Assembly: GCA_014382445.1 (NCBI GenBank)
Contig: JACNJS010000039.1
Coordinates: 90,083-154,082, forward strand
DNA from: Bacteroidota bacterium
Lineage (GTDB): Bacteria > Bacteroidota > Bacteroidia > Bacteroidales > F082
Reading direction: 5' to 3'
Length of the DNA stretch: 64,000 bases
The notes beneath the pieces are model-generated. The model was given only the letters and a program-made list of their open reading frames with translations, did no database searches and was not told the DNA's origin. Made by a program: the position numbers and the translations under genes. Below are positions 1-64,000 of this stretch, piece after piece (within the stretch, counting starts at the first letter, position 1; each line of letters opens with the position of its first letter).

Positions 1-925
1 CTTCAGCTGGCCTTATTCCTATACCTGAGGTTATATTATAGTTATCTGACGAGGAATTAATGATATCACCATTTCCTGCAGTATAGTCGCCAAATTTATT
101 TCGGTTTGCAGATACTGTATATGATAACAGCGAATTTCCGCCAAATATTCTGATACCTGACTTATACCCGTTGTGATTTGTTTGACCACCAACAAACATT
201 GATATATGCTTTTCAAACTTATTGTAAAAGTGAGGTGTATGTGTTTTTAGATTTATTAAACCGCCAAAGTTAGGGCCATATTTTAGGGCGAATGGACCTT
301 TGTAAATTGTGATTTCATTAAGATCGTTTATGTTTACATGAGAAGCAGTAGGATCCATCCTATTCGGACATCCCCCCTCAATGCGAGTCCCGCCGTTTAG
401 CTGAACAACAACCTGCGAGTATTTAAATCCGCGTATAACGGGGTCAATACCTGTAGCTCCTTTTCGAATTCCTCCGATATTTGGTTGCGTTGCTATTAGC
501 CCTCCAATATCTGATAAATTAGTTGCCTCAATATTTTTAAGAACTATTTTATCAATTGAAAACGGTATTTGATTATCAGTTAACCCCATAATCTCAATTT
601 CCGTTAAATTTAATACTGAAGCTTTCATCACAATCTCTAATAATTTTTCTCCATTGGTTTCACTAAGTTGTATTTCTTCATTTTTGTACCCAACATGACT
701 AAAAATTAGTACAGGATTTGCAACATCTTGGTAATGAACTTTAAAAAATCCAATGTTGTTGGTTACTGTAACATAATTAGTGTTTTTTACCTTAATATTT
801 ACGTTTTGAAGGGGCTTTTTAGAAACCTCATCAGTAACATATCCTGACAGGCTAATACTTTGAGCTTTCGATAGTTGCATTAACGCAACCATAAATAAAA
901 TTACAACATATTTAAATCTTGCCAT
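1..925 (-). CDS. TonB-dependent receptor, OprC/NosA copper type (N-terminal part, runs off the window)
   Basis: This reading frame has no stop before the window edge, so only the first 308 residues are seen. It starts at ATG 925 with a signal peptide (about residues 1-22, ending SKAQ). A carboxypeptidase-regulatory-like beta-sandwich follows (about 25-100), then a plug domain (about 115-225) and the first barrel strands. The plug carries GGCPNRMDPTASHV (residues 184-197). The CxxxM motif (Cys186, Met190) followed by DPT is the signature of the OprC/NosA copper receptors, so copper is the likely substrate. That is family knowledge; the substrate here is inferred. The gene is divergent from the DUF2027 gene, and the 147-base gap between them should hold both promoters. 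The C-terminal barrel is missing from the window. Confidence 0.85.
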   Translation of the reverse strand, partial: MARFKYVVILFMVALMQLSKAQSISLSGYVTDEVSKKPLQNVNIKVKNTNYVTVTNNIGFFKVHYQDVANPVLIFSHVGYKNEEIQLSETNGEKLLEIVMKASVLNLTEIEIMGLTDNQIPFSIDKIVLKNIEATNLSDIGGLIATQPNIGGIRKGATGIDPVIRGFKYSQVVVQLNGGTRIEGGCPNRMDPTASHVNINDLNEITIYKGPFALKYGPNFGGLINLKTHTPHFYNKFEKHISMFVGGQTNHNGYKSGIRIFGGNSLLSYTVSANRNKFGDYTAGNGDIINSSSDNYNITSGIGIRPAE

Positions 926-1072
926 TTGTGTTCATTTATTTTTCAAAATTACAATTATATAATTTAACAAATTATTAACACTCTTATTTTTACCGCAGTC
1001 TAAATAAATGTTGTTATTGGTATTCCAAACCAGTCTAATTTATTAATTTTGGCGCTCTAAAAATTTATAAAA

Positions 1073-2131
1073 GTGAAGTTCAAAGTAGGGGATAAGGTAA
1101 AGTTCATCGATGAGATGGGAGGTGGTGTTATAACCGGAATAATTGATTCACGACTTGTAAAGGTAAAAACCGATGATGGCTTTGAGATGCCGGTAATTTC
1201 ATCTGAACTAATTCCTGATTATAGGTCGATGCCAACAGAGGATACAGCAGCTCAAAAAGTAACTTCGGTAATTCAGGCTGTTGAGGAAGATAAACCGGAA
1301 TTGATAAGTGCGATCAACCCATGGGGTAAAATTCATGAGGAGAATGGAGTATATCTTGCCTTTGAACCTCATGAGCAGCAGTGGCTGCTAACAGGTGAAA
1401 TGGATGTTATTCTTTTGAATAATACGTCATATGAACTATTATACAGCCTGTTTTTGGAGAGGAGCAATGAAATTGAAGGCGTTGATTTCAGTTCGGTTCC
1501 TGCTAATTCAAAAATAATTATCGAAACTATTAGCCGCGAAGAGATTGAGAATTGGACAAGAGGGTATTTACAACTATTATTTCATTCAGATTTACCTCGC
1601 AAAGTATATTTACCTGTTCACTCAGTAATCGATATTAGAACAGGAAGGTTTTTTAAAGAAGGAAGTTATCATGCAAATACATTGCTGAATGGTAAGGCTA
1701 TTATTGTAACTATTATTACTCAAAATGCACTTACCGTTGCTTCTGATAGTGAAGCCGACCGCAAGACGGATATCGGAATAGAACAGAATAAAGCTATGTC
1801 AGTTAAACCTAAACCCTTAATTGATAAATACAAAACGGCTACAGGAGAGGCTGTTGTTGACCTGCACATTGGTGAACTTATAGATAATATATTGGGGTTA
1901 TCAAGTTTGGATATGCTTAAAATACAAATCAACACTTTTAAGAAAATTCTTGAAAGTGCCATTATTAGTGATTATCATAAGGTTACTTTTATTCATGGAG
2001 TTGGAAATGGTGTGCTTAAAGACACTATTGTTAAAGAACTTACAGAATACGAGGGACTTGAAAATAGGATGGCATCTATCACCAAGTTCGGAGTTGGAGC
2101 CATTGATATTGTTATAAAATTTAAAGAATAA
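1073..2131 (+). CDS. DUF2027 and Smr domain protein
   Basis: This 352-residue protein starts at GTG 1073. The N-terminal segment (about 1-60, beginning MKFKVGDKVKF) is an SH3-like fold of the DUF2027 type. A central beta-rich region follows. The C-terminal part (about 262-350) is a Smr domain, with VDLHIGEL and the HGVGNGVLK loop typical of MutS2-type Smr nucleases and nucleic-acid binders. This architecture is characteristic of Bacteroidota. Its job is not established; a role in DNA or RNA processing is only suggested by the Smr domain. A possible Bacteroidota -7 element (TAATTTTG, 1044-1051) lies just upstream, with no Shine-Dalgarno sequence. Confidence 0.85.
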   Translation: MKFKVGDKVKFIDEMGGGVITGIIDSRLVKVKTDDGFEMPVISSELIPDYRSMPTEDTAAQKVTSVIQAVEEDKPELISAINPWGKIHEENGVYLAFEPHEQQWLLTGEMDVILLNNTSYELLYSLFLERSNEIEGVDFSSVPANSKIIIETISREEIENWTRGYLQLLFHSDLPRKVYLPVHSVIDIRTGRFFKEGSYHANTLLNGKAIIVTIITQNALTVASDSEADRKTDIGIEQNKAMSVKPKPLIDKYKTATGEAVVDLHIGELIDNILGLSSLDMLKIQINTFKKILESAIISDYHKVTFIHGVGNGVLKDTIVKELTEYEGLENRMASITKFGVGAIDIVIKFKE

Positions 2132-2186
2132 TTAAGTGAACATGATCTGCCTATAGCGGATCTGTAACGTAAAAAAATCTTAACAT

Positions 2187-4913
2187 ATGAAGAAAATCAC
2201 CAACATTTTATTTTCTATGCAAATCATGGGTACGCTGATCCTCTTGTTTGCTTTCTCAATAGGTACAGCAACGTTTATTGAGAACGACTTTGGGGCCACA
2301 GCAGCCAAAGCGATCGTTTATAATGCCACATGGTTTAATATTCTATTATTGATATTAACAGTTAACCTTATCGGCAGAATTATTATTGGACGTATGTATC
2401 GTTTGAAGAAGTTACCAATTTTTATTTTTCATGGAGCTTTTATAATAATAATTGCAGGATCGGCCATAACCCGTTTTATAAGCTATGAAGGCATGATGCA
2501 TATCAGAGAGGGTAGTATTTCAAACACAATCATGTCGGACATCACTTATGTTGATGTTGATATTGTTGATGGAGAATCTTTTTCTAAAAGCAGCAGTAAG
2601 GTGTTTATGTCAGTGTTAACTCCCGGAGCTTATGGCGAAAAAATAAAAATAAATAACAAAGCCTATTACTTTAAAAGTGTGAAATATATTCCAAGCGATA
2701 GGAAAAACAATATGATGAATGCAATGGTTGTTGAAATCAGCAAAGGCGATATGGTTAAGAAAGTTGTTCTGAGCGGAGGTAAAGGCTACACTGGTAAGAA
2801 AAATGTTTTTGAATTTGACGGTGTTAACGTCAGTATGACTTATGGAGCCAAGGAGATAGCTCTACCGTTCTCACTTAAATTACTGGATTTTCAACTTGAA
2901 AGATATCCGGGTTCAAATAGCCCATCATCATATGCCAGCGAAGTTGAACTAATTGATAGTCGAAAAAATCTGAACCGCGACTATCGTATATATATGAATA
3001 ACGTGCTTAATTACGGAGGGTACAGGTTTTTTCAGTCATCGTACGATTCAGATGAGCATGGCACAATATTGTCGGTTGCCCACGATTATTGGGGAACTCT
3101 CTTTACTTATCTGGGATATTTTTTCATGACTCTTGGCATGTTGCTAAGCATTTTTATGCCTAATACGAGATTTGCATTTTTAGGGAAGATGTTAAAAAAA
3201 GCTTCTGAAAATGGTAATACACTAAAAGCCGTAATTACTATAATCGTCTTTTCAATAGCTATAGGTGCTTCAGCGCAGAACATGCATAATACCGTTTCTG
3301 AAATACCGGAAATTACAAAAGAACAGGCAGAAAAATTCGGACAATTAGTTGTACAATCGCATGATGGAAGACTGGAGCCTGTAAATACACTTTCGGGTGA
3401 GATATTAAGAAAAGTGGCACGTAAAAGCAGCCTTAATGGACTTAATCCCGATCAGGTATTTCTTGGAATGATGACAAACCCTCTTAATTGGCAACTGGTT
3501 AAAATGATAAAGGTTAGCCATCCTGAATTAAAAAAAATAATAGGAATTGACGGAAAACATGCTTCATACCTTGATTTTATCAACCTAAGTAATGGAAAAT
3601 ATAAATTAAGCAAGTATGTATCTGAAGCGTATGAGAAAAAACCGGCTATGCGTAATAAATTTGATAGTGATGTACTGAAGGTTGACGAAAGGCTTAATAT
3701 TTGCTACATGGTTTATGAAGGAGATATGCTAAGAATTTTACCCGACCCGTTTAATTCTCACAAACCATGGTATTCTCCTGAATCAAATATTGGAAATATG
3801 CCACAAGAAGATTCTGCATTTTTGAAAACAATCCTGCCCGCGTATTTCTCCGCACTATCAAAAGGAAATAATTCAAAGGCTGATGCACTTTTAGCAGGAA
3901 TTGCTGATTATCAGAAAAGATATGGTGCATCAATATTACCATCTGAAAACAAAATCAAATTTGAAATACTCTACAATAAGATGTTGATATTTGATAATCT
4001 TAGCAAGATTTATGGAATATTAGGATTGTTTATGATCATCCTTTTATTTATTGAAATGTTTAAGCCATCAAAATGGATTAAATATGTGGTAAACTTCTTT
4101 ATTGTACTTGTTGTAATTGGCTTTATTGTTCAAACATTTGGCCTTGTTATGCGGTGGTATATTTCGGGGCATGCTCCATGGAGCAATGGTTACGAGTCGA
4201 TGATATACATAGGATGGGTAACATTACTTGCCGGTTTATTATTTGCTCATGGATCGAAGATGACGATTGCGGCAACTACTATACTATCATCAATAATACT
4301 TATGGTTGCTCATTTAAGCTGGATGGATCCTGAAGTTACAAATCTTGTACCTGTGCTAAAATCATATTGGCTCACAATTCATGTATCGGTTATAACTGCG
4401 AGCTATGGATTTTTTGCACTTAGCGCGCTACTTGGCCTTTTGAATCTAATATTAATGATACTTAAATCAGGCAAAAATGTCTCTAAAATGGATTTGAAGA
4501 TTAATGAGTTAACCGCAATTAACGAACGTTCGATAATCATCGGATTGTATTTGCTCACCATCGGTACTTTTCTTGGTGGAGTTTGGGCGAACGAAAGCTG
4601 GGGACGATATTGGGGCTGGGATCCTAAAGAGACATGGGCGCTTGTTAGTATTCTGGTATATGCCTTTATAGCTCACATGCGTTATCTGACAGGTTTAAAA
4701 TCAAAATTTACTTATAATTTCGCTACTCTTATTTCTCTTGGAGTTATTTTGATGACATATTTTGGTGTAAACTACTATCTATCAGGCTTACATTCATATG
4801 CTACCGGCGATCCTGTTCCGGTACCTAATTTTGTGTATTATTCAATTGCTACAATTATTGTGGTTGCTGTTTGGGCTTATTATAAGGATGTGAAGATTAA
4901 AGTTAGAAGTTAG
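2187..4913 (+). CDS. ccsBA: Fused cytochrome c biogenesis protein CcsBA (ResB-CcsA)
   Basis: This 908-residue integral membrane protein belongs to System II cytochrome c maturation. It exports haem and joins it to apocytochromes outside the membrane. The N-terminal third is ResB/CcsB-like (membrane segments near 10-85 and 310-330), followed by a large soluble loop (about 365-615). The C-terminal third is CcsA with several membrane helices. The haem-handling WWD motif is visible as WGRYWGWDPKETWALV near residue 804, flanked by conserved histidines (GHAPWSNGYES upstream, GLHSYATGDP downstream). CcsB-CcsA fusion is usual in Bacteroidota and Epsilonproteobacteria. Its presence implies that the organism makes c-type cytochromes, although none is encoded in this window. 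Confidence 0.93.
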   Translation: MKKITNILFSMQIMGTLILLFAFSIGTATFIENDFGATAAKAIVYNATWFNILLLILTVNLIGRIIIGRMYRLKKLPIFIFHGAFIIIIAGSAITRFISYEGMMHIREGSISNTIMSDITYVDVDIVDGESFSKSSSKVFMSVLTPGAYGEKIKINNKAYYFKSVKYIPSDRKNNMMNAMVVEISKGDMVKKVVLSGGKGYTGKKNVFEFDGVNVSMTYGAKEIALPFSLKLLDFQLERYPGSNSPSSYASEVELIDSRKNLNRDYRIYMNNVLNYGGYRFFQSSYDSDEHGTILSVAHDYWGTLFTYLGYFFMTLGMLLSIFMPNTRFAFLGKMLKKASENGNTLKAVITIIVFSIAIGASAQNMHNTVSEIPEITKEQAEKFGQLVVQSHDGRLEPVNTLSGEILRKVARKSSLNGLNPDQVFLGMMTNPLNWQLVKMIKVSHPELKKIIGIDGKHASYLDFINLSNGKYKLSKYVSEAYEKKPAMRNKFDSDVLKVDERLNICYMVYEGDMLRILPDPFNSHKPWYSPESNIGNMPQEDSAFLKTILPAYFSALSKGNNSKADALLAGIADYQKRYGASILPSENKIKFEILYNKMLIFDNLSKIYGILGLFMIILLFIEMFKPSKWIKYVVNFFIVLVVIGFIVQTFGLVMRWYISGHAPWSNGYESMIYIGWVTLLAGLLFAHGSKMTIAATTILSSIILMVAHLSWMDPEVTNLVPVLKSYWLTIHVSVITASYGFFALSALLGLLNLILMILKSGKNVSKMDLKINELTAINERSIIIGLYLLTIGTFLGGVWANESWGRYWGWDPKETWALVSILVYAFIAHMRYLTGLKSKFTYNFATLISLGVILMTYFGVNYYLSGLHSYATGDPVPVPNFVYYSIATIIVVAVWAYYKDVKIKVRS

Positions 4914-4919
4914 ATGTTT

Positions 4920-4986
4920 TCCACCCCGACATAGGTGGATACGACTGACAGGCAATTTTCTGGTTTAAAGTTTCAGGAAACCTGTC
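4920..4986. terminator. Inverted repeats between convergent genes, possible bidirectional terminator
   Basis: Two stems lie between the ends of ccsBA (plus) and the DUF4294 gene (minus). TCCACC (4920-4925) pairs with GGTGGA (4934-4939), and GACAGG (4947-4952) pairs with CCTGTC (4981-4986). There is no clear T-run, so the terminator call rests mainly on position. Confidence 0.35.
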
Positions 4987-5006
4987 AAACATTAAACCCG
5001 AAACGG

Positions 5007-5591
5007 TCATATCTGCCCGCGTTCAATCATCCTCACAATAGTTTCAATTTGTTTGTCCTCGCCTTCGGGATCGTATTTTACTTTTAAATTATATCCCCAA
5101 ATTCGTGCAAACGCCTGATAAAAAAATGCTGTGAATTTACCACGAAGTTCCTGCAACAGGTTAAATGATGAATTCCCGGTTTCACGATCAATCAACTTTA
5201 TTAGTATTTTCCCTTGAGCGAAGGTAAGTTTCTGAAGCTCGTCGCTATATCTTTCATTAATTTCCTTTTCAGCCTGTTTCATAATTTTCCGGCGATCATT
5301 TTCATTCTCTGCGGCAACCAATAGATCGCCATATTTTCTTAACATAATTCCTCCAAGTCGCGCCCAGGGATAAACCTTTTTTACATTTCTGATAAGTTTT
5401 GTAAGCTGTTTTTGTGCTTTGCGTGTTGCCGGAATTTTGAAAGAGTATATTTCAACTTCAGTGAGACTGATTACCGGAATTGTATCAACACCATCCACAA
5501 TGGCATGAACGGTTATTGGATGTACTTTTTGTGCAACCATTACAGAAGTTCCTGCCAAAATAAAAAAAATTATGGGAATTAGTTTCTTCAT
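5007..5591 (-). CDS. DUF4294 secreted protein
   Basis: I place the start at ATG 5591, six codons inside the longest frame, because a clean signal peptide begins there (MKKLIPIIFFILAGTSVMVAQ). The mature protein (about 175 residues) matches the Bacteroidota DUF4294 family. Features include the VYPWARLGG stretch, a lysine/glutamate-rich helical middle and a C-terminal segment around FARIWGYNLKVKYDP. Its function is unknown. It is probably periplasmic or outer-membrane associated. It is convergent with ccsBA. Confidence 0.8.
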   Translation of the reverse strand: MKKLIPIIFFILAGTSVMVAQKVHPITVHAIVDGVDTIPVISLTEVEIYSFKIPATRKAQKQLTKLIRNVKKVYPWARLGGIMLRKYGDLLVAAENENDRRKIMKQAEKEINERYSDELQKLTFAQGKILIKLIDRETGNSSFNLLQELRGKFTAFFYQAFARIWGYNLKVKYDPEGEDKQIETIVRMIERGQI

Positions 5592-5672
5592 TTGTAGTGC
5601 AATGTACAAACATTATGCCTTTAATCTCGCCGAATAAGGTTTGTAAATAAGCCACGATAAAAAGTTAATCAC

Positions 5673-6911
5673 TTAAACAGCTGTACGCAATATCGATAGG
5701 CTTGTTTTGCCAAATTTTTCTTTAGCATATGGCAAGGTTACATGTAATTGCTTAGTTCGCTTTTTTGAGGGGAGCTCAAACATAGCATCAACCAATATTG
5801 CCTCAATTATTGATCGTAATCCTCTTGCACCGAGCTTAAATTCATCAGATTTGTCAACAACAAACTCCAGTGCATCCTCATCAAATTTTAGTTTAATACC
5901 ATCCATGTTGAATAGTTTCTCAAATTGTTTGGTAATAGCATTTTTGGGTTCTGTTAAAATACGTTTTAACGCAGATTTATCAAGTGGGTCTAAATATGAA
6001 AGTACAGGTAGCCTTCCTACTATTTCAGGAATTAACCCAAAGTTTTTTAAATCTCCGGGAGCTATATATTGGAGCAATCGTTTTCTGTCGATATTTTCAT
6101 CTTTAACGCCTGAAAAAGAGTAACCTACAACATTTGTTCTCAGTCGTGATGCAATAATTCTGTCAATTCCATGAAAAGCTCCACCTGAAATAAAAAGAAT
6201 GTTTTTAGTGTCAACACTGATCATTTTTTGTTCGGGGTGCTTTCTTCCCCCTTGGGGAGGTACATTAACTGCAGTTCCTTCAAGCAGTTTCAGTAATGCT
6301 TGCTGAACACCTTCGCCTGAAACATCGCGGGTAATTGATGGGTTATCACTTTTTCTGGCGATTTTATCAATCTCATCAATAAAAATTATTCCTTTCTCGG
6401 CGGCGGCCACATTATAATCAGCGGCCTGCAACAGCCTGGTAAGTATACTTTCCACATCTTCACCAACATAGCCCGCTTCGGTGAGAACGGTTGCATCTGC
6501 TATGGCAAAAGGTACATGCAGCAATCGTGAAATAGTTTTTGCCAATAGCGTTTTGCCTGTTCCGGTTTCTCCAACAAGAATAATATTCGACTTTTCAATC
6601 TCAACTTCATTATTATCATCTTCCTGAGCAATGCGTTTATAGTGGTTGTAAACGGCTACGGAAAGAACTTTCTTCGCATCTTCCTGCCCAATTACGTATT
6701 TGTCAAGAAATGTTTTAATTTCAATAGGTTTGAGTATCGAAGCTTGTTCGTGGGGAACATCAAATGATTCGGCGCTTTCTTCTTTCAGAATAAGGTTAGC
6801 TTGTTCAATGCAAAAATTACAAATCTGAGAATCAATTCCTGAAACAAGTATGTTAGTTTCATGCTCTGGTCTGCCACAAAATGAACAATGCCCTTTTTCT
6901 TTTTTAGCCAT
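5673..6911 (-). CDS. clpX: ATP-dependent Clp protease ATP-binding subunit ClpX
   Basis: This 412-residue AAA+ unfoldase delivers substrates to ClpP. The N-terminal zinc-binding domain has Cys9, Cys12, Cys31 and Cys34. Walker A is GETGTGKT (114-121), Walker B is in [12 protein letters not shown], and the pore loop GYVGED and the C-terminal sensor 2 region (GARGLRS) are present. The length is normal for the family. It lies 99 bases downstream of clpP on the same strand in the order tig-clpP-clpX, the classical arrangement. No ribosome binding site is evident before the ATG. Confidence 0.97.
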
Positions 6912-7010
6912 AGCGGTTGGAATTATGAGTTAACAGTTAAGTATTACGAGTTATTGTTATTAAATGTTACGTTGTTGATGTAATATTTGAACAATCATAC
7001 CAATAATCAA

Positions 7011-7688
7011 TTACTTTTTATTTTTCACAAGAACCTCATCAATCATGCCATAATCAAGTGCTTCCTTGGCAGTCATCCAATAGTCCCTGTCAGAGTCTTT
7101 CCAGATTTTTTTGTAGGTTTGATTAGAATGTTGTGCAAGTATTTCGTATAGTTCCTTTTTAAGTTTTTGAATTTCCCTTGCGGTGATTTCAATATCAGAT
7201 GCTTGCCCCTGAGCACCGCCCATTGGCTGATGGATTAGAATGCGCGAATGTTTGAGTGCGGTTCGTTTGCCTTTTGTTCCTGCACACAGCAATATAGCTC
7301 CCATTGAGGCTGCCATTCCTGTACATATAGTGGCAACATCCGGATTTATGTATTGCATAGTGTCGTAAATACCCAGTCCTGCATATACCGAACCTCCCGG
7401 CGTGTTAAGATAAATCTGGATATCGCGGTTTGCATCATTCGATTCTAGAAATAGCAATTGTGCCTGAATAATATTTGCAACATAATCGTCAATTGCAATA
7501 CCAAGAAAAATGATCCTGTCCATCATTAAACGTGAAAATACGTCCATTTGAGCAATGTTAAGTTGCCTCTCTTCGATAATTGTAGGGGAAATATAACTAC
7601 CGTAAGCCGAACTGTATCTATCGAGTGATATGCTACTGATGCCGTGATGTTTTACAGCGTATTTCCTGAATTCTTTACTACTTTCCAT
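7011..7688 (-). CDS. clpP: ATP-dependent Clp protease proteolytic subunit ClpP
   Basis: This 225-residue serine peptidase forms the barrel of the ClpXP protease. The catalytic serine is Ser128 in GMAASMG and the catalytic histidine is His153 in RILIHQPMGG; the aspartate follows in the SDRDYWMTA region. It begins 11 bases after the end of tig. Its start is preceded by AGGAGGT, a good Shine-Dalgarno sequence and one of few in the first half of the window. The N-terminal extension of about 30 residues before the conserved core is common in Bacteroidota ClpP. Confidence 0.97.
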   Translation of the reverse strand: MESSKEFRKYAVKHHGISSISLDRYSSAYGSYISPTIIEERQLNIAQMDVFSRLMMDRIIFLGIAIDDYVANIIQAQLLFLESNDANRDIQIYLNTPGGSVYAGLGIYDTMQYINPDVATICTGMAASMGAILLCAGTKGKRTALKHSRILIHQPMGGAQGQASDIEITAREIQKLKKELYEILAQHSNQTYKKIWKDSDRDYWMTAKEALDYGMIDEVLVKNKK

Positions 7689-7699
7689 GGGTTGACCTC

Positions 7700-9049
7700 C
7701 TAATCTGTTTTTGATGCTATTTCAATAAACTTTTCTGTTGTAACTTTTTTATTCTTTAAAGTAATATTTTCCTTAAAGAGTTTAATAAGTTTCTCATCCT
7801 GAATATCATTATGAATCTTTTGCTTTTCGTCAGAGTTGCTAAGGACCTGATCGATTATGCCTTCGATTTGAGGTATTAACTCCACACTACCCATTGTTTT
7901 AAAATATGTAGCTACTTTTTCCCTGATTTCTTCCTCTTTAACCTGCATCGCGTCGCCATGATCTTTTAGCAATTCGTTTTCCAAAAGTTGCCATTTAAAA
8001 GTACGTGCATAACTATTGTACTGAGTATCGATTTGTTCTTGTGTAATTTTGCCATCGTTGCTTTCTATTAGCCAACGTTTTAAGAATTCGTCGGGCAGAT
8101 TGATATTGGCAATTTTAATTAACTCTTTAACAGTATCTGCTAAAAACTGACGATCGGTATCACGCTGATAATGTTTTACCAGGTCGTTCGACAAAGCCTC
8201 CCTGAATTCTTTTACTGAAAATATTTCTTGTGAAGGAAAAACTTTTTTATACAGATCTTCACCCAATTCAGCAATGTGGGTTCTAACTATTTTAGCTATT
8301 TCGAATTTATAATCTGACTTTAGTTTTTGGTCGCCTTCATCATGACGGTTTAACAAAGAAGCAACTTTTGACTCATCTTTAGTTGCATTAAGTGGGTTGA
8401 AAATAACCGAATCACCGGCTTTTGCGCCTATAAACTGTTTTTGAATAGTATTTAGCTTGATGTCATCGTATTTCAAAAAACCAACGTTCTCAACGCCGCC
8501 GTCAATTATGTTTCCTTCATGGTCCACTTCAACAAACTTACCCTGGAAAGCATCACCTTCTTCGGCAGTTTCAGGATTTTCATCTTCGCCAAATCTAATC
8601 TTAACATCTTCAATGGCTTTATCGATTTCGGAGTCGATAATATTAATTGAATAATTAGGAACTGTTATATCTTTCGAAAGCTTTATTTCAATTTCAGGTC
8701 TTAGACCAATGTCAAAATAAAAATCAAAATCCTTTGAATTTTTGAAGTCGATATTAGTTGATTTTTCCGTATTTGGAAGAGGGTTACCGATTACATTAAT
8801 TTTATTTTCAATGATGTAGTTGTTAAGCGCTTCCGAAAGGGATTTGTTAACTTCGTCGATCATAGCAGAATTACCATACATTTTTTTAATCATGCCAATG
8901 GGCACCATTCCCGGCCTGAAACCGGGTATATTTGCTTTTTTTCTGTAATCAGCTAGTTGTTTGTTTACAGCATCAATATAGTCGCTTTCCCGTAGATTAA
9001 TGTGAATAATGGCAGTGAGTTCGCCAGTTGATTCTTGAGATATGTTCAT
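7700..9049 (-). CDS. tig: Trigger factor, ribosome-associated chaperone
   Basis: This 449-residue protein binds the ribosome exit tunnel and shields nascent chains. The ribosome-docking signature is present in IPGFRPGMVPIGM near residue 40. It is followed by a divergent peptidyl-prolyl isomerase domain (about 150-250) and a long helical C-terminal chaperone domain. Sequence outside the N-terminal signature is diverged, as is usual in Bacteroidota. It is the first gene of the tig-clpP-clpX unit. Confidence 0.93.
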   Translation of the reverse strand: MNISQESTGELTAIIHINLRESDYIDAVNKQLADYRKKANIPGFRPGMVPIGMIKKMYGNSAMIDEVNKSLSEALNNYIIENKINVIGNPLPNTEKSTNIDFKNSKDFDFYFDIGLRPEIEIKLSKDITVPNYSINIIDSEIDKAIEDVKIRFGEDENPETAEEGDAFQGKFVEVDHEGNIIDGGVENVGFLKYDDIKLNTIQKQFIGAKAGDSVIFNPLNATKDESKVASLLNRHDEGDQKLKSDYKFEIAKIVRTHIAELGEDLYKKVFPSQEIFSVKEFREALSNDLVKHYQRDTDRQFLADTVKELIKIANINLPDEFLKRWLIESNDGKITQEQIDTQYNSYARTFKWQLLENELLKDHGDAMQVKEEEIREKVATYFKTMGSVELIPQIEGIIDQVLSNSDEKQKIHNDIQDEKLIKLFKENITLKNKKVTTEKFIEIASKTD

Positions 9050-9136
9050 TAAATACTTTTGTTTGGTTCAAAAAAAAAAACAATAAACTGCAGGTTAAAG
9101 GATAAAACTTTAGAGTTTATATGCTAAAGAACTTTG

Positions 9137-9220
9137 TACTCTGTGCGGATGAAGGGACTTCCTCCTGAGGCGGATAAAATTCTCCTCCCTTAATCCTTAC
9201 TCTGTGCGGATGAAGGGACT
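9137..9220. repeat. 23-bp direct repeat of the tRNA-Leu 3' end
   Basis: Positions 9137-9159 and 9198-9220 are identical over 23 bases (TACTCTGTGCGGATGAAGGG followed by ACT). The second copy forms the 3' end of tRNA-Leu and its flank. Partial tRNA copies of this kind are left by integrases or by slippage. No integrase is nearby. Confidence 0.85.
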
Positions 9221-9286
9221 CGAACCCCCACGTCTCGCGACACTAGATCCTAAGTCTAGCGCGTCTACCAATTTCGCCACATCCGC
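9206..9286 (-). tRNA. tRNA-Leu (anticodon TAG)
   Basis: Read on the minus strand, the gene begins GCGGATGTGGCGAAATTGGT and ends with the matching acceptor strand ATCCGC. The anticodon stem CTAGA/TCTAG encloses the loop CTTAGGA, giving anticodon TAG (leucine, CUA). The T arm GGGGGTTCGAGTCCC is intact and there is a short variable arm (TGTCGCGAGACG). No CCA is encoded. The 81-base length fits a leucine tRNA. A 23-base copy of its 3' part lies 61 bases further on. Confidence 0.95.
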
Positions 9287-9415
9287 TTGTAACTATCCCC
9301 AAATTTGGGGCTGCAAATATACTATTTATTTATTTTTAAAATTTGTTTTTTTTTATTAGGTTACAAATAACTTTATGTATTTCCTTAGTAATTTCTTTTA
9401 CGAGGTACAACCTCA

Positions 9416-10771
9416 TTATATGCCAGTTAGGGAATCTGCACGGGTGATAATTTCATCATAAAGATTTTGCATCTCAGAAAATTCCTTGTTTTTTCTCCAT
9501 CTTAAAAATGTGTAATTCAAACCGATTTTAGTTCTGATAAACATGCCCCGCCACCACCATGCTATCGGTGCAGTGAGTGGAATGCTCAGTAAATATACCA
9601 GAGCTATTTTCCAGTCGTCAAAAACTAACAGCACAATTAACGACTGAATTATATAGAAAACCGGAAAGGATAATAACGAAATCACAAATTTTATTGAGCT
9701 TATAAATTGGGTGTCTTTTATTTTTTTTGACAGATTTATTGGCAACCAGTAGGATAAAAAATTATTGATAGCACCGTAAAAAAACAAAGGGAAAGTTATT
9801 GCCAATATAAGAGTGCTAATAAAAAGACTGATTAAGCCTCTTCCTTTTTGTTCAATTATTTTGTTTGTGAAACCAAATTTATCTTTTATGCGGGCAAACT
9901 TTAAAATATGCTTTTGATAATCGGATGCTGCAGTTGGGTTACTTTTCTCATAAAGTGAAACAAGTTTTATTGTTTGCTGGTCGATGAAAATTCTATTATG
10001 CTCTTTTTTTGCATCTACATTTAATTTTTGTGCCATACGGGAGCGATAAATAACACGTAACTCATTGTACAGATCGTAATTATTCTCACTTTCAATGTTA
10101 ATAGTCAAGTGTTTGATACGCTCACTTAACTGTTGTTTGATGTTATTAATGGCTACTGCGGGTTTGTTTTTATAAAGTTCAACATAATCTTTCACAGCAA
10201 TTGGTTCGCCAAAGTTCACAATAAGCGAACTTCTGTAATTTTGCTTATTATCATAATCAATCCCTACCGGTACAATATGTATGTCCAACATAAAATTATT
10301 TGCCTCTTCCGCCTGGAAAGCCATACGAGCAAATCCTTTTTTGAGGGGTTGCAGGCGTCTTAAACTTGAATGGTTTCCTTCGGGAAGAATACCCATGGCA
10401 CTCCCAGAGGTAATAATATCAATAGTTTTACGAATAATGTCTTTACTCTTTTTTATTGTATCAAAACCATCTCTTACTCGATAAATAGGAAGAAGTTTTA
10501 GAAAATATAATATACGTGCAACTACAGGTTTTTTAAAAATATCAGCACGAGCTACAAAAACGAGTTGTTTATTTACACTAAAAATCAATGCAAGTGCATC
10601 CATCAATGCATTTTGATGATTAGGAGTAAAAATAAGTGGTTTATCATTAGGAATATTACTCTTGCCCAACACAATAAATTTCCTGTAAAATATAATGTTG
10701 TGCCAGAATCCTACCTTAATTTTAAGCAAGTTATAACCTATCGATTTTTTCTCAATTTTAGCAAATCCCAT
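9416..10771 (-). CDS. Membrane-bound PlsC-type acyltransferase
   Basis: This 451-residue protein is of the 1-acyl-glycerol-3-phosphate acyltransferase family and probably acylates a lysophospholipid or related lipid. The catalytic block PNHQNALMD (His52, Asp58) is the HX5D variant often seen in Bacteroidota. The second block reads LPEGNHSS, in place of the usual FPEGTRS. About 120 residues beyond the catalytic domain, two or three membrane segments follow (near 318-335 and 360-400). Its start overlaps the stop of the upstream transporter gene by one base (TAATG), so the two are translationally coupled. Confidence 0.85.
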   Translation of the reverse strand: MGFAKIEKKSIGYNLLKIKVGFWHNIIFYRKFIVLGKSNIPNDKPLIFTPNHQNALMDALALIFSVNKQLVFVARADIFKKPVVARILYFLKLLPIYRVRDGFDTIKKSKDIIRKTIDIITSGSAMGILPEGNHSSLRRLQPLKKGFARMAFQAEEANNFMLDIHIVPVGIDYDNKQNYRSSLIVNFGEPIAVKDYVELYKNKPAVAINNIKQQLSERIKHLTINIESENNYDLYNELRVIYRSRMAQKLNVDAKKEHNRIFIDQQTIKLVSLYEKSNPTAASDYQKHILKFARIKDKFGFTNKIIEQKGRGLISLFISTLILAITFPLFFYGAINNFLSYWLPINLSKKIKDTQFISSIKFVISLLSFPVFYIIQSLIVLLVFDDWKIALVYLLSIPLTAPIAWWWRGMFIRTKIGLNYTFLRWRKNKEFSEMQNLYDEIITRADSLTGI

Positions 10772-11745
10772 TAATCTGTTGCTTGTTGAGTTTTTGATAA
10801 TCCATACTTAAATTTGCTCCAATAACCTGCTAATAAAAGGCCGGCGAGTATATGCCAAATTCCCCACCATGCAGCGATAACAGCCATTCCACCTAATTCG
10901 AGTTCGGGCGGAAAAATTTTAGGATTAAAAATTAAAACCAAAGCAAGACCTGAGTTTTGAATACCCGTTTCAATAGCAATGGTTTTTCTGTCTTTAACAG
11001 GCCTCCTTCCAATTAGTCCCAAAAAATATCCGCTTCCAAGTGCAAGGGCGTTGTGTATTAGTACAATAAGAAAAATGTATCCGATAGCAAGTTTGAAATA
11101 ATCAAAGTTTTTAATCAATGCAAGAATTACAATTGCTGCAAATAAAATAATGGAAAAAGTTTTTATAGGCCTTACAATTTTTAATGTAAAAACGGGAAAC
11201 CGGTTATTGATGAATATCCCAATTATTAAAGGTAATCCAAGAATTATCAATACTGTGTGAAACATTTGATATGCATCAATTTCCAACGGCCGTACAAGCA
11301 TTTCAGGATCAGCAGCCTGATAAAAGTTAACTGATAGTTTGCCCCAGAAGGCAAAATTGAGAGGAGTAAAAAATATTGCGGCAATTGTTGCAATCGCTGT
11401 AAGGCTAACGCTTAGTGCAATGTTACCTTTTGCAAGTGATGAAATAAAGTTAGAAATATTTCCACCCGGACATGCTGCTACCAATATCATACCAAGTGCC
11501 ATTGTGGGAGTTAAATAATTATGAAGGGCAAGGGTAAGTAAAAATGTTAAAAAAGGCAGCATAAGAAATTGTGAAAAAACACCTATAACTGCTGATTTAG
11601 GATTAAGTATAAGTTTTTTAAAATGATCGATTTTAATCTCAAGTGCAACACCGAACATTACAAATGCCAGGGCAATATTTAATGCGTGAAGATTGTTTTC
11701 GCTAAAGTTTAACCTTATTTCATCAAGTGCGTAAAGAGCATCCAT
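10771..11745 (-). CDS. Bile acid:sodium symporter (BASS) family transporter
   Basis: This protein has about ten membrane segments. I prefer the start at ATG 11745 (MDALYALDEIRLNF), giving 324 residues, because the extra 24 residues of the longest frame (to 11817) are not typical. Family hallmarks are ALNIALAFVMFGVALEI, the CPGGNISNF motif of the sodium site and a second discontinuous helix (TGIQNSGLALVL). Such proteins move organic anions with sodium; the substrate cannot be read from sequence. It is co-transcribed with the downstream acyltransferase. Confidence 0.88.
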   Translation of the reverse strand: MDALYALDEIRLNFSENNLHALNIALAFVMFGVALEIKIDHFKKLILNPKSAVIGVFSQFLMLPFLTFLLTLALHNYLTPTMALGMILVAACPGGNISNFISSLAKGNIALSVSLTAIATIAAIFFTPLNFAFWGKLSVNFYQAADPEMLVRPLEIDAYQMFHTVLIILGLPLIIGIFINNRFPVFTLKIVRPIKTFSIILFAAIVILALIKNFDYFKLAIGYIFLIVLIHNALALGSGYFLGLIGRRPVKDRKTIAIETGIQNSGLALVLIFNPKIFPPELELGGMAVIAAWWGIWHILAGLLLAGYWSKFKYGLSKTQQATD

Positions 11746-11915
11746 AATAATATTTTTAATACGAATAATTGGCATATATAAGAAAATAATGAATAGAAGA
11801 CGTGTTTTTTGTTTCAAAAAGTGAAATAATCAACTCTATTTTTCTCAACTAACCTTCTGAATCCCTTTCTGTAAGCAGGTTTTCAACATTTAGTGTTTAA
11901 CAATTATTTAAAAAT

Positions 11916-11949
11916 TTTGTTTACACCAATTGTTATGTTGCTATTTTTG
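11916..11949 (+). promoter_or_regulatory. Bacteroidota-type promoter for parE
   Basis: TTTG at 11916-11919 and TATTTTTG at 11942-11949 match the -33 TTTG and -7 TAnnTTTG elements of the Bacteroidota primary sigma factor. The 22-base spacing is acceptable. The implied start of transcription is about 11-12 bases before the parE ATG. Confidence 0.55.
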
Positions 11950-11966
11950 CGCCAAATTGAAAAAAA

Positions 11967-13832
11967 ATGTCCGCTGAATACACTGATGATAGCATAAGGA
12001 CGCTTGACTGGAAAGAACATATCAGGCTCAGGCCCGGTATGTATATTGGTAAGCTTGGAGATGGCAGCTCTCATGATGATGGTATTTATGTCCTTATTAA
12101 AGAAATAATTGATAATTCAATTGATGAATATGTAATGGGTCATGGTGTTACTATTGAGGTTATTATTAATGATAAAGAGGTTACTATCAGGGATTACGGG
12201 CGTGGAATGCCCCTTGGCAAGGTGAACGAATGTGTGAGTAAGATAAATACCGGTGCCAAATATGATTCAAAAGTTTTTAAGAAGGCAGTCGGGTTAAACG
12301 GTGTGGGATCGAAAGCTGTAAATGCTTTATCTTATAAATTTCGTACACAATCTATACGTGAAGGAAAAACCAAAGTTGTTGAATACGAACAAGGAAGATT
12401 GGTAGTTGACCTGCCAGTTAATAATTGCGATGAGAAACCTGGAACGATAATTACCTTTACTCCTGATGCCGAACTTTTTGGTAATTTCCATTTTCTTGTT
12501 GAATACGTCGAAGAAATGTTATGGAACTATGTTTTCCTTAATAACGGCCTTACTATTGTTTTCAACGGAACCAAAATGCAGGCAAAGAATGGTTTGTTAG
12601 ATTTGCTCGAGCATAATATTAATGGAAATGGACCATTACGATACCCCATTATTCATATAAAGGAAAATGATTTTGAGTGTGCTTTTTCGCATAGTTCGCG
12701 TTCGTACAGTGAAGAATATTTTTCGTTTGTTAATGGTCAGCACACAACACAGGGAGGCACTCATCAAACAGCTTTTCGGGAAGCAATTGTTAAAACCGTC
12801 CGTGAGTTTTACAATAAAGACTTTGAAACCAGCGATATCCGATCGTCAATTATAGCCGCCATAAGTATTAAAGTTCAGGAACCGATATTTGAGTCGCAAA
12901 CTAAAACAAAGTTGGGTTCCCAGTCCATTGAACCTGATGGGCAAGGCATTAGGAATTATATTAACGACATCGTTAAAAGAAATTTAGATAATTATCTTCA
13001 CATTAATTCGGAAACTGCCGACGAGTTACTCAGGAAAATTCTCCAGTCGGAAAAGGAGCGGAAAGAAATTGCCGGTATTAAAAAACTTGCAAGAGAAAGT
13101 GTAAAAAAAGCAAGTCTGCATAATAAAAAACTTCGCGATTGCAGAGTTCATTATAATACCAACCACGAAAAACGGCTTGAATCAACATTGTTTATTACTG
13201 AAGGAGATTCTGCCAGCGGTTCTATTACTAAATCGCGTGATGTACAAACTCAGGCAGTTTTCAGCTTAAAAGGAAAGCCGTTAAACTGCTTCGGATTAAG
13301 TAAAAAAATTGTTTATCAAAATGAGGAATTTAATTTACTTCAGGCAGCTTTAAACATCGACGAAAGTATTGAAAACCTGCGCTATAATAATATTGTAATA
13401 GCTACTGATGCTGACGTTGACGGAATGCATATCAGGCTATTGTTACTTACTTTTTTCCTCCAATTTTACCCCGATCTTGTTAAAACAGGCCATGTGTATA
13501 TATTGCAAACGCCTTTATTTAGAGTACGGAATAAACGTGATACAAGATATTGTTATTCGGATGCAGAGCGCGATAAAGCAATTAAAGCTCTTCAGCCAAA
13601 CACTGAGATAACCCGTTTTAAAGGACTTGGTGAAATTTCACCCTCCGAGTTTAAACATTTCATTGGAAAATCGATAAGGCTCGACCCGGTTATTCTTAGA
13701 AGGGAATCGCTAGTAAACGAAACGCTTGCTTTTTATATGGGGAAGAATACACCTGATCGTCAGGAGTTTATCATTAATAACCTTCGCATCGAGGATGATA
13801 TTGCAGATGAGGTAACCCAGAAAGTTGCATAA
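11967..13832 (+). CDS. parE: DNA topoisomerase IV subunit B (ParE)
   Basis: This 621-residue type IIA topoisomerase ATPase subunit pairs with ParC to decatenate chromosomes. The GHKL ATPase domain is at about 20-200 ([26 protein letters not shown]). A transducer domain follows, then a TOPRIM domain with EGDSASG near residue 412 and the DADVDG metal motif near 480. The length and the short TOPRIM fit ParE better than the longer GyrB. parC, which commonly follows parE, is not next to it here; an antiporter gene is. Confidence 0.9.
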
Positions 13833-13976
13833 AGTGTGGTTCGACTCCTGCCAGCGACAGGCTGGAGTGTTCAATTGCTAAATTGATTTTTAGCTCCTGA
13901 TTACTGACACCTCACTCCTGATTCCTTCTTTTAGCTTTAATTTTTTAACTACATTTACATTCCTATAAATTTAACT

Positions 13977-15605
13977 ATGCTTGAACTTTGGACGATAGAT
14001 GCAATATGGATTTCCGTTGCTTTTGCTTTAGGTATGCTTGCAAAGAAAGTTAATTTACCTCCGTTAATTGGTTTTTTGGCGGGAGGATTTTTTCTGAATT
14101 TTGTTGGAATTACAGAAGGTGGTATGGCACTGGATATTGTTGCCGACATTGGTGTTATGTTACTTCTTTTTACCATTGGATTAAAACTTAATGTTAAATC
14201 GCTGTTATCTAAGGAAATTTGGTTGACAACTTCCGTACATATGATTTTGAGCGTACTACTATTTGGGTCTTTAGTGTTCATAATCAGTTGGCTTGGTTTA
14301 TATTCAATTACACAAATGTCGTTAGAGAGCTCAATGCTTATAGGTTTTGCTCTTAGTTTTTCAAGTACCGTTTTCGCGGTGAAAGTTTTGGAAGATCGAG
14401 GTGAGATGAACTCGTTTCATGGGCGAATTTCAATAGGAATACTTGTTTTGCAGGATATAATTGCTGTTGTCTTCCTGTCAGTTTCAAAAGGTATCGCACC
14501 AACGTTATGGATACTGGGCCTGCCTGTTTACCTTTTCATTATAAGATGGATTTTAATAAGGATATTAGATGTTATCGATCACGGTGAACTATTAACGCTT
14601 TTCGGATTCTTTGCTGCGTTTGTAACCGGAGCAATTGCCTTTGAAATTGTAGGCCTCAAACCTGATTTAGGAGCTTTGATAATTGGCGTGTTAATAGGTT
14701 CTCACTCACGGTCAAAAGAATTGGTAAAACAGATGCTTTCTTTTAAGGATTTTTTTCTAATTGCTTTTTTCCTGGTCATAGGAATGTCGGGATTGCCCAC
14801 ATTAACATCTATTTATATTACATTGATTCTTATACTTGCTATTCCTGCAAAAGGAATTATGTTCATGTTTATACTTACAAAGTTAAACTTAAGAGCACGT
14901 ACCGCCTGGCACAGCACATTGAGTTTGGCTAACTATAGTGAGTTTGGATTAATAACCGGTGCAATTGGTGTTAAAATGGGAATTATTGATAATCAGTGGA
15001 TGATAATACTGGCGATGAGCATGTCATTTTCATTTTTGCTTGCCTCACCTCTCAATGCGAAGTCGCACCGTTTGTTTGATAAGTATAAAAATATTTTAAT
15101 GAAATTAAATACTAAAAATATTCACCCCGATGATGAACCGGTTAATCTTGGAGATGCAAGAGTGGTTATTTGTGGTATGGGTCATGTTGGTCGTGCAGCT
15201 TATCATCAGCTTACATCAGATTTTGATGGCCGTGTTATTGCTATTGATTATGATAAGGATGTGGTTAGCAGATTCTCTGAATCCAACAAAAATATAGCTT
15301 GGGGTGATTCAACCGATAGCAATTTCTGGCAGTTTGTGAAAATGCCGGATGTTGAATTTATATTATTAACCATGAATGATCACGCCTCAAATCTTAATAC
15401 TGCTAATGCACTTTCAAATTGTAAGTATCGCACATTCTCAATCGGAGCCCCTGCCCATCATATTGATGAAATAACAGAACTGAAGGATGCCGGTGTTTCG
15501 TTTGTTTATAACTATTACAGCAGGGCAGGAGTTGAGTTTGCCAATAGTTTCTTAAGTTTTATTAAGCATAGAAAGGAAGATAAAAAGCTGACATCTGCAA
15601 CATAA
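13977..15605 (+). CDS. CPA2-type monovalent cation:proton antiporter with RCK domain
   Basis: This 542-residue membrane protein resembles KefB. Twelve or so membrane segments (about 5-370) end in a cytosolic TrkA-N (RCK) nucleotide-binding domain starting near residue 394 (VVICGMGHVGRAA, a GxGxxG Rossmann motif). The transport core includes ALSFSSTVFAVKVLED and LGALIIGVLIGSH. Likely role: potassium or sodium efflux in exchange for protons, gated by a ligand on the RCK domain. It has no partner gene nearby. Confidence 0.88.
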   Translation: MLELWTIDAIWISVAFALGMLAKKVNLPPLIGFLAGGFFLNFVGITEGGMALDIVADIGVMLLLFTIGLKLNVKSLLSKEIWLTTSVHMILSVLLFGSLVFIISWLGLYSITQMSLESSMLIGFALSFSSTVFAVKVLEDRGEMNSFHGRISIGILVLQDIIAVVFLSVSKGIAPTLWILGLPVYLFIIRWILIRILDVIDHGELLTLFGFFAAFVTGAIAFEIVGLKPDLGALIIGVLIGSHSRSKELVKQMLSFKDFFLIAFFLVIGMSGLPTLTSIYITLILILAIPAKGIMFMFILTKLNLRARTAWHSTLSLANYSEFGLITGAIGVKMGIIDNQWMIILAMSMSFSFLLASPLNAKSHRLFDKYKNILMKLNTKNIHPDDEPVNLGDARVVICGMGHVGRAAYHQLTSDFDGRVIAIDYDKDVVSRFSESNKNIAWGDSTDSNFWQFVKMPDVEFILLTMNDHASNLNTANALSNCKYRTFSIGAPAHHIDEITELKDAGVSFVYNYYSRAGVEFANSFLSFIKHRKEDKKLTSAT

Positions 15606-15659
15606 GGTTGTTTAAGATTTTCAAAATTTCGGATTAACTAATTAGTCAAACCATAATAT

Positions 15660-16102
15660 ATGATTTCAAAAAACTTATCCCTTTACCAAAAAAGGCATAT
15701 CGAGATTGTGAATAATAAAGTTGCAAAGGCGGTTATGGATTATGGATTGATTGAAAACGGAGATAAGGTACTGGTAGCTGTGAGCGGAGGAAAAGATTCG
15801 TTAGTACTACTTGATGCATTGACTGCTTTTAGGCAATATAAATTCAAAAATTTCGAATTAGAAGCTCTTCATATTGAGATTTTGATTTAATTCGTCCACT
15901 TATTTTGCTTATAGATAAAGATGCACATGAGTTTGCCAACATTCGAAAGTTCCCTGAACAAACTGAAATCTGCCCTTATGAAAATTCTGCAAAACGAAAT
16001 ACTGCCAGACGGATAGTTAAGCAATTAAAAGCAATTCATCCTAAAGCCACACAAAACCTGTTCAGGTCGATGAAAAATATTGATGAGGAATATTTGCCGT
16101 AG
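15660..16102 (+). pseudogene. TtcA/TilS-like PP-loop ATPase, internally deleted and frameshifted
   Basis: The first piece (15660-15890, 76 residues) holds the PP-loop VAVSGGKDSLVLLDAL and ends after EALHIE. The second piece, readable from about 15881 in another frame (FDLIRPLILL at the junction), carries the family's C-terminal end: CPYENSAKRN, then NLFRSMKNIDEEYLP, and stops at 16102. About 100-110 residues of the usual middle are gone, including the zinc or iron-sulfur cysteine pair and the GHHxDD region. The frame also shifts at the join near 15876-15882. The product cannot be a working tRNA thiolation enzyme. The ends are still well conserved, so the loss looks recent. Confidence 0.85.
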
Positions 16103-16264
16103 AGTTTTTGGTATCGCGTTTCCGGTTTAGTGTTTGAGTCAAAAAACAGACAGCTCAACTGTCTCGCCTGAAGCTCCAATTATTCCGTAATAAAAACAAA
16201 CTTCCAGAGGGGAGACGACATGGAAGAGTGGCTCTATTTCCAAATTGATATAAAATTATAATAA

Positions 16265-17602
16265 TTAGGCAAGTCCCTGATCTGCAATAAAATCATCCAG
16301 AATACCTTCAAGACTGGGTTGACCAATCTCCTGAAGGTCATAATAAACTCTGGTTGATGGTTTATTGATTTTTACAATACGCTGCAAATCAATAGGAGTA
16401 CCGATTACAACTGAATCACATTCGGTGTTGTTGATTGATGTTTCAAGGTCTAGAAGTTGTTGCACACTATAACCCATGGCAGGTAAAAGAGTGCCAATAT
16501 TCGGATAAATTTCGAATGTTTCGGCTAATTTACCAACTACAAATGGACGAGGATCAATAATTTCAGCTGCGCCAAATTTCATGGCGGCAACAGTACCTGC
16601 ACCTAATTTCATTTCACCGTGTGTTAGAGTTGGGCCATCTTCCACAACCAGTACTCTTTTACCTTTAATTACTGATGGGTCGTCAACAGCAATAGGAGAA
16701 GCCGCATCAACAACAATTGCATTTGGGGCTACTTTATAAATATTCTCACGAACTGTTTGAATACCGGCGGCATCAGCGGTATCCATTTTGTTAATTATGG
16801 CAACATCGGCTAAGCGTAAAGTTACTTCTCCAGGATAATATTTTAGCTCGTGGCCCGGACGATGAGGGTCAACAACTGTTATATTAAGATCTGGTTTGTA
16901 AAATGGGAAATCATTATTTCCACCATCCCACAGTATAACATCACAACCATCAGGATCATTCTCGGCTGCTCTTACAATTGCTTCATAATCAACACCTGCA
17001 TAAATAACGTTTCCGCGAACAACGTGTGGTTCATACTCTTCCATTTCTTCAACCGTACAACTATGTTTGGCAAGGTCGTCAACTGTTGCGAAACGTTGTA
17101 CTTTTTGTTTAACAAGATCGCCATATGGCATTGGGTGCCGAACAGCAACAACCTTTAACCCTTTGGCCATTAAATATTCGATAACTTTACGCGAAGTCTG
17201 GCTTTTTCCGCAACCGGTTCTAACTGCTCCTACAGCTATAACAGGTTTAATACTTTTTACCATAGTGTCTTTAGGTCCCAGTAACATGAAGTTTGCACCA
17301 GCTGCATTAACTATCGCACTAACACCCATTACTTTATCGTAAGTAACATCACTATATGAAAATACGCAATCGTCAACTTGTAGGTCTTTAATTAGTTCTA
17401 CGAGTTCACTTTCATCATAAATAGGGATGCCATCAGGATAAAGGTCTCCGGCAAGTTCGGCTGGATATTTTCTTCCATCAATATCAGGTATTTGAGCTGC
17501 AGTGAAAGCAACTACGTTATAATCTTCATTATCTCGAAAATAGGTATTAAAATTATGGAAGTCCCTACCGGCCGCCCCAATAATTATTACATTTTTTTTC
17601 AT
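16265..17602 (-). CDS. Cyclic 2,3-diphosphoglycerate synthetase-like GTPase
   Basis: This 445-residue cytosolic protein resembles archaeal cyclic 2,3-diphosphoglycerate synthetase (COG2403). The N-terminal Rossmann-like part (1-115, MKKNVIIIGAAGRDFHNF) precedes a P-loop NTPase domain with GAVRTGCGKSQ (125-135) and NKMD (G4-like). Homologues occur in many anaerobic bacteria where cyclic DPG is not known, so the real reaction is uncertain. It stands alone on the minus strand and is divergent from the tandem membrane genes. Confidence 0.72.
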   Translation of the reverse strand: MKKNVIIIGAAGRDFHNFNTYFRDNEDYNVVAFTAAQIPDIDGRKYPAELAGDLYPDGIPIYDESELVELIKDLQVDDCVFSYSDVTYDKVMGVSAIVNAAGANFMLLGPKDTMVKSIKPVIAVGAVRTGCGKSQTSRKVIEYLMAKGLKVVAVRHPMPYGDLVKQKVQRFATVDDLAKHSCTVEEMEEYEPHVVRGNVIYAGVDYEAIVRAAENDPDGCDVILWDGGNNDFPFYKPDLNITVVDPHRPGHELKYYPGEVTLRLADVAIINKMDTADAAGIQTVRENIYKVAPNAIVVDAASPIAVDDPSVIKGKRVLVVEDGPTLTHGEMKLGAGTVAAMKFGAAEIIDPRPFVVGKLAETFEIYPNIGTLLPAMGYSVQQLLDLETSINNTECDSVVIGTPIDLQRIVKINKPSTRVYYDLQEIGQPSLEGILDDFIADQGLA

Positions 17603-17963
17603 ATAAATTAAGTGTTAAATATTTATTATTATTAGTTTGAATGTTGAATAGGCAAAGTTATAATTTTTAATGATAGGGTACGGAATAATTAGTTAACATA
17701 AATCTTATTTAGACAGTTCTAAATAGAGAGAATTCATTAAGCATTAATTACATTTCTTATTTATAACCAGTATAAATTTCATAAATTACTTGACAAATGT
17801 GTGTTAATAGTTCTATATTTGTACAGTTCAAAAAATATGAAGTATATTAAAAGTGAAGCTAAAAACATCATGATTAATCAAGTAGAAATATATCTAATAT
17901 ATCATTATTCCGTACACATCTGTTATAGCAATAATAATAATAACAAACTTAATAATAATAGTA
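17603..17963. promoter_or_regulatory. 361-bp divergent intergenic region with a Bacteroidota promoter
   Basis: TTG at 17790-17792 and TATATTTG at 17814-17821 (21-base spacing) match the Bacteroidota TTTG/TAnnTTTG consensus and point toward the tandem membrane genes. An (AAT)n-like tract lies at about 17927-17960. Apart from a 46-codon open frame (17837-17977), nothing else is recognisable. Confidence 0.5.
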
Positions 17964-17977
17964 ATGAGTATAATTAG
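17837..17977 (+). CDS. Possible short leader ORF before the tandem membrane genes
   Basis: A 46-codon frame starts at ATG 17837, about 16 bases after the predicted -7 element, and ends inside the next gene with a 14-base overlap. It is rich in Asn, Ile and Tyr, and the Asn run comes from the AAT tract. It has no recognisable domain. It may be a leader peptide that couples translation, or chance. Confidence 0.2.
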   Translation: MKYIKSEAKNIMINQVEIYLIYHYSVHICYSNNNNNKLNNNSNEYN

Positions 17978-18791
17978 AAAATTAAAACCCGATAGGTCCA
18001 TAATAGGATTTGTTCCTCTGATAGTATCACTGGTGATATTTTTTATGAGCATACTTATTATTGGAGTGGTTGATTCATTTAAAGTACTTTCTCTAATAAT
18101 GTTAGTGTATGCTGCAATAACATTGGGTTTCTATTATCGAAAAACACGCAGCAGGACATATCTGATAAGTGGACTATACCTTATTGTCTTTGGGTTAACT
18201 TTGTGGACGATACAAATAGAATTTGCAGGTAACCCTAGTTTGGTCTTTCCACCAATTACAAGATTTTTCGGTATTTGGATGATTGTTTTTTGGGTATGGT
18301 TGCTATACTTAATGGCAACACGCAAAGTTAAGTGGAAGGGTGAAGAAGTACTTGAACTGTCTGCTGTAGGCGTAAATCCTTCGGAAAATACTTTCACCGA
18401 AAGACCGCTACCTATTGAAAAGATTGACTTTCTCAAGGATGAATTAATCTCTTTTGCCTCATTTATGCGCAAAAATCAGATTTGCATGACGTATCAGGAT
18501 GATGATAAAATATATATTGTCCCCATAACAATGAAAGATTCGATGAATTTATTGATTAATCCTGAATTTAACGTGATTGAAAAAACATGGGTATCATTTA
18601 CATTTACAGGTGATGTTACTGTACATATTTCAAAGAACACTTATCTCGCGTATAAGGAGAATTTAACTTTTGATCAACTATGCAAATCAATGGGGAGTTT
18701 GTTTATTGAGTTTTTCGAATCGTATAGAAAAGGTGAAAGTGTCAGGGTAATTGATAGACTAGATGAGTTAAAACTAAATATTTTTACTTAA
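17964..18791 (+). CDS. Unknown membrane protein, copy 1 of a tandem pair
   Basis: I do not recognise the family. The 275-residue protein has four membrane segments in the first half (about 15-37, 39-54, 64-85 and 92-118). A soluble C-terminal domain (about 125-275) ends in LFIEFFESYRKGESVRVIDR. It is plainly paralogous to the next gene: same length, same layout, and matching motifs such as TFDQLCKSMGSLFIEFFE against AFDELCDSLGKLYLEFFE. The two are 14 bases apart and followed by a winged-helix protein, so the three probably form an operon. Confidence 0.7.
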   Translation: MSIIRKLKPDRSIIGFVPLIVSLVIFFMSILIIGVVDSFKVLSLIMLVYAAITLGFYYRKTRSRTYLISGLYLIVFGLTLWTIQIEFAGNPSLVFPPITRFFGIWMIVFWVWLLYLMATRKVKWKGEEVLELSAVGVNPSENTFTERPLPIEKIDFLKDELISFASFMRKNQICMTYQDDDKIYIVPITMKDSMNLLINPEFNVIEKTWVSFTFTGDVTVHISKNTYLAYKENLTFDQLCKSMGSLFIEFFESYRKGESVRVIDRLDELKLNIFT

Positions 18792-18805
18792 AAAAATAAG
18801 GAATC

Positions 18806-19633
18806 GTGAATTACAGAAGAAAATTAAAATCAAATCATAGTATTAATATGTACTTACCAATGATTATTTCATGGGCGGTATTTCTAATATCACTAGCTGC
18901 ATTTGGTAAGTATATTGCACTACGCACTCTGGGAGTAATAACTCTATTTTATGGTATAATGGCTATTGTACCTTATTTCAGAACCAAGAACATAGGCTTT
19001 TTGCTAACCAGCTTGTACATGTTAACGATGACACTTTTCCTTTTTATTGTTCCTCCAGATTTAATATTTGATTCATCAGGGAAAACGATACCTTCAGAGG
19101 TAGCAGTAGTCATAATTGTAATGTTACTTCTTGGTATATGGCTTCTTTATTTAACGTTTCGAAGAAAGATAAAATGGCGTGGAACTGAGATATTTGAACT
19201 TGCAGCCTCAAATGTTGGTGAAAGTAAAGAGAGTTATACTTCGAGGCCGCGACCAGTTGATAAAATAGAATACACAAAAAGTGATTTGGTTGGCTTTGCT
19301 AACTTTCTGCAACGCAATTTGATAAGCCTTAGTTTTGTAGAGGATACCAGAGTTGTTTTTACACCTGTTAAGAATTCTGAAGAAATTCCATTTTTGTACA
19401 AGCCAAATATTGAGTATGAAGACAGGTCATGGGTTGCCTTTTATTTTGATGGTAACGTTACTGTAAACATATCAAAGAAAGATTACCTGTATTATAAAGA
19501 AGATCTGGCATTTGATGAACTATGTGATTCACTTGGGAAGTTATATTTGGAATTTTTTGAACTCTATAGAGTCGGTAGTGAAGTAAGGATTATTGATAAG
19601 ATGGATGAACTAAAGGTAGCGGTAATGACATAA
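18806..19633 (+). CDS. Unknown membrane protein, copy 2 of a tandem pair
   Basis: This 275-residue protein starts at GTG 18806. Four membrane segments (about 16-34, 38-55, 64-80 and 92-116) precede a cytosolic domain that mirrors the first copy, including the shared RPxPxxKIxxxKxxLxxFAxF region. The pair arose by gene duplication. Divergence across the membrane half is greater than in the C-terminal domain, which suggests the soluble part carries the conserved activity. No function is assigned. Confidence 0.7.
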   Translation: MNYRRKLKSNHSINMYLPMIISWAVFLISLAAFGKYIALRTLGVITLFYGIMAIVPYFRTKNIGFLLTSLYMLTMTLFLFIVPPDLIFDSSGKTIPSEVAVVIIVMLLLGIWLLYLTFRRKIKWRGTEIFELAASNVGESKESYTSRPRPVDKIEYTKSDLVGFANFLQRNLISLSFVEDTRVVFTPVKNSEEIPFLYKPNIEYEDRSWVAFYFDGNVTVNISKKDYLYYKEDLAFDELCDSLGKLYLEFFELYRVGSEVRIIDKMDELKVAVMT

Positions 19634-19715
19634 TAAAAAGAAAAAAATATTATTAGCGTAGCTTAGCGGTTAAAAGTTTAAAAACAATGGTCAAGTAAAT
19701 ATACAAACTATCAAA

Positions 19716-20315
19716 ATGGAATTTAAGAAAGCAGCAATATTAGGATCTTATATGTCAAAAGATTACGCAGAACCACTGTTTAAACTATTGGTGAACTATA
19801 GTAGTATTTCGGCTTCTGAGGCTGCTTCACGTTTAAATCTGCATATCAGAACTGTTCAGGATTTTCTGGAAGCAATGACTGAACTTAATATCCTGAAAAA
19901 GGAAGAAGTATATGAGAAAAAACGACCCTATAATCGATATGTTCTGCTTAAGCATCTGATAAAGATGGAGATAAATCTGGACAAGCTACAGGAAAATGAT
20001 TCAGATATCAATAATTATTCAATTAAAATTAGGGAAAGGAATAACTCCGGGGCACAATTTACTACAGCGCGTAATGGTCAGTATTTTAGCAATGTAGCTA
20101 TATGGGTAGGGAAGGGGCGTGAAGGCAAAGAAAGAAAGATTAGCCTGACTGAGACTCAGGGTAGATTCCTTTTTAATCTTCCTTTTCCAAACTCTGCATT
20201 TATGGATATTATACAAATTATGAAAAAAGCACACATAGATACTGAACATTCCAGCGAAATCTCGGATATAGTTAACTTACTTAAGGAGTACGGTGTTGTG
20301 GAAACAGAGAAATAG
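19716..20315 (+). CDS. Winged-helix DNA-binding protein
   Basis: This 199-residue protein carries an N-terminal winged helix (about 20-75). It has an ISASEAASRLNLHIRTVQDF helix-turn-helix and a wing ending in RPYNRYVL. The C-terminal half has no recognised fold. It lies 82 bases after the tandem membrane genes on the same strand and may regulate them or respond to them. The link is positional only. Confidence 0.6.
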   Translation: MEFKKAAILGSYMSKDYAEPLFKLLVNYSSISASEAASRLNLHIRTVQDFLEAMTELNILKKEEVYEKKRPYNRYVLLKHLIKMEINLDKLQENDSDINNYSIKIRERNNSGAQFTTARNGQYFSNVAIWVGKGREGKERKISLTETQGRFLFNLPFPNSAFMDIIQIMKKAHIDTEHSSEISDIVNLLKEYGVVETEK

Positions 20316-20347
20316 TTACTTTTGAACAGTACTAACTATAAAAAAGA

Positions 20348-20716
20348 ATGAAACTTATCTCAACTAACATCTGCAAAACCAGCGATATAGGCGTTAACGA
20401 TAATCTTTTTGGCGGCACTATGCTTTCGTGGCTCGACGAAGCGGGAGGGATTATGGCATCATGTGTTTGTAGATCCAACAATGTTATCACTCTAAAAATG
20501 GAAGAAGTATTGTTTAAAAAGCCGGTTAAAGTAAAGGATCTTGTTAGGATTTATTGCAGGGTGGATCATGTTGGTAATACATCGGTGTCCTTATCGCTTG
20601 AAGCCAGAACCGTTAACTTAATTAAAACTACCGAAGACCTTGTTTGCTCAACATGTGTAGTATATGTGCATGTTGATGAAGATGGAAGACCAAAATCTAT
20701 CAATAAAACAAATTAA
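20348..20716 (+). CDS. Hotdog-fold acyl-CoA thioesterase
   Basis: This 122-residue single hotdog domain is of the YciA/ACOT type and probably hydrolyses acyl-CoA to the free acid and CoA. The active-site region reads NDNLFGGTMLSWLDEAGG, with the catalytic aspartate in LDEAGG. The central helix is followed by the strand block FKKPVKVKDLVRIYCRVDHVG. The length is slightly shorter than YciA. The substrate is unknown. Confidence 0.85.
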   Translation: MKLISTNICKTSDIGVNDNLFGGTMLSWLDEAGGIMASCVCRSNNVITLKMEEVLFKKPVKVKDLVRIYCRVDHVGNTSVSLSLEARTVNLIKTTEDLVCSTCVVYVHVDEDGRPKSINKTN

Positions 20717-20803
20717 GATATTATTGAAACTGTTTCTTAATTTCGTTTTCTATTCTAAAATAATATCACTAACGTCACCGGAAAAATATATAATTTTGTT
20801 AGA

Positions 20804-21547
20804 ATGAATTTCAAAAATATAATCAGAACAACTTTAAACTTTCTTCAACTTGATTTAACTAAAAATCTTGAATACGATAGACTTACAAAGTTAATAATGA
20901 AGCGGGTAATTAATTCTGGTTCTAATTGCATTGATATAGGTTGCCATAAAGGTGAAATATTGGATATAATAATCAAATTCTCTCCAAATGGGAAACACTA
21001 TGGTTTCGAGCCCATACCTCAGTTATTCAACAAATTAAATGAAAAATATAAAAACAAAGCAACTATTTTTCCATATGCTTTATCAAATGAAAATGGATAT
21101 TCAACATTTCAATATGTTAAAAATGCCCCTGCCTATAGCGGAATAAAAAAGAGACGGTATGATATTGACAAGCCTGAAATTGAAGAAATTAAGGTGGAGA
21201 TGAAGAAATTGGATGACCTTATTCCTGCAAATATCAAAATCGATTTGATAAAAATAGATGTTGAAGGTGGAGAGTTTGGAGTACTGGTAGGAGGAATTCA
21301 ATTGTTGAAAAAGGACAAACCAACAATAATTTTCGAATGTGGATTAGGGGCAAGTGAATATTATGGTACAATACCGGCCAACTTGTTCAATTTTATTACA
21401 AACGAAACAGGACTTCAGATATCATTATTAAAATCTTTTTTATATAATCGTAAACCATTGGAACTGAAAGAATTTGAATACTATTACAATACAAATAAAG
21501 AGTATTACTTTATTGCATATAATCAGGATACCCATTCAATAACATAA
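20804..21547 (+). CDS. FkbM-family SAM-dependent methyltransferase
   Basis: This 247-residue protein has a SAM-binding motif at about 45-60 (NCIDIGCHKGEILDI) and the FkbM block IDLIKIDVEGGEFGVLVGG near 155. Such enzymes O-methylate sugars or small molecules, often in surface polysaccharide or natural product pathways. No glycan genes lie around it. No signal peptide is seen. Confidence 0.82.
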   Translation: MNFKNIIRTTLNFLQLDLTKNLEYDRLTKLIMKRVINSGSNCIDIGCHKGEILDIIIKFSPNGKHYGFEPIPQLFNKLNEKYKNKATIFPYALSNENGYSTFQYVKNAPAYSGIKKRRYDIDKPEIEEIKVEMKKLDDLIPANIKIDLIKIDVEGGEFGVLVGGIQLLKKDKPTIIFECGLGASEYYGTIPANLFNFITNETGLQISLLKSFLYNRKPLELKEFEYYYNTNKEYYFIAYNQDTHSIT

Positions 21548-21558
21548 ATCCTTAAGCT

Positions 21559-22773
21559 ATGAAAAATCTAATTCTTCTTTTTTCTTTTTTGTTTGTTTCT
21601 GTATGTTTAATAGGTCAACAAAGCAGTAAGTCGGTACAGAAAATTCAATTGCAAAAGCAACAAAAAATAACTGCAGCATCTGATGACGGAACACCTGACT
21701 ACAAGCTAAGTGTTGAAGAAAGTTATCGAAAACTACAATATAAAATGTCAATTTATGGTGAAGTTCCAAAACTTGGATCAGGTATTCGGCTGGGCATTTA
21801 TCAGATTGAAGCTGCGTGTGCAGAAGGTGCAACAGCAAAAAATATGATATTGCTTGAAGAAGCGATTAAGCTGGCTAAAAAATATGATGTTCAGTTGCTA
21901 TCATTTCCTGAGTTGTATGTTACGGGATATACTTTGAGTCCTGATGATGCTATAAAAGTAGCTGAATATAAGGATGGTCCAAGCATTACAAAAGCAAGTG
22001 AAATTGCTAAAAATTATAACATGGCTTTGTTGGTTCCTTACGCTGAAAAAGTTGATGAACCGGATGGAGTAACGCGTTATTATGATGCAATTGCTGTTAT
22101 TAAAGAAACCGGCGAATTGCTTAATAGTTACAGAAAAACACACCTGTACGGACAGCAGGAAAGGGATAACTGGAGTTGTGGATCGAGCGATTATCCTGTC
22201 TACAATATTTTTGATTTTCCGGTAGGTGTGCTTAATTGTTATGAGTGTGAGTTTCCTGAGCTGCAGCGTATTCTGGCTTTAAATGGAGCCAAACTTATTG
22301 TGGGACCAACAGCTGCTGATAATTATTATGTGCTACCCAACGGCCAAAGAAGTGCTGTACCATATCCGGATATTTCAAAGTTACTTATTCCGGCTAACGC
22401 GTATGCTAATAATATTTTCTTCGCTTATTCAAACCGCACAGGATATGAAAAACGAGGTAATGATCAATGGCATTACAGGGGTAATAGTATAATTTGCGGC
22501 CCTCATGGTGATATTATTGTAGATGCAAACAGTGAACAAAATACTATGCTTATTGCCGATTGTGTTCCTGCATTTTATGGAATGACTCATCCGGCTCCTG
22601 ATTATTATTATCTGAAGGACAGAAGGCCTGAACTTTACAAAAAACTGATAGACGAGAAATCTGATTTCCTGGATGAAAGAGGCGACAACGTTGATTTAGA
22701 TACCGACTTTTTTAGTACCGGTTACCATTATAAACGTGATTGTGTGCATGAAAAACCTGTTCCTTTTAAATAG
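21559..22773 (+). CDS. Secreted nitrilase-superfamily carbon-nitrogen hydrolase
   Basis: This 404-residue protein has a signal peptide (about 1-20, LFVSVCLIGQ) and an alpha-beta-beta-alpha hydrolase domain from about residue 75. The catalytic triad is complete: Glu118 in SFPELYVTG, Lys193 in YRKTHLYG and Cys227 in LNCYECEFPE. It would hydrolyse an amide or nitrile outside the cytoplasm. Export of a nitrilase-family enzyme is uncommon. The substrate is unknown, and no link to the aromatic island can be shown. Confidence 0.85.
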   Translation: MKNLILLFSFLFVSVCLIGQQSSKSVQKIQLQKQQKITAASDDGTPDYKLSVEESYRKLQYKMSIYGEVPKLGSGIRLGIYQIEAACAEGATAKNMILLEEAIKLAKKYDVQLLSFPELYVTGYTLSPDDAIKVAEYKDGPSITKASEIAKNYNMALLVPYAEKVDEPDGVTRYYDAIAVIKETGELLNSYRKTHLYGQQERDNWSCGSSDYPVYNIFDFPVGVLNCYECEFPELQRILALNGAKLIVGPTAADNYYVLPNGQRSAVPYPDISKLLIPANAYANNIFFAYSNRTGYEKRGNDQWHYRGNSIICGPHGDIIVDANSEQNTMLIADCVPAFYGMTHPAPDYYYLKDRRPELYKKLIDEKSDFLDERGDNVDLDTDFFSTGYHYKRDCVHEKPVPFK

Positions 22774-23722
22774 ATTCAGATTTACTTAAACTCCGATTTT
22801 GGAACTTTTTTGGACACCCTTTCCATATTTGCTTAAAAATAGAAGTAGCCTCAAGGTACTGTTCAACACCTAAATTGTAGGCTATTTGATAGTTATCCCA
22901 TGCGAGTTTATATTGCTCATTATTTTCATAGGCTTCTCCAAGGCTGTCATATACATTTGCCGAGTTTGGAAAACGCTTAACATTTTCCTTAAATACCTCA
23001 ATTGCTTCTTCTATTTCATCAGCCTGTAAATAGTTGTATCCCAGCAGATTTATAGTACTTTCCGCAACAGCAATTTCACAATTATATTTTTTCGAGATTT
23101 GGACATAATACTCATCAATAGCAGGTAATCCTTTTAGTAAAGTTTCTCTGGGAAGTACCCAATCGGAAAATATGAATCGAAGTCCGTTGAACAAACTTAG
23201 ATAGGGCGTCGTTGCGTGATTTTCACCATACAATTGAACATAAAGTAAGTTGATGGAATTATCGGATTTTTCTTGAATGAGTGCCGAAAATTCATCTAAC
23301 GGATTAAAATAATCAGGTTCTTCACCGACAGTCATGAAAAAAGATTTTCGCTTGCTGTATTTCCTTTTCAGCTTTGTTTTTGCCTGATTAACTATGTAAT
23401 TATCATCATATTGAAGATAAGGACTAACAGCTATATAAGCATCAAATATATCAGGTTTTCTAACAGAAATAGGCTGCAAAAGTCCCGCCAAGTGAATGGC
23501 CCATAATTATTTTGTATGGAGATGCTTTATAATTTTCTTCAATCATAGGTATAAGCTCTTTTTCTAGAAAAGCATGAAATTTTTTAGCACCACCGCTTGT
23601 TGGCCTGGCTTTAGTATGAGCAGGTGTAAAATCACGAGTTCTGTCAACATTTGTAATAGCAACTACAATTATTTCCGGAGTTAAACCATATCCGGCAAGA
23701 TAATTTGTTGCTAAAGTAATTC
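22766..23722 (-). pseudogene. Esterase with C-terminal TPR repeats, N-terminally truncated and frameshifted
   Basis: Reading the minus strand from about 23722, the frame gives TPEIIVVAITNVDRTRDF and the nucleophile elbow GHSLGG. It then stops at TGTTAG near 23470. The rest (22766-23491) continues in another frame and includes SPYLQYDDN, a hydrolase tail and two TPR-like repeats (NVYDSLGEAYENNEQYKLAW). One inserted base, or two lost, near 23465-23475 explains the break. The N-terminal 100 or so residues of the family (IroE-like, Esterase_D) are missing. The truncation point abuts the palindrome TCAATCAAAATTGATTGA (about 23722-23739). Confidence 0.82.
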
Positions 23723-24006
23723 AATCAAAATTGATTGACAAATAAATTTTTTGAAATTATTGATAATAAGAGATGGGGCTATTAAAAATTAACAATGACT
23801 CTTGTTACTACTTTCATTATTTAATATGAAATGCGTAATTTTACATTTTCAACTCACGCAGAGATGGGCAATTTCCTAATAAACCACTTCAATTGGAACG
23901 AATTTAGAATCAGGGAGAAGTTGATGATAAGGTAGGGGATATTAGCTGCGTACTTTAAAAAACGGGAAAGTTAATATTTAAAATACTCAAACTAAATCTT
24001 AAAAAA

Positions 24007-24573
24007 ATGAAAACAAAGCTTCTTGTAATTATTACAATTATTATGTTATCAAGTATTTTTTCGTTATTTGCACAAGGGTTTCAACCGCCAACAGAAGGAA
24101 AGGCAGTTGTTTATTTTGTGCGTGTTACTCATTATGGTTTAGCCATATCCTTTGAATACTTTCATCAAGATAAATATATTGGTGTGTTCAAAGGACAAAA
24201 TTACTTCAGGTATGAGTGTGACCCGGGAGAACAACTTTTTTGGGCATCAACTGAGAATAAAGAATTTGTAACGGCTGATCTTAAGGCGGGCGGAACCTAC
24301 ATTGTGATAGTTGATGTCATAATGGGTGCATGGAAGGCAAGAGTTGGTTTAACTCCAATAAGTGTTAACGACCAAAAACTTTTTGAGAGAGCAGAAAAAT
24401 TGATAAATAAGAAGAAACCCATTGTTACTTCTGAGGCGAAAATTGAGAATATGAATAAGAAACTTAACGACTTTATCACCGAGAAATTAGAGAAGTATAA
24501 TAATGATTGGAAGAACGATAAAAACTTCAAGCATATTTCGGCAGATATGGCTATTCCACCTGATGCATTGTGA
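24007..24573 (+). CDS. Secreted DUF2846-like protein
   Basis: This 188-residue protein has a clear signal peptide (about 1-23, ending LFAQG). The beta-rich domain (about 30-120) includes GKAVVYFVRVTH, a YIGVFKGQNYF strand pair and LKAGGTYIVIVDV. This is the pattern of DUF2846-type periplasmic domains. The C-terminal 60 residues are a charged helix rich in Lys and Asn. The function is unknown and it stands alone. Confidence 0.65.
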   Translation: MKTKLLVIITIIMLSSIFSLFAQGFQPPTEGKAVVYFVRVTHYGLAISFEYFHQDKYIGVFKGQNYFRYECDPGEQLFWASTENKEFVTADLKAGGTYIVIVDVIMGAWKARVGLTPISVNDQKLFERAEKLINKKKPIVTSEAKIENMNKKLNDFITEKLEKYNNDWKNDKNFKHISADMAIPPDAL

Positions 24574-24699
24574 TAAAAATTATTTTTTACATAAAGGCAT
24601 ATTCCTAACTGCCTCAAGGTCCCAACTTAAAACATAATGAAATAAAAATGAGTTTATATTTGAACAATTTTTATTTGACATCAACTAATAGAGAACAAT

Positions 24700-26337
24700 A
24701 TGACACGAAAAAATTTAGCAATTTTAATTATCCTAACAATTGGATATCAATTAAGTAGCACTGCCTGCACTATTATTGCCGTTGGCAAAAAAGCTTCTGC
24801 TGATGGGTCGAATATTATTTCGCATACCGATACCGGCCCCGATTCAAGAATATTTGTTGTTTCGGCGCAAACTTTTAAACCTGGTGAACTAGCACCTGTC
24901 TATTGGGGAATTCAGGATGCTGACAGACCACTGAAAGATGATGGAATAATACTTGGATATATTCCTCAGGTTGAGTATACGTATAAATATTTCCAGTCAG
25001 CATATTCTCATTTAAACGAATACCAGCTTGGTATCGGAGAAAGCACAACTGCTCAAAGAGAAGAGTTAACTTGTACGCGAGAGAATGGAAAACAAATTAT
25101 GACAATTGAACAGGCTCAAATTTTTACTTTACAGCGGTATAAAAATGCCAGAGATGCTATTAAGTTTATTGGAGATTTAATGACAAAGTACGGTTTTTTG
25201 CCATCCAGCGGCGATGGGTCGGAAACACTTGTTATTGCCGACACTGAGGAAATTTGGGTGTTTGAAGTATTTGGAGTTGGCCCGGGATGGACTCCGGAAA
25301 GTGGAAAGCCCGGTGCTATTTGGGCTGCTCAAAGATTACCTGAAGATCAAGCTACGATGATTCCAAACTGGAGCATTATTAAGGAGATCAACAAAAAGGA
25401 TACTGAAAATTTTGTGGTTTCTAAAAATTATAAATCAGAAGCAATAGATCGCGGGTGGTATGATCCTTCTTCGGGGAAACCATTTATTTGGCAGGAAGCA
25501 TACACACCGTTGCCTGTTGAATATGCGACCGGTAGATTCTGGCTTTTTCACCAAACATTTGCTCCAAATCTAAGGGAATGGCCTGATCGTTTTTTAAACG
25601 GAGATCCGTATAAAGGAATTAGTCCGTATTTTCAAATTGTTGAGCCACTATCAATATACCCATTTTCAATAAAGCCGGAGGAAAAAATATCAGTACAGGA
25701 TGTAATTGCATTTCAGCGCTCTACATACGAAGGTACTATTTATGATATGACAGCAGGTCCTGAATGGCTTGTGCCAGATGGAAAGGGAGGCTTTGTTGTA
25801 AGTCCGTTGGCCACTCCATTCCCTGGCAAAGATTTACGTAAACTGATGAAGATAACATATCGTCGTCCTGTTGCCCGCCATCGTGGGCATTATGGTATGG
25901 TGCTTCAGCTAAGGGATTGGTTACCAAACGATATCGGTGGTGTGTATTGGGTTTATCTCGATAACCCTTACTTTAGTCCTTATGTTCCTATTTATGCAGG
26001 AAATTTATCGGTTGACGATACTTATAAAACCTATGATCCTAACAAATATCATGAAAAATCAGCACGTTGGGCTATTGATTTTGTTGATAATTTGGCAAAC
26101 CTTAAATTCCAGGAAATTGCTGAAGATGTAAAAGAAGTAAGGAGTCCTTTTGAGTATGACATATTTAAAAATCAAAAAGCTGTTGAAGATGAAGCTTTAG
26201 TACTCTACAAAAATAATCCCAAAGCTGCTCAGGAATATTTAACGAATTATTCAAACGATTTAATGGTTGATGTTACTGAAATGTTCATCAATTTGCGGAA
26301 TGAGATCATTACAAACTATACTAATAATCATGAGTAG
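24700..26337 (+). CDS. Secreted C69-family peptidase (dipeptidase/acid ceramidase-like fold)
   Basis: This 545-residue enzyme is of the peptidase C69 family, an N-terminal nucleophile hydrolase. A signal peptide (about 1-22) is followed directly by Cys23 in STACTIIAVGKKAS, which becomes the catalytic N-terminal cysteine after processing. Other family features are GSNIISHTDTGPDSR, DTEEIWVFEVFGVGPGW and a long C-terminal region with YWVYLDNPYFSPYVPIY. It likely cleaves dipeptides outside the cytoplasm. It could supply amino acids in a protein-fermenting lifestyle, which is an inference. Confidence 0.88.
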   Translation: MTRKNLAILIILTIGYQLSSTACTIIAVGKKASADGSNIISHTDTGPDSRIFVVSAQTFKPGELAPVYWGIQDADRPLKDDGIILGYIPQVEYTYKYFQSAYSHLNEYQLGIGESTTAQREELTCTRENGKQIMTIEQAQIFTLQRYKNARDAIKFIGDLMTKYGFLPSSGDGSETLVIADTEEIWVFEVFGVGPGWTPESGKPGAIWAAQRLPEDQATMIPNWSIIKEINKKDTENFVVSKNYKSEAIDRGWYDPSSGKPFIWQEAYTPLPVEYATGRFWLFHQTFAPNLREWPDRFLNGDPYKGISPYFQIVEPLSIYPFSIKPEEKISVQDVIAFQRSTYEGTIYDMTAGPEWLVPDGKGGFVVSPLATPFPGKDLRKLMKITYRRPVARHRGHYGMVLQLRDWLPNDIGGVYWVYLDNPYFSPYVPIYAGNLSVDDTYKTYDPNKYHEKSARWAIDFVDNLANLKFQEIAEDVKEVRSPFEYDIFKNQKAVEDEALVLYKNNPKAAQEYLTNYSNDLMVDVTEMFINLRNEIITNYTNNHE

Positions 26338-26437
26338 TTTGATTGAAAGTTTAGGAATTGTTTGTAATCAGTTCATTTTATATAAGCATGTTTAAATACG
26401 TTTTTTTTGGTAATGTGGTCAAATAATAGAAAATGCT

Positions 26438-27142
26438 ATGAAAACACAATTCTCTCTCATTGCCCTTATTATACTGATGTTGTATAATTTCCTTCCACTT
26501 TTGGCTCAGGACAAATATGAACAGGAAAGAGCTAATATGGTTAAGTGGCAGATAGAATATCGCGGGATTAAGGACAAAAATACGCTGGACGCCATGAATG
26601 CTGTTAAGAGGCATTTGTTTGTGCCTCCTGGAAACATGAGTAATGCTTATAATGATTCCCCTCTGCCTATAGGATATGGGCAAACAATTTCGCAACCTTA
26701 TATAGTGGCTTATATGACTGAGTTGCTGGAAGTATCACCAGGTGATACAGTACTGGAAATCGGTACTGGTTCAGGCTACCAGGCAGCCATACTGGCCGCA
26801 TTTGTAAACCATGTTTATACCATCGAAATTGTTAAAGAACTGGGCATTTCTGCAAAGGAAAGATTAAAAACCCTGAATTATGATAATGTTGAGGTTAAGG
26901 TGGGTGATGGTTATTACGGTTGGGAAGAACACGGTCCTTTTGATGGAATAATAGTAACAGCAGCATCTGAATATATACCACCATCATTGATCGATCAGCT
27001 TAAAGATGGGGGGCGGATGATCATTCCGGTTGGCTCTCCTTTTAGTGTTCAAACACTGATGATGATTACTAAAAAAGGGGAGAAGATTAAAACAACAAGC
27101 CTGATACCCGTAAGGTTTGTCCCATTCACTCGGCAAAAATGA
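26438..27142 (+). CDS. pcm: Exported protein-L-isoaspartate O-methyltransferase
   Basis: This 234-residue protein repairs isoaspartyl residues using SAM. The Pcm signature region is complete: PLPIGYGQTISQPYIVAYM, the SAM motif VLEIGTGSGYQAAIL and IIVTAASEYIPPSLIDQL. An N-terminal signal peptide (about 1-22, ending LLAQ) puts it outside the cytoplasm, as in several Bacteroidota and Proteobacteria, although SAM supply there is unexplained. Its stop overlaps the next gene by four bases (ATGA). Confidence 0.88.
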   Translation: MKTQFSLIALIILMLYNFLPLLAQDKYEQERANMVKWQIEYRGIKDKNTLDAMNAVKRHLFVPPGNMSNAYNDSPLPIGYGQTISQPYIVAYMTELLEVSPGDTVLEIGTGSGYQAAILAAFVNHVYTIEIVKELGISAKERLKTLNYDNVEVKVGDGYYGWEEHGPFDGIIVTAASEYIPPSLIDQLKDGGRMIIPVGSPFSVQTLMMITKKGEKIKTTSLIPVRFVPFTRQK

Positions 27143-29520
27143 ACCAAATTGGCGGAATATCAACCACCCGTATCAACATTGCAATAGGACTGGTTTCAAC
27201 GGCAATTATTGCTTTTCAATTAGTGCTGATGCAGATACTATCATACGTGCAATGGTATCATTTTGCGTATATGATTATTTCAATTGCCTTGCTCGGATTT
27301 GGTGCTGCCGGTACTTTTTTAACAATTTTTCGTGAAAGGCTACAGCAAAACTATAACTGGCTTTTTCCTTTGTTAATACTTTTAACAGCAGTATTAATGT
27401 CGATTGTTGTTAAAGTAGCAGGTTTGGAGGTAATACGATTCGATACTTTGCTGATTTTTCACGATTATAGCTATGCAGGCCGCTTGCTCCTTACTTACCT
27501 GATTTACTTCCTCCCTTTTTTTACCGGAGCCCTCGCTATTGGAATGAGTTTTTTAAAATTTTCCAAACAAATCGGCAGTATATATATGGCGAATCTTTTG
27601 GGATCTGGTATGGGAGGTATTATCGCTATACTGCTGATGCATTTGATGTTACCCGAACAATTGCCTGTTGTTGTGGCCTTTATTGCCTTAATTGGCGGAC
27701 TGGTTGCATACCCAAAAAATGCCGGAAAATTATTACATATCTCTGCGATTGGTTCAATAATTATTTTGCTTGCTGTTTATTTTAGCACGCATAATTTGGT
27801 GCCATCAGAGTACAAGGATATCAGTCGTACAATGTTATTACCGGAGGCTTCAATTGAAAATGAAAAAAGTACTCCTTATGGATTGGTACAAGTGGTTTCC
27901 TCCCCTGTGCTTCGATATGCACCGGGCGTAAGTCTTAATTACCGCAAGCCTTTTCCCATCCGAAAGGCGGTTTTTAATAATGGAAACTGGAATGGTAATC
28001 TTGTGCCAAATACAGATCAGCAAAATACTGACATTCTGAATTATACCCCGCAATCCTTGCCTTATCATATTGAAAAAATTAATAGAGTATTGATTCTGGA
28101 TGCAGGAACCGGAGAGAATGTATCACTCGCTTTATCGAATAATGTGCTTGATATTAACGCCTCTGAAGATAATGCCATAATTTTCGGATTACTTCAAAAT
28201 TCGTTCAGAGATCAGGATGTTGTTAAACTGCATCAGGCAACTGCACGGAGTTTTCTTGTTTCAGATACATCAGGTTATGATTTGATCCAACTACCTGTTA
28301 TTGGTTCATTTTTTGGTAATTCAGGACTTAATGCAATTGAACCCCGATATGAATTAACCATCGAGGCTTTCCATGAAATGTGGGACAAACTTCGCGACGA
28401 TGGTATGATATCCGTTAGTTGCTGGATGGATTATCCGGTTAGGAATACGTATAAAATTATAGCAAGTATTAACCAGCTACTAGATGAAAAAAACATTGAT
28501 AATCCAAGTGAGCACATCGTTGCCATCAGAAGCTGGAGTGCATTTTCTATTCTGGTTAAAAAAACAGGGTTTACTAACGACCATGGAAAACAAGTTATTC
28601 AGTTTTGTAACGATATGATGTTTGACCCCTTATTACTTCCGGGAAACAATAAAGCAATCCGTGGGATACATAACGTGCTACAGGACAGTTCATTTTTCAT
28701 TAATATTGAACAGTTATCATCCACCAATAATAAGGAGTTTCTTAATGAATATCCTTTTCGTATAAAGGCAGCTACCGATGATAAACCTTTTTTCTTTCAG
28801 AATCTACAATGGAGTGGGATTAACCAGCTAATAACATCGTTTGGTGAGGGTAGCATCCCGTTTTTTGAGCTTGGTTATGTGCTTATTCTTCTCACATTTA
28901 TTCAAATAATTGTTATTGCAGGTGTTTTTATTATTTTGCCGCTTTTGCTAAAATCCTGGAAAAGCAATAGCAAAATGTGGATAATAGTATATTTTAGTGG
29001 AATTGGTCTTGCTTTTATGTTTGTCGAAATTGTAACTATTCAACAATTTACCTTCTATTTCGGACAACCAATTTATGGTGCTGCAGCCAGTATTAGTATA
29101 TTACTGATTGCATCGGCAATGGGAAGCTATTATTCGGGTTCCTTACGAATTACTAAAAAATTGCTTCTTTTTGTACCTGTTGTAATTGCGATATTGATAC
29201 TGTTAAATGCACTGGTTCTGTCAAATATCCTATCATCTACAATGGATGCATCGCTGGTAGTAAAAATTATAGTATCAATAGTTTTGATTGGCATTACCGG
29301 CTTCTTTCTGGGGATACCTTTTCCTGCAGGAATAAAATATTTATCAGAAGGCAAACAGACTGATATCCCTTGGGCATGGGCTTTCAACGGGTATTTTTCG
29401 GTTATTAGTACCGCACTGGCAACTATTATTTCGGTTGAAACCGGTATGGTTTGGGTGTTACTTTTGGCAGCAAATACTTATGCCCTTACAGGATTGTCGA
29501 GTTCATTTCTGAAAAGATGA
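27139..29520 (+). CDS. Membrane-embedded spermidine-synthase-like protein
   Basis: This 793-residue protein has a membrane-soluble-membrane layout. Six or so N-terminal membrane segments (1-215) precede a cytosolic Rossmann methyltransferase/aminopropyltransferase-like domain (about 245-560, VLILDAGTGENVSLAL). Another six or so segments follow (about 575-790, including FLGIPFPAGIKYLSEG). This matches the family annotated as spermidine synthase-like or MFS-fused. True polyamine synthesis is doubtful, because the usual catalytic aspartates are not obvious. The ATGA overlap with exported Pcm suggests a common task. Confidence 0.7.
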   Translation: MNQIGGISTTRINIAIGLVSTAIIAFQLVLMQILSYVQWYHFAYMIISIALLGFGAAGTFLTIFRERLQQNYNWLFPLLILLTAVLMSIVVKVAGLEVIRFDTLLIFHDYSYAGRLLLTYLIYFLPFFTGALAIGMSFLKFSKQIGSIYMANLLGSGMGGIIAILLMHLMLPEQLPVVVAFIALIGGLVAYPKNAGKLLHISAIGSIIILLAVYFSTHNLVPSEYKDISRTMLLPEASIENEKSTPYGLVQVVSSPVLRYAPGVSLNYRKPFPIRKAVFNNGNWNGNLVPNTDQQNTDILNYTPQSLPYHIEKINRVLILDAGTGENVSLALSNNVLDINASEDNAIIFGLLQNSFRDQDVVKLHQATARSFLVSDTSGYDLIQLPVIGSFFGNSGLNAIEPRYELTIEAFHEMWDKLRDDGMISVSCWMDYPVRNTYKIIASINQLLDEKNIDNPSEHIVAIRSWSAFSILVKKTGFTNDHGKQVIQFCNDMMFDPLLLPGNNKAIRGIHNVLQDSSFFINIEQLSSTNNKEFLNEYPFRIKAATDDKPFFFQNLQWSGINQLITSFGEGSIPFFELGYVLILLTFIQIIVIAGVFIILPLLLKSWKSNSKMWIIVYFSGIGLAFMFVEIVTIQQFTFYFGQPIYGAAASISILLIASAMGSYYSGSLRITKKLLLFVPVVIAILILLNALVLSNILSSTMDASLVVKIIVSIVLIGITGFFLGIPFPAGIKYLSEGKQTDIPWAWAFNGYFSVISTALATIISVETGMVWVLLLAANTYALTGLSSSFLKR

Positions 29521-29827
29521 TTCTGGTCAACCTATTTCAGGATTTTACATTATACCAGTTCAGTTTATAAGTAGATCATTCCACTTTGTCAAAATTGTAA
29601 CTAGAAAAAGAAATTCCGGCAATAGGACCTGCTGCATTGTGAATTTTTATATTTTCATCGCCACAAATGTTATCACTTTTGTTTTAATGATTTGCACCAA
29701 TAAAATAAGTGATAAAATTTATTCATCAAACTGTGTATATTATTTATGTCCAGTGTTTGGTTTGAGTTGTTAATTAATTACTCAAAGTTCTAAAGTTACT
29801 TATCATTCTTCAATTAAAAAACATAGT
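29521..29827 (+). promoter_or_regulatory. 307-bp upstream region of the MFS gene with a conserved repeat
   Basis: There is no gene here. Positions 29571-29675 resemble 31814-31920 upstream of the glutaryl-CoA dehydrogenase gene, roughly three bases in four by eye. Shared blocks include TCATTCC, AAAATTG, AGGAC and TATTTTCAT. Both copies sit about 55-155 bases before an island gene, so a shared regulatory element is plausible. Confidence 0.5.
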
Positions 29828-31054
29828 ATGGAATCAATAAATTTTAAGGTTTACAAATATCGTTGGATCATGCTAAGTGTGTATATGTTCATGGTAGCCG
29901 TAAACCAACTACTTTGGATCACATTTGCTCCTATTACTGCTGAAGCAGCAAAGTATTATAATGTTTCGGATCTTCAGATTGGTATTCTATCCATGTGTTT
30001 CATGATCGTATTTATTGTTGTATCCTTCCCTGCATCATGGGTTATCGACACTTATGGAATTCGAATAGGAGTAGGAATAGGCGCCATTCTAACTGGAGTA
30101 TTCGGATTGTTACGCGGATTTGTTACTACCGATTATGAGCTGTTACTTTTAACACAAATTGGCATTGCTATTGGTCAGCCATTTCTCATCAACGCTATTA
30201 CTAAACTTGCTGCCCGCTGGTTTCCTATCGAAGAAAGGGCCACGGCATCAGGGTTTGGAACTCTGGCGATGTACCTCGGGATTTTAATCGCAATGTTGCT
30301 TACACCCATTCTTACGGAAAGTAATGGCATAAATACCATGCTTTATATTTACGGAATTATTTCAATTATCGCCGCGCTTATCTTTCTTGTTTTTGCTAAA
30401 GAACACCCCCCTACTGCTCCATGCCGCCCTGATCAGGAGGAACGCTCCCTTGTTTTAGATGGTCTTAAAAATATGTTACGAAATAAAAATTTTTATTGGT
30501 TAATGTTCATTTTTTTTATTGGGTTAGGAATATTCAACAGCGTGACAACATGGATAGAGGCTATTCTTGGTCCTAGAGGTTTTTCAGCTACACAAGCCGG
30601 AATAACAGGAGGTCTTATGATTATGGGTGGAATTGTTGGTGCCATCATTATGCCTGTGCTATCCGACTTCTACAGAAAAAGGAAACTTTTTATCATTCTT
30701 GCCCTAGTAGGCAGTATCATCGGTCTTGCAGGATTAACCTTCGCTAGTAGTTACTGGATGCTACTTTCGTCAGGAGCTGTTTTAGGGTTCTTTCTTCTCA
30801 GTGCCGGCCCCATTGGATTTCAATATGGTGCAGAAATAACTTTTCCGGCTTCTGAAGGCACTTCAAACGGATTGCTTTTGCTTATGGGACAGATATCAGG
30901 TATTGCGTTTATTTTTGCGATGGATAGTATGAAGTCGTCAGTAACAGGTTCAATGACTATGCCTTTGATTATGCTCCTCGGGTTAATGGTTCTCAGCCTT
31001 ATTTTATCAACACACCTCAAGGAATCGCCATTTATGAGTGATAAGAAGATATGA
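29828..31054 (+). CDS. MFS transporter at the head of the aromatic island
   Basis: This 408-residue protein has twelve membrane segments and a central cytosolic loop (about 195-215, EHPPTAPCRPDQEERS). MFS motif A is weakly seen as WVIDTYGIRIG near residue 76, and its C-terminal counterpart as LSDFYRKRKL. The family resembles the FLVCR/oxalate-like group, whose substrates vary. It is the first gene of the plus-strand island, so uptake of phenylacetate, an aromatic amino acid or a similar acid is an attractive but unproven role. It shares an upstream repeat with the glutaryl-CoA dehydrogenase gene. Confidence 0.8.
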   Translation: MESINFKVYKYRWIMLSVYMFMVAVNQLLWITFAPITAEAAKYYNVSDLQIGILSMCFMIVFIVVSFPASWVIDTYGIRIGVGIGAILTGVFGLLRGFVTTDYELLLLTQIGIAIGQPFLINAITKLAARWFPIEERATASGFGTLAMYLGILIAMLLTPILTESNGINTMLYIYGIISIIAALIFLVFAKEHPPTAPCRPDQEERSLVLDGLKNMLRNKNFYWLMFIFFIGLGIFNSVTTWIEAILGPRGFSATQAGITGGLMIMGGIVGAIIMPVLSDFYRKRKLFIILALVGSIIGLAGLTFASSYWMLLSSGAVLGFFLLSAGPIGFQYGAEITFPASEGTSNGLLLLMGQISGIAFIFAMDSMKSSVTGSMTMPLIMLLGLMVLSLILSTHLKESPFMSDKKI

Positions 31055-31316
31055 AAACTAATAATCCTAATTTTTTAATTTCCCACTATCCGATAATGTA
31101 ATAAGTCTTTATTATTTTAATAACAGAATTTGATTTCTCGTTTAGTTGTTACTTTCTATACTACAGATTCATAAGTCATTAACTTGTTTGGCTCAGCAAT
31201 TGCAATTACAGCATTATATACTTAAACCTATAAAAATCAATCATTTGATTTGCTCAATAGAACTAATCTGCTTAGAAAAACTCTAAAACTCAAATCATAT
31301 TGAACTTAAAATCTTT

Positions 31317-31601
31317 GTGATTAGCGGTTATTTATCATTTCTTTATAAAACACATAACCATTCAGGGTCAGGAGAAATTACGAGATGTAGTTTATATTAC
31401 TATGGCATCGGTGCCTCCATCGGAAAAAAAGTAATTTTATCAAAAGACGAAAAATGGTTTCTTGATTTTGGTTTAGGAATTTCAAATAATTTGTATCACG
31501 AAATACTAATTTTTTCCACAAGTGACTGGAGTGAAACTTATTTCGGAAATGATATGTTAGTCAGGCCCATTTTACAAATAGGTAAAAAATTCTTGATTTA
31601 G
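31317..31601 (+). pseudogene. Fragment of an outer-membrane beta-barrel protein
   Basis: This 94-residue open frame (GTG start) reads as the last strands of a small beta-barrel: CSLYYYGIGASIGKKVIL, FLDFGLGISNNLY and a closing QIGKKFLI. It has no signal peptide, and nothing upstream (31055-31316) supplies one. It is probably the 3' remnant of a gene whose front was lost. It resembles in kind, not closely in sequence, the intact barrel gene at 58549. Confidence 0.45.
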
Positions 31602-31976
31602 TAAATAGAAAAAAAACCATGCGCTAAAATTTTAAATATAAAATGAGAGAGGCATTGATAAATAAATACAAATCAACACATCTCAGTTCCACAATCATGC
31701 ATTTAATCATTCCCTCGTTTACATCCTTACACTAAAAAAAGGAATTTGATAAAATTCCAAAAAATTTCGGTAACTCATTGTTCTTATTCTACTGCCAAGT
31801 TCAGTATCTTCAAGTTGACTCATTCCGCTTTTTTAAAATTGCAACTTTCAAAATAATTTCCTGCAACAGGACTTACTGTATTATGTAATTATGTATTTTC
31901 ATGGCCGCAAATGATTATCAGAATGTTTAAATAAACAGAACTGATTCATTCATAATAATGACATAAACAGTAACAT
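31602..31976 (+). promoter_or_regulatory. 375-bp upstream region of the glutaryl-CoA dehydrogenase gene
   Basis: It holds the second copy (31814-31920) of the repeat seen before the MFS gene. No open frame or RNA gene is seen. The rest is AT-rich, without recognisable structure. Confidence 0.5.
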
Positions 31977-33155
31977 ATGGCCACGAGTCAATATAATCAT
32001 CCCGACTATTTTTGTGTAGATGACTTATTAAGCGATGAACATAAACTTATTAGAAGCTCCGTTAGAGAGTGGGTAAACAGGCGAGTAATACCTATAATCG
32101 ACGAAGCTTGTCATAAACACGAATTTCCTTCTCATTTAGTTAAAGAGTTAGGTGAAATTGGAGCATTTGGGCCCTACATTCCAAAAAAATATGGCGGTGG
32201 AGGTTTAGATCACATTTCATATGGCCTTATTATGCAGGAACTCGAAAGAGGGGACTCAGCTTTACGTTCAGCAGCATCGGTACAGTCGTCATTGGTAATG
32301 TATCCAATTTATAAATTTGGTACTGAAGAACAAAAACTAAAGTACTTGCCTGCATTAGCTCGCGGTGAAATGATTGGTGCTTTCGGTTTAACTGAGCCTG
32401 ATTATGGGTCAGATCCGGGAGGTATGAAAACAAAGTTTGAAGATAAGGGAGATCATTATTTGTTAAACGGAGCAAAAATGTGGATTACAAATGCTACAAA
32501 TGCCGACATTGTTATTGTATGGGCTAAAGATGAAAACGGATTGATAAGAGGACTGATTGTTGAAAAGGGTATGCATGGCTTTACTGCTCCCGAAACCCTA
32601 AATAAATGGTCGTTAAGGGCATCGATTACCGGAGAACTGGTTTTTGATAATGTAAAAGTCCCTGAAGAAAATATTTTTCCGAATATCACAGGGTTAAAAG
32701 GGCCCATTATGTGTTTGAATTCTGCCAGATATGGCATTGCATGGGGTGTAATTGGTGCTGCATGCGACTGTTACGATACTGCTTTAAGATATTCTCTGGA
32801 ACGAAAACAATTTAATAAACCAATTGCAGGCTTTCAACTAACCCAAAAAAAATTGGCAGAGATGATAACCGAAATCACTAAGGCACAGCTTCTTGCTTGG
32901 CGCTTAGGTACATTGAGATATGATGATAAGGCAACACCAGCACAAATCTCAATGGCAAAAAGAAATAATGTAGAGATTGCCCTTAAGATCGCCAGAGATT
33001 CGCGCCAAATTCTTGGTGCAATGGGCATAACCGGTGATTTTCCTATCATGAGGCACATGATGAACCTTGAATCAGTAATTACTTATGAAGGCACTCACGA
33101 CATTCATCTTTTGATTACGGGTCATGATATAACAGGAGAGAATGCTTTCAAATAA
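31977..33155 (+). CDS. Glutaryl-CoA dehydrogenase
   Basis: This 392-residue flavoprotein is of the acyl-CoA dehydrogenase family. It oxidises glutaryl-CoA to glutaconyl-CoA and usually decarboxylates it to crotonyl-CoA. The C-terminal stretch MMNLESVITYEGTHDIHLL contains the catalytic base Glu371 in TYEGTHDIH and is diagnostic of this subfamily; FAD-binding blocks GAFGLTEPDYGSDPGGM and MWITNATNADI are intact. Glutaryl-CoA is an intermediate of anaerobic benzoyl-CoA breakdown and also of lysine and tryptophan degradation. Its place at the front of the island favours the former. Whether it is the decarboxylating form cannot be settled here. No ETF genes are adjacent. Confidence 0.9.
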   Translation: MATSQYNHPDYFCVDDLLSDEHKLIRSSVREWVNRRVIPIIDEACHKHEFPSHLVKELGEIGAFGPYIPKKYGGGGLDHISYGLIMQELERGDSALRSAASVQSSLVMYPIYKFGTEEQKLKYLPALARGEMIGAFGLTEPDYGSDPGGMKTKFEDKGDHYLLNGAKMWITNATNADIVIVWAKDENGLIRGLIVEKGMHGFTAPETLNKWSLRASITGELVFDNVKVPEENIFPNITGLKGPIMCLNSARYGIAWGVIGAACDCYDTALRYSLERKQFNKPIAGFQLTQKKLAEMITEITKAQLLAWRLGTLRYDDKATPAQISMAKRNNVEIALKIARDSRQILGAMGITGDFPIMRHMMNLESVITYEGTHDIHLLITGHDITGENAFK

Positions 33156-33245
33156 AATCATCCTTAAAAGTTACATTCAAACCCATAAAAGAATATACTA
33201 GCTCCGATGATTCTATTATTGACAAAAATGAAAATGAAAAAAATC

Positions 33246-33272
33246 ATGTGCATTTTGTATTTTTGTGCACAT
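33246..33272. promoter_or_regulatory. Inverted repeat, possible operator before the AOR gene
   Basis: ATGTGCA (33246-33252) and TGCACAT (33266-33272) form a perfect 7-bp inverted repeat with a 13-base AT-rich spacer, 31 bases upstream of the AOR start. This spacing fits a dimeric regulator site. No regulator gene is identified. Confidence 0.35.
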
Positions 33273-33302
33273 ACTATTTTTAACAAAACGATATAAAGTA
33301 CT

Positions 33303-35009
33303 ATGTTTGGCTGGGCAGGGAAGATATTACAAATCAATTTAACAACCGGGGAACATTCGCTGATTTACCCCGAAGAGCATCTTTACAAACTATATATTGG
33401 AGGCAAAGGACTTGCAGGTTACTATTTAAAAGACCATATTACCAAAGCCTGGGATTCGGAAACAATGCCGATATTGTTTTTTAACGGACCATTAGTTAAC
33501 ACTCAATCCCCAACTTCAGGAAAGATGACCATTATGACACGTTCCCCATTAACTGACACTGTGGGTTACGGATCAGTTGGCGGTGAACTCGGAACACAAA
33601 TCAAAAAAGCTGGTTATGATGGAATAATAATCACAGGAAAAAGTGAAAGACTTTCAGGTATTGAAATTATAAACGAATCGATAAAATTTACTGATGCTCA
33701 GTCCCTCAAAGGATTAACAAACAAAGAGGTATATGCACGAATTTATAAAGAAGGTTCTATCGCTTCAGTTGGTCCTGCAGCTGAAAATGGTGTATACTTT
33801 GCATCTATCACAGTTGATAATAATTATATGGCCGGAAGAAACGGATTGGGATTAGTAATGGCAAATAAGAATTTAAAATACTTATCTGTTTATGGAACCG
33901 GAACTACTTCAGTATTTGATCCTGAAGGCTTGAAAAATGCAAAAAAGAAAATATTCAGTCTGGCTGCTGCTAATCCAGTTTTGCAGGGTAAATTCGGATT
34001 GGCAAAAATTGGAACCGGGGCTTTCTTCGACCTTAATGATTTTGAAAAAACAGGATCCAATTCTGATACAATGGATGTTATCGGGTATATGAAAAAACAT
34101 CAGCCAAAACGAGCAGGATGTCGTGGCTGCCATATCCTTTGTAAAAAAGTTGGCAAAAAAAAGGAATTCATTCCTGAGTGGGAAACCATGTCGTATTTTG
34201 GAACACTGGTTGAAAACATGAATATTGAAACCGTATTTGAAGCTAACAGGATATGCAATGAATTAGGCATGGATACCATTTCAGCCTGTGCAACGCTTGC
34301 CTGCTATAAAGATATCTCAGGAAAAAAAATAGTTCCAGTTGATATCTTACAATTACTTAAGGACATTGGAAATGGAGTAAATGATGGGCACATCCTTAAA
34401 TTAGGCTCCTATCGTTATGCTGAAAAAATGGGGCGAATCGATTCCTCATTAACTGTTAAGAAACAGGAATTACCCTCATACGATCCCAGGGAATCATATG
34501 ATATGGCTCTTGCTTATATTACTTCCACACGAGGTGGCTGCCATTCAAAAGCTTTTCCACTTGCAACAGATAACTCAGGGTCCTTAAAAAACACTGACAA
34601 ACTTTCTTTCAATGGTAAGGCTCAATCTATAAAATTATCCGAAGATCTAAATGCTATAGTAGACTCTCTGACAGCCTGTAAATTCATATTTTTTGCAGCA
34701 ACCCTTGATGAATATGCTCAGGCTCTCAATAACGTAACAGGAATGCATTTCACATCTCAGGATCTATTAAGAATTGGAGAACGTATTTATTTTGACGAAC
34801 GTTTGATGAACGCAAAAAATGGATTTACAAGCATAGATGATGACCTTCCCGAACGGTATTTTAAGGAATCGGTAATGAATGGAAAAGGTGTGGTATTAGT
34901 TCCTATCAACAGAAAGGCCTTTCTCAAAACAAGATCAGAATATTATCACATACGCGGACTCGATGAAAACGGAATTCCTCTACCTGAAACACAACATCAA
35001 ATGTTCTAA
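33303..35009 (+). CDS. Aldehyde:ferredoxin oxidoreductase family protein (tungsten/molybdenum)
   Basis: This 568-residue AOR-family enzyme holds a bis-pterin metal site and one [4Fe-4S] cluster. The cluster cysteines are Cys273, Cys276 and Cys280 (CRGCHILC) and Cys459 (LTACKF). The N-terminal domain shows IGGKGLAGYYL and GYGSVGGELGTQIKKAGYDG. It is clearly distinct from BamB, which is encoded later. AOR enzymes of this size oxidise aldehydes to acids. Beside a PadBCD-like operon the likely substrate is phenylacetaldehyde or 4-hydroxyphenylacetaldehyde, as for the Aromatoleum enzyme, but this is inference. mobA follows 23 bases downstream. Confidence 0.85.
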   Translation: MFGWAGKILQINLTTGEHSLIYPEEHLYKLYIGGKGLAGYYLKDHITKAWDSETMPILFFNGPLVNTQSPTSGKMTIMTRSPLTDTVGYGSVGGELGTQIKKAGYDGIIITGKSERLSGIEIINESIKFTDAQSLKGLTNKEVYARIYKEGSIASVGPAAENGVYFASITVDNNYMAGRNGLGLVMANKNLKYLSVYGTGTTSVFDPEGLKNAKKKIFSLAAANPVLQGKFGLAKIGTGAFFDLNDFEKTGSNSDTMDVIGYMKKHQPKRAGCRGCHILCKKVGKKKEFIPEWETMSYFGTLVENMNIETVFEANRICNELGMDTISACATLACYKDISGKKIVPVDILQLLKDIGNGVNDGHILKLGSYRYAEKMGRIDSSLTVKKQELPSYDPRESYDMALAYITSTRGGCHSKAFPLATDNSGSLKNTDKLSFNGKAQSIKLSEDLNAIVDSLTACKFIFFAATLDEYAQALNNVTGMHFTSQDLLRIGERIYFDERLMNAKNGFTSIDDDLPERYFKESVMNGKGVVLVPINRKAFLKTRSEYYHIRGLDENGIPLPETQHQMF

Positions 35010-35032
35010 TTTGATAAAAAAATATTTATTCC

Positions 35033-35641
35033 ATGCATAGTTCTCCTAAAATTTCATGCGCTATACTTGCCGGTGGTAAAAATACAAGAATGAAAGGCAA
35101 AAACAAAGCCCTTCTTGAGGTAGACGGAATTAGAATAATAGACAGGATCCTCAGCGAGATTGATGAGATATTTGATGAAATAATCATTGTTACTAATTCA
35201 CCGGAAGAACTTAATGTATCCACAGAAAAATATATTATTGTCAGGGATATGATAGAAAATATCGGTCCCCTTGGGGGAATCTATAGCGCTTTAATGACAA
35301 GCACTAAAGAAGCAGTTTTTATATTACCTTGTGATCTCCCCTATTTGAAAACAAATATTATTGAAGAAGAAATTGAATTATTTCAAAACATTGATTGCGA
35401 TGCGATAGTACCAAGACTGGGAACCTACCTTGAACCCCTCCATTCAATATTTAAAAAGTGTCTAAATAAAGAACTTTTTGAATTTATTCAGACAACTGAT
35501 AATTATTTTATCACAAGTTTTCTTGATCTTATAAACGTCTATTATTTTGATATAGAACAATCTATGTATCACAAAAAAGTTTTTACCAATATTAACACTC
35601 TTCGGGAATTAAATGAAGTTAATAAATCAAGGAGAAAATAA
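35033..35641 (+). CDS. mobA: Molybdenum cofactor guanylyltransferase
   Basis: This 202-residue nucleotidyltransferase adds GMP to molybdopterin to form the MGD cofactor used by DMSO-reductase-family enzymes. The GTP-binding signature LAGGKNTRMKGKNK is at about 13-26, and the metal-binding DLPY follows in LPCDLPYLKTN near 100. It sits between the AOR and the PadB-like gene. AOR-family enzymes and BamB use a pterin without nucleotide, so the client is presumably PadB. The C-terminal half is diverged. Confidence 0.88.
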   Translation: MHSSPKISCAILAGGKNTRMKGKNKALLEVDGIRIIDRILSEIDEIFDEIIIVTNSPEELNVSTEKYIIVRDMIENIGPLGGIYSALMTSTKEAVFILPCDLPYLKTNIIEEEIELFQNIDCDAIVPRLGTYLEPLHSIFKKCLNKELFEFIQTTDNYFITSFLDLINVYYFDIEQSMYHKKVFTNINTLRELNEVNKSRRK

Positions 35642-35780
35642 CAGATAGTAGCTCAAGAAATTTTATTAGGAGATCACCTGATTTTAAAAAAATATATCTA
35701 ATATTGCAATACAACTTCGGAAAATTTCTACAGTTCTTAAGGAAATCAATGACAATCAATAAATTAACTTTATCATAGGA

Positions 35781-35803
35781 AATAGTGGTTTATATAAACT
35801 ATT
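35781..35803. promoter_or_regulatory. Palindrome upstream of the padB-like gene
   Basis: The segment AATAGTGGTTTATATAAACT followed by ATT contains the perfect 12-bp palindrome GTTTATATAAAC. Flanking AATAG and CTATT also pair. It lies about 90 bases before the ATG at 35891, in a 249-base gap with no gene. It may be an operator or a promoter element. Confidence 0.3.
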
Positions 35804-35890
35804 GTAATTTTAAGATTTAAACTTCCATGTTTAAATACCAGCCTACTTTGACACTTTGTAATAATGAAATGACATAAATATCATGAAAAT

Positions 35891-38518
35891 ATGAATACAA
35901 AAACTGAAAGCATTAAAGAAGATGTGTGGATACCAACCTCATGTGGCGGATGCTATGGGCAGTGTGGTATCAAGGTACATAAAGTAAATGGAATTGTTGT
36001 TGACATTGAAGGAAATCCGGAAAGTCCGGCAGGAAGTGGTAGAATATGCGCAAAAGGATCTGCTCAACTTATGACACTTTACGATCCTCATCGCATTAAC
36101 TATCCTGTAAAAAGGACAAATCCAAAGAAGGGTATCCACGAAGACCCCATGTGGGAAAGAATCTCCTGGGAAGAAGCAATGGATACCATTATTACAAAGC
36201 TGAAAGACGTTTATGATAAAGACCCCAGAGGTGTTTACTGGCAGGCCACTACTGTTCAGACGAGTGAAATTCGTTTCGCAGTACCAGCTTTTATGAAAGC
36301 ATTCGGATTTAAAAATTATTGGGTTTCCGGAGGTGGATTATGGTGCGGCAATGGAGCTCACTTTATGAATGGTATCATGCATGCTGCATGGTCAATTATT
36401 CCCGACTGGAACTATAATAATTATACACTGTACTTCGGATGCTCAAAAGGTCATGGGGCCGGCCATGCAGCCTTACAAACAGCCCAATTTGTTGCTGATG
36501 CAAGGGCAAGAGGCATGAAAGCGGTTGTTTTTGACCCATTCCTTTCAACGCAGGCATCCAAAGCTCACGAGTGGGTTCCTACCATTGTTGGTACCGACGG
36601 AGCTGCTGCCTTAGGAATGATAAATGTTATCCTTAACGAACTGAATGTATGGGATGGTGAATACCTTAAATTAAAAACTAATGCACCCTACCTCATTAAA
36701 GCTGATGGGCATTACATGAGGGATAAAGAAACCAACAAACCACTGATTTGGGATCCTGAAGATAAAAAAGCAAAAGCATTCGACGATGAATCAATTAAAG
36801 ACTTTTCTCTTTTGGGCTCATTCGATGTTAATGGCACTTCATGTACACCATCTTTTCAATTGTTCAGAGAACATGTGAAAGCAGAATACCCGCTTGATAA
36901 GGTGTCAAAAATAACTGGAATACCTGAATCTATTTTAAGGCGTATTGCAAAAGAATTTGCCGCTAATGCTCAGATTGGAAGCACAATCGTTATCGATGGG
37001 AAAACTCTTCCGTTAAGGCCATCTGCCGCTATCTTCTTCAGGGGCAGTCAGGGTCATAAAAATTCTGGGTGGACTTGTCTTGCTATTGATCTGATGAACC
37101 ACATACTGGGAGCCTGTGATGTTCCCGGTGGTGCCATGGGTCACGGACCTCCTGTTAGTATGGGACGACCCGATACGGGTAAACCTAATACGGTGCCTTA
37201 TGCATGCGATGACGGACTGATGATAGTTAAAGGATGGGTTTATGACCATAAGCCTTATCCGCTGAGTGAACCAAAAGCACCAACACGTCTTGACCTGCAT
37301 GATATGTTCCCGTGTTCTGTATATAATGCATTTACTATTTGCTCACCAGACTGGGGAAAATATCGCAAGCAATTTGGTATCGAGTATGAACCTTCAATCA
37401 TGATTAATTTTGGTTCAAACTCAGTAATGACAATGGCAAATGCTGAGCAGGTGACTGAGAATTTCCTTAAGAAATTCGAGTTTATTTTCTCTTTTAATAT
37501 TTATCATAATGAATTTACGGAGGCTGTTGCCGACATTGTTCTTCCGGATGCCTGTTTCCTTGAAAGATATACACCATGTGTTACATTTCCATCTACATTC
37601 TGCCATCCCACCGGCATGGATGAATGGGTATGGCAAATTCGACAACCGGTAGTTGAACCTCTCCATGAACGTAGAGACTTCAATGAAGTAATGCTTGAGA
37701 TAACTAAAAAACTGGGTATACAAGATAAGTATTTTCAATCTATTAACAATCTCGTTCCGGTTCGTTATGGTGGTGAACTGGAAGAGAAAAACAAGCTCAA
37801 GCATGGGGAAGATTATTCGTGGCAGGATATCTGTGACAGGGTTATCAGAGACCGGCTTGGAGATGATAATGATCTGGAGGCCCTAAAGAAAACAGGACTT
37901 GTTACCTGGAAAGCCAGAGTTGAAGAAACATATTGGAGATGGTTTGTTCCTGTGAGGGTTCCGATTTATTTCGAATATTTTATTGATGCGGGTGAAAAAC
38001 TCGGAAAGGTATTTGACCAGTTTGGCCGACCAAATATGTTCGACCTGTCGTATTTTTCCCCGTTAGCTCAATGGAATCCCTGTCCATCTCATGAAGAAAC
38101 AAATCCCGAATACGATTTATGGGGATTCTCCTGGAGGCCTTCCTTCCACACACAATCATCAACTCAATGTAATCCATGGCTTGATGAGATATCAGTGAAC
38201 GACCCATTTGTCTATCTTATTCAGATCAATGAAGATACTGGTAAGGATAAAGGACTTAAAGACGGAGATATTATCTGGGTTGAAAATACGAGAGGAAAGA
38301 AGATTAAAGGGCCAGTTAAACTAGTGCAGGGAATGCGTCCTGACCACCTTGGAATTGCAGGTTGTCATGGCCACTGGGCCAAGGGTATGCCTATTGCAAA
38401 AGGCAAAGGACAATTCTTTGATGATTTAATTATTGTTGATGAAAATCACACAGACCCACTAACATTGGGATCAGATGCTTGTGTTAAGTTAAAAATATAC
38501 AAATGCGAGGAGACATGA
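35891..38518 (+). CDS. padB: PadB-like molybdopterin oxidoreductase, catalytic subunit (putative phenylacetyl-CoA:acceptor oxidoreductase)
   Basis: This 875-residue DMSO-reductase-family enzyme has an N-terminal [4Fe-4S] site with Cys18, Cys21, Cys25 and Cys53. The likely metal ligand is Cys152 in GGGLWCGNG. The MGD-binding domains are complete, including VVFDPFLSTQASKAHEWVP and the C-terminal dinucleotide-binding fold (GLKDGDIIWVENTRG). It has no twin-arginine signal, so it works in the cytoplasm. That fits a CoA-thioester substrate and the PadB enzymes of Thauera and Aromatoleum, which oxidise phenylacetyl-CoA to phenylglyoxylate. Iron-sulfur and NrfD-type subunits follow. Other cytoplasmic relatives, including acetylene-hydratase-like proteins, cannot be excluded from sequence alone. 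Confidence 0.72.
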   Translation: MNTKTESIKEDVWIPTSCGGCYGQCGIKVHKVNGIVVDIEGNPESPAGSGRICAKGSAQLMTLYDPHRINYPVKRTNPKKGIHEDPMWERISWEEAMDTIITKLKDVYDKDPRGVYWQATTVQTSEIRFAVPAFMKAFGFKNYWVSGGGLWCGNGAHFMNGIMHAAWSIIPDWNYNNYTLYFGCSKGHGAGHAALQTAQFVADARARGMKAVVFDPFLSTQASKAHEWVPTIVGTDGAAALGMINVILNELNVWDGEYLKLKTNAPYLIKADGHYMRDKETNKPLIWDPEDKKAKAFDDESIKDFSLLGSFDVNGTSCTPSFQLFREHVKAEYPLDKVSKITGIPESILRRIAKEFAANAQIGSTIVIDGKTLPLRPSAAIFFRGSQGHKNSGWTCLAIDLMNHILGACDVPGGAMGHGPPVSMGRPDTGKPNTVPYACDDGLMIVKGWVYDHKPYPLSEPKAPTRLDLHDMFPCSVYNAFTICSPDWGKYRKQFGIEYEPSIMINFGSNSVMTMANAEQVTENFLKKFEFIFSFNIYHNEFTEAVADIVLPDACFLERYTPCVTFPSTFCHPTGMDEWVWQIRQPVVEPLHERRDFNEVMLEITKKLGIQDKYFQSINNLVPVRYGGELEEKNKLKHGEDYSWQDICDRVIRDRLGDDNDLEALKKTGLVTWKARVEETYWRWFVPVRVPIYFEYFIDAGEKLGKVFDQFGRPNMFDLSYFSPLAQWNPCPSHEETNPEYDLWGFSWRPSFHTQSSTQCNPWLDEISVNDPFVYLIQINEDTGKDKGLKDGDIIWVENTRGKKIKGPVKLVQGMRPDHLGIAGCHGHWAKGMPIAKGKGQFFDDLIIVDENHTDPLTLGSDACVKLKIYKCEET

Positions 38519-39144
38519 AAAAATACGGATTAGTTATAGATTTAAAAAGATGCTATGGTTGCTATTCTTGCACTGCAGCATGTAAAGCTTCAAACAACAC
38601 TCCTAAAGGAATCGATTTTGCCAAATGTATATCTGGCGAAATAGGCACCTATCCTTCAGCTCAACGACAAATGTTACCTACACTATGTATGCAGTGTGAA
38701 GATCCGGAATGCCTTAAGGTTTGTCCAACAGGAGCTACACAACAAAATGAAGTAGGTATAGTTACTGTTGACAAAAACATATGTATGGGATGCGGATATT
38801 GTATGATGGCATGTCCTTACGGACAACGACATGTTGTATCCGATTGGGAAACTTATTTCCCTGATGCTGAAGGAGAACTCGATGAATACCAGAGTTATGC
38901 GAAAGAAAAGTGGGAAGGCAAAAACGGATATGGTATAGCTGCAAAATGTGATTTCTGTTACGACAGTGTTATGGAAGGAGATCAGCCGGCTTGTGTTAAA
39001 TCATGCCCTGCCAAAGCCCGAATTTTCGGTGACTTAAATGATCCCGAAAGTGAGATCTCAGTATTATTAAGAAGGGAACGAGGTTACCAGCTTAATCCTG
39101 AGTTTGGAACCAATCCTTCAGTTTATTATTTACCAGCAAGATAA
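38515..39144 (+). CDS. padC: PadC-like iron-sulfur electron transfer subunit
   Basis: The start at ATG 38515 is chosen over 38503 because it overlaps the padB stop as ATGA and has GAGGAG at 38506-38511. That gives 209 residues. Four cysteine sets for [4Fe-4S] clusters are present: CYGCYSCTAAC, CMQCEDPECLKVC, CMGCGYCMMAC and CDFC with CVKSC. This is the DmsB/PsrB/NrfC layout. It carries electrons between the molybdenum subunit and the membrane subunit. No export signal is seen, consistent with a cytoplasmic-side complex. Confidence 0.85.
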   Translation: MKKYGLVIDLKRCYGCYSCTAACKASNNTPKGIDFAKCISGEIGTYPSAQRQMLPTLCMQCEDPECLKVCPTGATQQNEVGIVTVDKNICMGCGYCMMACPYGQRHVVSDWETYFPDAEGELDEYQSYAKEKWEGKNGYGIAAKCDFCYDSVMEGDQPACVKSCPAKARIFGDLNDPESEISVLLRRERGYQLNPEFGTNPSVYYLPAR

Positions 39145-39162
39145 AATTAAAAACACTATAGC

Positions 39163-40059
39163 ATGAAAGCACAAACTAAATGGAGTTGGTTAATTGCTGC
39201 ATATTTATTCCTTGCAGGAGTAGGTGGCGGAGCATTTGTTACAGGTGCCGTTTCCGATTTTGCAGGTTGGAGTGAGGAATTATCCCGGATAGGAATTTTA
39301 TTAGGATTCCCATGTGTCCTGGTGGGCACTGTTTTCCTCATTTTTGATCTTGGCAATCCTAAGAATTTCTGGAGAGCTTATGCGCGACCAGGCACATCAT
39401 GGATTGCCCGAGGAACAATAATAATCACTATTTTCATGGTTGTAAATTTTCTATATATTGTTCTCTGGATATGGCCATTTCCTGAAGTTATAGGAGCCTC
39501 AATACCCTTGAAGAATTTCTTTAATATTTTTGGGAGCATATTTGCCTTCGGTACAATGATATATACAGGTATCCTGTTAGGAGCATCCAGGCCCATAGCT
39601 TTTTGGAGTACTGCAATGTTACCCCTTCTATTTCTTGTATCTGCTATGTCGACGGGAATTATGGCCGTTATGTTGACATCCATCATTAGCGGTTCAGGAG
39701 TAGAATTATCTCAACTGGCTATATGGGAGAAAATAGACGCACAGCTAATCGTAATCGAAATATTCATCCTGCTTTTCTACTTACAGGGAACACACAGAGT
39801 CCCGGAATCTCGTGCATCTGCAAGATTTGTACTAAAGGGATCTGTTGCACCGCTTTTCTGGATTGGTGTAGTCCTTCTGGGTATCTTAATTCCACTTCTG
39901 CTGGAGATAGGAATTTTCGGACACAGTAATACTATCCTAATAGTTGCTACTACAAGTGGTATAATCGGCGGATTCTGCCTACGACAAGTTGTTTTGTCAG
40001 GTGGTATTCATGCTCCTCTTAAATCGGGTCGTTTTGAGTATTATCTAACAAATGTTTAA
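39163..40059 (+). CDS. padD: PadD-like NrfD/PsrC membrane anchor
   Basis: This 298-residue integral membrane protein has eight or so segments and is of the NrfD/PsrC family. It begins MKAQTKWSWLIAAYLFLAGV, and GGGAFVTGAVSDF is typical of the first segment. It presumably anchors the PadBC pair on the inner face of the membrane and passes electrons to quinone. It starts 18 bases after padC. The C-terminal histidine (SGGIHAPLKSGRFEYY) is near the membrane surface. Its assignment as PadD rests on gene order. Confidence 0.8.
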   Translation: MKAQTKWSWLIAAYLFLAGVGGGAFVTGAVSDFAGWSEELSRIGILLGFPCVLVGTVFLIFDLGNPKNFWRAYARPGTSWIARGTIIITIFMVVNFLYIVLWIWPFPEVIGASIPLKNFFNIFGSIFAFGTMIYTGILLGASRPIAFWSTAMLPLLFLVSAMSTGIMAVMLTSIISGSGVELSQLAIWEKIDAQLIVIEIFILLFYLQGTHRVPESRASARFVLKGSVAPLFWIGVVLLGILIPLLLEIGIFGHSNTILIVATTSGIIGGFCLRQVVLSGGIHAPLKSGRFEYYLTNV

Positions 40060-40144
40060 GCATTTGCTGGGAAATCTTTCAGAAGTATATTTACTTCTAA
40101 TTCGTTTGAAATCGTTAAACATAATCGATTAACAGATTAGTGTC

Positions 40145-42289
40145 ATGAGTAAATTATTTAAAGATCTGAAATATTTTCTGAGTCCACGATCAATTGCTAT
40201 TATTGGAGCCTCCGGCAACTTTGAAAGTATTAGTGGTAAACCCGTCCTCTATTTAAAAAAACAAGGTTATGAAGGACGAGTGTATCCTATCAATCCTAAA
40301 TATGAAGAACTGTGTGGGTATCAATGCTATAAAAGTGTGCTTGACGTACCGGGTTCCATCGACCTTGCATTGGTGGCCGTTAATTATAAACTTGTACTTC
40401 CTATGCTCAAACAATGTGTTGTGAAAGGAATCCCGTTTGCCTCAATTTTTAGCTCAGGCTTTGCTGAATCGGGAGAGGAAGGAAAAGAACTTCAAAATGA
40501 AATTGCCAGATTAGCTAAAGATACCGGCATGGGAATATGCGGACCTAACTGCCAGGGCTCCGTAAGTTTAAAAGACCGTGCTATTGGTGGATTCAGTGCA
40601 TCATTAGGTGTAGTACCATTAATAACTGGGCCAATTGGGTATGTAACACAGAGTGGAGCCTTAGGGTATTCCATCTTCAGTCTTGCCCAGGAATCCGGAG
40701 TCGGTTTCAGCTATGTTGCCAGTACTGGTAACGAGGTTGACCTTCACACTCTTGACTTCATGGAATTTATGCTGGAAGATAATGACACTACCATGGTAAT
40801 TAGTTATCTTGAAGGTATCAAAAATGGTAAGCAATTTATGCGACTGGCCGACAGAGCTCTTAAATTAGGGAAACCTATTGTTGCTTTAAAAGTTGGTCGT
40901 TCCGAAGTAGGTCAAAAAGCCGCTTCTTCTCATACTGCTTCACTCACTGGTTCTGATGCTGTAGTTGATGCTTTTTTCAAGCAAAAGGGTATCATCAGGG
41001 TTAACGATATTGAAAATATGATCGACATAGCAGCTCTTATGCAGCGAATACCAGAACTTCCAAAAGGAGATGGAATAGGCTTGATAACAACTTCCGGTGG
41101 GGGTGGTATCTTAATGGCTGATGAGGCAGCTGACATGGGATTGAACATCCCTGAACTTGATGAGAAAACGACAAATGCTATCAGGGAAGTCATTCCTGCC
41201 TACGGCTCTGCATTAAATCCTGTTGATGTTACAGCGCAGGTCATCAATGAAGCCGATGATTTCATGAAGGTATTGCAGGTGATGTTAGATAACGCGGACA
41301 TTGATGCTTTAGTAATTGTCATAACACAAATTGCAGGAGAATCAGGTAAACAGATGGCAAGGGATATTGTAAAAATATCAAAGCAAACTTCAAAACCAAT
41401 AACCGTTGCATGGACTACCGGTGATAATCTGGTTGGCGAACACCTAAAAATATTATCTGACGGTGGGGTTCAATATTATAAATCTCCGGTCAGAGCTGTA
41501 AGGGCGATGGGGGTTTTAATGAAGTATGCTACATTCAGGAAAGAGTACCAATCCCATCCTAAACATGTGGTTTCTGATGATAAATCAAAAAAATTGAGAG
41601 ATTCAGCCATTGCTTTATGTAAGAATGCAAAAAAGTCTCTCACAGAACATCAGGGCAAGGAACTACTTGATTTATACGGTATACGCATAACGAATGAAGA
41701 TGTGGCAATTTCAAAAGAAAATGCAGTTGATATCGCTCAAGAAATAGGTTATCCTGTTGTTATGAAAATCGACTCACCGGATATTCTTCATAAAACAGAA
41801 GCGGGAGGCTTAAAGCTAAATATTCAAACCGACAAAGCGGTAGAAGAGGTTTACGACGAGATCATGGAAAATGCCCGCAATTATAATCCCAATGCCCAAT
41901 TAAGCGGTGTATTAATTCAAGAAATGGTTAAAGGGGGAACGGAAGTTATTGTCGGACTTAATAATGATCCACAATTCGGACCAACAATTATGTTTGGCCT
42001 CGGTGGTATTTTTGTGGAAATTCTAAAGGATGTTTCACTTCGTGTAGCTCCCGTTAATTATGAAGAAGCCATTAAGATGATACAGGAAATCAAAGGGTTC
42101 AAAATTCTTGAAGGTGCACGCGGACAGTCGAAATATGACATTAATGCTATTGCTGACGTACTAGTTAAAGTAAGCAGGATGGCTATTGAACTTGAAGACG
42201 TAGTTGCAGAACTCGATATAAACCCATTAATTGTTATGCCGGAAGGTCAAGGAATTAGGGTTGCAGATGCACTCATTATAAAGAAATAA
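40145..42289 (+). CDS. ADP-forming acyl-CoA synthetase (fused alpha-beta)
   Basis: This 714-residue NDP-forming acid:CoA ligase makes acyl-CoA with ATP cleaved to ADP, or the reverse. The alpha part (1-460) has the CoA-binding Rossmann fold (SIAIIGASGNFESISGKP) and the phosphorylated histidine His263 in SSHTASLTGSDAV. The beta part (about 485-714) is an ATP-grasp domain (VVMKIDSPDILHKTEAGG). It is the only CoA-activating enzyme in the island, so it is the candidate for phenylacetate, 4-hydroxyphenylacetate or benzoate activation. ADP formation would save one phosphate bond compared with AMP-forming ligases. The substrate is inferred. Confidence 0.88.
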   Translation: MSKLFKDLKYFLSPRSIAIIGASGNFESISGKPVLYLKKQGYEGRVYPINPKYEELCGYQCYKSVLDVPGSIDLALVAVNYKLVLPMLKQCVVKGIPFASIFSSGFAESGEEGKELQNEIARLAKDTGMGICGPNCQGSVSLKDRAIGGFSASLGVVPLITGPIGYVTQSGALGYSIFSLAQESGVGFSYVASTGNEVDLHTLDFMEFMLEDNDTTMVISYLEGIKNGKQFMRLADRALKLGKPIVALKVGRSEVGQKAASSHTASLTGSDAVVDAFFKQKGIIRVNDIENMIDIAALMQRIPELPKGDGIGLITTSGGGGILMADEAADMGLNIPELDEKTTNAIREVIPAYGSALNPVDVTAQVINEADDFMKVLQVMLDNADIDALVIVITQIAGESGKQMARDIVKISKQTSKPITVAWTTGDNLVGEHLKILSDGGVQYYKSPVRAVRAMGVLMKYATFRKEYQSHPKHVVSDDKSKKLRDSAIALCKNAKKSLTEHQGKELLDLYGIRITNEDVAISKENAVDIAQEIGYPVVMKIDSPDILHKTEAGGLKLNIQTDKAVEEVYDEIMENARNYNPNAQLSGVLIQEMVKGGTEVIVGLNNDPQFGPTIMFGLGGIFVEILKDVSLRVAPVNYEEAIKMIQEIKGFKILEGARGQSKYDINAIADVLVKVSRMAIELEDVVAELDINPLIVMPEGQGIRVADALIIKK

Positions 42290-42306
42290 AAAGTAAAATA
42301 TAGAAA

Positions 42307-43200
42307 ATGTATATTTCTGATTTTAATTATCACAAGCCAAAAACATTAAAAGAAGCGCTTGAATTACTTCACAAAAGTGACAATGGAGCTCCAATTGCTG
42401 GTGGTACGGATATGCTGGTGGAATTGAAGCAGGGATTGCGGCAACACCAGGATATAATTTCATTGACAAACATTGAAGAGTTGAAAGTTATCAATGAAGA
42501 TCCTGATCAACTATATATTGGTGCAGGAACAACGCATTCCGAAATAATTGCTTCTGATTTGATCAAAAAAATCTATCCGGTAATTGCTGAAGCAGCTTCA
42601 AAAGTTGGCACCGCACAGATTCGTAATACAGGTACCCTTGGCGGGAATCTTTGTACTGGTTCTTCCTGCTGTGATACAGCTCCTGTTTTGATTGCACTAG
42701 GAGCCGGTGTTGAGATAGCTAACGGTTCACAATTGAAAATTATCCCTTTAAAAGATTTTTTTATACATAATAAACAAACTATGATTAAAAAAGGGGATAT
42801 TATGACTCGTATCATTGTCCCTAAGCAAGCTTCATGTGTTGGGGCTCATTATGAAAAATTTGGATTAAGAGAAGCAGCTTCAATATCTGTTGTATCTGTT
42901 GCGGTCATGGTTCAGTTAAAAAATAATATTATCAACGATGCGTGCATTGTAATCGGTGCCGTCGCTCCCACTGCAATTATCAGTCAAAGGTCGACGAATG
43001 TTGTTAAAGGAAAAAATGTTTCTGAGCTTACCGAAAATTCAACCCTGCTAAAGCGAGCAGGAAAAGCAGCTGCAGAAGATTCAGTTCCTATTGATGATAT
43101 CAGGGCGGGAGCTCAGTATCGTCGGGATATATTGAATGTTCTAACTCAAAGAGCAATTTTAAGAGCTATAGAAAAAGCTGAGAGTAAATGTAAGAATTGA
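42307..43200 (+). CDS. Xanthine dehydrogenase-family FAD subunit (HcrB-like position)
   Basis: This 297-residue flavin subunit is of the molybdenum hydroxylase family. The FAD motifs are IAGGTDMLVELKQG near 32 and TLGGNLCTGSSCCDTAP near 110, and the C-terminal CO-dehydrogenase-flavoprotein domain follows. It lacks the insertion with four cysteines that binds an extra [4Fe-4S] cluster in the HcrB subunit of classical 4-hydroxybenzoyl-CoA reductase. Only the cluster of three cysteines in the FAD loop is seen. It must partner the fused [2Fe-2S]/molybdenum subunit encoded 202 bases later. Confidence 0.85.
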   Translation: MYISDFNYHKPKTLKEALELLHKSDNGAPIAGGTDMLVELKQGLRQHQDIISLTNIEELKVINEDPDQLYIGAGTTHSEIIASDLIKKIYPVIAEAASKVGTAQIRNTGTLGGNLCTGSSCCDTAPVLIALGAGVEIANGSQLKIIPLKDFFIHNKQTMIKKGDIMTRIIVPKQASCVGAHYEKFGLREAASISVVSVAVMVQLKNNIINDACIVIGAVAPTAIISQRSTNVVKGKNVSELTENSTLLKRAGKAAAEDSVPIDDIRAGAQYRRDILNVLTQRAILRAIEKAESKCKN

Positions 43201-43271
43201 TGTAATTGGTAGTTAAGTATGCTTTATATGATCAAATTTCTAATAACTATATCTAATCGACCTGACTAATG

Positions 43272-43309
43272 TCCAATGACCAACAACCAATGACCAATAA
43301 CCAATGACT
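43272..43309. repeat. Short tandem repeat of CCAATGACCAA units
   Basis: Imperfect 13-14-base units (CCAATGACCAACAA, CCAATGACCAATAA, CCAATGACTAA) repeat almost three times in the gap between the FAD-subunit gene and the fused subunit gene. The function is unknown. Confidence 0.7.
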
Positions 43310-43402
43310 AAATCCCAGTGCAAGAGTTTAGAAATTGCGGTATAGGAATTCATTAGAAATTAGTGAAATTAGTTATTTGAAATTTATTGAAAGATAACAC
43401 GC

Positions 43403-46216
43403 ATGAAAAAAATAATAAACATAAATGTAAACGGTGATAACCATGAGGTAGCAGTTCGACCAGGTACTACATTACTCGACCTGCTTAGGGATGAACTAAA
43501 TCTCACAGGTACAAAAAAAGGATGTGAGCTTGGCGACTGTGGTGCATGTACTGTGATACTCGATGGTAAAGCAGTAAACTCCTGCCTGGTACTTGCACTC
43601 GACGCTGACGGGAAAAAAGTAAAAACTATAGAAGGGCTTGCCGGCAGTAAGCATCTCCACCCAGTACAACAGGCTTTTGTTGAAAAAGGTGCCATCCAAT
43701 GTGGATATTGCACTCCGGGTATGATTATGCGGGTAGTATCTATTCTGGATGAAAATCCTGACCCTACCAAAGAAGAGATAAAAAAAGCCTTAAGTGGTAA
43801 TTTGTGCCGTTGTACCGGATATACCAAAATAATAGAAGCGGTTGAGGCTGCCAAAGCATACATTAATGGTATGGAACAACCAGAAATAGAATACCAACCC
43901 CAAAAATCAGCCTTGGATCTTTCTGTTGTCGGAAAGCGTCTACCCAAAATTGATGCCCCTGATAAAGCTACAGGAAAAGCTCTTTTTACAGATGATCTTG
44001 CATTTCCCAAAATGCTATACGGGAAATTACTACTCAGTCCTTTACCTCATGCTTTAATAAAATCAATAAACACTAAACGCGCATTGGCACTCCCCGGAGT
44101 CAAGGCGATAATGACCGGTGATGATGTCCCTGATATAAAGTGGGGTACATCGCCTCCACGCTACGATGAAAATGTGCTTGCTAAAAATAAAGTCAGGTAT
44201 GTGGGCGATGTTGTTGCAGCCGTTGCAGCTGTAGATGAAGAGACATGTTACAAAGCTTTACAATTGATTGAAGTGGAATATGAAGAACTCCCTGCTGTTT
44301 TCGACCCGATGGAAGCAATGAAGGAAGCAGCTCCAAGGCTATTCGACGACAAATATGAAAACAATATCAATACTCACATTGACCATCATTTTGGAGATAT
44401 TGACCTAGGTTTTGCTGAAGCTGATCATATAAGGGAAGAACGATTCGTTGGAAACAGAACCTATCAGAACCCCATGGAGCCACATTGCTCGATAGCCGAA
44501 TGGGATAACCATGGGAGAGTAACATTGCATACCTCAACGCAGGTAGTTCATTATGTACATCATCAACTTTCACGAATATTAAACCTGCCCTTAGGAAATA
44601 TCAGGGTAATTATGACGTACTGCGGAGGAGGTTTTGGGGCAAAAGCGGCCACTACTACCATCGAAGTGATGTCCTGTTTTCTTGCCAAAGAAACAGGATG
44701 CCCTGTAAAGATGAGGTTTAACCGCGAAGAAATGTATCTTTTCGGCAGAGGCCGGCACAAACAATATATTGACTTGAAAATTGGTGTGAAAAATGATGGT
44801 ACTATAACAGCCGTTAAACATAAAGCGATACTTGAGGGGGGTGCTTATTCAAGCTTTGGAATTGTTTCAGCTTATTATGCCGGCTCCATGCTTACTACTC
44901 TTTATAAATTTGCAAACTACAAATACGATGGTTATAGAATAAATACAAATCTACCACCCTGTGGTGCTTTTCGGGGCCATGGTTGTCCTCATCCAAGATT
45001 TGCATTTGAATCCCTGTTATCAATGATTGCAGATGACATTGGCATGGATCCGATTGATATACGGCTGAAAAATGCAATGGAGCCCGAATATCGTACCTGT
45101 AACGATCTTGATATCCATTCATGCGAGTTTACAGCATGTCTTGAAGATGTAAAGAAAAAATCACATTGGGATAGTAAGAGGGGAAACCTTCCCAAAGGTA
45201 GAGGTATTGGTATAGGGTGTGGCGGATTTGTTTCAGGTGCAGGATATCCTATCTATAGATCACAGTTCCCTCACTCCAATGCGATAATAAAAATATTGGA
45301 AGATGGTTCTAAAGCTATGCTTTACATTGGTGATGCCGATATTGGACAAGGTTCAGATACGGTTCTTGCAATGGCTGCATGTGAGGCTATGGGAATTACT
45401 ATGGATCGAATCAGCGTTGTTTCTGCCGATAGTGATCTAACACCCATTGGATTTGGCGCATATTCGAGCCGTGTGACCTTAATGGGTGGCAATGCCTGTA
45501 AAATGGCCGGTGAAGAAATTAAAAAGCAGTTACTCCAGGCTGCATCTGAAATCTTAAATGTTGACGCAAACATTCTGGAAGCAAAGGATAACAAAATTTA
45601 CGTAAAAGATAAACCGGAAATATCTATACCATGGGAAGATGCCGGATTTGCGTATTTTTCCAATAATGGCCCTCTTGTAGGAAAAGGACATTACTCACCT
45701 CCCAAAGGCCTTGGCGGGAAATATAAAGGAGCGGCTGTGGGAACATCACCTGCATATTCTTTTTCAGCAACAGTGTGCGAAGTTGAAGTCGACATGGAAA
45801 CAGGCAAAGTGAAAGTTCTTAATTTCTGGGATGCTCACGATTGTGGTACGGCAATTAACCCGATGTCAGCTGAAGGGCAGGCCGAAGGTGCCGTTGTGAT
45901 GGGTATGAGTGAAGTTCTGTTTGAGAATGAAGTATTCGACAAAAACGGAAAAATGTTGAATGCTGATCTTCACAATTACCTTATTGCTACATCAGCCGAT
46001 ATGCCGGAAATAAGTTCTACACTGGTAGATAGTTATGAACCCGCAGGGCCTTTTGGCGCAAAAGAAATAGGTGAAGGAGCCACATTGCCAATTCTGGGAG
46101 CTTTAGCAAATGCTATTGCCAACGCTATCGGGGTTAGAATATTTGAACTGCCTATTACTCCCGAAAAAGTTTTAAAAGCGATTGCTGAGGCGAATAAGGT
46201 AAATTCCGATTCCTGA
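43403..46216 (+). CDS. Fused [2Fe-2S]-molybdenum subunit, 4-hydroxybenzoyl-CoA reductase-like
   Basis: This 937-residue fusion joins the iron-sulfur subunit (HcrC-like, 1-155) to the molybdenum subunit (HcrA-like, about 165-937). Ferredoxin-type cysteines are 41, 46, 49 and 61; the helical-domain cysteines are 100, 103, 135 and 137. The catalytic glutamate is Glu891 in FGAKEIGEGA. The stretch YIGDADIGQGSDTVLAMAA and the later GAYSSRVTLMGGNA are close to the alpha subunit of 4-hydroxybenzoyl-CoA reductase. That enzyme removes the para hydroxyl of 4-hydroxybenzoyl-CoA. The total length equals HcrC plus HcrA. The partner FAD subunit lacks the cluster typical of the classical enzyme, so substrate and direction are uncertain. 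Confidence 0.75.
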   Translation: MKKIININVNGDNHEVAVRPGTTLLDLLRDELNLTGTKKGCELGDCGACTVILDGKAVNSCLVLALDADGKKVKTIEGLAGSKHLHPVQQAFVEKGAIQCGYCTPGMIMRVVSILDENPDPTKEEIKKALSGNLCRCTGYTKIIEAVEAAKAYINGMEQPEIEYQPQKSALDLSVVGKRLPKIDAPDKATGKALFTDDLAFPKMLYGKLLLSPLPHALIKSINTKRALALPGVKAIMTGDDVPDIKWGTSPPRYDENVLAKNKVRYVGDVVAAVAAVDEETCYKALQLIEVEYEELPAVFDPMEAMKEAAPRLFDDKYENNINTHIDHHFGDIDLGFAEADHIREERFVGNRTYQNPMEPHCSIAEWDNHGRVTLHTSTQVVHYVHHQLSRILNLPLGNIRVIMTYCGGGFGAKAATTTIEVMSCFLAKETGCPVKMRFNREEMYLFGRGRHKQYIDLKIGVKNDGTITAVKHKAILEGGAYSSFGIVSAYYAGSMLTTLYKFANYKYDGYRINTNLPPCGAFRGHGCPHPRFAFESLLSMIADDIGMDPIDIRLKNAMEPEYRTCNDLDIHSCEFTACLEDVKKKSHWDSKRGNLPKGRGIGIGCGGFVSGAGYPIYRSQFPHSNAIIKILEDGSKAMLYIGDADIGQGSDTVLAMAACEAMGITMDRISVVSADSDLTPIGFGAYSSRVTLMGGNACKMAGEEIKKQLLQAASEILNVDANILEAKDNKIYVKDKPEISIPWEDAGFAYFSNNGPLVGKGHYSPPKGLGGKYKGAAVGTSPAYSFSATVCEVEVDMETGKVKVLNFWDAHDCGTAINPMSAEGQAEGAVVMGMSEVLFENEVFDKNGKMLNADLHNYLIATSADMPEISSTLVDSYEPAGPFGAKEIGEGATLPILGALANAIANAIGVRIFELPITPEKVLKAIAEANKVNSDS

Positions 46217-46367
46217 TAGTTCAATAGAATTATTATAAGTTTGTTGTTTAAGAAGTAATCTACTATAATGGCATTTCTATTTACTTTAAAATTTGTATTT
46301 TAGATTTCTAATAAGACCAACGTCTTAAACTAAATTTACCAATTATCAAATACAGGAGAATACAATT

Positions 46368-47498
46368 ATGCAAGAGGTTAAAAATCAAAAGGTACTACTG
46401 GATGGCTCCCGAATAATCATTGAATCACTAGTACAATCCGGAGCCCAGGCCTTCGTGGGTTATCCAATCACACCGGCCAATTTACTTTATGCTTATTCAA
46501 AACAACGATTCCCCATCTTTCTTCCGGCGTCAGATGAAATAACTGCACTTCAGTGGGTGACAGGTATCTCAGCTGCTGGAAAATTACCTGTAACCGCCAC
46601 TTCATTTCCGGGTTTTGCCCTGATGATTGAAACACTAAATATGGCCTACATGATGGAATTACCCATGGTTATAGTCCTTGTTCAACGATTAGGGCCAAGT
46701 ACGGGTTCCGCTACAGCTGGTGCACAGGGAGATGTACTTATGTTGCGTTCTTGCATTTCAGGAGGCTACCCCATCCCTGTATTTTGTCCTTCGAATTTTA
46801 AAGACTGCTGGGACCTATCTGCTTTAAGCCTAAAAACAGCAAACGAATTACGTACCCCCGTGGTCTTGCTCACATCTAAAGAAATGGTGATGACAAACCG
46901 TAGTTTTAACCTCAATGATCTTTCTTCTATTTCACCTGTGATAAGAAAGTATTATGATGGACATGACCCATATAAACCATATCAAGCAGCTGGAAATTTA
47001 GTCCCTCCCTTCGTTTCTTTAGGAAGTGATGACTACCTGGTTAGGCTCAACTCTTCTACACATAATCAACTTGGGGTAATTCAGAAAGCAACTCCTGAAG
47101 CCATGGCCAATACCAAAAGACTCAAACAGAAAATAGATTACTACATGTTCAAACCTGATAATATCAAGTACGAGTATGATAAAGATGATGGTGCAGATAA
47201 AATCATCGTAACCTATGGGATATCTTCAGAAGCCTCCCGTACAGCAACATTATTACTCAGGAATGAAGAAGAAAAAATTTCTTTACTTGTAATCAAGTCA
47301 TTGTTACCTGTTTCTTCCGAAATAATGAATATTCAAAAGAAATATAAACATATCATCTTTGTTGAAGAAAATTTGACTGGACAAATGAAAGAACTAATGT
47401 ATGGTCAGTTTGCTGACAGTAAAATTAGAAGTATAAACCACATTGGTCAGATGATAACACCAAATGAAATTGTGAAGGAGGTAGTATCATGCAGGTAA
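46368..47498 (+). CDS. 2-oxoacid:ferredoxin oxidoreductase, alpha subunit
   Basis: This 376-residue KorA/PorA-type subunit has the pyrimidine-binding domain (GSRIIIESLVQSGAQAFVGY, with YPITPA) and a C-terminal transketolase-like domain (IIVTYGISSEASRTA). It has an AGGAG ribosome-binding motif at 46354-46358. It overlaps the beta-gamma gene by ten bases. In this setting the likely substrate is phenylglyoxylate or 4-hydroxyphenylglyoxylate, giving benzoyl-CoA or its hydroxyl form plus CO2 and reduced ferredoxin. Other 2-oxoacids such as 2-oxoglutarate are possible. Confidence 0.85.
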   Translation: MQEVKNQKVLLDGSRIIIESLVQSGAQAFVGYPITPANLLYAYSKQRFPIFLPASDEITALQWVTGISAAGKLPVTATSFPGFALMIETLNMAYMMELPMVIVLVQRLGPSTGSATAGAQGDVLMLRSCISGGYPIPVFCPSNFKDCWDLSALSLKTANELRTPVVLLTSKEMVMTNRSFNLNDLSSISPVIRKYYDGHDPYKPYQAAGNLVPPFVSLGSDDYLVRLNSSTHNQLGVIQKATPEAMANTKRLKQKIDYYMFKPDNIKYEYDKDDGADKIIVTYGISSEASRTATLLLRNEEEKISLLVIKSLLPVSSEIMNIQKKYKHIIFVEENLTGQMKELMYGQFADSKIRSINHIGQMITPNEIVKEVVSCR

Positions 47499-48724
47499 AT
47501 TTTAGGACTGAAAAGAAGATGCCTTACTGCCCTGGATGTGGGCACCAAATGTGCACTAATAGTTTAGTAAAGGCACTGGATAAAATGGGTCTCGGTCCGA
47601 ATGATGTAATAATAGTTTCTGATATAGGTTGTTGTGGCCTGGTTGATCCCCTTATTAACAGCCATTCTATTCATGGCCTTCATGGACGGTCCACTGCCTT
47701 GGCAATGGGTATTGCTCTTGGATTGGATAATCCTGATAAAAAAGTTATCGCTATCCAGGGAGATGGTGGGGCAACTATTGGGTTGCAGCATCTCTTGGAA
47801 GCATCAAGGCAGAATATAAGTATGACATTGCTTGTACAAAACAACCAGGTTTATGGTATGACGGGAGGACAAATAAGTGGTACCTCAACCCGCCTGTTTA
47901 AAGCCATCAAGTTTCCCGAAGAAAGTGAAGTCCCGCCTTACAATCTGTGTGACATTGCTTATAGTGCCGGTGCTGCTTTCAGCGCCCGAGTAATTCCAAG
48001 AGGAGACTTTTCTGATAAATTAGTCGAAGCGATCAATGAACCCGGATTTTCATTTGTGGAAGCTCATATAATTTGTCCATCATATGGTTATAAAAAAGTG
48101 AATGAGCTTGAGTTGTTACCTTTTAGGGAAGAAACCCTGAAGACACAGCGGCTTCCTCATGTAATTCACAAAAAGGATACCCCTTCATTATTTGATTCTA
48201 TCCCCAAGGTGGAAACTTTTTTCGAATCCAATTTAAAATCACGTACAGAATTGATAATAGGAAGCTCAGCGGGAGCAGGTGCCCAGCTTGCTGCCGATCT
48301 TCTCACTTTTGCAGGAATTATGTGTGGACTGAATGCAACTAAGAAAGGAGAATATCCTATTACAGTGGGAACAGGTCATTCAGTAGCTGAGGTTATTCTT
48401 TCTGATGAAGCTATTAATTTTACAGGAATAGAATCTCCGGATGTTGTAATAATAACCTCTCAGGACGGACTTGATAAAGTAAAAGATCGAATTGATGATA
48501 GTACCCGGGTTATTCTTGATAGTAGTCTGGATTTAGATATTGGCAGAGAGATTCATCACGTAAGTTTTAATAAAAAAGCAGGAAAAAACGGAGCTGTACT
48601 TGCAGCCATAGCTTACTGGATAATACAAAGCGGTTTATTACCACTTGAAGCATTAAGAGAAGCTGCCAGAAATCATAAACATGCAAACAAACTAATTATA
48701 GCTATAGATAGCATTGCTGAATAG
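47489..48724 (+). CDS. 2-oxoacid:ferredoxin oxidoreductase, fused beta-gamma subunits
   Basis: This 411-residue protein carries the thiamine-diphosphate beta subunit (1-235) with cluster cysteines in MPYCPGCGHQMC and DIGCCG, and the TPP motif GDGGATIGLQHLLEAS (91-106). It is joined to a gamma domain (about 253-411, LIIGSSAGAGAQLAADLL). Beta and gamma are more often separate genes. No ferredoxin-like delta subunit and no NADH-linked flavoprotein (PadH) is present. Electrons therefore probably go directly to a soluble ferredoxin. AAGGAGG (47475-47481), within the end of the alpha gene, provides coupled initiation. Confidence 0.86.
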   Translation: MQVNFRTEKKMPYCPGCGHQMCTNSLVKALDKMGLGPNDVIIVSDIGCCGLVDPLINSHSIHGLHGRSTALAMGIALGLDNPDKKVIAIQGDGGATIGLQHLLEASRQNISMTLLVQNNQVYGMTGGQISGTSTRLFKAIKFPEESEVPPYNLCDIAYSAGAAFSARVIPRGDFSDKLVEAINEPGFSFVEAHIICPSYGYKKVNELELLPFREETLKTQRLPHVIHKKDTPSLFDSIPKVETFFESNLKSRTELIIGSSAGAGAQLAADLLTFAGIMCGLNATKKGEYPITVGTGHSVAEVILSDEAINFTGIESPDVVIITSQDGLDKVKDRIDDSTRVILDSSLDLDIGREIHHVSFNKKAGKNGAVLAAIAYWIIQSGLLPLEALREAARNHKHANKLIIAIDSIAE

Positions 48725-48815
48725 TGTATTTTGATAAAAGAGTCGCTCAGGTTAAGTTTACATCTCAATAAATTCCTATTTTTGATTATTAAAATAATTA
48801 CCTAAAATTTTTGAT

Positions 48816-49589
48816 ATGGAAAATGAACACAAAAAACATGTAGGTATCTGCCTTGAAGGCAAATCCGCAATAGTTACAGGTGGTAGTCTTGGAATTGGTA
48901 CAGCTATTGCTCTGAAGCTTGCTGAATATGGGGCCAATGTTGCAATAAATTACAGAAAGCATAAAGATGAAGCGGAGGACGTTATTAAGAAAGTGAAAGA
49001 TATGGGCAGGAAAGGACTCGTTGTTCAAGCAGATATTTCGAATTTCCAGGATGCTGGTAAGATGGTAGAAACAGTAATTAGGGAATTTGGTGGTATTGAT
49101 ATTCTTGTAAATAATGCAGGAATTAATTGGGATGGTGTTATCTGGAAAATGACAGAAGAGCAATGGGATGGGGTAATAAACATTAACCTCAAAGGATACT
49201 TTAATTATATCCGTGCTGTATCCCCAATCTTTAGGGAACAGAAATCCGGAAAAATAGTCAATGTTACTTCCATAAATGGCATGAGAGGAAAATTTGGACA
49301 ATCAAATTATACTGCTTCAAAAGCTGGTATAATTGGACTTACCAAAACTGTAGCCCGCGAACTCGGTAAATATGGAGTTAATGTAAATGCAGTTGCACCT
49401 GGTTTGATTGAAACTGATATGATGAAAGAGGCAGATGAAAAAGTTCGTGAAATGGCGATATCAGAAATTGTTATGAACAGGATTGGTCAACCCGAAGAAG
49501 TGGCAGATGTAGTTACTTTCCTTTGCAGTGAACTTGCACGACATATTACGGGGGAAGTTATTAAGGTTGATGGAGGACAGTATATCTAA
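48816..49589 (+). CDS. Short-chain dehydrogenase/reductase, FabG-like
   Basis: This 257-residue NAD(P)-dependent SDR has a nucleotide-binding TGGSLGIGTAIALKL motif (21-35), NNAG (99-102) and a catalytic triad of Ser152, Tyr165 and Lys169. The C-terminal ITGEVIKVDGGQYI is typical of acetoacetyl-CoA or 3-ketoacyl reductases. Next to a thiolase in an aromatic island it fits a 3-hydroxyacyl-CoA dehydrogenase step, for example 3-hydroxypimeloyl-CoA to 3-oxopimeloyl-CoA. That role is inferred. Confidence 0.85.
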   Translation: MENEHKKHVGICLEGKSAIVTGGSLGIGTAIALKLAEYGANVAINYRKHKDEAEDVIKKVKDMGRKGLVVQADISNFQDAGKMVETVIREFGGIDILVNNAGINWDGVIWKMTEEQWDGVININLKGYFNYIRAVSPIFREQKSGKIVNVTSINGMRGKFGQSNYTASKAGIIGLTKTVARELGKYGVNVNAVAPGLIETDMMKEADEKVREMAISEIVMNRIGQPEEVADVVTFLCSELARHITGEVIKVDGGQYI

Positions 49590-49704
49590 AATATTTAAAT
49601 ACATATTTCATATTAAATTTTCCACTATGTAATAAATTCTGGGAGCTAATTTGAAACTATCTTTAACAATCACATAAACGAATAAAACCTAAATAAATAA
49701 ACAA

Positions 49705-50895
49705 ATGAATTTAAATGATATAGTAGCCATATCGGCATGCAGAACAGCAATGGGAAAATTTGGAGGAACACTTAAAGATATACCTGCTTATGACCTTGGT
49801 GCAACAGTTATCAGAGAGGCATTAAAACGGGCATCCATTACTGGTGATCAAGTAGATGATGTCATTCTTGGAAGCTGCCGTCAGGCAGGTAATGGACCTA
49901 ATCCTGCAAGAACTGCTTCTGTTAGAGGCGGGGTTTCTATGTCGACACCGGTAATTACTTTAAATATGGCCTGTCCTTCCGGAATGAGAGCTGTAGCATT
50001 GGCTTCCCAATCGATCCGACTTGGTGAAGCAGATATCGTGTTGGTTGGTGGATTCGACAGCATGAGTTCTATTCCTTATCTTTTGAAAGGAGCTCGCTGG
50101 GAAGGTTTTAAAATGGGAAATAAAGTAATTGAAGATGGATGGAGTGATAGTATAGATCCTTTGATAGGCCAGGGTATGGGAGATACCGCTGAAAATCTCT
50201 ACGACAAATATAAAATCTCCAGAGAAGGCCAGGATGAATTTGCTGTAAGCAGTCATTTGAAAGCTTCTGAAGCCCAAAAAAATGGGTGGTTTAATGAAGA
50301 AATAGTGCCTGTTGAAATACCGGCTACAAGGAGAACTCCTGCTATAATCTTTGACAAAGATGAGACAATAAGGCATGAACTCAACCGGGAAAAAATTTCT
50401 AAGATAAAACCCGCTTTTAGAAAAGATGGTACAGTTACTGCAGCAAACGCATGTGGATTAAGTGATGGGGCCACAGCTATTGTTTTAACTCATAGAAAAA
50501 TGGCTGATCAACTGGGCGTTAAGCCTTTATTCTCAATTGTTTCCTATGCCCAGGTTGCTGTCGACCCCTCAACCATGGGTGAAGGCCCTGCACTATCAAT
50601 ACCTGCTGCTTTAGAAAAGGCAGGAATGACCTTAGACCAAATGGACCTGATCGAAGTTAATGAAGCTTTTGCTATCCAGGTACTTGCAAATGAACAAGCG
50701 TTAAAATGGGATCCTAAAAAACTCAATGTGCATGGAGGAGCGATTGCATTAGGGCATCCAACAGGAATTAGTGGTGCTCGTATTTTAGTTACAGGCTATT
50801 ATGCATTAAAAGGTCTTAATAAAAAATATTGCATTGCTGCGATTTGTGGTGGAGGTGGTGTAAGTACTGCCATGATAATTAAAAGAGAGTCCTAA
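49705..50895 (+). CDS. Acetyl-CoA C-acyltransferase (thiolase)
   Basis: This 396-residue thiolase has nucleophile Cys90 in MACPSGMRA, His351 in GGAIALGHPTG and the second cysteine Cys381 in CGGGG. The block around Cys90 differs from the usual NKVCGSG of biosynthetic thiolases. It likely cleaves a 3-oxoacyl-CoA such as 3-oxopimeloyl-CoA to glutaryl-CoA and acetyl-CoA. That would feed the glutaryl-CoA dehydrogenase encoded earlier. Acetoacetyl-CoA cleavage is the other possibility. Confidence 0.88.
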   Translation: MNLNDIVAISACRTAMGKFGGTLKDIPAYDLGATVIREALKRASITGDQVDDVILGSCRQAGNGPNPARTASVRGGVSMSTPVITLNMACPSGMRAVALASQSIRLGEADIVLVGGFDSMSSIPYLLKGARWEGFKMGNKVIEDGWSDSIDPLIGQGMGDTAENLYDKYKISREGQDEFAVSSHLKASEAQKNGWFNEEIVPVEIPATRRTPAIIFDKDETIRHELNREKISKIKPAFRKDGTVTAANACGLSDGATAIVLTHRKMADQLGVKPLFSIVSYAQVAVDPSTMGEGPALSIPAALEKAGMTLDQMDLIEVNEAFAIQVLANEQALKWDPKKLNVHGGAIALGHPTGISGARILVTGYYALKGLNKKYCIAAICGGGGVSTAMIIKRES

Positions 50896-51049
50896 AGTTT
50901 ATCATTATTTTTTATTTTAGCAAAGTTAATCAAGTGAATTGCAAAGTAACTGTTTCAATATGTGACTGAAGGGGCGAAGCTATGCAGTTTGTAACATGAT
51001 TAATTTTCGAAAAAACAATTGATTTCAGGTAATAATAAAAGGAGGAAAA

Positions 51050-53083
51050 ATGAGGTACGCAGAGACAGGGTTTAATTTAGAAATTGATCTAACCCGTGGA
51101 AACATCGAGAGGGTTGCAACCGACCCAAGAGACACCGAGCTTTATTTGGGGGGGTTAGGTACAAACGCCAAGATATTATGGGAGAGAGTGCCACCTGAAG
51201 TTGAACCTTTTTCTCCCGACAACCTACTTATATTTGCCGCTGGCTTACTATGTGGTACACCTGCTATCGGTTGTAATAGAACTATTGTTTCTACTATTTC
51301 TCCTCAAACTATGTTAATGGCATTTTCAATGATGGGTGGATTTTGGGCACCTGAATTGAAATATGCCGGGTATGATAAAGTGATCTTTCGTGGCAAGTCT
51401 CCCGAACTGGTTTATTTGTGGATAAACAATGATAAAGTAGAAATACGTGACGCCTCTCATTTGAAGGGCAAAGGAGCTATTGAAACAGCAGAACTTATTC
51501 AGCAGGAGTTGAATGAACCGAAAGCCCAGGTGGCTGCTATCGGTCTTGCAGGTGAAAACAGGGTTTATTTTGCCTCAATTGAGCAGGGCAAGTCTAGTGC
51601 CAGTAGGGGTGGAATAGGTGCCGTTATGGGCGACAAAGGATTAAAGGCGATAGTTGTTCGCGGAACACAGGATTTAAATATTGCAGTACCGGGTGAATTC
51701 CTGGAGCTTTGTAACGAAGTGCTGGATTACATAAAAGAACGGGAAGAAAAACCAATTCCTGGAGTAATGCCTATTTTAGCAGGGCTGGGGTCACCGCAAG
51801 AGATGAAAATCCATGATGAAAAGTGGCACACCGAGAGTTTCATGTGGGGTAATTCACGTGAACGCAGAAAAGACTTTTGGACAGAGGAAGTTGCAAATGA
51901 GTGGACAAAGACCATGGAAGATGCTAGAAAGCGGCTCATAAGTTGTTATAACTGTCCGATGAAATGCGGGGCTACGATTTCCATACCCGGACTCCCAACA
52001 TACATGATGAAATGCTTCTCGAAACTGACATATACTATGGCTGCTTTCTCAAACCTGGATTTTGGTCTTAGAATCGCTCAGCGTGCAACGGAGTATGGAG
52101 TGGACGCATTTTCAGCTCCACAAGTTATGGCCTTTGCTCTTGAGCTCTACGAAAACGGCATATTGACAAACGATGATTTCCCAGAAATGCCATCCGACAA
52201 TGAAGGTAGATTTTTTTGGTTACTCGATCGAATTGTTAGAAGGGAAGGGATTGGAGATGTTCTGGCCAATGGAACCTATTGGGCTGCTAAAGAGATAGGT
52301 AAGGACGCTGAAGCATATGCTCACAATAACATTAAGAAACATGAGCAGATGCCTCTCAAACTGTCAATGCTGAATCCCATTTATTTTCTTATGTATTCTA
52401 CCGGCGAAAAGATAAGCATCACACAAATTGAAGGACAGTTCCCCCAGATGCCTTTTCCTACGAGAGAAGAGAGAGAAGAGTTTGTAAAGGATTGGTTTCA
52501 GGTACCTGATGAAAAGTTTAAGCAATATTTCCTCGACTGGGAATTACGCGGAGAAAATTCATTCCCCTATTACCCTACAGTAGGAATGTGTTGCGATATT
52601 GTTGATTGGCAAGAGAGGATGCACTACATCGATGATGCACTGGGTATGTGTTCCGGTCTATCATCATTCCCACTTAAACCACCGTATCATATACATAATT
52701 TCCCTAAATTTATATCTACAGGAGCAGGGATCGATATGGATGAAGCAAGACTAACACAAGCAGCCAAAAGATATCGGACCCTAGTTAGAGCAATTAATAT
52801 AGGAAGAGGAATGAGGAGAAAAGATGAAAAGCCTCCTGAGAACCATTGGAAGAAAAGATTTCCCGAACTCGAAGCTGAACTCCTAGATGAATATTACAAT
52901 CTAAAGGGATGGAACAAAGACGGTATTCCTACTAAAAAGTCCTTACATGAATTGGGGCTGGATTATGTTAGCGATGACTTTATTAAAAGGGGAATCTTGA
53001 CGGAAATTGAAAATGGTACATCTAATGACACTTCTGCAAAAAATGAGAAAAATAAAGTGGAGGACATGAATCATGAAGGGTGA
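51050..53083 (+). CDS. bamB: Class II benzoyl-CoA reductase, tungsten active-site subunit BamB
   Basis: This 677-residue AOR-family protein reduces benzoyl-CoA to cyclohexa-1,5-diene-1-carboxyl-CoA without ATP. It opens MRYAETGFNLEIDLTRG, the BamB start. Residues reported as essential in the Geobacter metallireducens BamB structure fall at identical numbers here: Glu251, His260 and the tungsten ligand Cys322 (MMKCF). The [4Fe-4S] cysteines are 299, 302, 306 and 534. A tail of about 25 polar residues extends past the family end (ISTGAG to GIL is conserved, then ENGTSNDTS). AAAGGAGG at 51038-51045 precedes the start, an unusually strong Shine-Dalgarno site for Bacteroidota. bamC overlaps its end by 11 bases. 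Confidence 0.95.
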   Translation: MRYAETGFNLEIDLTRGNIERVATDPRDTELYLGGLGTNAKILWERVPPEVEPFSPDNLLIFAAGLLCGTPAIGCNRTIVSTISPQTMLMAFSMMGGFWAPELKYAGYDKVIFRGKSPELVYLWINNDKVEIRDASHLKGKGAIETAELIQQELNEPKAQVAAIGLAGENRVYFASIEQGKSSASRGGIGAVMGDKGLKAIVVRGTQDLNIAVPGEFLELCNEVLDYIKEREEKPIPGVMPILAGLGSPQEMKIHDEKWHTESFMWGNSRERRKDFWTEEVANEWTKTMEDARKRLISCYNCPMKCGATISIPGLPTYMMKCFSKLTYTMAAFSNLDFGLRIAQRATEYGVDAFSAPQVMAFALELYENGILTNDDFPEMPSDNEGRFFWLLDRIVRREGIGDVLANGTYWAAKEIGKDAEAYAHNNIKKHEQMPLKLSMLNPIYFLMYSTGEKISITQIEGQFPQMPFPTREEREEFVKDWFQVPDEKFKQYFLDWELRGENSFPYYPTVGMCCDIVDWQERMHYIDDALGMCSGLSSFPLKPPYHIHNFPKFISTGAGIDMDEARLTQAAKRYRTLVRAINIGRGMRRKDEKPPENHWKKRFPELEAELLDEYYNLKGWNKDGIPTKKSLHELGLDYVSDDFIKRGILTEIENGTSNDTSAKNEKNKVEDMNHEG

Positions 53084-53624
53084 AAAGAAAAAGAAAATAA
53101 TTAAAACAATAAAAATTGATGTTGATAGTTGCAACGGTTGCAGAGCATGTGAAGTAATTTGCTCCGCCTTTCATGCATCACCAAAATATAGCAGCAATAA
53201 TCCTGCTAGGTCACGTATTCGTGTAATTCGTTATCCAATTGCCGATATATATGTTCCTGTTTATGCCGGTGAGTATGCTGTAGCCGAATGTGCCGGCAGA
53301 GACAAATATACGATTGATGGAAAGGAATACGATGAGTGCGCTTTTTGCCGTGCCTCGTGCCCCTCAAGAGATTTGTTCAAAGAACCTGATTCGAGTCTTC
53401 CTTTAAAATGCGACATGTGTGAAAGTGATCCTTCACAAAAAATGCCCTTATGTGTGCAGTGGTGCTTAAACGACGCCCTCATATTTGAAGAAAGGGAAGA
53501 AGAAGTAGAGGAAGAGGTGAAACAGGAAGATTTGGAGATTGGATTGGAATCGTTGGCAAACAAATATGGAATGGATAAAATAATGGATGTCGTTGCCCGA
53601 ATGTCCACATCAAAGAAAGGATAG
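53073..53624 (+). CDS. bamC: BamC, iron-sulfur electron transfer subunit
   Basis: This 183-residue ferredoxin-like subunit docks on BamB and relays electrons to its cluster. Cysteine groups are CNGCRACEVIC (20-30), CAFCRASCP and CDMC with CVQWC, giving about three [4Fe-4S] clusters. A charged coiled stretch (EEREEEVEEEVKQED) precedes the C-terminus. It overlaps bamB by 11 bases, with GGAGG at about 53059-53063 as initiation signal. It therefore appears tightly coupled to bamB, matching the stable BamBC unit known from Geobacter. Confidence 0.9.
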   Translation: MKGEKKKKIIKTIKIDVDSCNGCRACEVICSAFHASPKYSSNNPARSRIRVIRYPIADIYVPVYAGEYAVAECAGRDKYTIDGKEYDECAFCRASCPSRDLFKEPDSSLPLKCDMCESDPSQKMPLCVQWCLNDALIFEEREEEVEEEVKQEDLEIGLESLANKYGMDKIMDVVARMSTSKKG

Positions 53625-53662
53625 TATGGTATGACTCAAGCTCCAAGTCCCAAAATCCAAAA

Positions 53663-53797
53663 TTGAGTCCACTCCGAAAATTCAAATAGGACGTCATTGC
53701 GAGGGCGAAGTCCGAAGCAATCTACTGATTTTCACCACTAAAAGATTACTTCGCTTCGCTCGCAATGACGATCTGTCATTTTTAAGAGTGGACTCAA
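53663..53797. repeat. Nested palindromic element with CGTCATTGCGAG arms
   Basis: An outer 12-bp stem, TTGAGTCCACTC (53663-53674) with GAGTGGACTCAA (53786-53797), encloses two inner arms. These begin CGTCATTGCGAGGGCGAAGT (53692 on) and end TTCGCTCGCAATGACG (to 53770). CGTCATTGCGAG arms are a widely scattered bacterial palindrome class. Transcribed, it would form a long hairpin inside the bam operon. Confidence 0.85.
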
Positions 53798-53816
53798 AAT
53801 TAAAGAGAAATAAAGA

Positions 53817-53903
53817 ATGTCTAAAAAAAAAGATCTTTGTGAAAAATTGCTAAAATTCACAAGCTAAAAACTCATTCTTGCATCTATCATAAATAAACTT
53901 TAA
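53817..53903 (+). pseudogene. Relic of a four-helix-bundle (23S rRNA IVS-type) protein gene
   Basis: Translation gives MSKKKDLCEKLLKFTS, a stop, then KLILASIINKL and a stop. These are the first and last pieces of the TIGR02436-type four-helix-bundle protein, with the middle (about 85-90 residues) deleted. A second relic of the same gene lies between bamE and bamF, and its end (INKL, stop, then AAAATCACAA) matches this one. Confidence 0.7.
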
Positions 53904-54007
53904 AAATCACAAACTTGGAACTTGGAAGTTGGAATTTAGAACTTGGTATTTGGAATTTTAACCTTGGGTCTTATAACTTGGAACTTGAAATTTGGAATTT
54001 GAAATAA

Positions 54008-55162
54008 ATGGAGAATATAAACGACTACAAAGAGATTATCGACATCATAAAAGAAAAGGGTGGAGATTCTTTTAAATTATGCTACCAGTGTGGAAAATGC
54101 GATGTTGTTTGCCCCTGGAATAAAGTGAGAGATTTTAGTATGCGCAAATTGGTACGTGGAGCTACATTTGGTATGTCGGAAATTGAAGGCGAAGATATAT
54201 GGCTTTGTACTACCTGCGGTAAATGTACGCAAGAATGTCCAAGAGATGTAAAACAAGTAGAATCAGGGATTGCCTTACGCAGGATGGCAACTGATTATGG
54301 CATTTACACAGCTTCTGCCGATCCTATCCGTTCCATAAGATCAGCCTTGGCTGCTGATGGCAATCCTTTTTTTGAAGAACGAAGTAAGCGTGGAGATTGG
54401 GCACAAGGTCATTCTGTCAAAACTTTTACTAAAGATATGGAAATTTTATATTATCCAGGTTGTTATCTTAGTTTTGATCCAAGATTAAAAAAAGTAGCTG
54501 CTGCCACATCCAAGATTCTCAATAAAGCAGGAGTAAATTTCGGAATATTAGGCTCAAAGGAAAATTGCTGTGGAGAAAGTATACGCAAAGCAGGTGACGA
54601 AGAACTATACGTACAATTAGCTAAAGAAAACATAAAAACCTTTATTGATCATGGTGTAAAGAAAATTCTGGTTTCTTCACCTCATTGCTACAATACTTTT
54701 AAAAAGGAATATCCTGAATTTATGGTGCATTTTGAAGTGATTCATATCGCCCAATATTTATTTGAACTTATAGATGAAGGAAGACTTGAACTTAATAAGG
54801 AGTATAACAAAAAAGTAACATATCATGATCCATGTTACCTTGGCAGGCATAATGGCATATATGATGAACCCCGAAATGTATTACAGAAAATATCTGGAGT
54901 AGAACTGGCTGAAATGACTGATTCGAAAGAAGATAGCCTTTGTTGTGGTGGTGGTGGTGGCAGGATTTGGATGGACACTCCAAAAGGTGAGAGATTCTCC
55001 GACCTTAGAATTGATCAAGCTGTGGAAACCGGGGCTGAGGTGCTGGTTACTTCCTGCCCATATTGCATAGTTAATTTTGAAGATAGCATATTGTCAAGTA
55101 AGCATAATGAATCAATCGAAATAAAAGATATAACAGAAATTATTCAGGAAGCAATTTCCTAA
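54008..55162 (+). CDS. bamD: BamD, HdrB/HdrC-like subunit
   Basis: This 384-residue protein has an N-terminal ferredoxin part with two [4Fe-4S] motifs: Cys25, 28, 31 and 35, and Cys67, 70, 73 and 77. Two CCG domains follow, with NCCGES near 182 and CCGGGGGR near 315, plus SCPYC near the end. This is the fused HdrC-HdrB layout found in BamD. It is thought to belong to the electron-bifurcating module that supplies BamBC. It lacks a ribosome binding site and starts directly after a TTGGAATTTG repeat. Confidence 0.9.
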   Translation: MENINDYKEIIDIIKEKGGDSFKLCYQCGKCDVVCPWNKVRDFSMRKLVRGATFGMSEIEGEDIWLCTTCGKCTQECPRDVKQVESGIALRRMATDYGIYTASADPIRSIRSALAADGNPFFEERSKRGDWAQGHSVKTFTKDMEILYYPGCYLSFDPRLKKVAAATSKILNKAGVNFGILGSKENCCGESIRKAGDEELYVQLAKENIKTFIDHGVKKILVSSPHCYNTFKKEYPEFMVHFEVIHIAQYLFELIDEGRLELNKEYNKKVTYHDPCYLGRHNGIYDEPRNVLQKISGVELAEMTDSKEDSLCCGGGGGRIWMDTPKGERFSDLRIDQAVETGAEVLVTSCPYCIVNFEDSILSSKHNESIEIKDITEIIQEAIS

Positions 55163-55196
55163 AGTATTAAAACTTGATTAGGGCTCAAATGATGAA

Positions 55197-55296
55197 TAAA
55201 AGTATCAAATTCCAATCTCCAAAATCCAAGAAGGAATTACTTTGGGATTTGAAATTTGAAATTTGGATTTTGAAACTTGGGATTAAAATTTTTTTG
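55197..55296. repeat. CCAAATTCC-type palindrome between bamD and bamE
   Basis: The left arm CAAATTCCAATCTCCAAAAT (about 55207-55226) and the right arm (about 55252-55290, with AAATTTGGATTTTGAAACTT) pair imperfectly as a hairpin. The same units flank other bam genes. Confidence 0.65.
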
Positions 55297-55313
55297 AATT
55301 AGCATTAAGAAGA

Positions 55314-58300
55314 ATGAAAGAAGAATCAACTACAGATATTTCGGAAAATAAAAATCTTGGAGATGTTATTGTTGTTGGTGGAGGTATAAGTGGTATTCAG
55401 GCCGCTCTTGATCTTGCCACTACAGGTTATAAGGTTTATCTGGTTGATAAATCACCTACTATTGGTGGCAAAATGGCTCAGCTTGATAAAACCTTTCCCA
55501 CCAATGATTGCTCAATGTGCATTGAATCTCCTAAATTTATTGAATGCGACAGGCATCCTAATATAGAAATTATTACTTATACTGAAGTTGTAAATGTTGA
55601 AGGAGAAGCAGGAGACTTCACTGTAACACTGAATAAAAAACCAAGATACATTATAGAAGATAAATGTACTGGCTGTACTGTTTGCACTGAATATTGCCCT
55701 ATTCCAATTCCTGATCCGTTTAATCAAGAATTATCCACCAGTAAAGCTATTCATATATACTTCTCACAGGCAGTTCCTCTTGTTCCGTACATAGACGAAA
55801 GTTGCAGTTTTCTTGAAGATGGGAAATGTAATATATGTGTTGGTGTATGTAAAAACAATGCTATCGACCTGCATCAGAAACCTGAAAAGAGAGTTGTAAA
55901 AGTGGGAGCCATTGTATTATCGCCCGGCTACGATGTTTTTCATCCTGAGGTTAGAGGCGATTATGGTTATGGAAAATATAAAAACGTTGTTACCAGCCTC
56001 GATTTTGAACGTCTTCTTTGTGCAACAGGTCCACATGTTGGTGAAATTTTACGACCTTCTGATCATAAACATCCTAAAAAAATTGCATGGATTCACTGTG
56101 TTGGATCCCGACAATCAACCGAGGGAGGGCATAGCTACTGTTCTTCTGTTTGCTGTACATATATCCAGAAACAGGTAATCTTGTCAAAAGACCATAATGC
56201 GGATATGGAAGCTATGATTTTTCACAATGATATCAGGTCGTATGGCAAAGATTTTGAACGCTTTTATCAAAGAGCGGAAAATCTTCCAGGGGTTAAATTT
56301 ATTAGAAGTTATGTATCTATTGGAAAAGAAATTCCCGAATCAAAAAATGTAACAATCAGATATGCTACTACAGAGGAAGGTGTAAAAGAGGAAGAATTTG
56401 ATCTTGTAGTATTGGGTGTTGGATTGATTCCTCCTGCTAATGTTGAGAACTTAGCTGATATATTCGGTATTGAGCTTAATGCTCATCAGTTTTGTAATAC
56501 TGATGCCATATCACCAATAGTTACTTCAAGACCCGGGATCTTTATAAGCGGTGCGTTTGCCGGACCTCTTGATATTCCCGAATCGGTTGTAGGAGGTAGT
56601 GGAGCGAATGCGCTTGTAAGTGAGCTTTTGAATTCCAGAAGAGGCCAACTTTCAAAGGAGCGTATTTATCCTGAAGAAAGAGATGTAAGTGAAGAAGAGC
56701 TAAAGATAGGTGTTTTTGCCTGCCATTGTGGTGCCAATATCGGTCGTGTAGTTGATATTCCCGGATTGGTTGACTATTCTCGTACTCTGGATAATGTTGT
56801 TCACGCAGAAGAGGGTCTTTTTATATGTTCTACCGATGCTGCCCAACAAATAGCGAATACAATTAGGGATAAAGGGCTCAATCGTGTGGTTGTGGCGGCA
56901 TGTACGCCAAAAACCCATGAACCCCTGTTTCGCGATACGCTCAGGGAAGGTGGCCTTAATCAGTACTTTTTCGATATGGCGAATATAAGAGAGCACTGCT
57001 CTTGGGTACATTCCAAACAAAAGGAAGAAGCATCTCAGAAAGCAAAAGATATTGTTCGTATGTCAGTTGCCAGATCTGCCTATCTGGAACCATTGCTAGA
57101 ATTTGATCTGCCGGTTAACAAAGCCGCTCTTGTAGTTGGTGGAGGACTATCTGGAATGACCAGTGCCCTGAGTATTGCCAGCCAGGGATTTGAGGTTCAT
57201 TTGCTGGAAAAAGAAGCAAATCTTGGAGGAATGGCACTGAGAATTCCTACTACATTGGAAGGCTTGGATGTTCAAGAGTTTTTGCGAAATTTGATACGTA
57301 AGGTTTATCAGCATCCATTAATATATGTTTCTCATAGTGCCACAATAACAGATGTTTCAGGTTATGTTGGTAATTTTGTTACAACCGTAATTTCCGAAGG
57401 AAGAACCAAAAAAATTATGCACGGCGCAGCCATCCTGGCAACAGGAGCCGTTGAGTATAAACCTACCGAATACCTTTATGGGACAACTGATAGGGTAATG
57501 ACATCGATTGAGTTGGGAGAACAATTAGCTCTGCATGATAGTAAGCTTACTGATGCCAAAAGTTTGGTAATGATACAATGTGTAGGTTGCCGTCAGGAAG
57601 ACAGAAATTACTGCAGCCGTGTATGCTGCACTCATTCTATAAAAAATGCATTAAAGCTAAAAGAAATTAATCCAAAACTGGATATATATATACTTTTCAG
57701 AGATATAAGAACTTATGGATATAGTGAAGATTATTACAGGGAAGCTGCTGACAAGGATATAAAATTCATTCGGTATGAACCGGAAAACAAACCAGTGGTG
57801 GAAGCTATAAATGACGGAAATTCAGAAATTTTAAGTGTTTGTATATCGGATCCTATACTAGGAAAGGAGCTTGTTATTGAGGCTGATATTGTTTCGTTAG
57901 CTGCAGCAGTTATTTCATCAGAAGGTACCTATGAGGCATCACGATTATTCAAAGTTCCTGTGAATCAGGATGGCTTTTTCCAGGAAGCACATGTGAAATT
58001 ACGACCTGTTGATTTTTCTGCAGAAGGTGTTTATTTGTGTGGAACAGCACACTATCCCAAGCATATATCAGAAGCCATTAGCCAGGCATATGGTGCAGCC
58101 GGAAGAGCTGTTGCTCTTCTCTCGCAGGATACGGTCACAGCTTCAGGTTCAGTGTGCGAAGTAGAGGAGAATTTATGCGTATCATGCGGGGCTTGCATAT
58201 CGGTTTGCACATATGGTGCTATAACCTTTAATGAAACTAATAAAGCGGTTGTAAATTCAGTCCTTTGTAAGGGTGATGGTTTGTGCAATGTAGTGTGTCC

Positions 58301-58376
58301 AACATCTGCTATTTCACTAAAGCATTATACTGATGAAGAGTTACTGACCCAGATTGATGCTGTAATTGGTGTTTAA
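55314..58376 (+). CDS. bamE: BamE, HdrA-like flavoprotein
   Basis: This 1020-residue protein is a large HdrA relative. The first FAD domain starts at about 18 (VIVVGGGISGIQAALDLA) and contains HdrA-type cysteines in NDCSMCIESPKF. Inserted ferredoxin clusters lie at about 117-160 (CTGCTVCTEYCP). A second FAD domain begins near 601 (ALVVGGGLSGMTSALS), and a C-terminal 2x[4Fe-4S] ferredoxin lies at about 950-1005 (CVSCGACISVC). HdrA is the flavin-bifurcation site in heterodisulfide reductases. BamE is taken to have the same role, coupling ferredoxin, NADH and the ring reductase. The double-flavin length agrees with known BamE. Confidence 0.92.
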   Translation: MKEESTTDISENKNLGDVIVVGGGISGIQAALDLATTGYKVYLVDKSPTIGGKMAQLDKTFPTNDCSMCIESPKFIECDRHPNIEIITYTEVVNVEGEAGDFTVTLNKKPRYIIEDKCTGCTVCTEYCPIPIPDPFNQELSTSKAIHIYFSQAVPLVPYIDESCSFLEDGKCNICVGVCKNNAIDLHQKPEKRVVKVGAIVLSPGYDVFHPEVRGDYGYGKYKNVVTSLDFERLLCATGPHVGEILRPSDHKHPKKIAWIHCVGSRQSTEGGHSYCSSVCCTYIQKQVILSKDHNADMEAMIFHNDIRSYGKDFERFYQRAENLPGVKFIRSYVSIGKEIPESKNVTIRYATTEEGVKEEEFDLVVLGVGLIPPANVENLADIFGIELNAHQFCNTDAISPIVTSRPGIFISGAFAGPLDIPESVVGGSGANALVSELLNSRRGQLSKERIYPEERDVSEEELKIGVFACHCGANIGRVVDIPGLVDYSRTLDNVVHAEEGLFICSTDAAQQIANTIRDKGLNRVVVAACTPKTHEPLFRDTLREGGLNQYFFDMANIREHCSWVHSKQKEEASQKAKDIVRMSVARSAYLEPLLEFDLPVNKAALVVGGGLSGMTSALSIASQGFEVHLLEKEANLGGMALRIPTTLEGLDVQEFLRNLIRKVYQHPLIYVSHSATITDVSGYVGNFVTTVISEGRTKKIMHGAAILATGAVEYKPTEYLYGTTDRVMTSIELGEQLALHDSKLTDAKSLVMIQCVGCRQEDRNYCSRVCCTHSIKNALKLKEINPKLDIYILFRDIRTYGYSEDYYREAADKDIKFIRYEPENKPVVEAINDGNSEILSVCISDPILGKELVIEADIVSLAAAVISSEGTYEASRLFKVPVNQDGFFQEAHVKLRPVDFSAEGVYLCGTAHYPKHISEAISQAYGAAGRAVALLSQDTVTASGSVCEVEENLCVSCGACISVCTYGAITFNETNKAVVNSVLCKGDGLCNVVCPTSAISLKHYTDEELLTQIDAVIGV

Positions 58377-58429
58377 AACTCAAGCCCCAAGCCCTAAAAT
58401 CCAAAATCAAAGGAAGATAAGAATAGCTA

Positions 58430-59438
58430 GTGGGTAAGAAAAAAGATATTTGTGAAAGATTGCTAAAATTCGCTGTTGATGTGATTTTATATTTACGTTA
58501 GCGGTAATGCTTTGACTACAGTTCAGAAAACAAGTTCATAAAAATAAAATGAAAAAAGCAACATTGCTATTTATATTATCTGGACTAACTCTAATTGTTC
58601 TATCTCAAGAAAACTATGTTACAAAATCAACAGGTGGAATAGAAACTGGTTTTTTAGGAGTTTGGTTATATGATGAAATAAGACTTACAAATGTAGTAGC
58701 TTTAAGAGGTGAAATTGGACTGTCATCACGAATTTGGAATGACAAGGTTGTCACAGCAGTAAATTCTGGTTATTATGTTGCTCTCGTACTTACCCTTGAA
58801 CCAAGGTTTTATTATGATTTAAAGAGCAGATACTCTAAGTCTAAAAACATATCAGGGAACAGTGGAAATTTCGTTAGTATTAATATTAGATATCATCCTG
58901 ATTGGTTTATTATTTCAAATGATGACAACCCTAACAATGTGAATCAACTAGCATTAATTCCCACGTGGGGTATTAAACGTAATATTGGTAAACACCTCAC
59001 TTATGAAGTAGGTTGTGGGATAGGATATGAAATTTATTTTACAAAAAAAGTTGGATATCGTAAGAATATAGATGGAGTTGCTTTTAATTATCATTTACGA
59101 ATTGGATACAGATTTTGAACAAATTAATACCGTTGCACAACAACGGCGCATCGCAGTACCGCAATGTAAAAAACACAATACAAACAATGGACATAAAACA
59201 ACAACTTATTAAATCATCAACATCCGGTGGTGCAAATTATGAGGAATAACAGGGCTCTCGTACAAGCCATGATGCCAAAACCAAAATCGGAATCTCACTA
59301 AAAGAAATGCGTGAATCAAATTATTTTCTACAAATATTTAATCCATTGCAACTTGGTAATGTGAAAAGCAGCGAATATTTGCTTAAGGAATCCTCAGAAC
59401 TAAAATTGATTCATGCTTCCATAATAAATAAACTTTAA
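58430..59438 (+). pseudogene. Four-helix-bundle protein gene interrupted by an outer-membrane-protein gene
   Basis: The front part (58430-58486) reads MGKKKDICERLLKFAVDVI. The rest resumes at about 59202 as QLIKSSTSGGANYEE, a stop, then GISLKEMRESNYFLQIF and ELKLIHASIINKL. This is the S23/IVS-type four-helix-bundle family. Between them lies about 0.7 kb carrying the barrel gene at 58549-59118. Imperfect inverted ends flank the inserted part: GTTAGCGGTAATGC near 58496, and the complement of CATTGCGGTACTGCG near 59150. The gene is therefore dead and marks an insertion site. Confidence 0.72.
58549..59118 (+). CDS. Small outer-membrane beta-barrel protein inserted in the bam operon
   Basis: This 189-residue protein has a signal peptide (about 1-20, ILSGLTLIVLSQ). 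Alternating amphipathic strands follow (VVALRGEIGLSSRIW, YVALVLTLEPRFYYDL, LTYEVGCGIGYEIYF), with the C-terminal aromatic end LRIGYRF, as in outer-membrane barrels. No specific function is recognised. It separates bamE from bamF and is not part of known Bam systems. The inverted flanks suggest it arrived as a mobile cassette. Confidence 0.65.
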   Translation: MKKATLLFILSGLTLIVLSQENYVTKSTGGIETGFLGVWLYDEIRLTNVVALRGEIGLSSRIWNDKVVTAVNSGYYVALVLTLEPRFYYDLKSRYSKSKNISGNSGNFVSINIRYHPDWFIISNDDNPNNVNQLALIPTWGIKRNIGKHLTYEVGCGIGYEIYFTKKVGYRKNIDGVAFNYHLRIGYRF

Positions 59439-59476
59439 AAATCACAACCTTAAACCTTGGAATTTAAAATAAAACA
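59119..59476. other. 358-bp gap: structured insertion end and gene relic
   Basis: Positions 59131-59165 fold strongly: CCGTTG pairs with CAACGG, followed by GCGCATCGCAGTACCGCAAT. This resembles the folded recombination sites of integron cassettes, but a full core site is not clear. The rest is the 3' half of the broken four-helix-bundle gene, ending at 59438. Confidence 0.5.
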
Positions 59477-60244
59477 ATGAGCACAGTACATAATTTTCAA
59501 CCAAAAATAATTGGAATTATTTGTAACTGGTGTTGTTACGGTGGTGCCGACTTGTGTGGCGTTTCGCGCTTTCAATACCCACCTCATATCAGGCTTATCA
59601 GAGTGATGTGTTCGGCCAGGGTTGATATGTTACATATTCTTCGGGCATTAACAAATGGACAAGACGGAATTTTTATCGGAGGTTGCCATCTTTGTGATTG
59701 TCATTATGTAACAAATGGAAATTTTAACGCATATAGTATGGTTCAGGTCTTCCGAAAAATATTGAAACATATCGGTATTTATCCTGAACGTTTAAGAATA
59801 GAGTGGGTTTCAGCCGGTGAAGGAATCCGCTTTGCAAACTTTATGAATGAATATAGTTCTGAACTTATTAAGATGGGGCCAATAGGAAAAGCCGAAGGTA
59901 TGGACAAAGCAACTTTGGCATTTAAACTGGAAGCAGTAAAAAATATCATTCCTTATGTTAAGCTTGTAATTACTCAAAGGCTTCATGTATCTGAAAGAAC
60001 TGAAGATGCCTATCATAAGTTTTTTAGTAGTGACGAATTTGAAAGATTATTTAATAAATTAATTTTAGATAAATTGGTAAAAAGCCAAATCACATTGCTT
60101 TTACAGAAAAAAAACCTCTCAACTAGTGAAATTGCGACTACTTTAGGACTAAGCCCCTCAGAAGTAGCTAAACATATGAATGATTCATCAAAACAAGGAC
60201 TAGTTAGATTTGATGTAAAAAGCAAAAATTATGCAATTGCTTGA
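59477..60244 (+). CDS. bamF: BamF, MvhD-like subunit with a C-terminal winged helix
   Basis: This 255-residue protein has an N-terminal domain (1-140) of the MvhD family (methyl-viologen-reducing hydrogenase delta subunit), which links HdrA to an electron input. Cysteines are 16, 19, 20, 27, 45, 70, 73 and 75 (CNWCCYGGADLCG; GGCHLCDCHY). BamF of some Deltaproteobacteria is a selenoprotein. No in-frame TGA occurs here, so this is an all-cysteine form. The last 110 residues add a helical linker and a winged helix (LSTSEIATTLGLSPSEVAKH). This tail could be structural or regulatory. Confidence 0.88.
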   Translation: MSTVHNFQPKIIGIICNWCCYGGADLCGVSRFQYPPHIRLIRVMCSARVDMLHILRALTNGQDGIFIGGCHLCDCHYVTNGNFNAYSMVQVFRKILKHIGIYPERLRIEWVSAGEGIRFANFMNEYSSELIKMGPIGKAEGMDKATLAFKLEAVKNIIPYVKLVITQRLHVSERTEDAYHKFFSSDEFERLFNKLILDKLVKSQITLLLQKKNLSTSEIATTLGLSPSEVAKHMNDSSKQGLVRFDVKSKNYAIA

Positions 60245-60340
60245 AGTCACAAACCCTAACCCCAAAGCATCAATATCCAAGTTTTGATTACAAGTCCTCT
60301 TGGAATTTGTATTTTGGAATTTGGGACTTGGAATTTATAT
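60244..60340. repeat. TTGGAATTTGG-type repeat between bamF and bamG
   Basis: CTTGGAATTTGTATTTTGGA (from about 60299) is followed by ATTTGGGACTTGGAATTT. The left part has weak complementary CCAAG and ACCCCAAAG stretches. The element belongs to the same class as those before bamD and bamE. Confidence 0.6.
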
Positions 60341-60350
60341 ATAGAAGAAT

Positions 60351-60803
60351 ATGAATAACGAACGAATCGATCAAATAATAGATAAACATAATGGCGAAGC
60401 CAGCTCCCTTATTCAAGTATTACTTGAAATTCAGAGTGACTTTCATTGGCTACCTAAGGAGGCGTTAAAAAGGGTGAGTGAAAAATTACAAGTTCCTCTA
60501 AGCCGGACAATGCATATCGCCAGCTTTTATAAAGCCTTCAGTTTAGTGCCTAAAGGACGTCATGAGGTTCATATTTGTATGGGTACTGCCTGTCATGTTC
60601 GTGGTGCAAAGCGTATACTCGAAACAGTAGAAGATCTGACAGGGATAAAACCTGGCGAAACTGATCTGGAACAGAAGTTCAGCCTGGAAACTGTAAATTG
60701 TCTGGGATGTTGTGCTTTGGGACCGGTGATGGAAATAGAAGGAAAAATCTATGGTAAAATATCAACAAGTGTAACAGCAGACGTGTTAAAACGATATGAA
60801 TAA
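60351..60803 (+). CDS. bamG: BamG, NuoE-like [2Fe-2S] subunit
   Basis: This 150-residue thioredoxin-fold ferredoxin is of the NuoE type. The [2Fe-2S] ligands are Cys76, Cys81, Cys117 and Cys121 (CMGTAC; CLGCC). The N-terminal helical domain (LIQVLLEIQSDFHWLP) is standard for the family. It pairs with BamH to oxidise or reduce NAD in the bifurcating complex. It is slightly shorter than complex I NuoE. Confidence 0.92.
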   Translation: MNNERIDQIIDKHNGEASSLIQVLLEIQSDFHWLPKEALKRVSEKLQVPLSRTMHIASFYKAFSLVPKGRHEVHICMGTACHVRGAKRILETVEDLTGIKPGETDLEQKFSLETVNCLGCCALGPVMEIEGKIYGKISTSVTADVLKRYE

Positions 60804-60930
60804 GAATTGGATGAAGATGCCAAGTCTCAAGGCTCAAATTCAAAATTCAATGAAAAGCTTAAGAAAATAGTAGAAAATCACTTAGACAATAAGCACACTG
60901 ATATACACTAAAAAGTAAATAGAGAAAATT

Positions 60931-62850
60931 ATGATGCGGTTAAATTCGCCTGAAGAATTAGAGAAATTCAGACAAGAAATATTGTCCAAAAGAGACCCAA
61001 ATAAACCATGTATTTCAATATGTGCGGGCGCTGGTTGTATTGCCTCCGGTGCAAGTGAAGTCATAGCTGCATTTAAATCAGAGATTGAAAAACATACTTT
61101 GAAGGCTGATGTTGATATAAAAGGAACCGGATGTCCTGGATTTTGCGAGAGAGGACCTGTAGTGGTTATTTATCCCGAGGAGATATGTTATCTTCAGGTA
61201 ACACCAAACGATGTTCCAGAGATTGTATCTCAAACGATAAAGGAAAAGAAAGTTGTTGACCGTCTTCTTTATGTTGACGAATCTACTGGTGAAAAAGCAA
61301 TCCATGAATATGATATACCCTTTTATAAGAATCAGGAAAGAAACGTAATCTGCAATAATATAAAAATTGATTCTAAGAGTATCGACGACTATTTGGCGAT
61401 AGGTGGTTATTCTGCATTGAACAAAGTTCTTTCACGGATGACCGGTGAGGAAGTATTGGAGGAAGTCAAAAAATCAGGACTGAGAGGAAGAGGTGGTGCT
61501 GGTTTTCCTACTGGAAAAAAGTGGGAAGGATCACGCAATGACCCTGAAAAAATAAAATATGTGATCGTAAACGCCGACGAGGGCGACCCAGGGGCATTTA
61601 TGGACAGAGCACTCCTTGAAGGAAATCCGCATTCCATTCTTGAAGGATTGATTATCGGAGGCTATGCTATAGGCTCCCACGAGGGTTATATTTATGTTCG
61701 GCAAGAATACCCTCTGGCAGTAGTGAATATCAATCTCGCAATAAGGCAGGCTGAGGAGTATGGACTACTTGGGAAAAATATCCTTGGCTCCGGCTTTGAC
61801 TTCATTGTTAAGGTGCACCAGGGAGCCGGCGCTTTCGTCTGTGGTGAATCAACTGCCCTAATGACTGCACTGGAAGGCAGGGTAGGAGAGCCACGACCGA
61901 AGTATGTTCGTTCCAACATCAAGGGCCTTTGGAATAAACCGACCGTGTTGAATAATGTTGAAACATGGGCGAATATTCCAATTATAATAAATAAAGGTGC
62001 TGACTGGTTTACTCAAATTGGAACAGATGGAAGTAAGGGTACAAAGATATTTTCCCTGGTTGGTAAGATAACCAATACCGGCCTTGTGGAAATACCCATG
62101 GGCATAACCCTGAAAGATATTATATACAAGATTGGTGGTGGTATCCCCGGAGGCAAGAAGTTCAAAGCAGTACAGACCGGGGGACCGTCAGGAGGATGTA
62201 TCCCCGAGGATGGGTTAGATTTGGAAGTTGGCTTTGATGAACTCACCAAAGCCGGCTCAATGATGGGGTCTGGCGGGATGATAGTAATGGACGAAGATAC
62301 CTGTATGGTTGATGTTGCCAGGTACTTCATTAACTTCCTCACCGACGAATCCTGTGGCAAATGTCTCCCATGCCGTGAAGGCCTGAGGCAGATGGATAAG
62401 ATCCTTACCAATATCACGGAGGGAAAAGGAAAAGAGGGCGATATTGAGCTTCTAGAAGTACTATCAGAAACAGCCATTGAAGCCTCCCTTTGTGCCTTGG
62501 GTAAAAGTGCCCCGAACCCGCTTTTAAGCACATTACGCTATTTCAGAAATGAATATAAGGCACACATAGTTGAGAAGAAATGCACAGCTTTGTCGTGTAA
62601 GGAACTGATTTCGTATTATATTGATCCGGATAAGTGTACTGCCTGTATGATATGCCTTAAAAATTGCCCTGATGAAGCGATCGACGGTGGCAAGAAAAAG
62701 ATCCATATAATTGATCAGGACAAATGCACAAATTGCGGAACTTGCTTTGAAGTTTGCCCGCCTAAATTTGGTGCAGTGAAGAAGATTTCCGGAGAGCCGG
62801 TTCCTTCGCCTGTTCCTGAAGAAGAAAGAATGATAGTTAAAATAGGATAA
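60931..62850 (+). CDS. bamH: BamH, NuoF-like NADH-binding subunit
   Basis: This 639-residue protein has an N-terminal thioredoxin-like [2Fe-2S] domain (about 20-110, with CAGAGC and GCPGFC). The NuoF core carries the NADH/FMN motif GLRGRGGAGFPTG (183-195) and NADEGDPGAFMDR. An SLBB domain follows, then the cluster motif ESCGKCLPCREG. The C-terminus adds two [4Fe-4S] motifs (CTACMICLKNC; CTNCGTCFEVC). This is the layout of bifurcating hydrogenase and formate dehydrogenase beta subunits. In Bam it forms the NADH-linked site. Confidence 0.94.
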   Translation: MMRLNSPEELEKFRQEILSKRDPNKPCISICAGAGCIASGASEVIAAFKSEIEKHTLKADVDIKGTGCPGFCERGPVVVIYPEEICYLQVTPNDVPEIVSQTIKEKKVVDRLLYVDESTGEKAIHEYDIPFYKNQERNVICNNIKIDSKSIDDYLAIGGYSALNKVLSRMTGEEVLEEVKKSGLRGRGGAGFPTGKKWEGSRNDPEKIKYVIVNADEGDPGAFMDRALLEGNPHSILEGLIIGGYAIGSHEGYIYVRQEYPLAVVNINLAIRQAEEYGLLGKNILGSGFDFIVKVHQGAGAFVCGESTALMTALEGRVGEPRPKYVRSNIKGLWNKPTVLNNVETWANIPIIINKGADWFTQIGTDGSKGTKIFSLVGKITNTGLVEIPMGITLKDIIYKIGGGIPGGKKFKAVQTGGPSGGCIPEDGLDLEVGFDELTKAGSMMGSGGMIVMDEDTCMVDVARYFINFLTDESCGKCLPCREGLRQMDKILTNITEGKGKEGDIELLEVLSETAIEASLCALGKSAPNPLLSTLRYFRNEYKAHIVEKKCTALSCKELISYYIDPDKCTACMICLKNCPDEAIDGGKKKIHIIDQDKCTNCGTCFEVCPPKFGAVKKISGEPVPSPVPEEERMIVKIG

Positions 62851-62980
62851 TGTTAAATTACAAATTCAAAATCTCAAATTTAAAGTCCCAAATTCCAAGT
62901 GGAGGTGGCTTTCATCACATAGTGCTTGATAGTTGTGTTTTTGGAGTTGAGACTTTTAAATTAGAAAAAATGCAAAAACA

Positions 62981-63595
62981 ATGAATGAGATACTAATGCA
63001 GATTGATGGTAGAGAAGTTAAAGCAAAGGAAGGGATGACTGTCCTGGAGGCTGCCCAAAGTATAGGGATATCCATACCAACACTCTGTTACCACGAAAAA
63101 TTGGTACCATTTGGCGGTTGCCGACTTTGCCTTGTAGAAGTAGAATCGGGTGGCTGGACAAAACTCGTTGTTTCTTGTGTATATGCTAGTGAAGAAAATT
63201 TGGTAGTAAGAACCAGAACAGAGAAGATAGACAGAATTCGCAGTACCCTCCTCGAACTACAGCTGGCTCATGCCCCGAATTCACCACAATTGCAGGATTT
63301 GGCCAAAGAATATGGTGCTGATAAAGATCGTTTTGAAAAAGAAGCCTCATTTTGCATTAATTGCGGACTGTGCGTTAGATACTGTGCAGAGGTTAAGAAT
63401 TTGAATGCTATTGGATTTGTTGACAGGGGAATAAATAAAGAGATAAGTTTTATCCCTGAGATTGCCGCTAAAGAATGTTGGAGTTGTAAAGAATGTTTTC
63501 CATTATGCCCTACTTCTTATATTCAGGCTGCTTATGTACTAACCGAAGCTCTTTCATTTCCAAGAGCGACTACTGAAACATTGTTAGACGAATAA
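62981..63595 (+). CDS. bamI: BamI, NuoG-like iron-sulfur subunit
   Basis: This 204-residue protein corresponds to the N-terminal part of NuoG. It has a [2Fe-2S] ferredoxin domain with Cys36, 47, 50 and 66. The His/Cys site for the next NuoG cluster is not conserved; only HAPNSPQ remains. Two [4Fe-4S] motifs follow, CINCGLCVRYC and CWSCKECFPLC. It closes the bam gene set. After the stop there is no further gene in the window. Confidence 0.9.
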   Translation: MNEILMQIDGREVKAKEGMTVLEAAQSIGISIPTLCYHEKLVPFGGCRLCLVEVESGGWTKLVVSCVYASEENLVVRTRTEKIDRIRSTLLELQLAHAPNSPQLQDLAKEYGADKDRFEKEASFCINCGLCVRYCAEVKNLNAIGFVDRGINKEISFIPEIAAKECWSCKECFPLCPTSYIQAAYVLTEALSFPRATTETLLDE

Positions 63596-63660
63596 GCTAT
63601 GATTTTATTTAAATCAGTGCAAGGCTTACAATAGTAACAATAGAGTTACTATAAACAATT

Positions 63661-63758
63661 TTACCGCAATGAACGCCAAGTTTTACGCAAAGAACGCTAT
63701 GTTGTTGAAAATGTTTTCTTTGCGAACTTTGCGGTTTACATGGCGAACTTTACGGTTG
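63661..63758. repeat. Imperfect inverted repeat with ACCGCAAAG-type arms
   Basis: The left arm (about 63661-63698, ACCGCAATGAACGCCAAG on) and the right arm (about 63719-63758, CTTTGCGAACTTTGCGGTTT on) are mutually complementary with mismatches over about 37 bases. Such elements are dispersed in many environmental bacterial genomes. Confidence 0.7.
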
Positions 63759-63948
63759 AATAATTTATATTACTCACATTGAGTACAATACAATATATTT
63801 TCACATACAGGGTAGTTACCTATTGTTTTTGTTGACAACGATTAGTACTAAACAGGAATTCAATCAAATAATTTGAAAAACAGATAATCAAAAGAAAAAT
63901 AGACATATAGAAATACTACTTCAAAAAATAACGTTTTTTAATTACAGA

Positions 63949-63985
63949 AGCCGTCTCAAAACATAAATTGAGGCGGTTTTTTTAT
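63949..63985 (+). terminator. Rho-independent terminator downstream of the bam operon
   Basis: AGCCGTCTCAA (63949-63959) pairs, with G-T wobbles, with TTGAGGCGGTT (63968-63978) across an eight-base loop. It is followed by a T-rich run. It is the first terminator-like structure seen after bamI. Confidence 0.6.
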
Positions 63986-64000
63986 TTTAGATTTTCACTC

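Follow-up and report, generated by a model that had tools for sequence, protein, structure and literature searches.

An intact bam operon is carried by a contig of a Bacteroidota genome and very probably encodes, to judge from its genes, a working benzoyl-CoA reductase of class II. Its product would enter a ring-opening pathway encoded elsewhere in the same genome, which is thereby predicted to break aromatic rings anaerobically. The window analysed, i.e., the whole stretch of 64,000 nucleotides, corresponds to positions 90,083 to 154,082 (forward strand) of contig JACNJS010000039.1 of assembly GCA_014382445.1 (Bacteroidota, Bacteroidales, F082); its genome is designated G000, in which the bam genes lie on contig C75. 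The list of open reading frames contains, between 51050 and 63595, the eight genes bamB-C-D-E-F-G-H-I, all intact, on the + strand and in the canonical order, as the first-pass annotation had described, together with an extra ORF:

51050..53083, + strand: bamB, catalytic subunit of the AOR/WOR family
53073..53624, + strand: bamC, polyferredoxin subunit (4z3w_E, 272.1 bits)
54008..55162, + strand: bamD, HdrBC-like with two CCG domains (PF02754 in two stretches, Fer4_8)
55314..58376, + strand: bamE, HdrA-like flavoprotein (HdrA2, 924.1 bits, the cut-off of 1100 not being reached)
58549..59118, + strand: extra ORF of 189 amino acids between bamE and bamF, possible signal peptide (by eye), GC3 0.17
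59477..60244, + strand: bamF, FlpD/MvhD-like with a C-terminal winged-helix stretch (PF02662, PF01022)
60351..60803, + strand: bamG, NuoE-like 2Fe-2S protein with thioredoxin fold (PF01257)
60931..62850, + strand: bamH, NuoF-like (PF01512, PF10589)
62981..63595, + strand: bamI, NuoG-N-like (PF13510, Fer4_7)

The assignment to class II rests primarily on BamB, which aligns without gaps and with the same numbering to residues 1–651 of Geobacter BamB (4z3w_A) with a score of 1267.6 bits, compared with 205.2 bits for the best ordinary aldehyde oxidoreductase, a difference that answers the concern, raised at the outset, that the protein might belong with AOR enzymes acting on other substrates. Glu251, His255, Glu257 (taken from the alignment to 4z3w_A), His260 and Cys322 are all conserved, and cysteines, which we take to be the cluster ligands, are present at positions 299, 302, 306 and 534, in agreement with the earlier claim that Glu251, His260, Cys322 and the four cysteines stand at their Geobacter numbers. 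BamB is accompanied by its polyferredoxin partner BamC and, in the same operon, by the HdrA/HdrBC/FlpD- and NuoEFG-like electron modules constituted by BamD–BamI. BamB numbering, the Cys322 ligand, the Zn and proton-relay residues and the polyferredoxin BamC are shared with the BamBCDEFGHI complex of Geobacter metallireducens (BamBC: PDB 4Z3W and further entries), whose subunit order is presumably the same; the window differs in its host phylum, in the ORF inserted between bamE and bamF, in the Bacteroidota-type affiliation of BamC–BamG and in having its ring-opening genes in a Bacteroidota-type module. The extra ORF has no Pfam or NCBIfam match and no counterpart among the other bam loci compared, with the sole exception of L006, which has the same sequence as the window.

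The ring-opening genes bamA and bamQ (579.7 and 438 bits, both above their cut-offs) and a bamR-like gene are found at G000:C38:12539-15538, on a contig different from that of the bam operon; for the last of these genes bamR is the best model, with 219.8–220.4 bits, under the curated cut-off of 292.5. Thus, genes for the hydratase, the dehydrogenase and the ring hydrolase are all present in the genome, the bamR-like one below its threshold. A MoaA gene scores 287.1 bits with its adjoining piece against a cut-off of 284.05. Joining C38 to C75 was considered and dropped and no link between them is claimed, because their ends have in common only a 12-base terminator-like motif. As to class I, the search of G000 for BcrD gave one match (E 1.5e-19), a single activase on C38 adjoined by one HGD-D protein.

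Judging from the families to which the subunits belong, BamGHI and the HdrA-like BamE would, together with BamD and BamF, split electrons derived from reduced ferredoxin or NADH, and those of low potential would reach the tungsten cofactor of BamB via BamC, enabling BamB to convert benzoyl-CoA to the 1,5-dienoyl-CoA without ATP; the latter product would then enter the pathway formed by bamA, bamQ and likely bamR.

The bam operon forms the right-hand end of a more extended catabolic region, which begins near 31977 and whose other genes, listed below, would likely provide the aromatic acyl-CoA and complete its β-oxidation:

31977..33155, + strand: acyl-CoA dehydrogenase (best model NF045552, 271 bits, the cut-off of 470 not being reached)
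33303..35641, + strand: second AOR-family enzyme and MobA-like protein
35891..40059, + strand: molybdopterin/Fe-S/NrfD membrane oxidoreductase, three genes
40145..42289, + strand: NDP-forming acyl-CoA synthetase
42307..46216, + strand: xanthine-oxidase-family pair, an FAD subunit and one that fuses the 2Fe-2S and molybdenum subunits, 4-hydroxybenzoyl-CoA reductase-like
46368..48724, + strand: two-subunit 2-oxoacid:acceptor oxidoreductase (POR_N, TPP_enzyme_C, POR)
48816..49589, + strand: SDR (PF13561)
49705..50895, + strand: thiolase, named from sequence and similarity (83% relative near bamA in G474)

The acyl-CoA dehydrogenase is likely of the glutaryl-CoA dehydrogenase type; it is 77.5–80% identical to genes of the same genus and is not placed within the clade of its genus in the corresponding tree. 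From the gene order, the three-gene membrane oxidoreductase may have a PadBCD-like role; this naming was dropped, the 120 homologues listed bearing general names or none, and its NCBIfam matches include no PadB model. An aromatic acid is the likely substrate of the acyl-CoA synthetase, and the 2-oxoacid oxidoreductase may possibly act on an aryl-2-oxoacid. The SDR, having relatives near bamA in G477 (65%) and G474 (75%) and near bam in a Chloroflexi (68%) and an Acidobacteria bin (71%), is likely a 3-hydroxypimelyl-CoA dehydrogenase, and the thiolase is likely the 3-oxopimelyl-CoA thiolase of the lower pathway. The hydroxybenzoyl-CoA reductase-like pair reaches 942.3 bits with the alpha-subunit equivalog TIGR03194, under its cut-off of 994.55, and has 1rm6_A as the nearest solved structure. 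The beta-subunit of 4-hydroxybenzoyl-CoA reductase possesses a loop with an extra 4Fe-4S cluster; this loop is not found in the alignment of the FAD subunit with 1rm6_B, which covers residues 3–121 only, the window protein being 27 amino acids shorter. The resemblance of these neighbors to hydroxybenzoyl-CoA reductase and to other enzymes of aryl compounds would suit a complex acting on another aryl-CoA, such as a substituted benzoyl-CoA, instead of benzoyl-CoA itself; this we consider unlikely, since the proton-relay, Zn-binding and tungsten-ligand residues for benzoyl-CoA reduction, as given for class II enzymes in PMC12096430, are retained.

The placement of the contig in the Bacteroidota, which the first-pass annotation had proposed to verify, is supported by its taxonomic anchor:

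11967..13832, + strand: parE

In the ParE tree (18 rows) the 12 Bacteroidota rows, including the window, constitute one clade with 100/100 support. Contiguity can be assessed from a second public record, in bin BS150m-G14, which displays one mismatch over window positions 26845–63080 and none over 62885–64000. The misassembly between 29.5 and 51 kb that had been envisaged was not seen and a chimera there was judged unlikely, the second record being the same but for at most one base; the two records may share reads, and any false join within 26845–64000 would have to be present in both. The second record ends at 26845 while G000 runs on, the end falling within an intact gene:

26438..27142, + strand: PCMT gene (PF01135, positions 4–208 of 210), intact across 26845

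Neither this gene nor the 793-amino-acid gene at 27139 has a homologue in the twelve stretches from same-genus genomes compared for synteny. The BS150m-G14 bin represents another Bacteroidota lineage, the hypothesis that it is the same species being rejected on account of a ParE identity of 65%, a bamA region 69–71% identical at the DNA level and a second, own copy of bam (L018). The occurrence of the 37-kb stretch in bins of two lineages therefore implies that binning is not clean somewhere; most likely the matching contig was misbinned in BS150m-G14, the alternative being a very recent transfer.

The same observation, the end of the second record at 26845 and the lack of BamB in all 79 other genomes sampled from the genus, the family and the order are what could be expected if the bam stretch came from another organism and was wrongly joined or binned into G000. 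This explanation appears very unlikely: position 26845 falls inside a full-length PCMT domain; the GC3 of the sampled genes is alike on its two sides (0.24–0.32 on the left, 0.36 in the straddling PCMT gene, 0.25–0.39 on the right, the extra ORF apart); the window BamC–BamG group with those of other Bacteroidota; and the stray copy is more likely to be the one in BS150m-G14, since that bin holds L018. Less probable still is a single recent transfer of the operon from a sulfate reducer, even though the nearest BamB, with 88–89% identity, is that of a Desulfobacterales bin (L047) and BamB is found in none of the seven same-genus species sampled, which are also without bamA (E 1e-100) and strong BcrD. 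Indeed, this possibility is already disfavored by the trees of BamC–BamG.

These trees cover BamB to BamH; L006, being a duplicate of the window, was left out, and rows were dropped for length in the case of BamC (2 of 79), BamD (5 of 70), BamE (6 of 62), BamF (2 of 52) and BamH (16 of 48), none being dropped for BamB (80 rows) and BamG (35 rows). The window BamC, BamD, BamE and BamF fall within a Bacteroidota-type clade with support of 98–100, and BamG does so with 93, while in the BamE tree L047 lies outside this clade. On the other hand, neither the Bacteroidota-type BamB nor the Bacteroidota-type BamH form one clade, with AU p values of 0.017 and 0.0007, respectively, the BamB discordance being moderate and its group having been chosen in the light of other trees. 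Of the two halves of BamB, the N-terminal forces no split and the C-terminal forces two changes; a recombination point inside the gene was dropped, the half-alignments yielding weak trees. Because BamC–BamG share a clade and BamB and BamH do not, the Bam complex of Bacteroidota looks mosaic: BamB and BamH would have been exchanged with lineages such as the sulfate reducers, and BamC–BamG would have stayed in the Bacteroidota. The gene transfer initially supposed is thus supported for BamB and BamH, but the Bacteroidota-type clade of BamC–BamG makes it too simple to suppose that the entire locus moved in a single event.

Genes of the bam type are also present in six further genomes whose titles give Bacteroidetes or Bacteroidales; to go by the titles, the named Bacteroidota records compared are metagenome bins. 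Among the 15 Bacteroidota genomes having bamA, a strong class I BcrD without BamB occurs in seven, BamB without a strong BcrD in six and both in two; in 12 of the 15 the reductase operon and bamA share a contig, as do bam and the bamA module in G477, G478, G479, G480 and G481, and contig G477:C44 carries both classes. A related ring-opening module is found adjoined by a class I Bcr operon, a class II Bam operon, or both. From gene order and presence, the module being kept and the reductase operon varying, we infer that the two classes have replaced each other beside it. We consider it evenly balanced whether, more generally, a Bacteroidota benzoyl-CoA chassis accepts Bcr or Bam interchangeably, with G477:C44 as a transition and a mosaic Bam in which BamB, the catalytic part, and BamH, on the NADH side, are traded between phyla and BamC–BamG are a resident core; that this chassis would comprise the acyl-CoA synthetase, an ApbA-like protein, bamQ, bamA, bamR, the HGD-D protein and the activase has a like, even chance.

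The enzyme is of an already known kind; its phylum and the interchange of classes were not found in the literature searched. The premise that no Bacteroidota carrier had been described stands in so far as a search confined largely to the main text of openly accessible papers returned no published report of class II Bam in this phylum, nor, with the same scope, of reductase interchange; it must be qualified by the six further genomes holding bam genes. Class I BcrCBAD is predicted to catalyze the same reaction and, in members of the family, lies next to a related module for ring opening; it is not related to the Bam enzyme, its known representatives are driven by ATP, and G000 has no strong BcrD. 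The Vicingaceae are, we assume, a Bacteroidota family. In PMC8470020 a Vicingaceae bin with nitrate reductase genes is credited with a Bzd-type reductase, i.e., with dearomatization genes as in the window but of class I, whereas bamBCDEFGHI-like genes are described in PMC11362221 for Chloroflexota bins, where class II is found outside the Desulfobacterota as in the window but in another phylum and in two gene clusters.

With a whole Bam complex and ring-opening genes, a large phylum joins the candidates for this metabolism. Its members offer a natural comparison, related modules being combined with an enzyme predicted to be either driven by ATP or independent of it and, in two genomes, with both, so that the circumstances favoring each class become testable through comparative genomics and cultivation. 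Furthermore, since the window BamB groups with one from sulfate reducers, surveys based on bamB as a marker may credit some Bacteroidota carriers to the latter organisms. The name itself is ambiguous: in some papers on Bacteroidota “bamB” designates the β-barrel assembly protein.

The operon at 51050–63595 was found to consist of eight intact ORFs, as expected from the first-pass annotation, which had read it as a complete bam locus in canonical order. The window BamB aligns with the crystallised Geobacter BamB without gaps over 651 residues, and its score (1267.6 bits) is six times that of the top-ranking ordinary aldehyde oxidoreductase among the PDB matches. Glu251, His260, Cys322 and cysteines 299, 302, 306 and 534 occupy the Geobacter positions, as had been claimed, and so does His255; Glu257 is conserved too by alignment to the Geobacter protein. 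In the portion seen of a 2025 review (PMC12096430), Glu251, His255, Glu257, His260 and Cys322 are given as the Zn-binding, proton-relay and tungsten-ligating residues. BamC matches the BamC chain of the Geobacter BamBC structure (4z3w_E), and domains of HdrBC, HdrA, FlpD, NuoE, NuoF and NuoG-like type are present in BamD–I. Judged from these alignments, the resemblance to a bam operon is not due to chance, and a class II (ATP-independent) benzoyl-CoA reductase function is predicted. The features of the window considered here are:

11967–13832, parE, taxonomic anchor
31977–50895, catabolic stretch upstream of bam: acyl-CoA dehydrogenase, second AOR-family enzyme, MobA, molybdopterin/Fe-S/NrfD complex; acyl-CoA synthetase, xanthine-oxidase-family pair near 4-hydroxybenzoyl-CoA reductase; 2-oxoacid oxidoreductase, SDR, thiolase (the latter named from sequence)
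58549–59118, extra ORF of 189 aa between bamE and bamF, possible signal peptide, low GC3 (0.17)

A counterpart of the 189-aa ORF is absent from the other bam loci compared, except L006, whose sequence is identical to the window. In a groundwater Bacteroidetes bin (L013, 6853–9771) bamB and bamC are separated by a 972-aa Eco57I restriction-modification methylase-like gene.

The genome (G000) is of 3.47 Mb, with 96.0% completeness and 0.79% contamination, and its contig C75, of which the window is positions 90083–154082, ends 405 bases past bamI. The Bacteroidota placement of the contig is borne out by ParE, searched in 20 genomes, two of which gave no match: identity is 87–89% to four same-genus genomes and 65–74% to seven further ones (six titled Bacteroidetes/Bacteroidales, one “uncultured bacterium”). 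It drops to 50% for an Acidobacteria bin and to 33–37% for those genomes of Deltaproteobacteria, Desulfarculus, Desulfosarcina, Spirochaetes and Chloroflexi that were matched. In the 18-row tree the 12 Bacteroidota rows form a single clade (100/100), the one long branch flagged being the Chloroflexi row outside it. Three ORFs at 17964–20315, two of which have no Pfam match, may represent a small backbone insertion, as the genes on either side of them are closely adjacent in three same-genus genomes (G001, G003, G005).

A second record, JADHTG010000030.1 (37240 bases, bin BS150m-G14), matches window positions 26845–64000, with 0 mismatches in 26845–41049, 1 in 41050–63080 and 0 in 62885–64000; it starts within the PCMT gene at 26845, across which point the PCMT domain is intact in the window. 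The ParE of this bin is 65% identical to that of the window and the bin holds a bam copy of its own (L018), the simplest reading being that the record is misbinned. A very recent transfer of the 37-kb stretch is possible, as is an assembly error common to both records, if these derive from the same reads.

BamB was absent from the 79 other genomes searched (genus 7, family 40, order 32), the best-scoring match being 36% identical and the highest identity, over a partial length, 44%; among 395 phylum-wide genomes, G000 included, none but G000 reached E 1e-100 or better. The 80 top-scoring of 371 public loci nevertheless include seven titled Bacteroidetes/Bacteroidales, from six genomes, and an eighth (L041) whose genome has a Bacteroidota ParE. 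BamB in Bacteroidota is patchy, not unique. The kind of enzyme is already known. In the parts of the sources consulted, a class I enzyme (Bcr, ATP-driven in known cases) is published for a Vicingaceae bin (PMC8470020), a Bacteroidota bin is reported to express benzoyl-CoA degradation enzymes of a class unnamed in the text seen (PMC8099898), and bam sets are described for Chloroflexota (PMC11362221). In the published literature searched, neither a class II enzyme in Bacteroidota nor an interchange between the classes was reported.

The ring-opening module of G000 lies on another contig, C38, where bamA (579.7 bits, cut-off 464.45), bamQ (438, cut-off 338.65) and a hydratase gene are adjacent; the best model for the latter is dienoyl-CoA hydratase, at 220.4 bits, below the cut-off of 292.5. 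Thiolase, ApbA-like, activase, HGD-D and Nramp-like genes accompany them, with a synthetase-like gene named from sequence. One HGD-D protein and one activase adjoin bamR-bamA-bamQ at 16587–18660 of L108 (this same contig), as in most Bacteroidota loci fetched, Bam- and Bcr-bearing ones included. The nearest solved structures to the HGD-D protein are 2-hydroxyisocaproyl-CoA dehydratase, then 3-methylbenzoyl-CoA reductase, and it is possibly a further acyl-CoA dehydratase or reductase. Relatives of the SDR, xanthine-oxidase-family pair and acyl-CoA dehydrogenase of 31977–50895 occur near bamA in two other Bacteroidota (G474, G477), in G474 with a thiolase 83% identical to that of the window; the substrates of these enzymes are inferred. 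Similar terminator-like hairpins with a common 12-base arm occur 3′ of bamI (63940–63990) and at the end of C38, ahead of the acyl-CoA synthetase gene.

Eight of the 80 relatives, G000 among them, have bamA at E 1e-100. The seven besides G000 belong to its family and lack BamB; each gives a BcrD match of E 1e-69 or better (in G038 a partial gene on a contig other than that of bamA). In G008, BcrB (657.7 bits) and BcrC (440.1) exceed the equivalog cut-offs, BcrD (311.8 vs 312.85) and BcrA (429.9 vs 578) falling below. When these seven are joined by G000 and seven bam-bearing Bacteroidota genomes, the 15 bamA genomes comprise seven with strong BcrD only, six with BamB only (best BcrD E 1e-17 to 1e-20), two with both (G475, G477) and none with neither, a 7/6/2 ratio that is not a frequency because the eight bam-bearing genomes were selected, seven for BamB and G000 for the window. 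For 12 of these 15 genomes, reductase operon and bamA share a contig. The operon is of class I in G008, G015, G021, G028, G034, G041 and G475 and of class II in G478, G479, G480 and G481, and G477 has both; no such operon was seen on the bamA contig of G000, G038 and G474.

The gene order in G008 is BcrC-B-A-D, synthetase, ApbA, bamQ, bamA, bamR, HGD-D, activase, and G015 differs by an intervening Nramp-like gene. G480 and G478 carry BamB-I, in the same orientation, where these have BcrC-B-A-D, while in G479 (L043) and G481 (L050) Bam adjoins the same synthetase divergently. In G021, G034 and G041 class I adjoins a module that is less alike (HGD-D about 53%, activase 32–34%). One reductase class may thus have been replaced by the other next to a resident ring-opening module, for which G477, with module, BcrD-A-B-C and divergent BamB-I on the single contig C44, would be an intermediate; a possible alternative to replacement is that the operons were gained and lost independently, in a different order.

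The Bam complex itself appears mosaic in trees of BamB–BamH (LG+G4). Nine rows are of Bacteroidota type (window, L013, L015, L018, L023, L041, L043, L046, L050). They make up a single clade for BamC (SH-aLRT 98), BamD (100/100), BamE (100/100) and BamF (SH-aLRT 100), and eight of them do so for BamG (SH-aLRT 93, below the tool's star). For BamB the nine are split over three starred clades, one including a Desulfobacterales row (L047), and grouping them all in one clade is rejected (p 0.017); the BamB halves, treed separately, are weak, and the discordance of this subunit is of moderate strength. For BamH three changes are needed for six rows (p 0.0007). L015, which carries Bacteroidota-type BamC–G, belongs to a bin titled Deltaproteobacteria (PowLak16_MAG11), and since the ParE of this bin groups with Desulfosarcina the locus is either misbinned or transferred; misbinning is likely because another bin of this isolate series, PowLak16_MAG5 (titled Bacteroidetes), also has bam.
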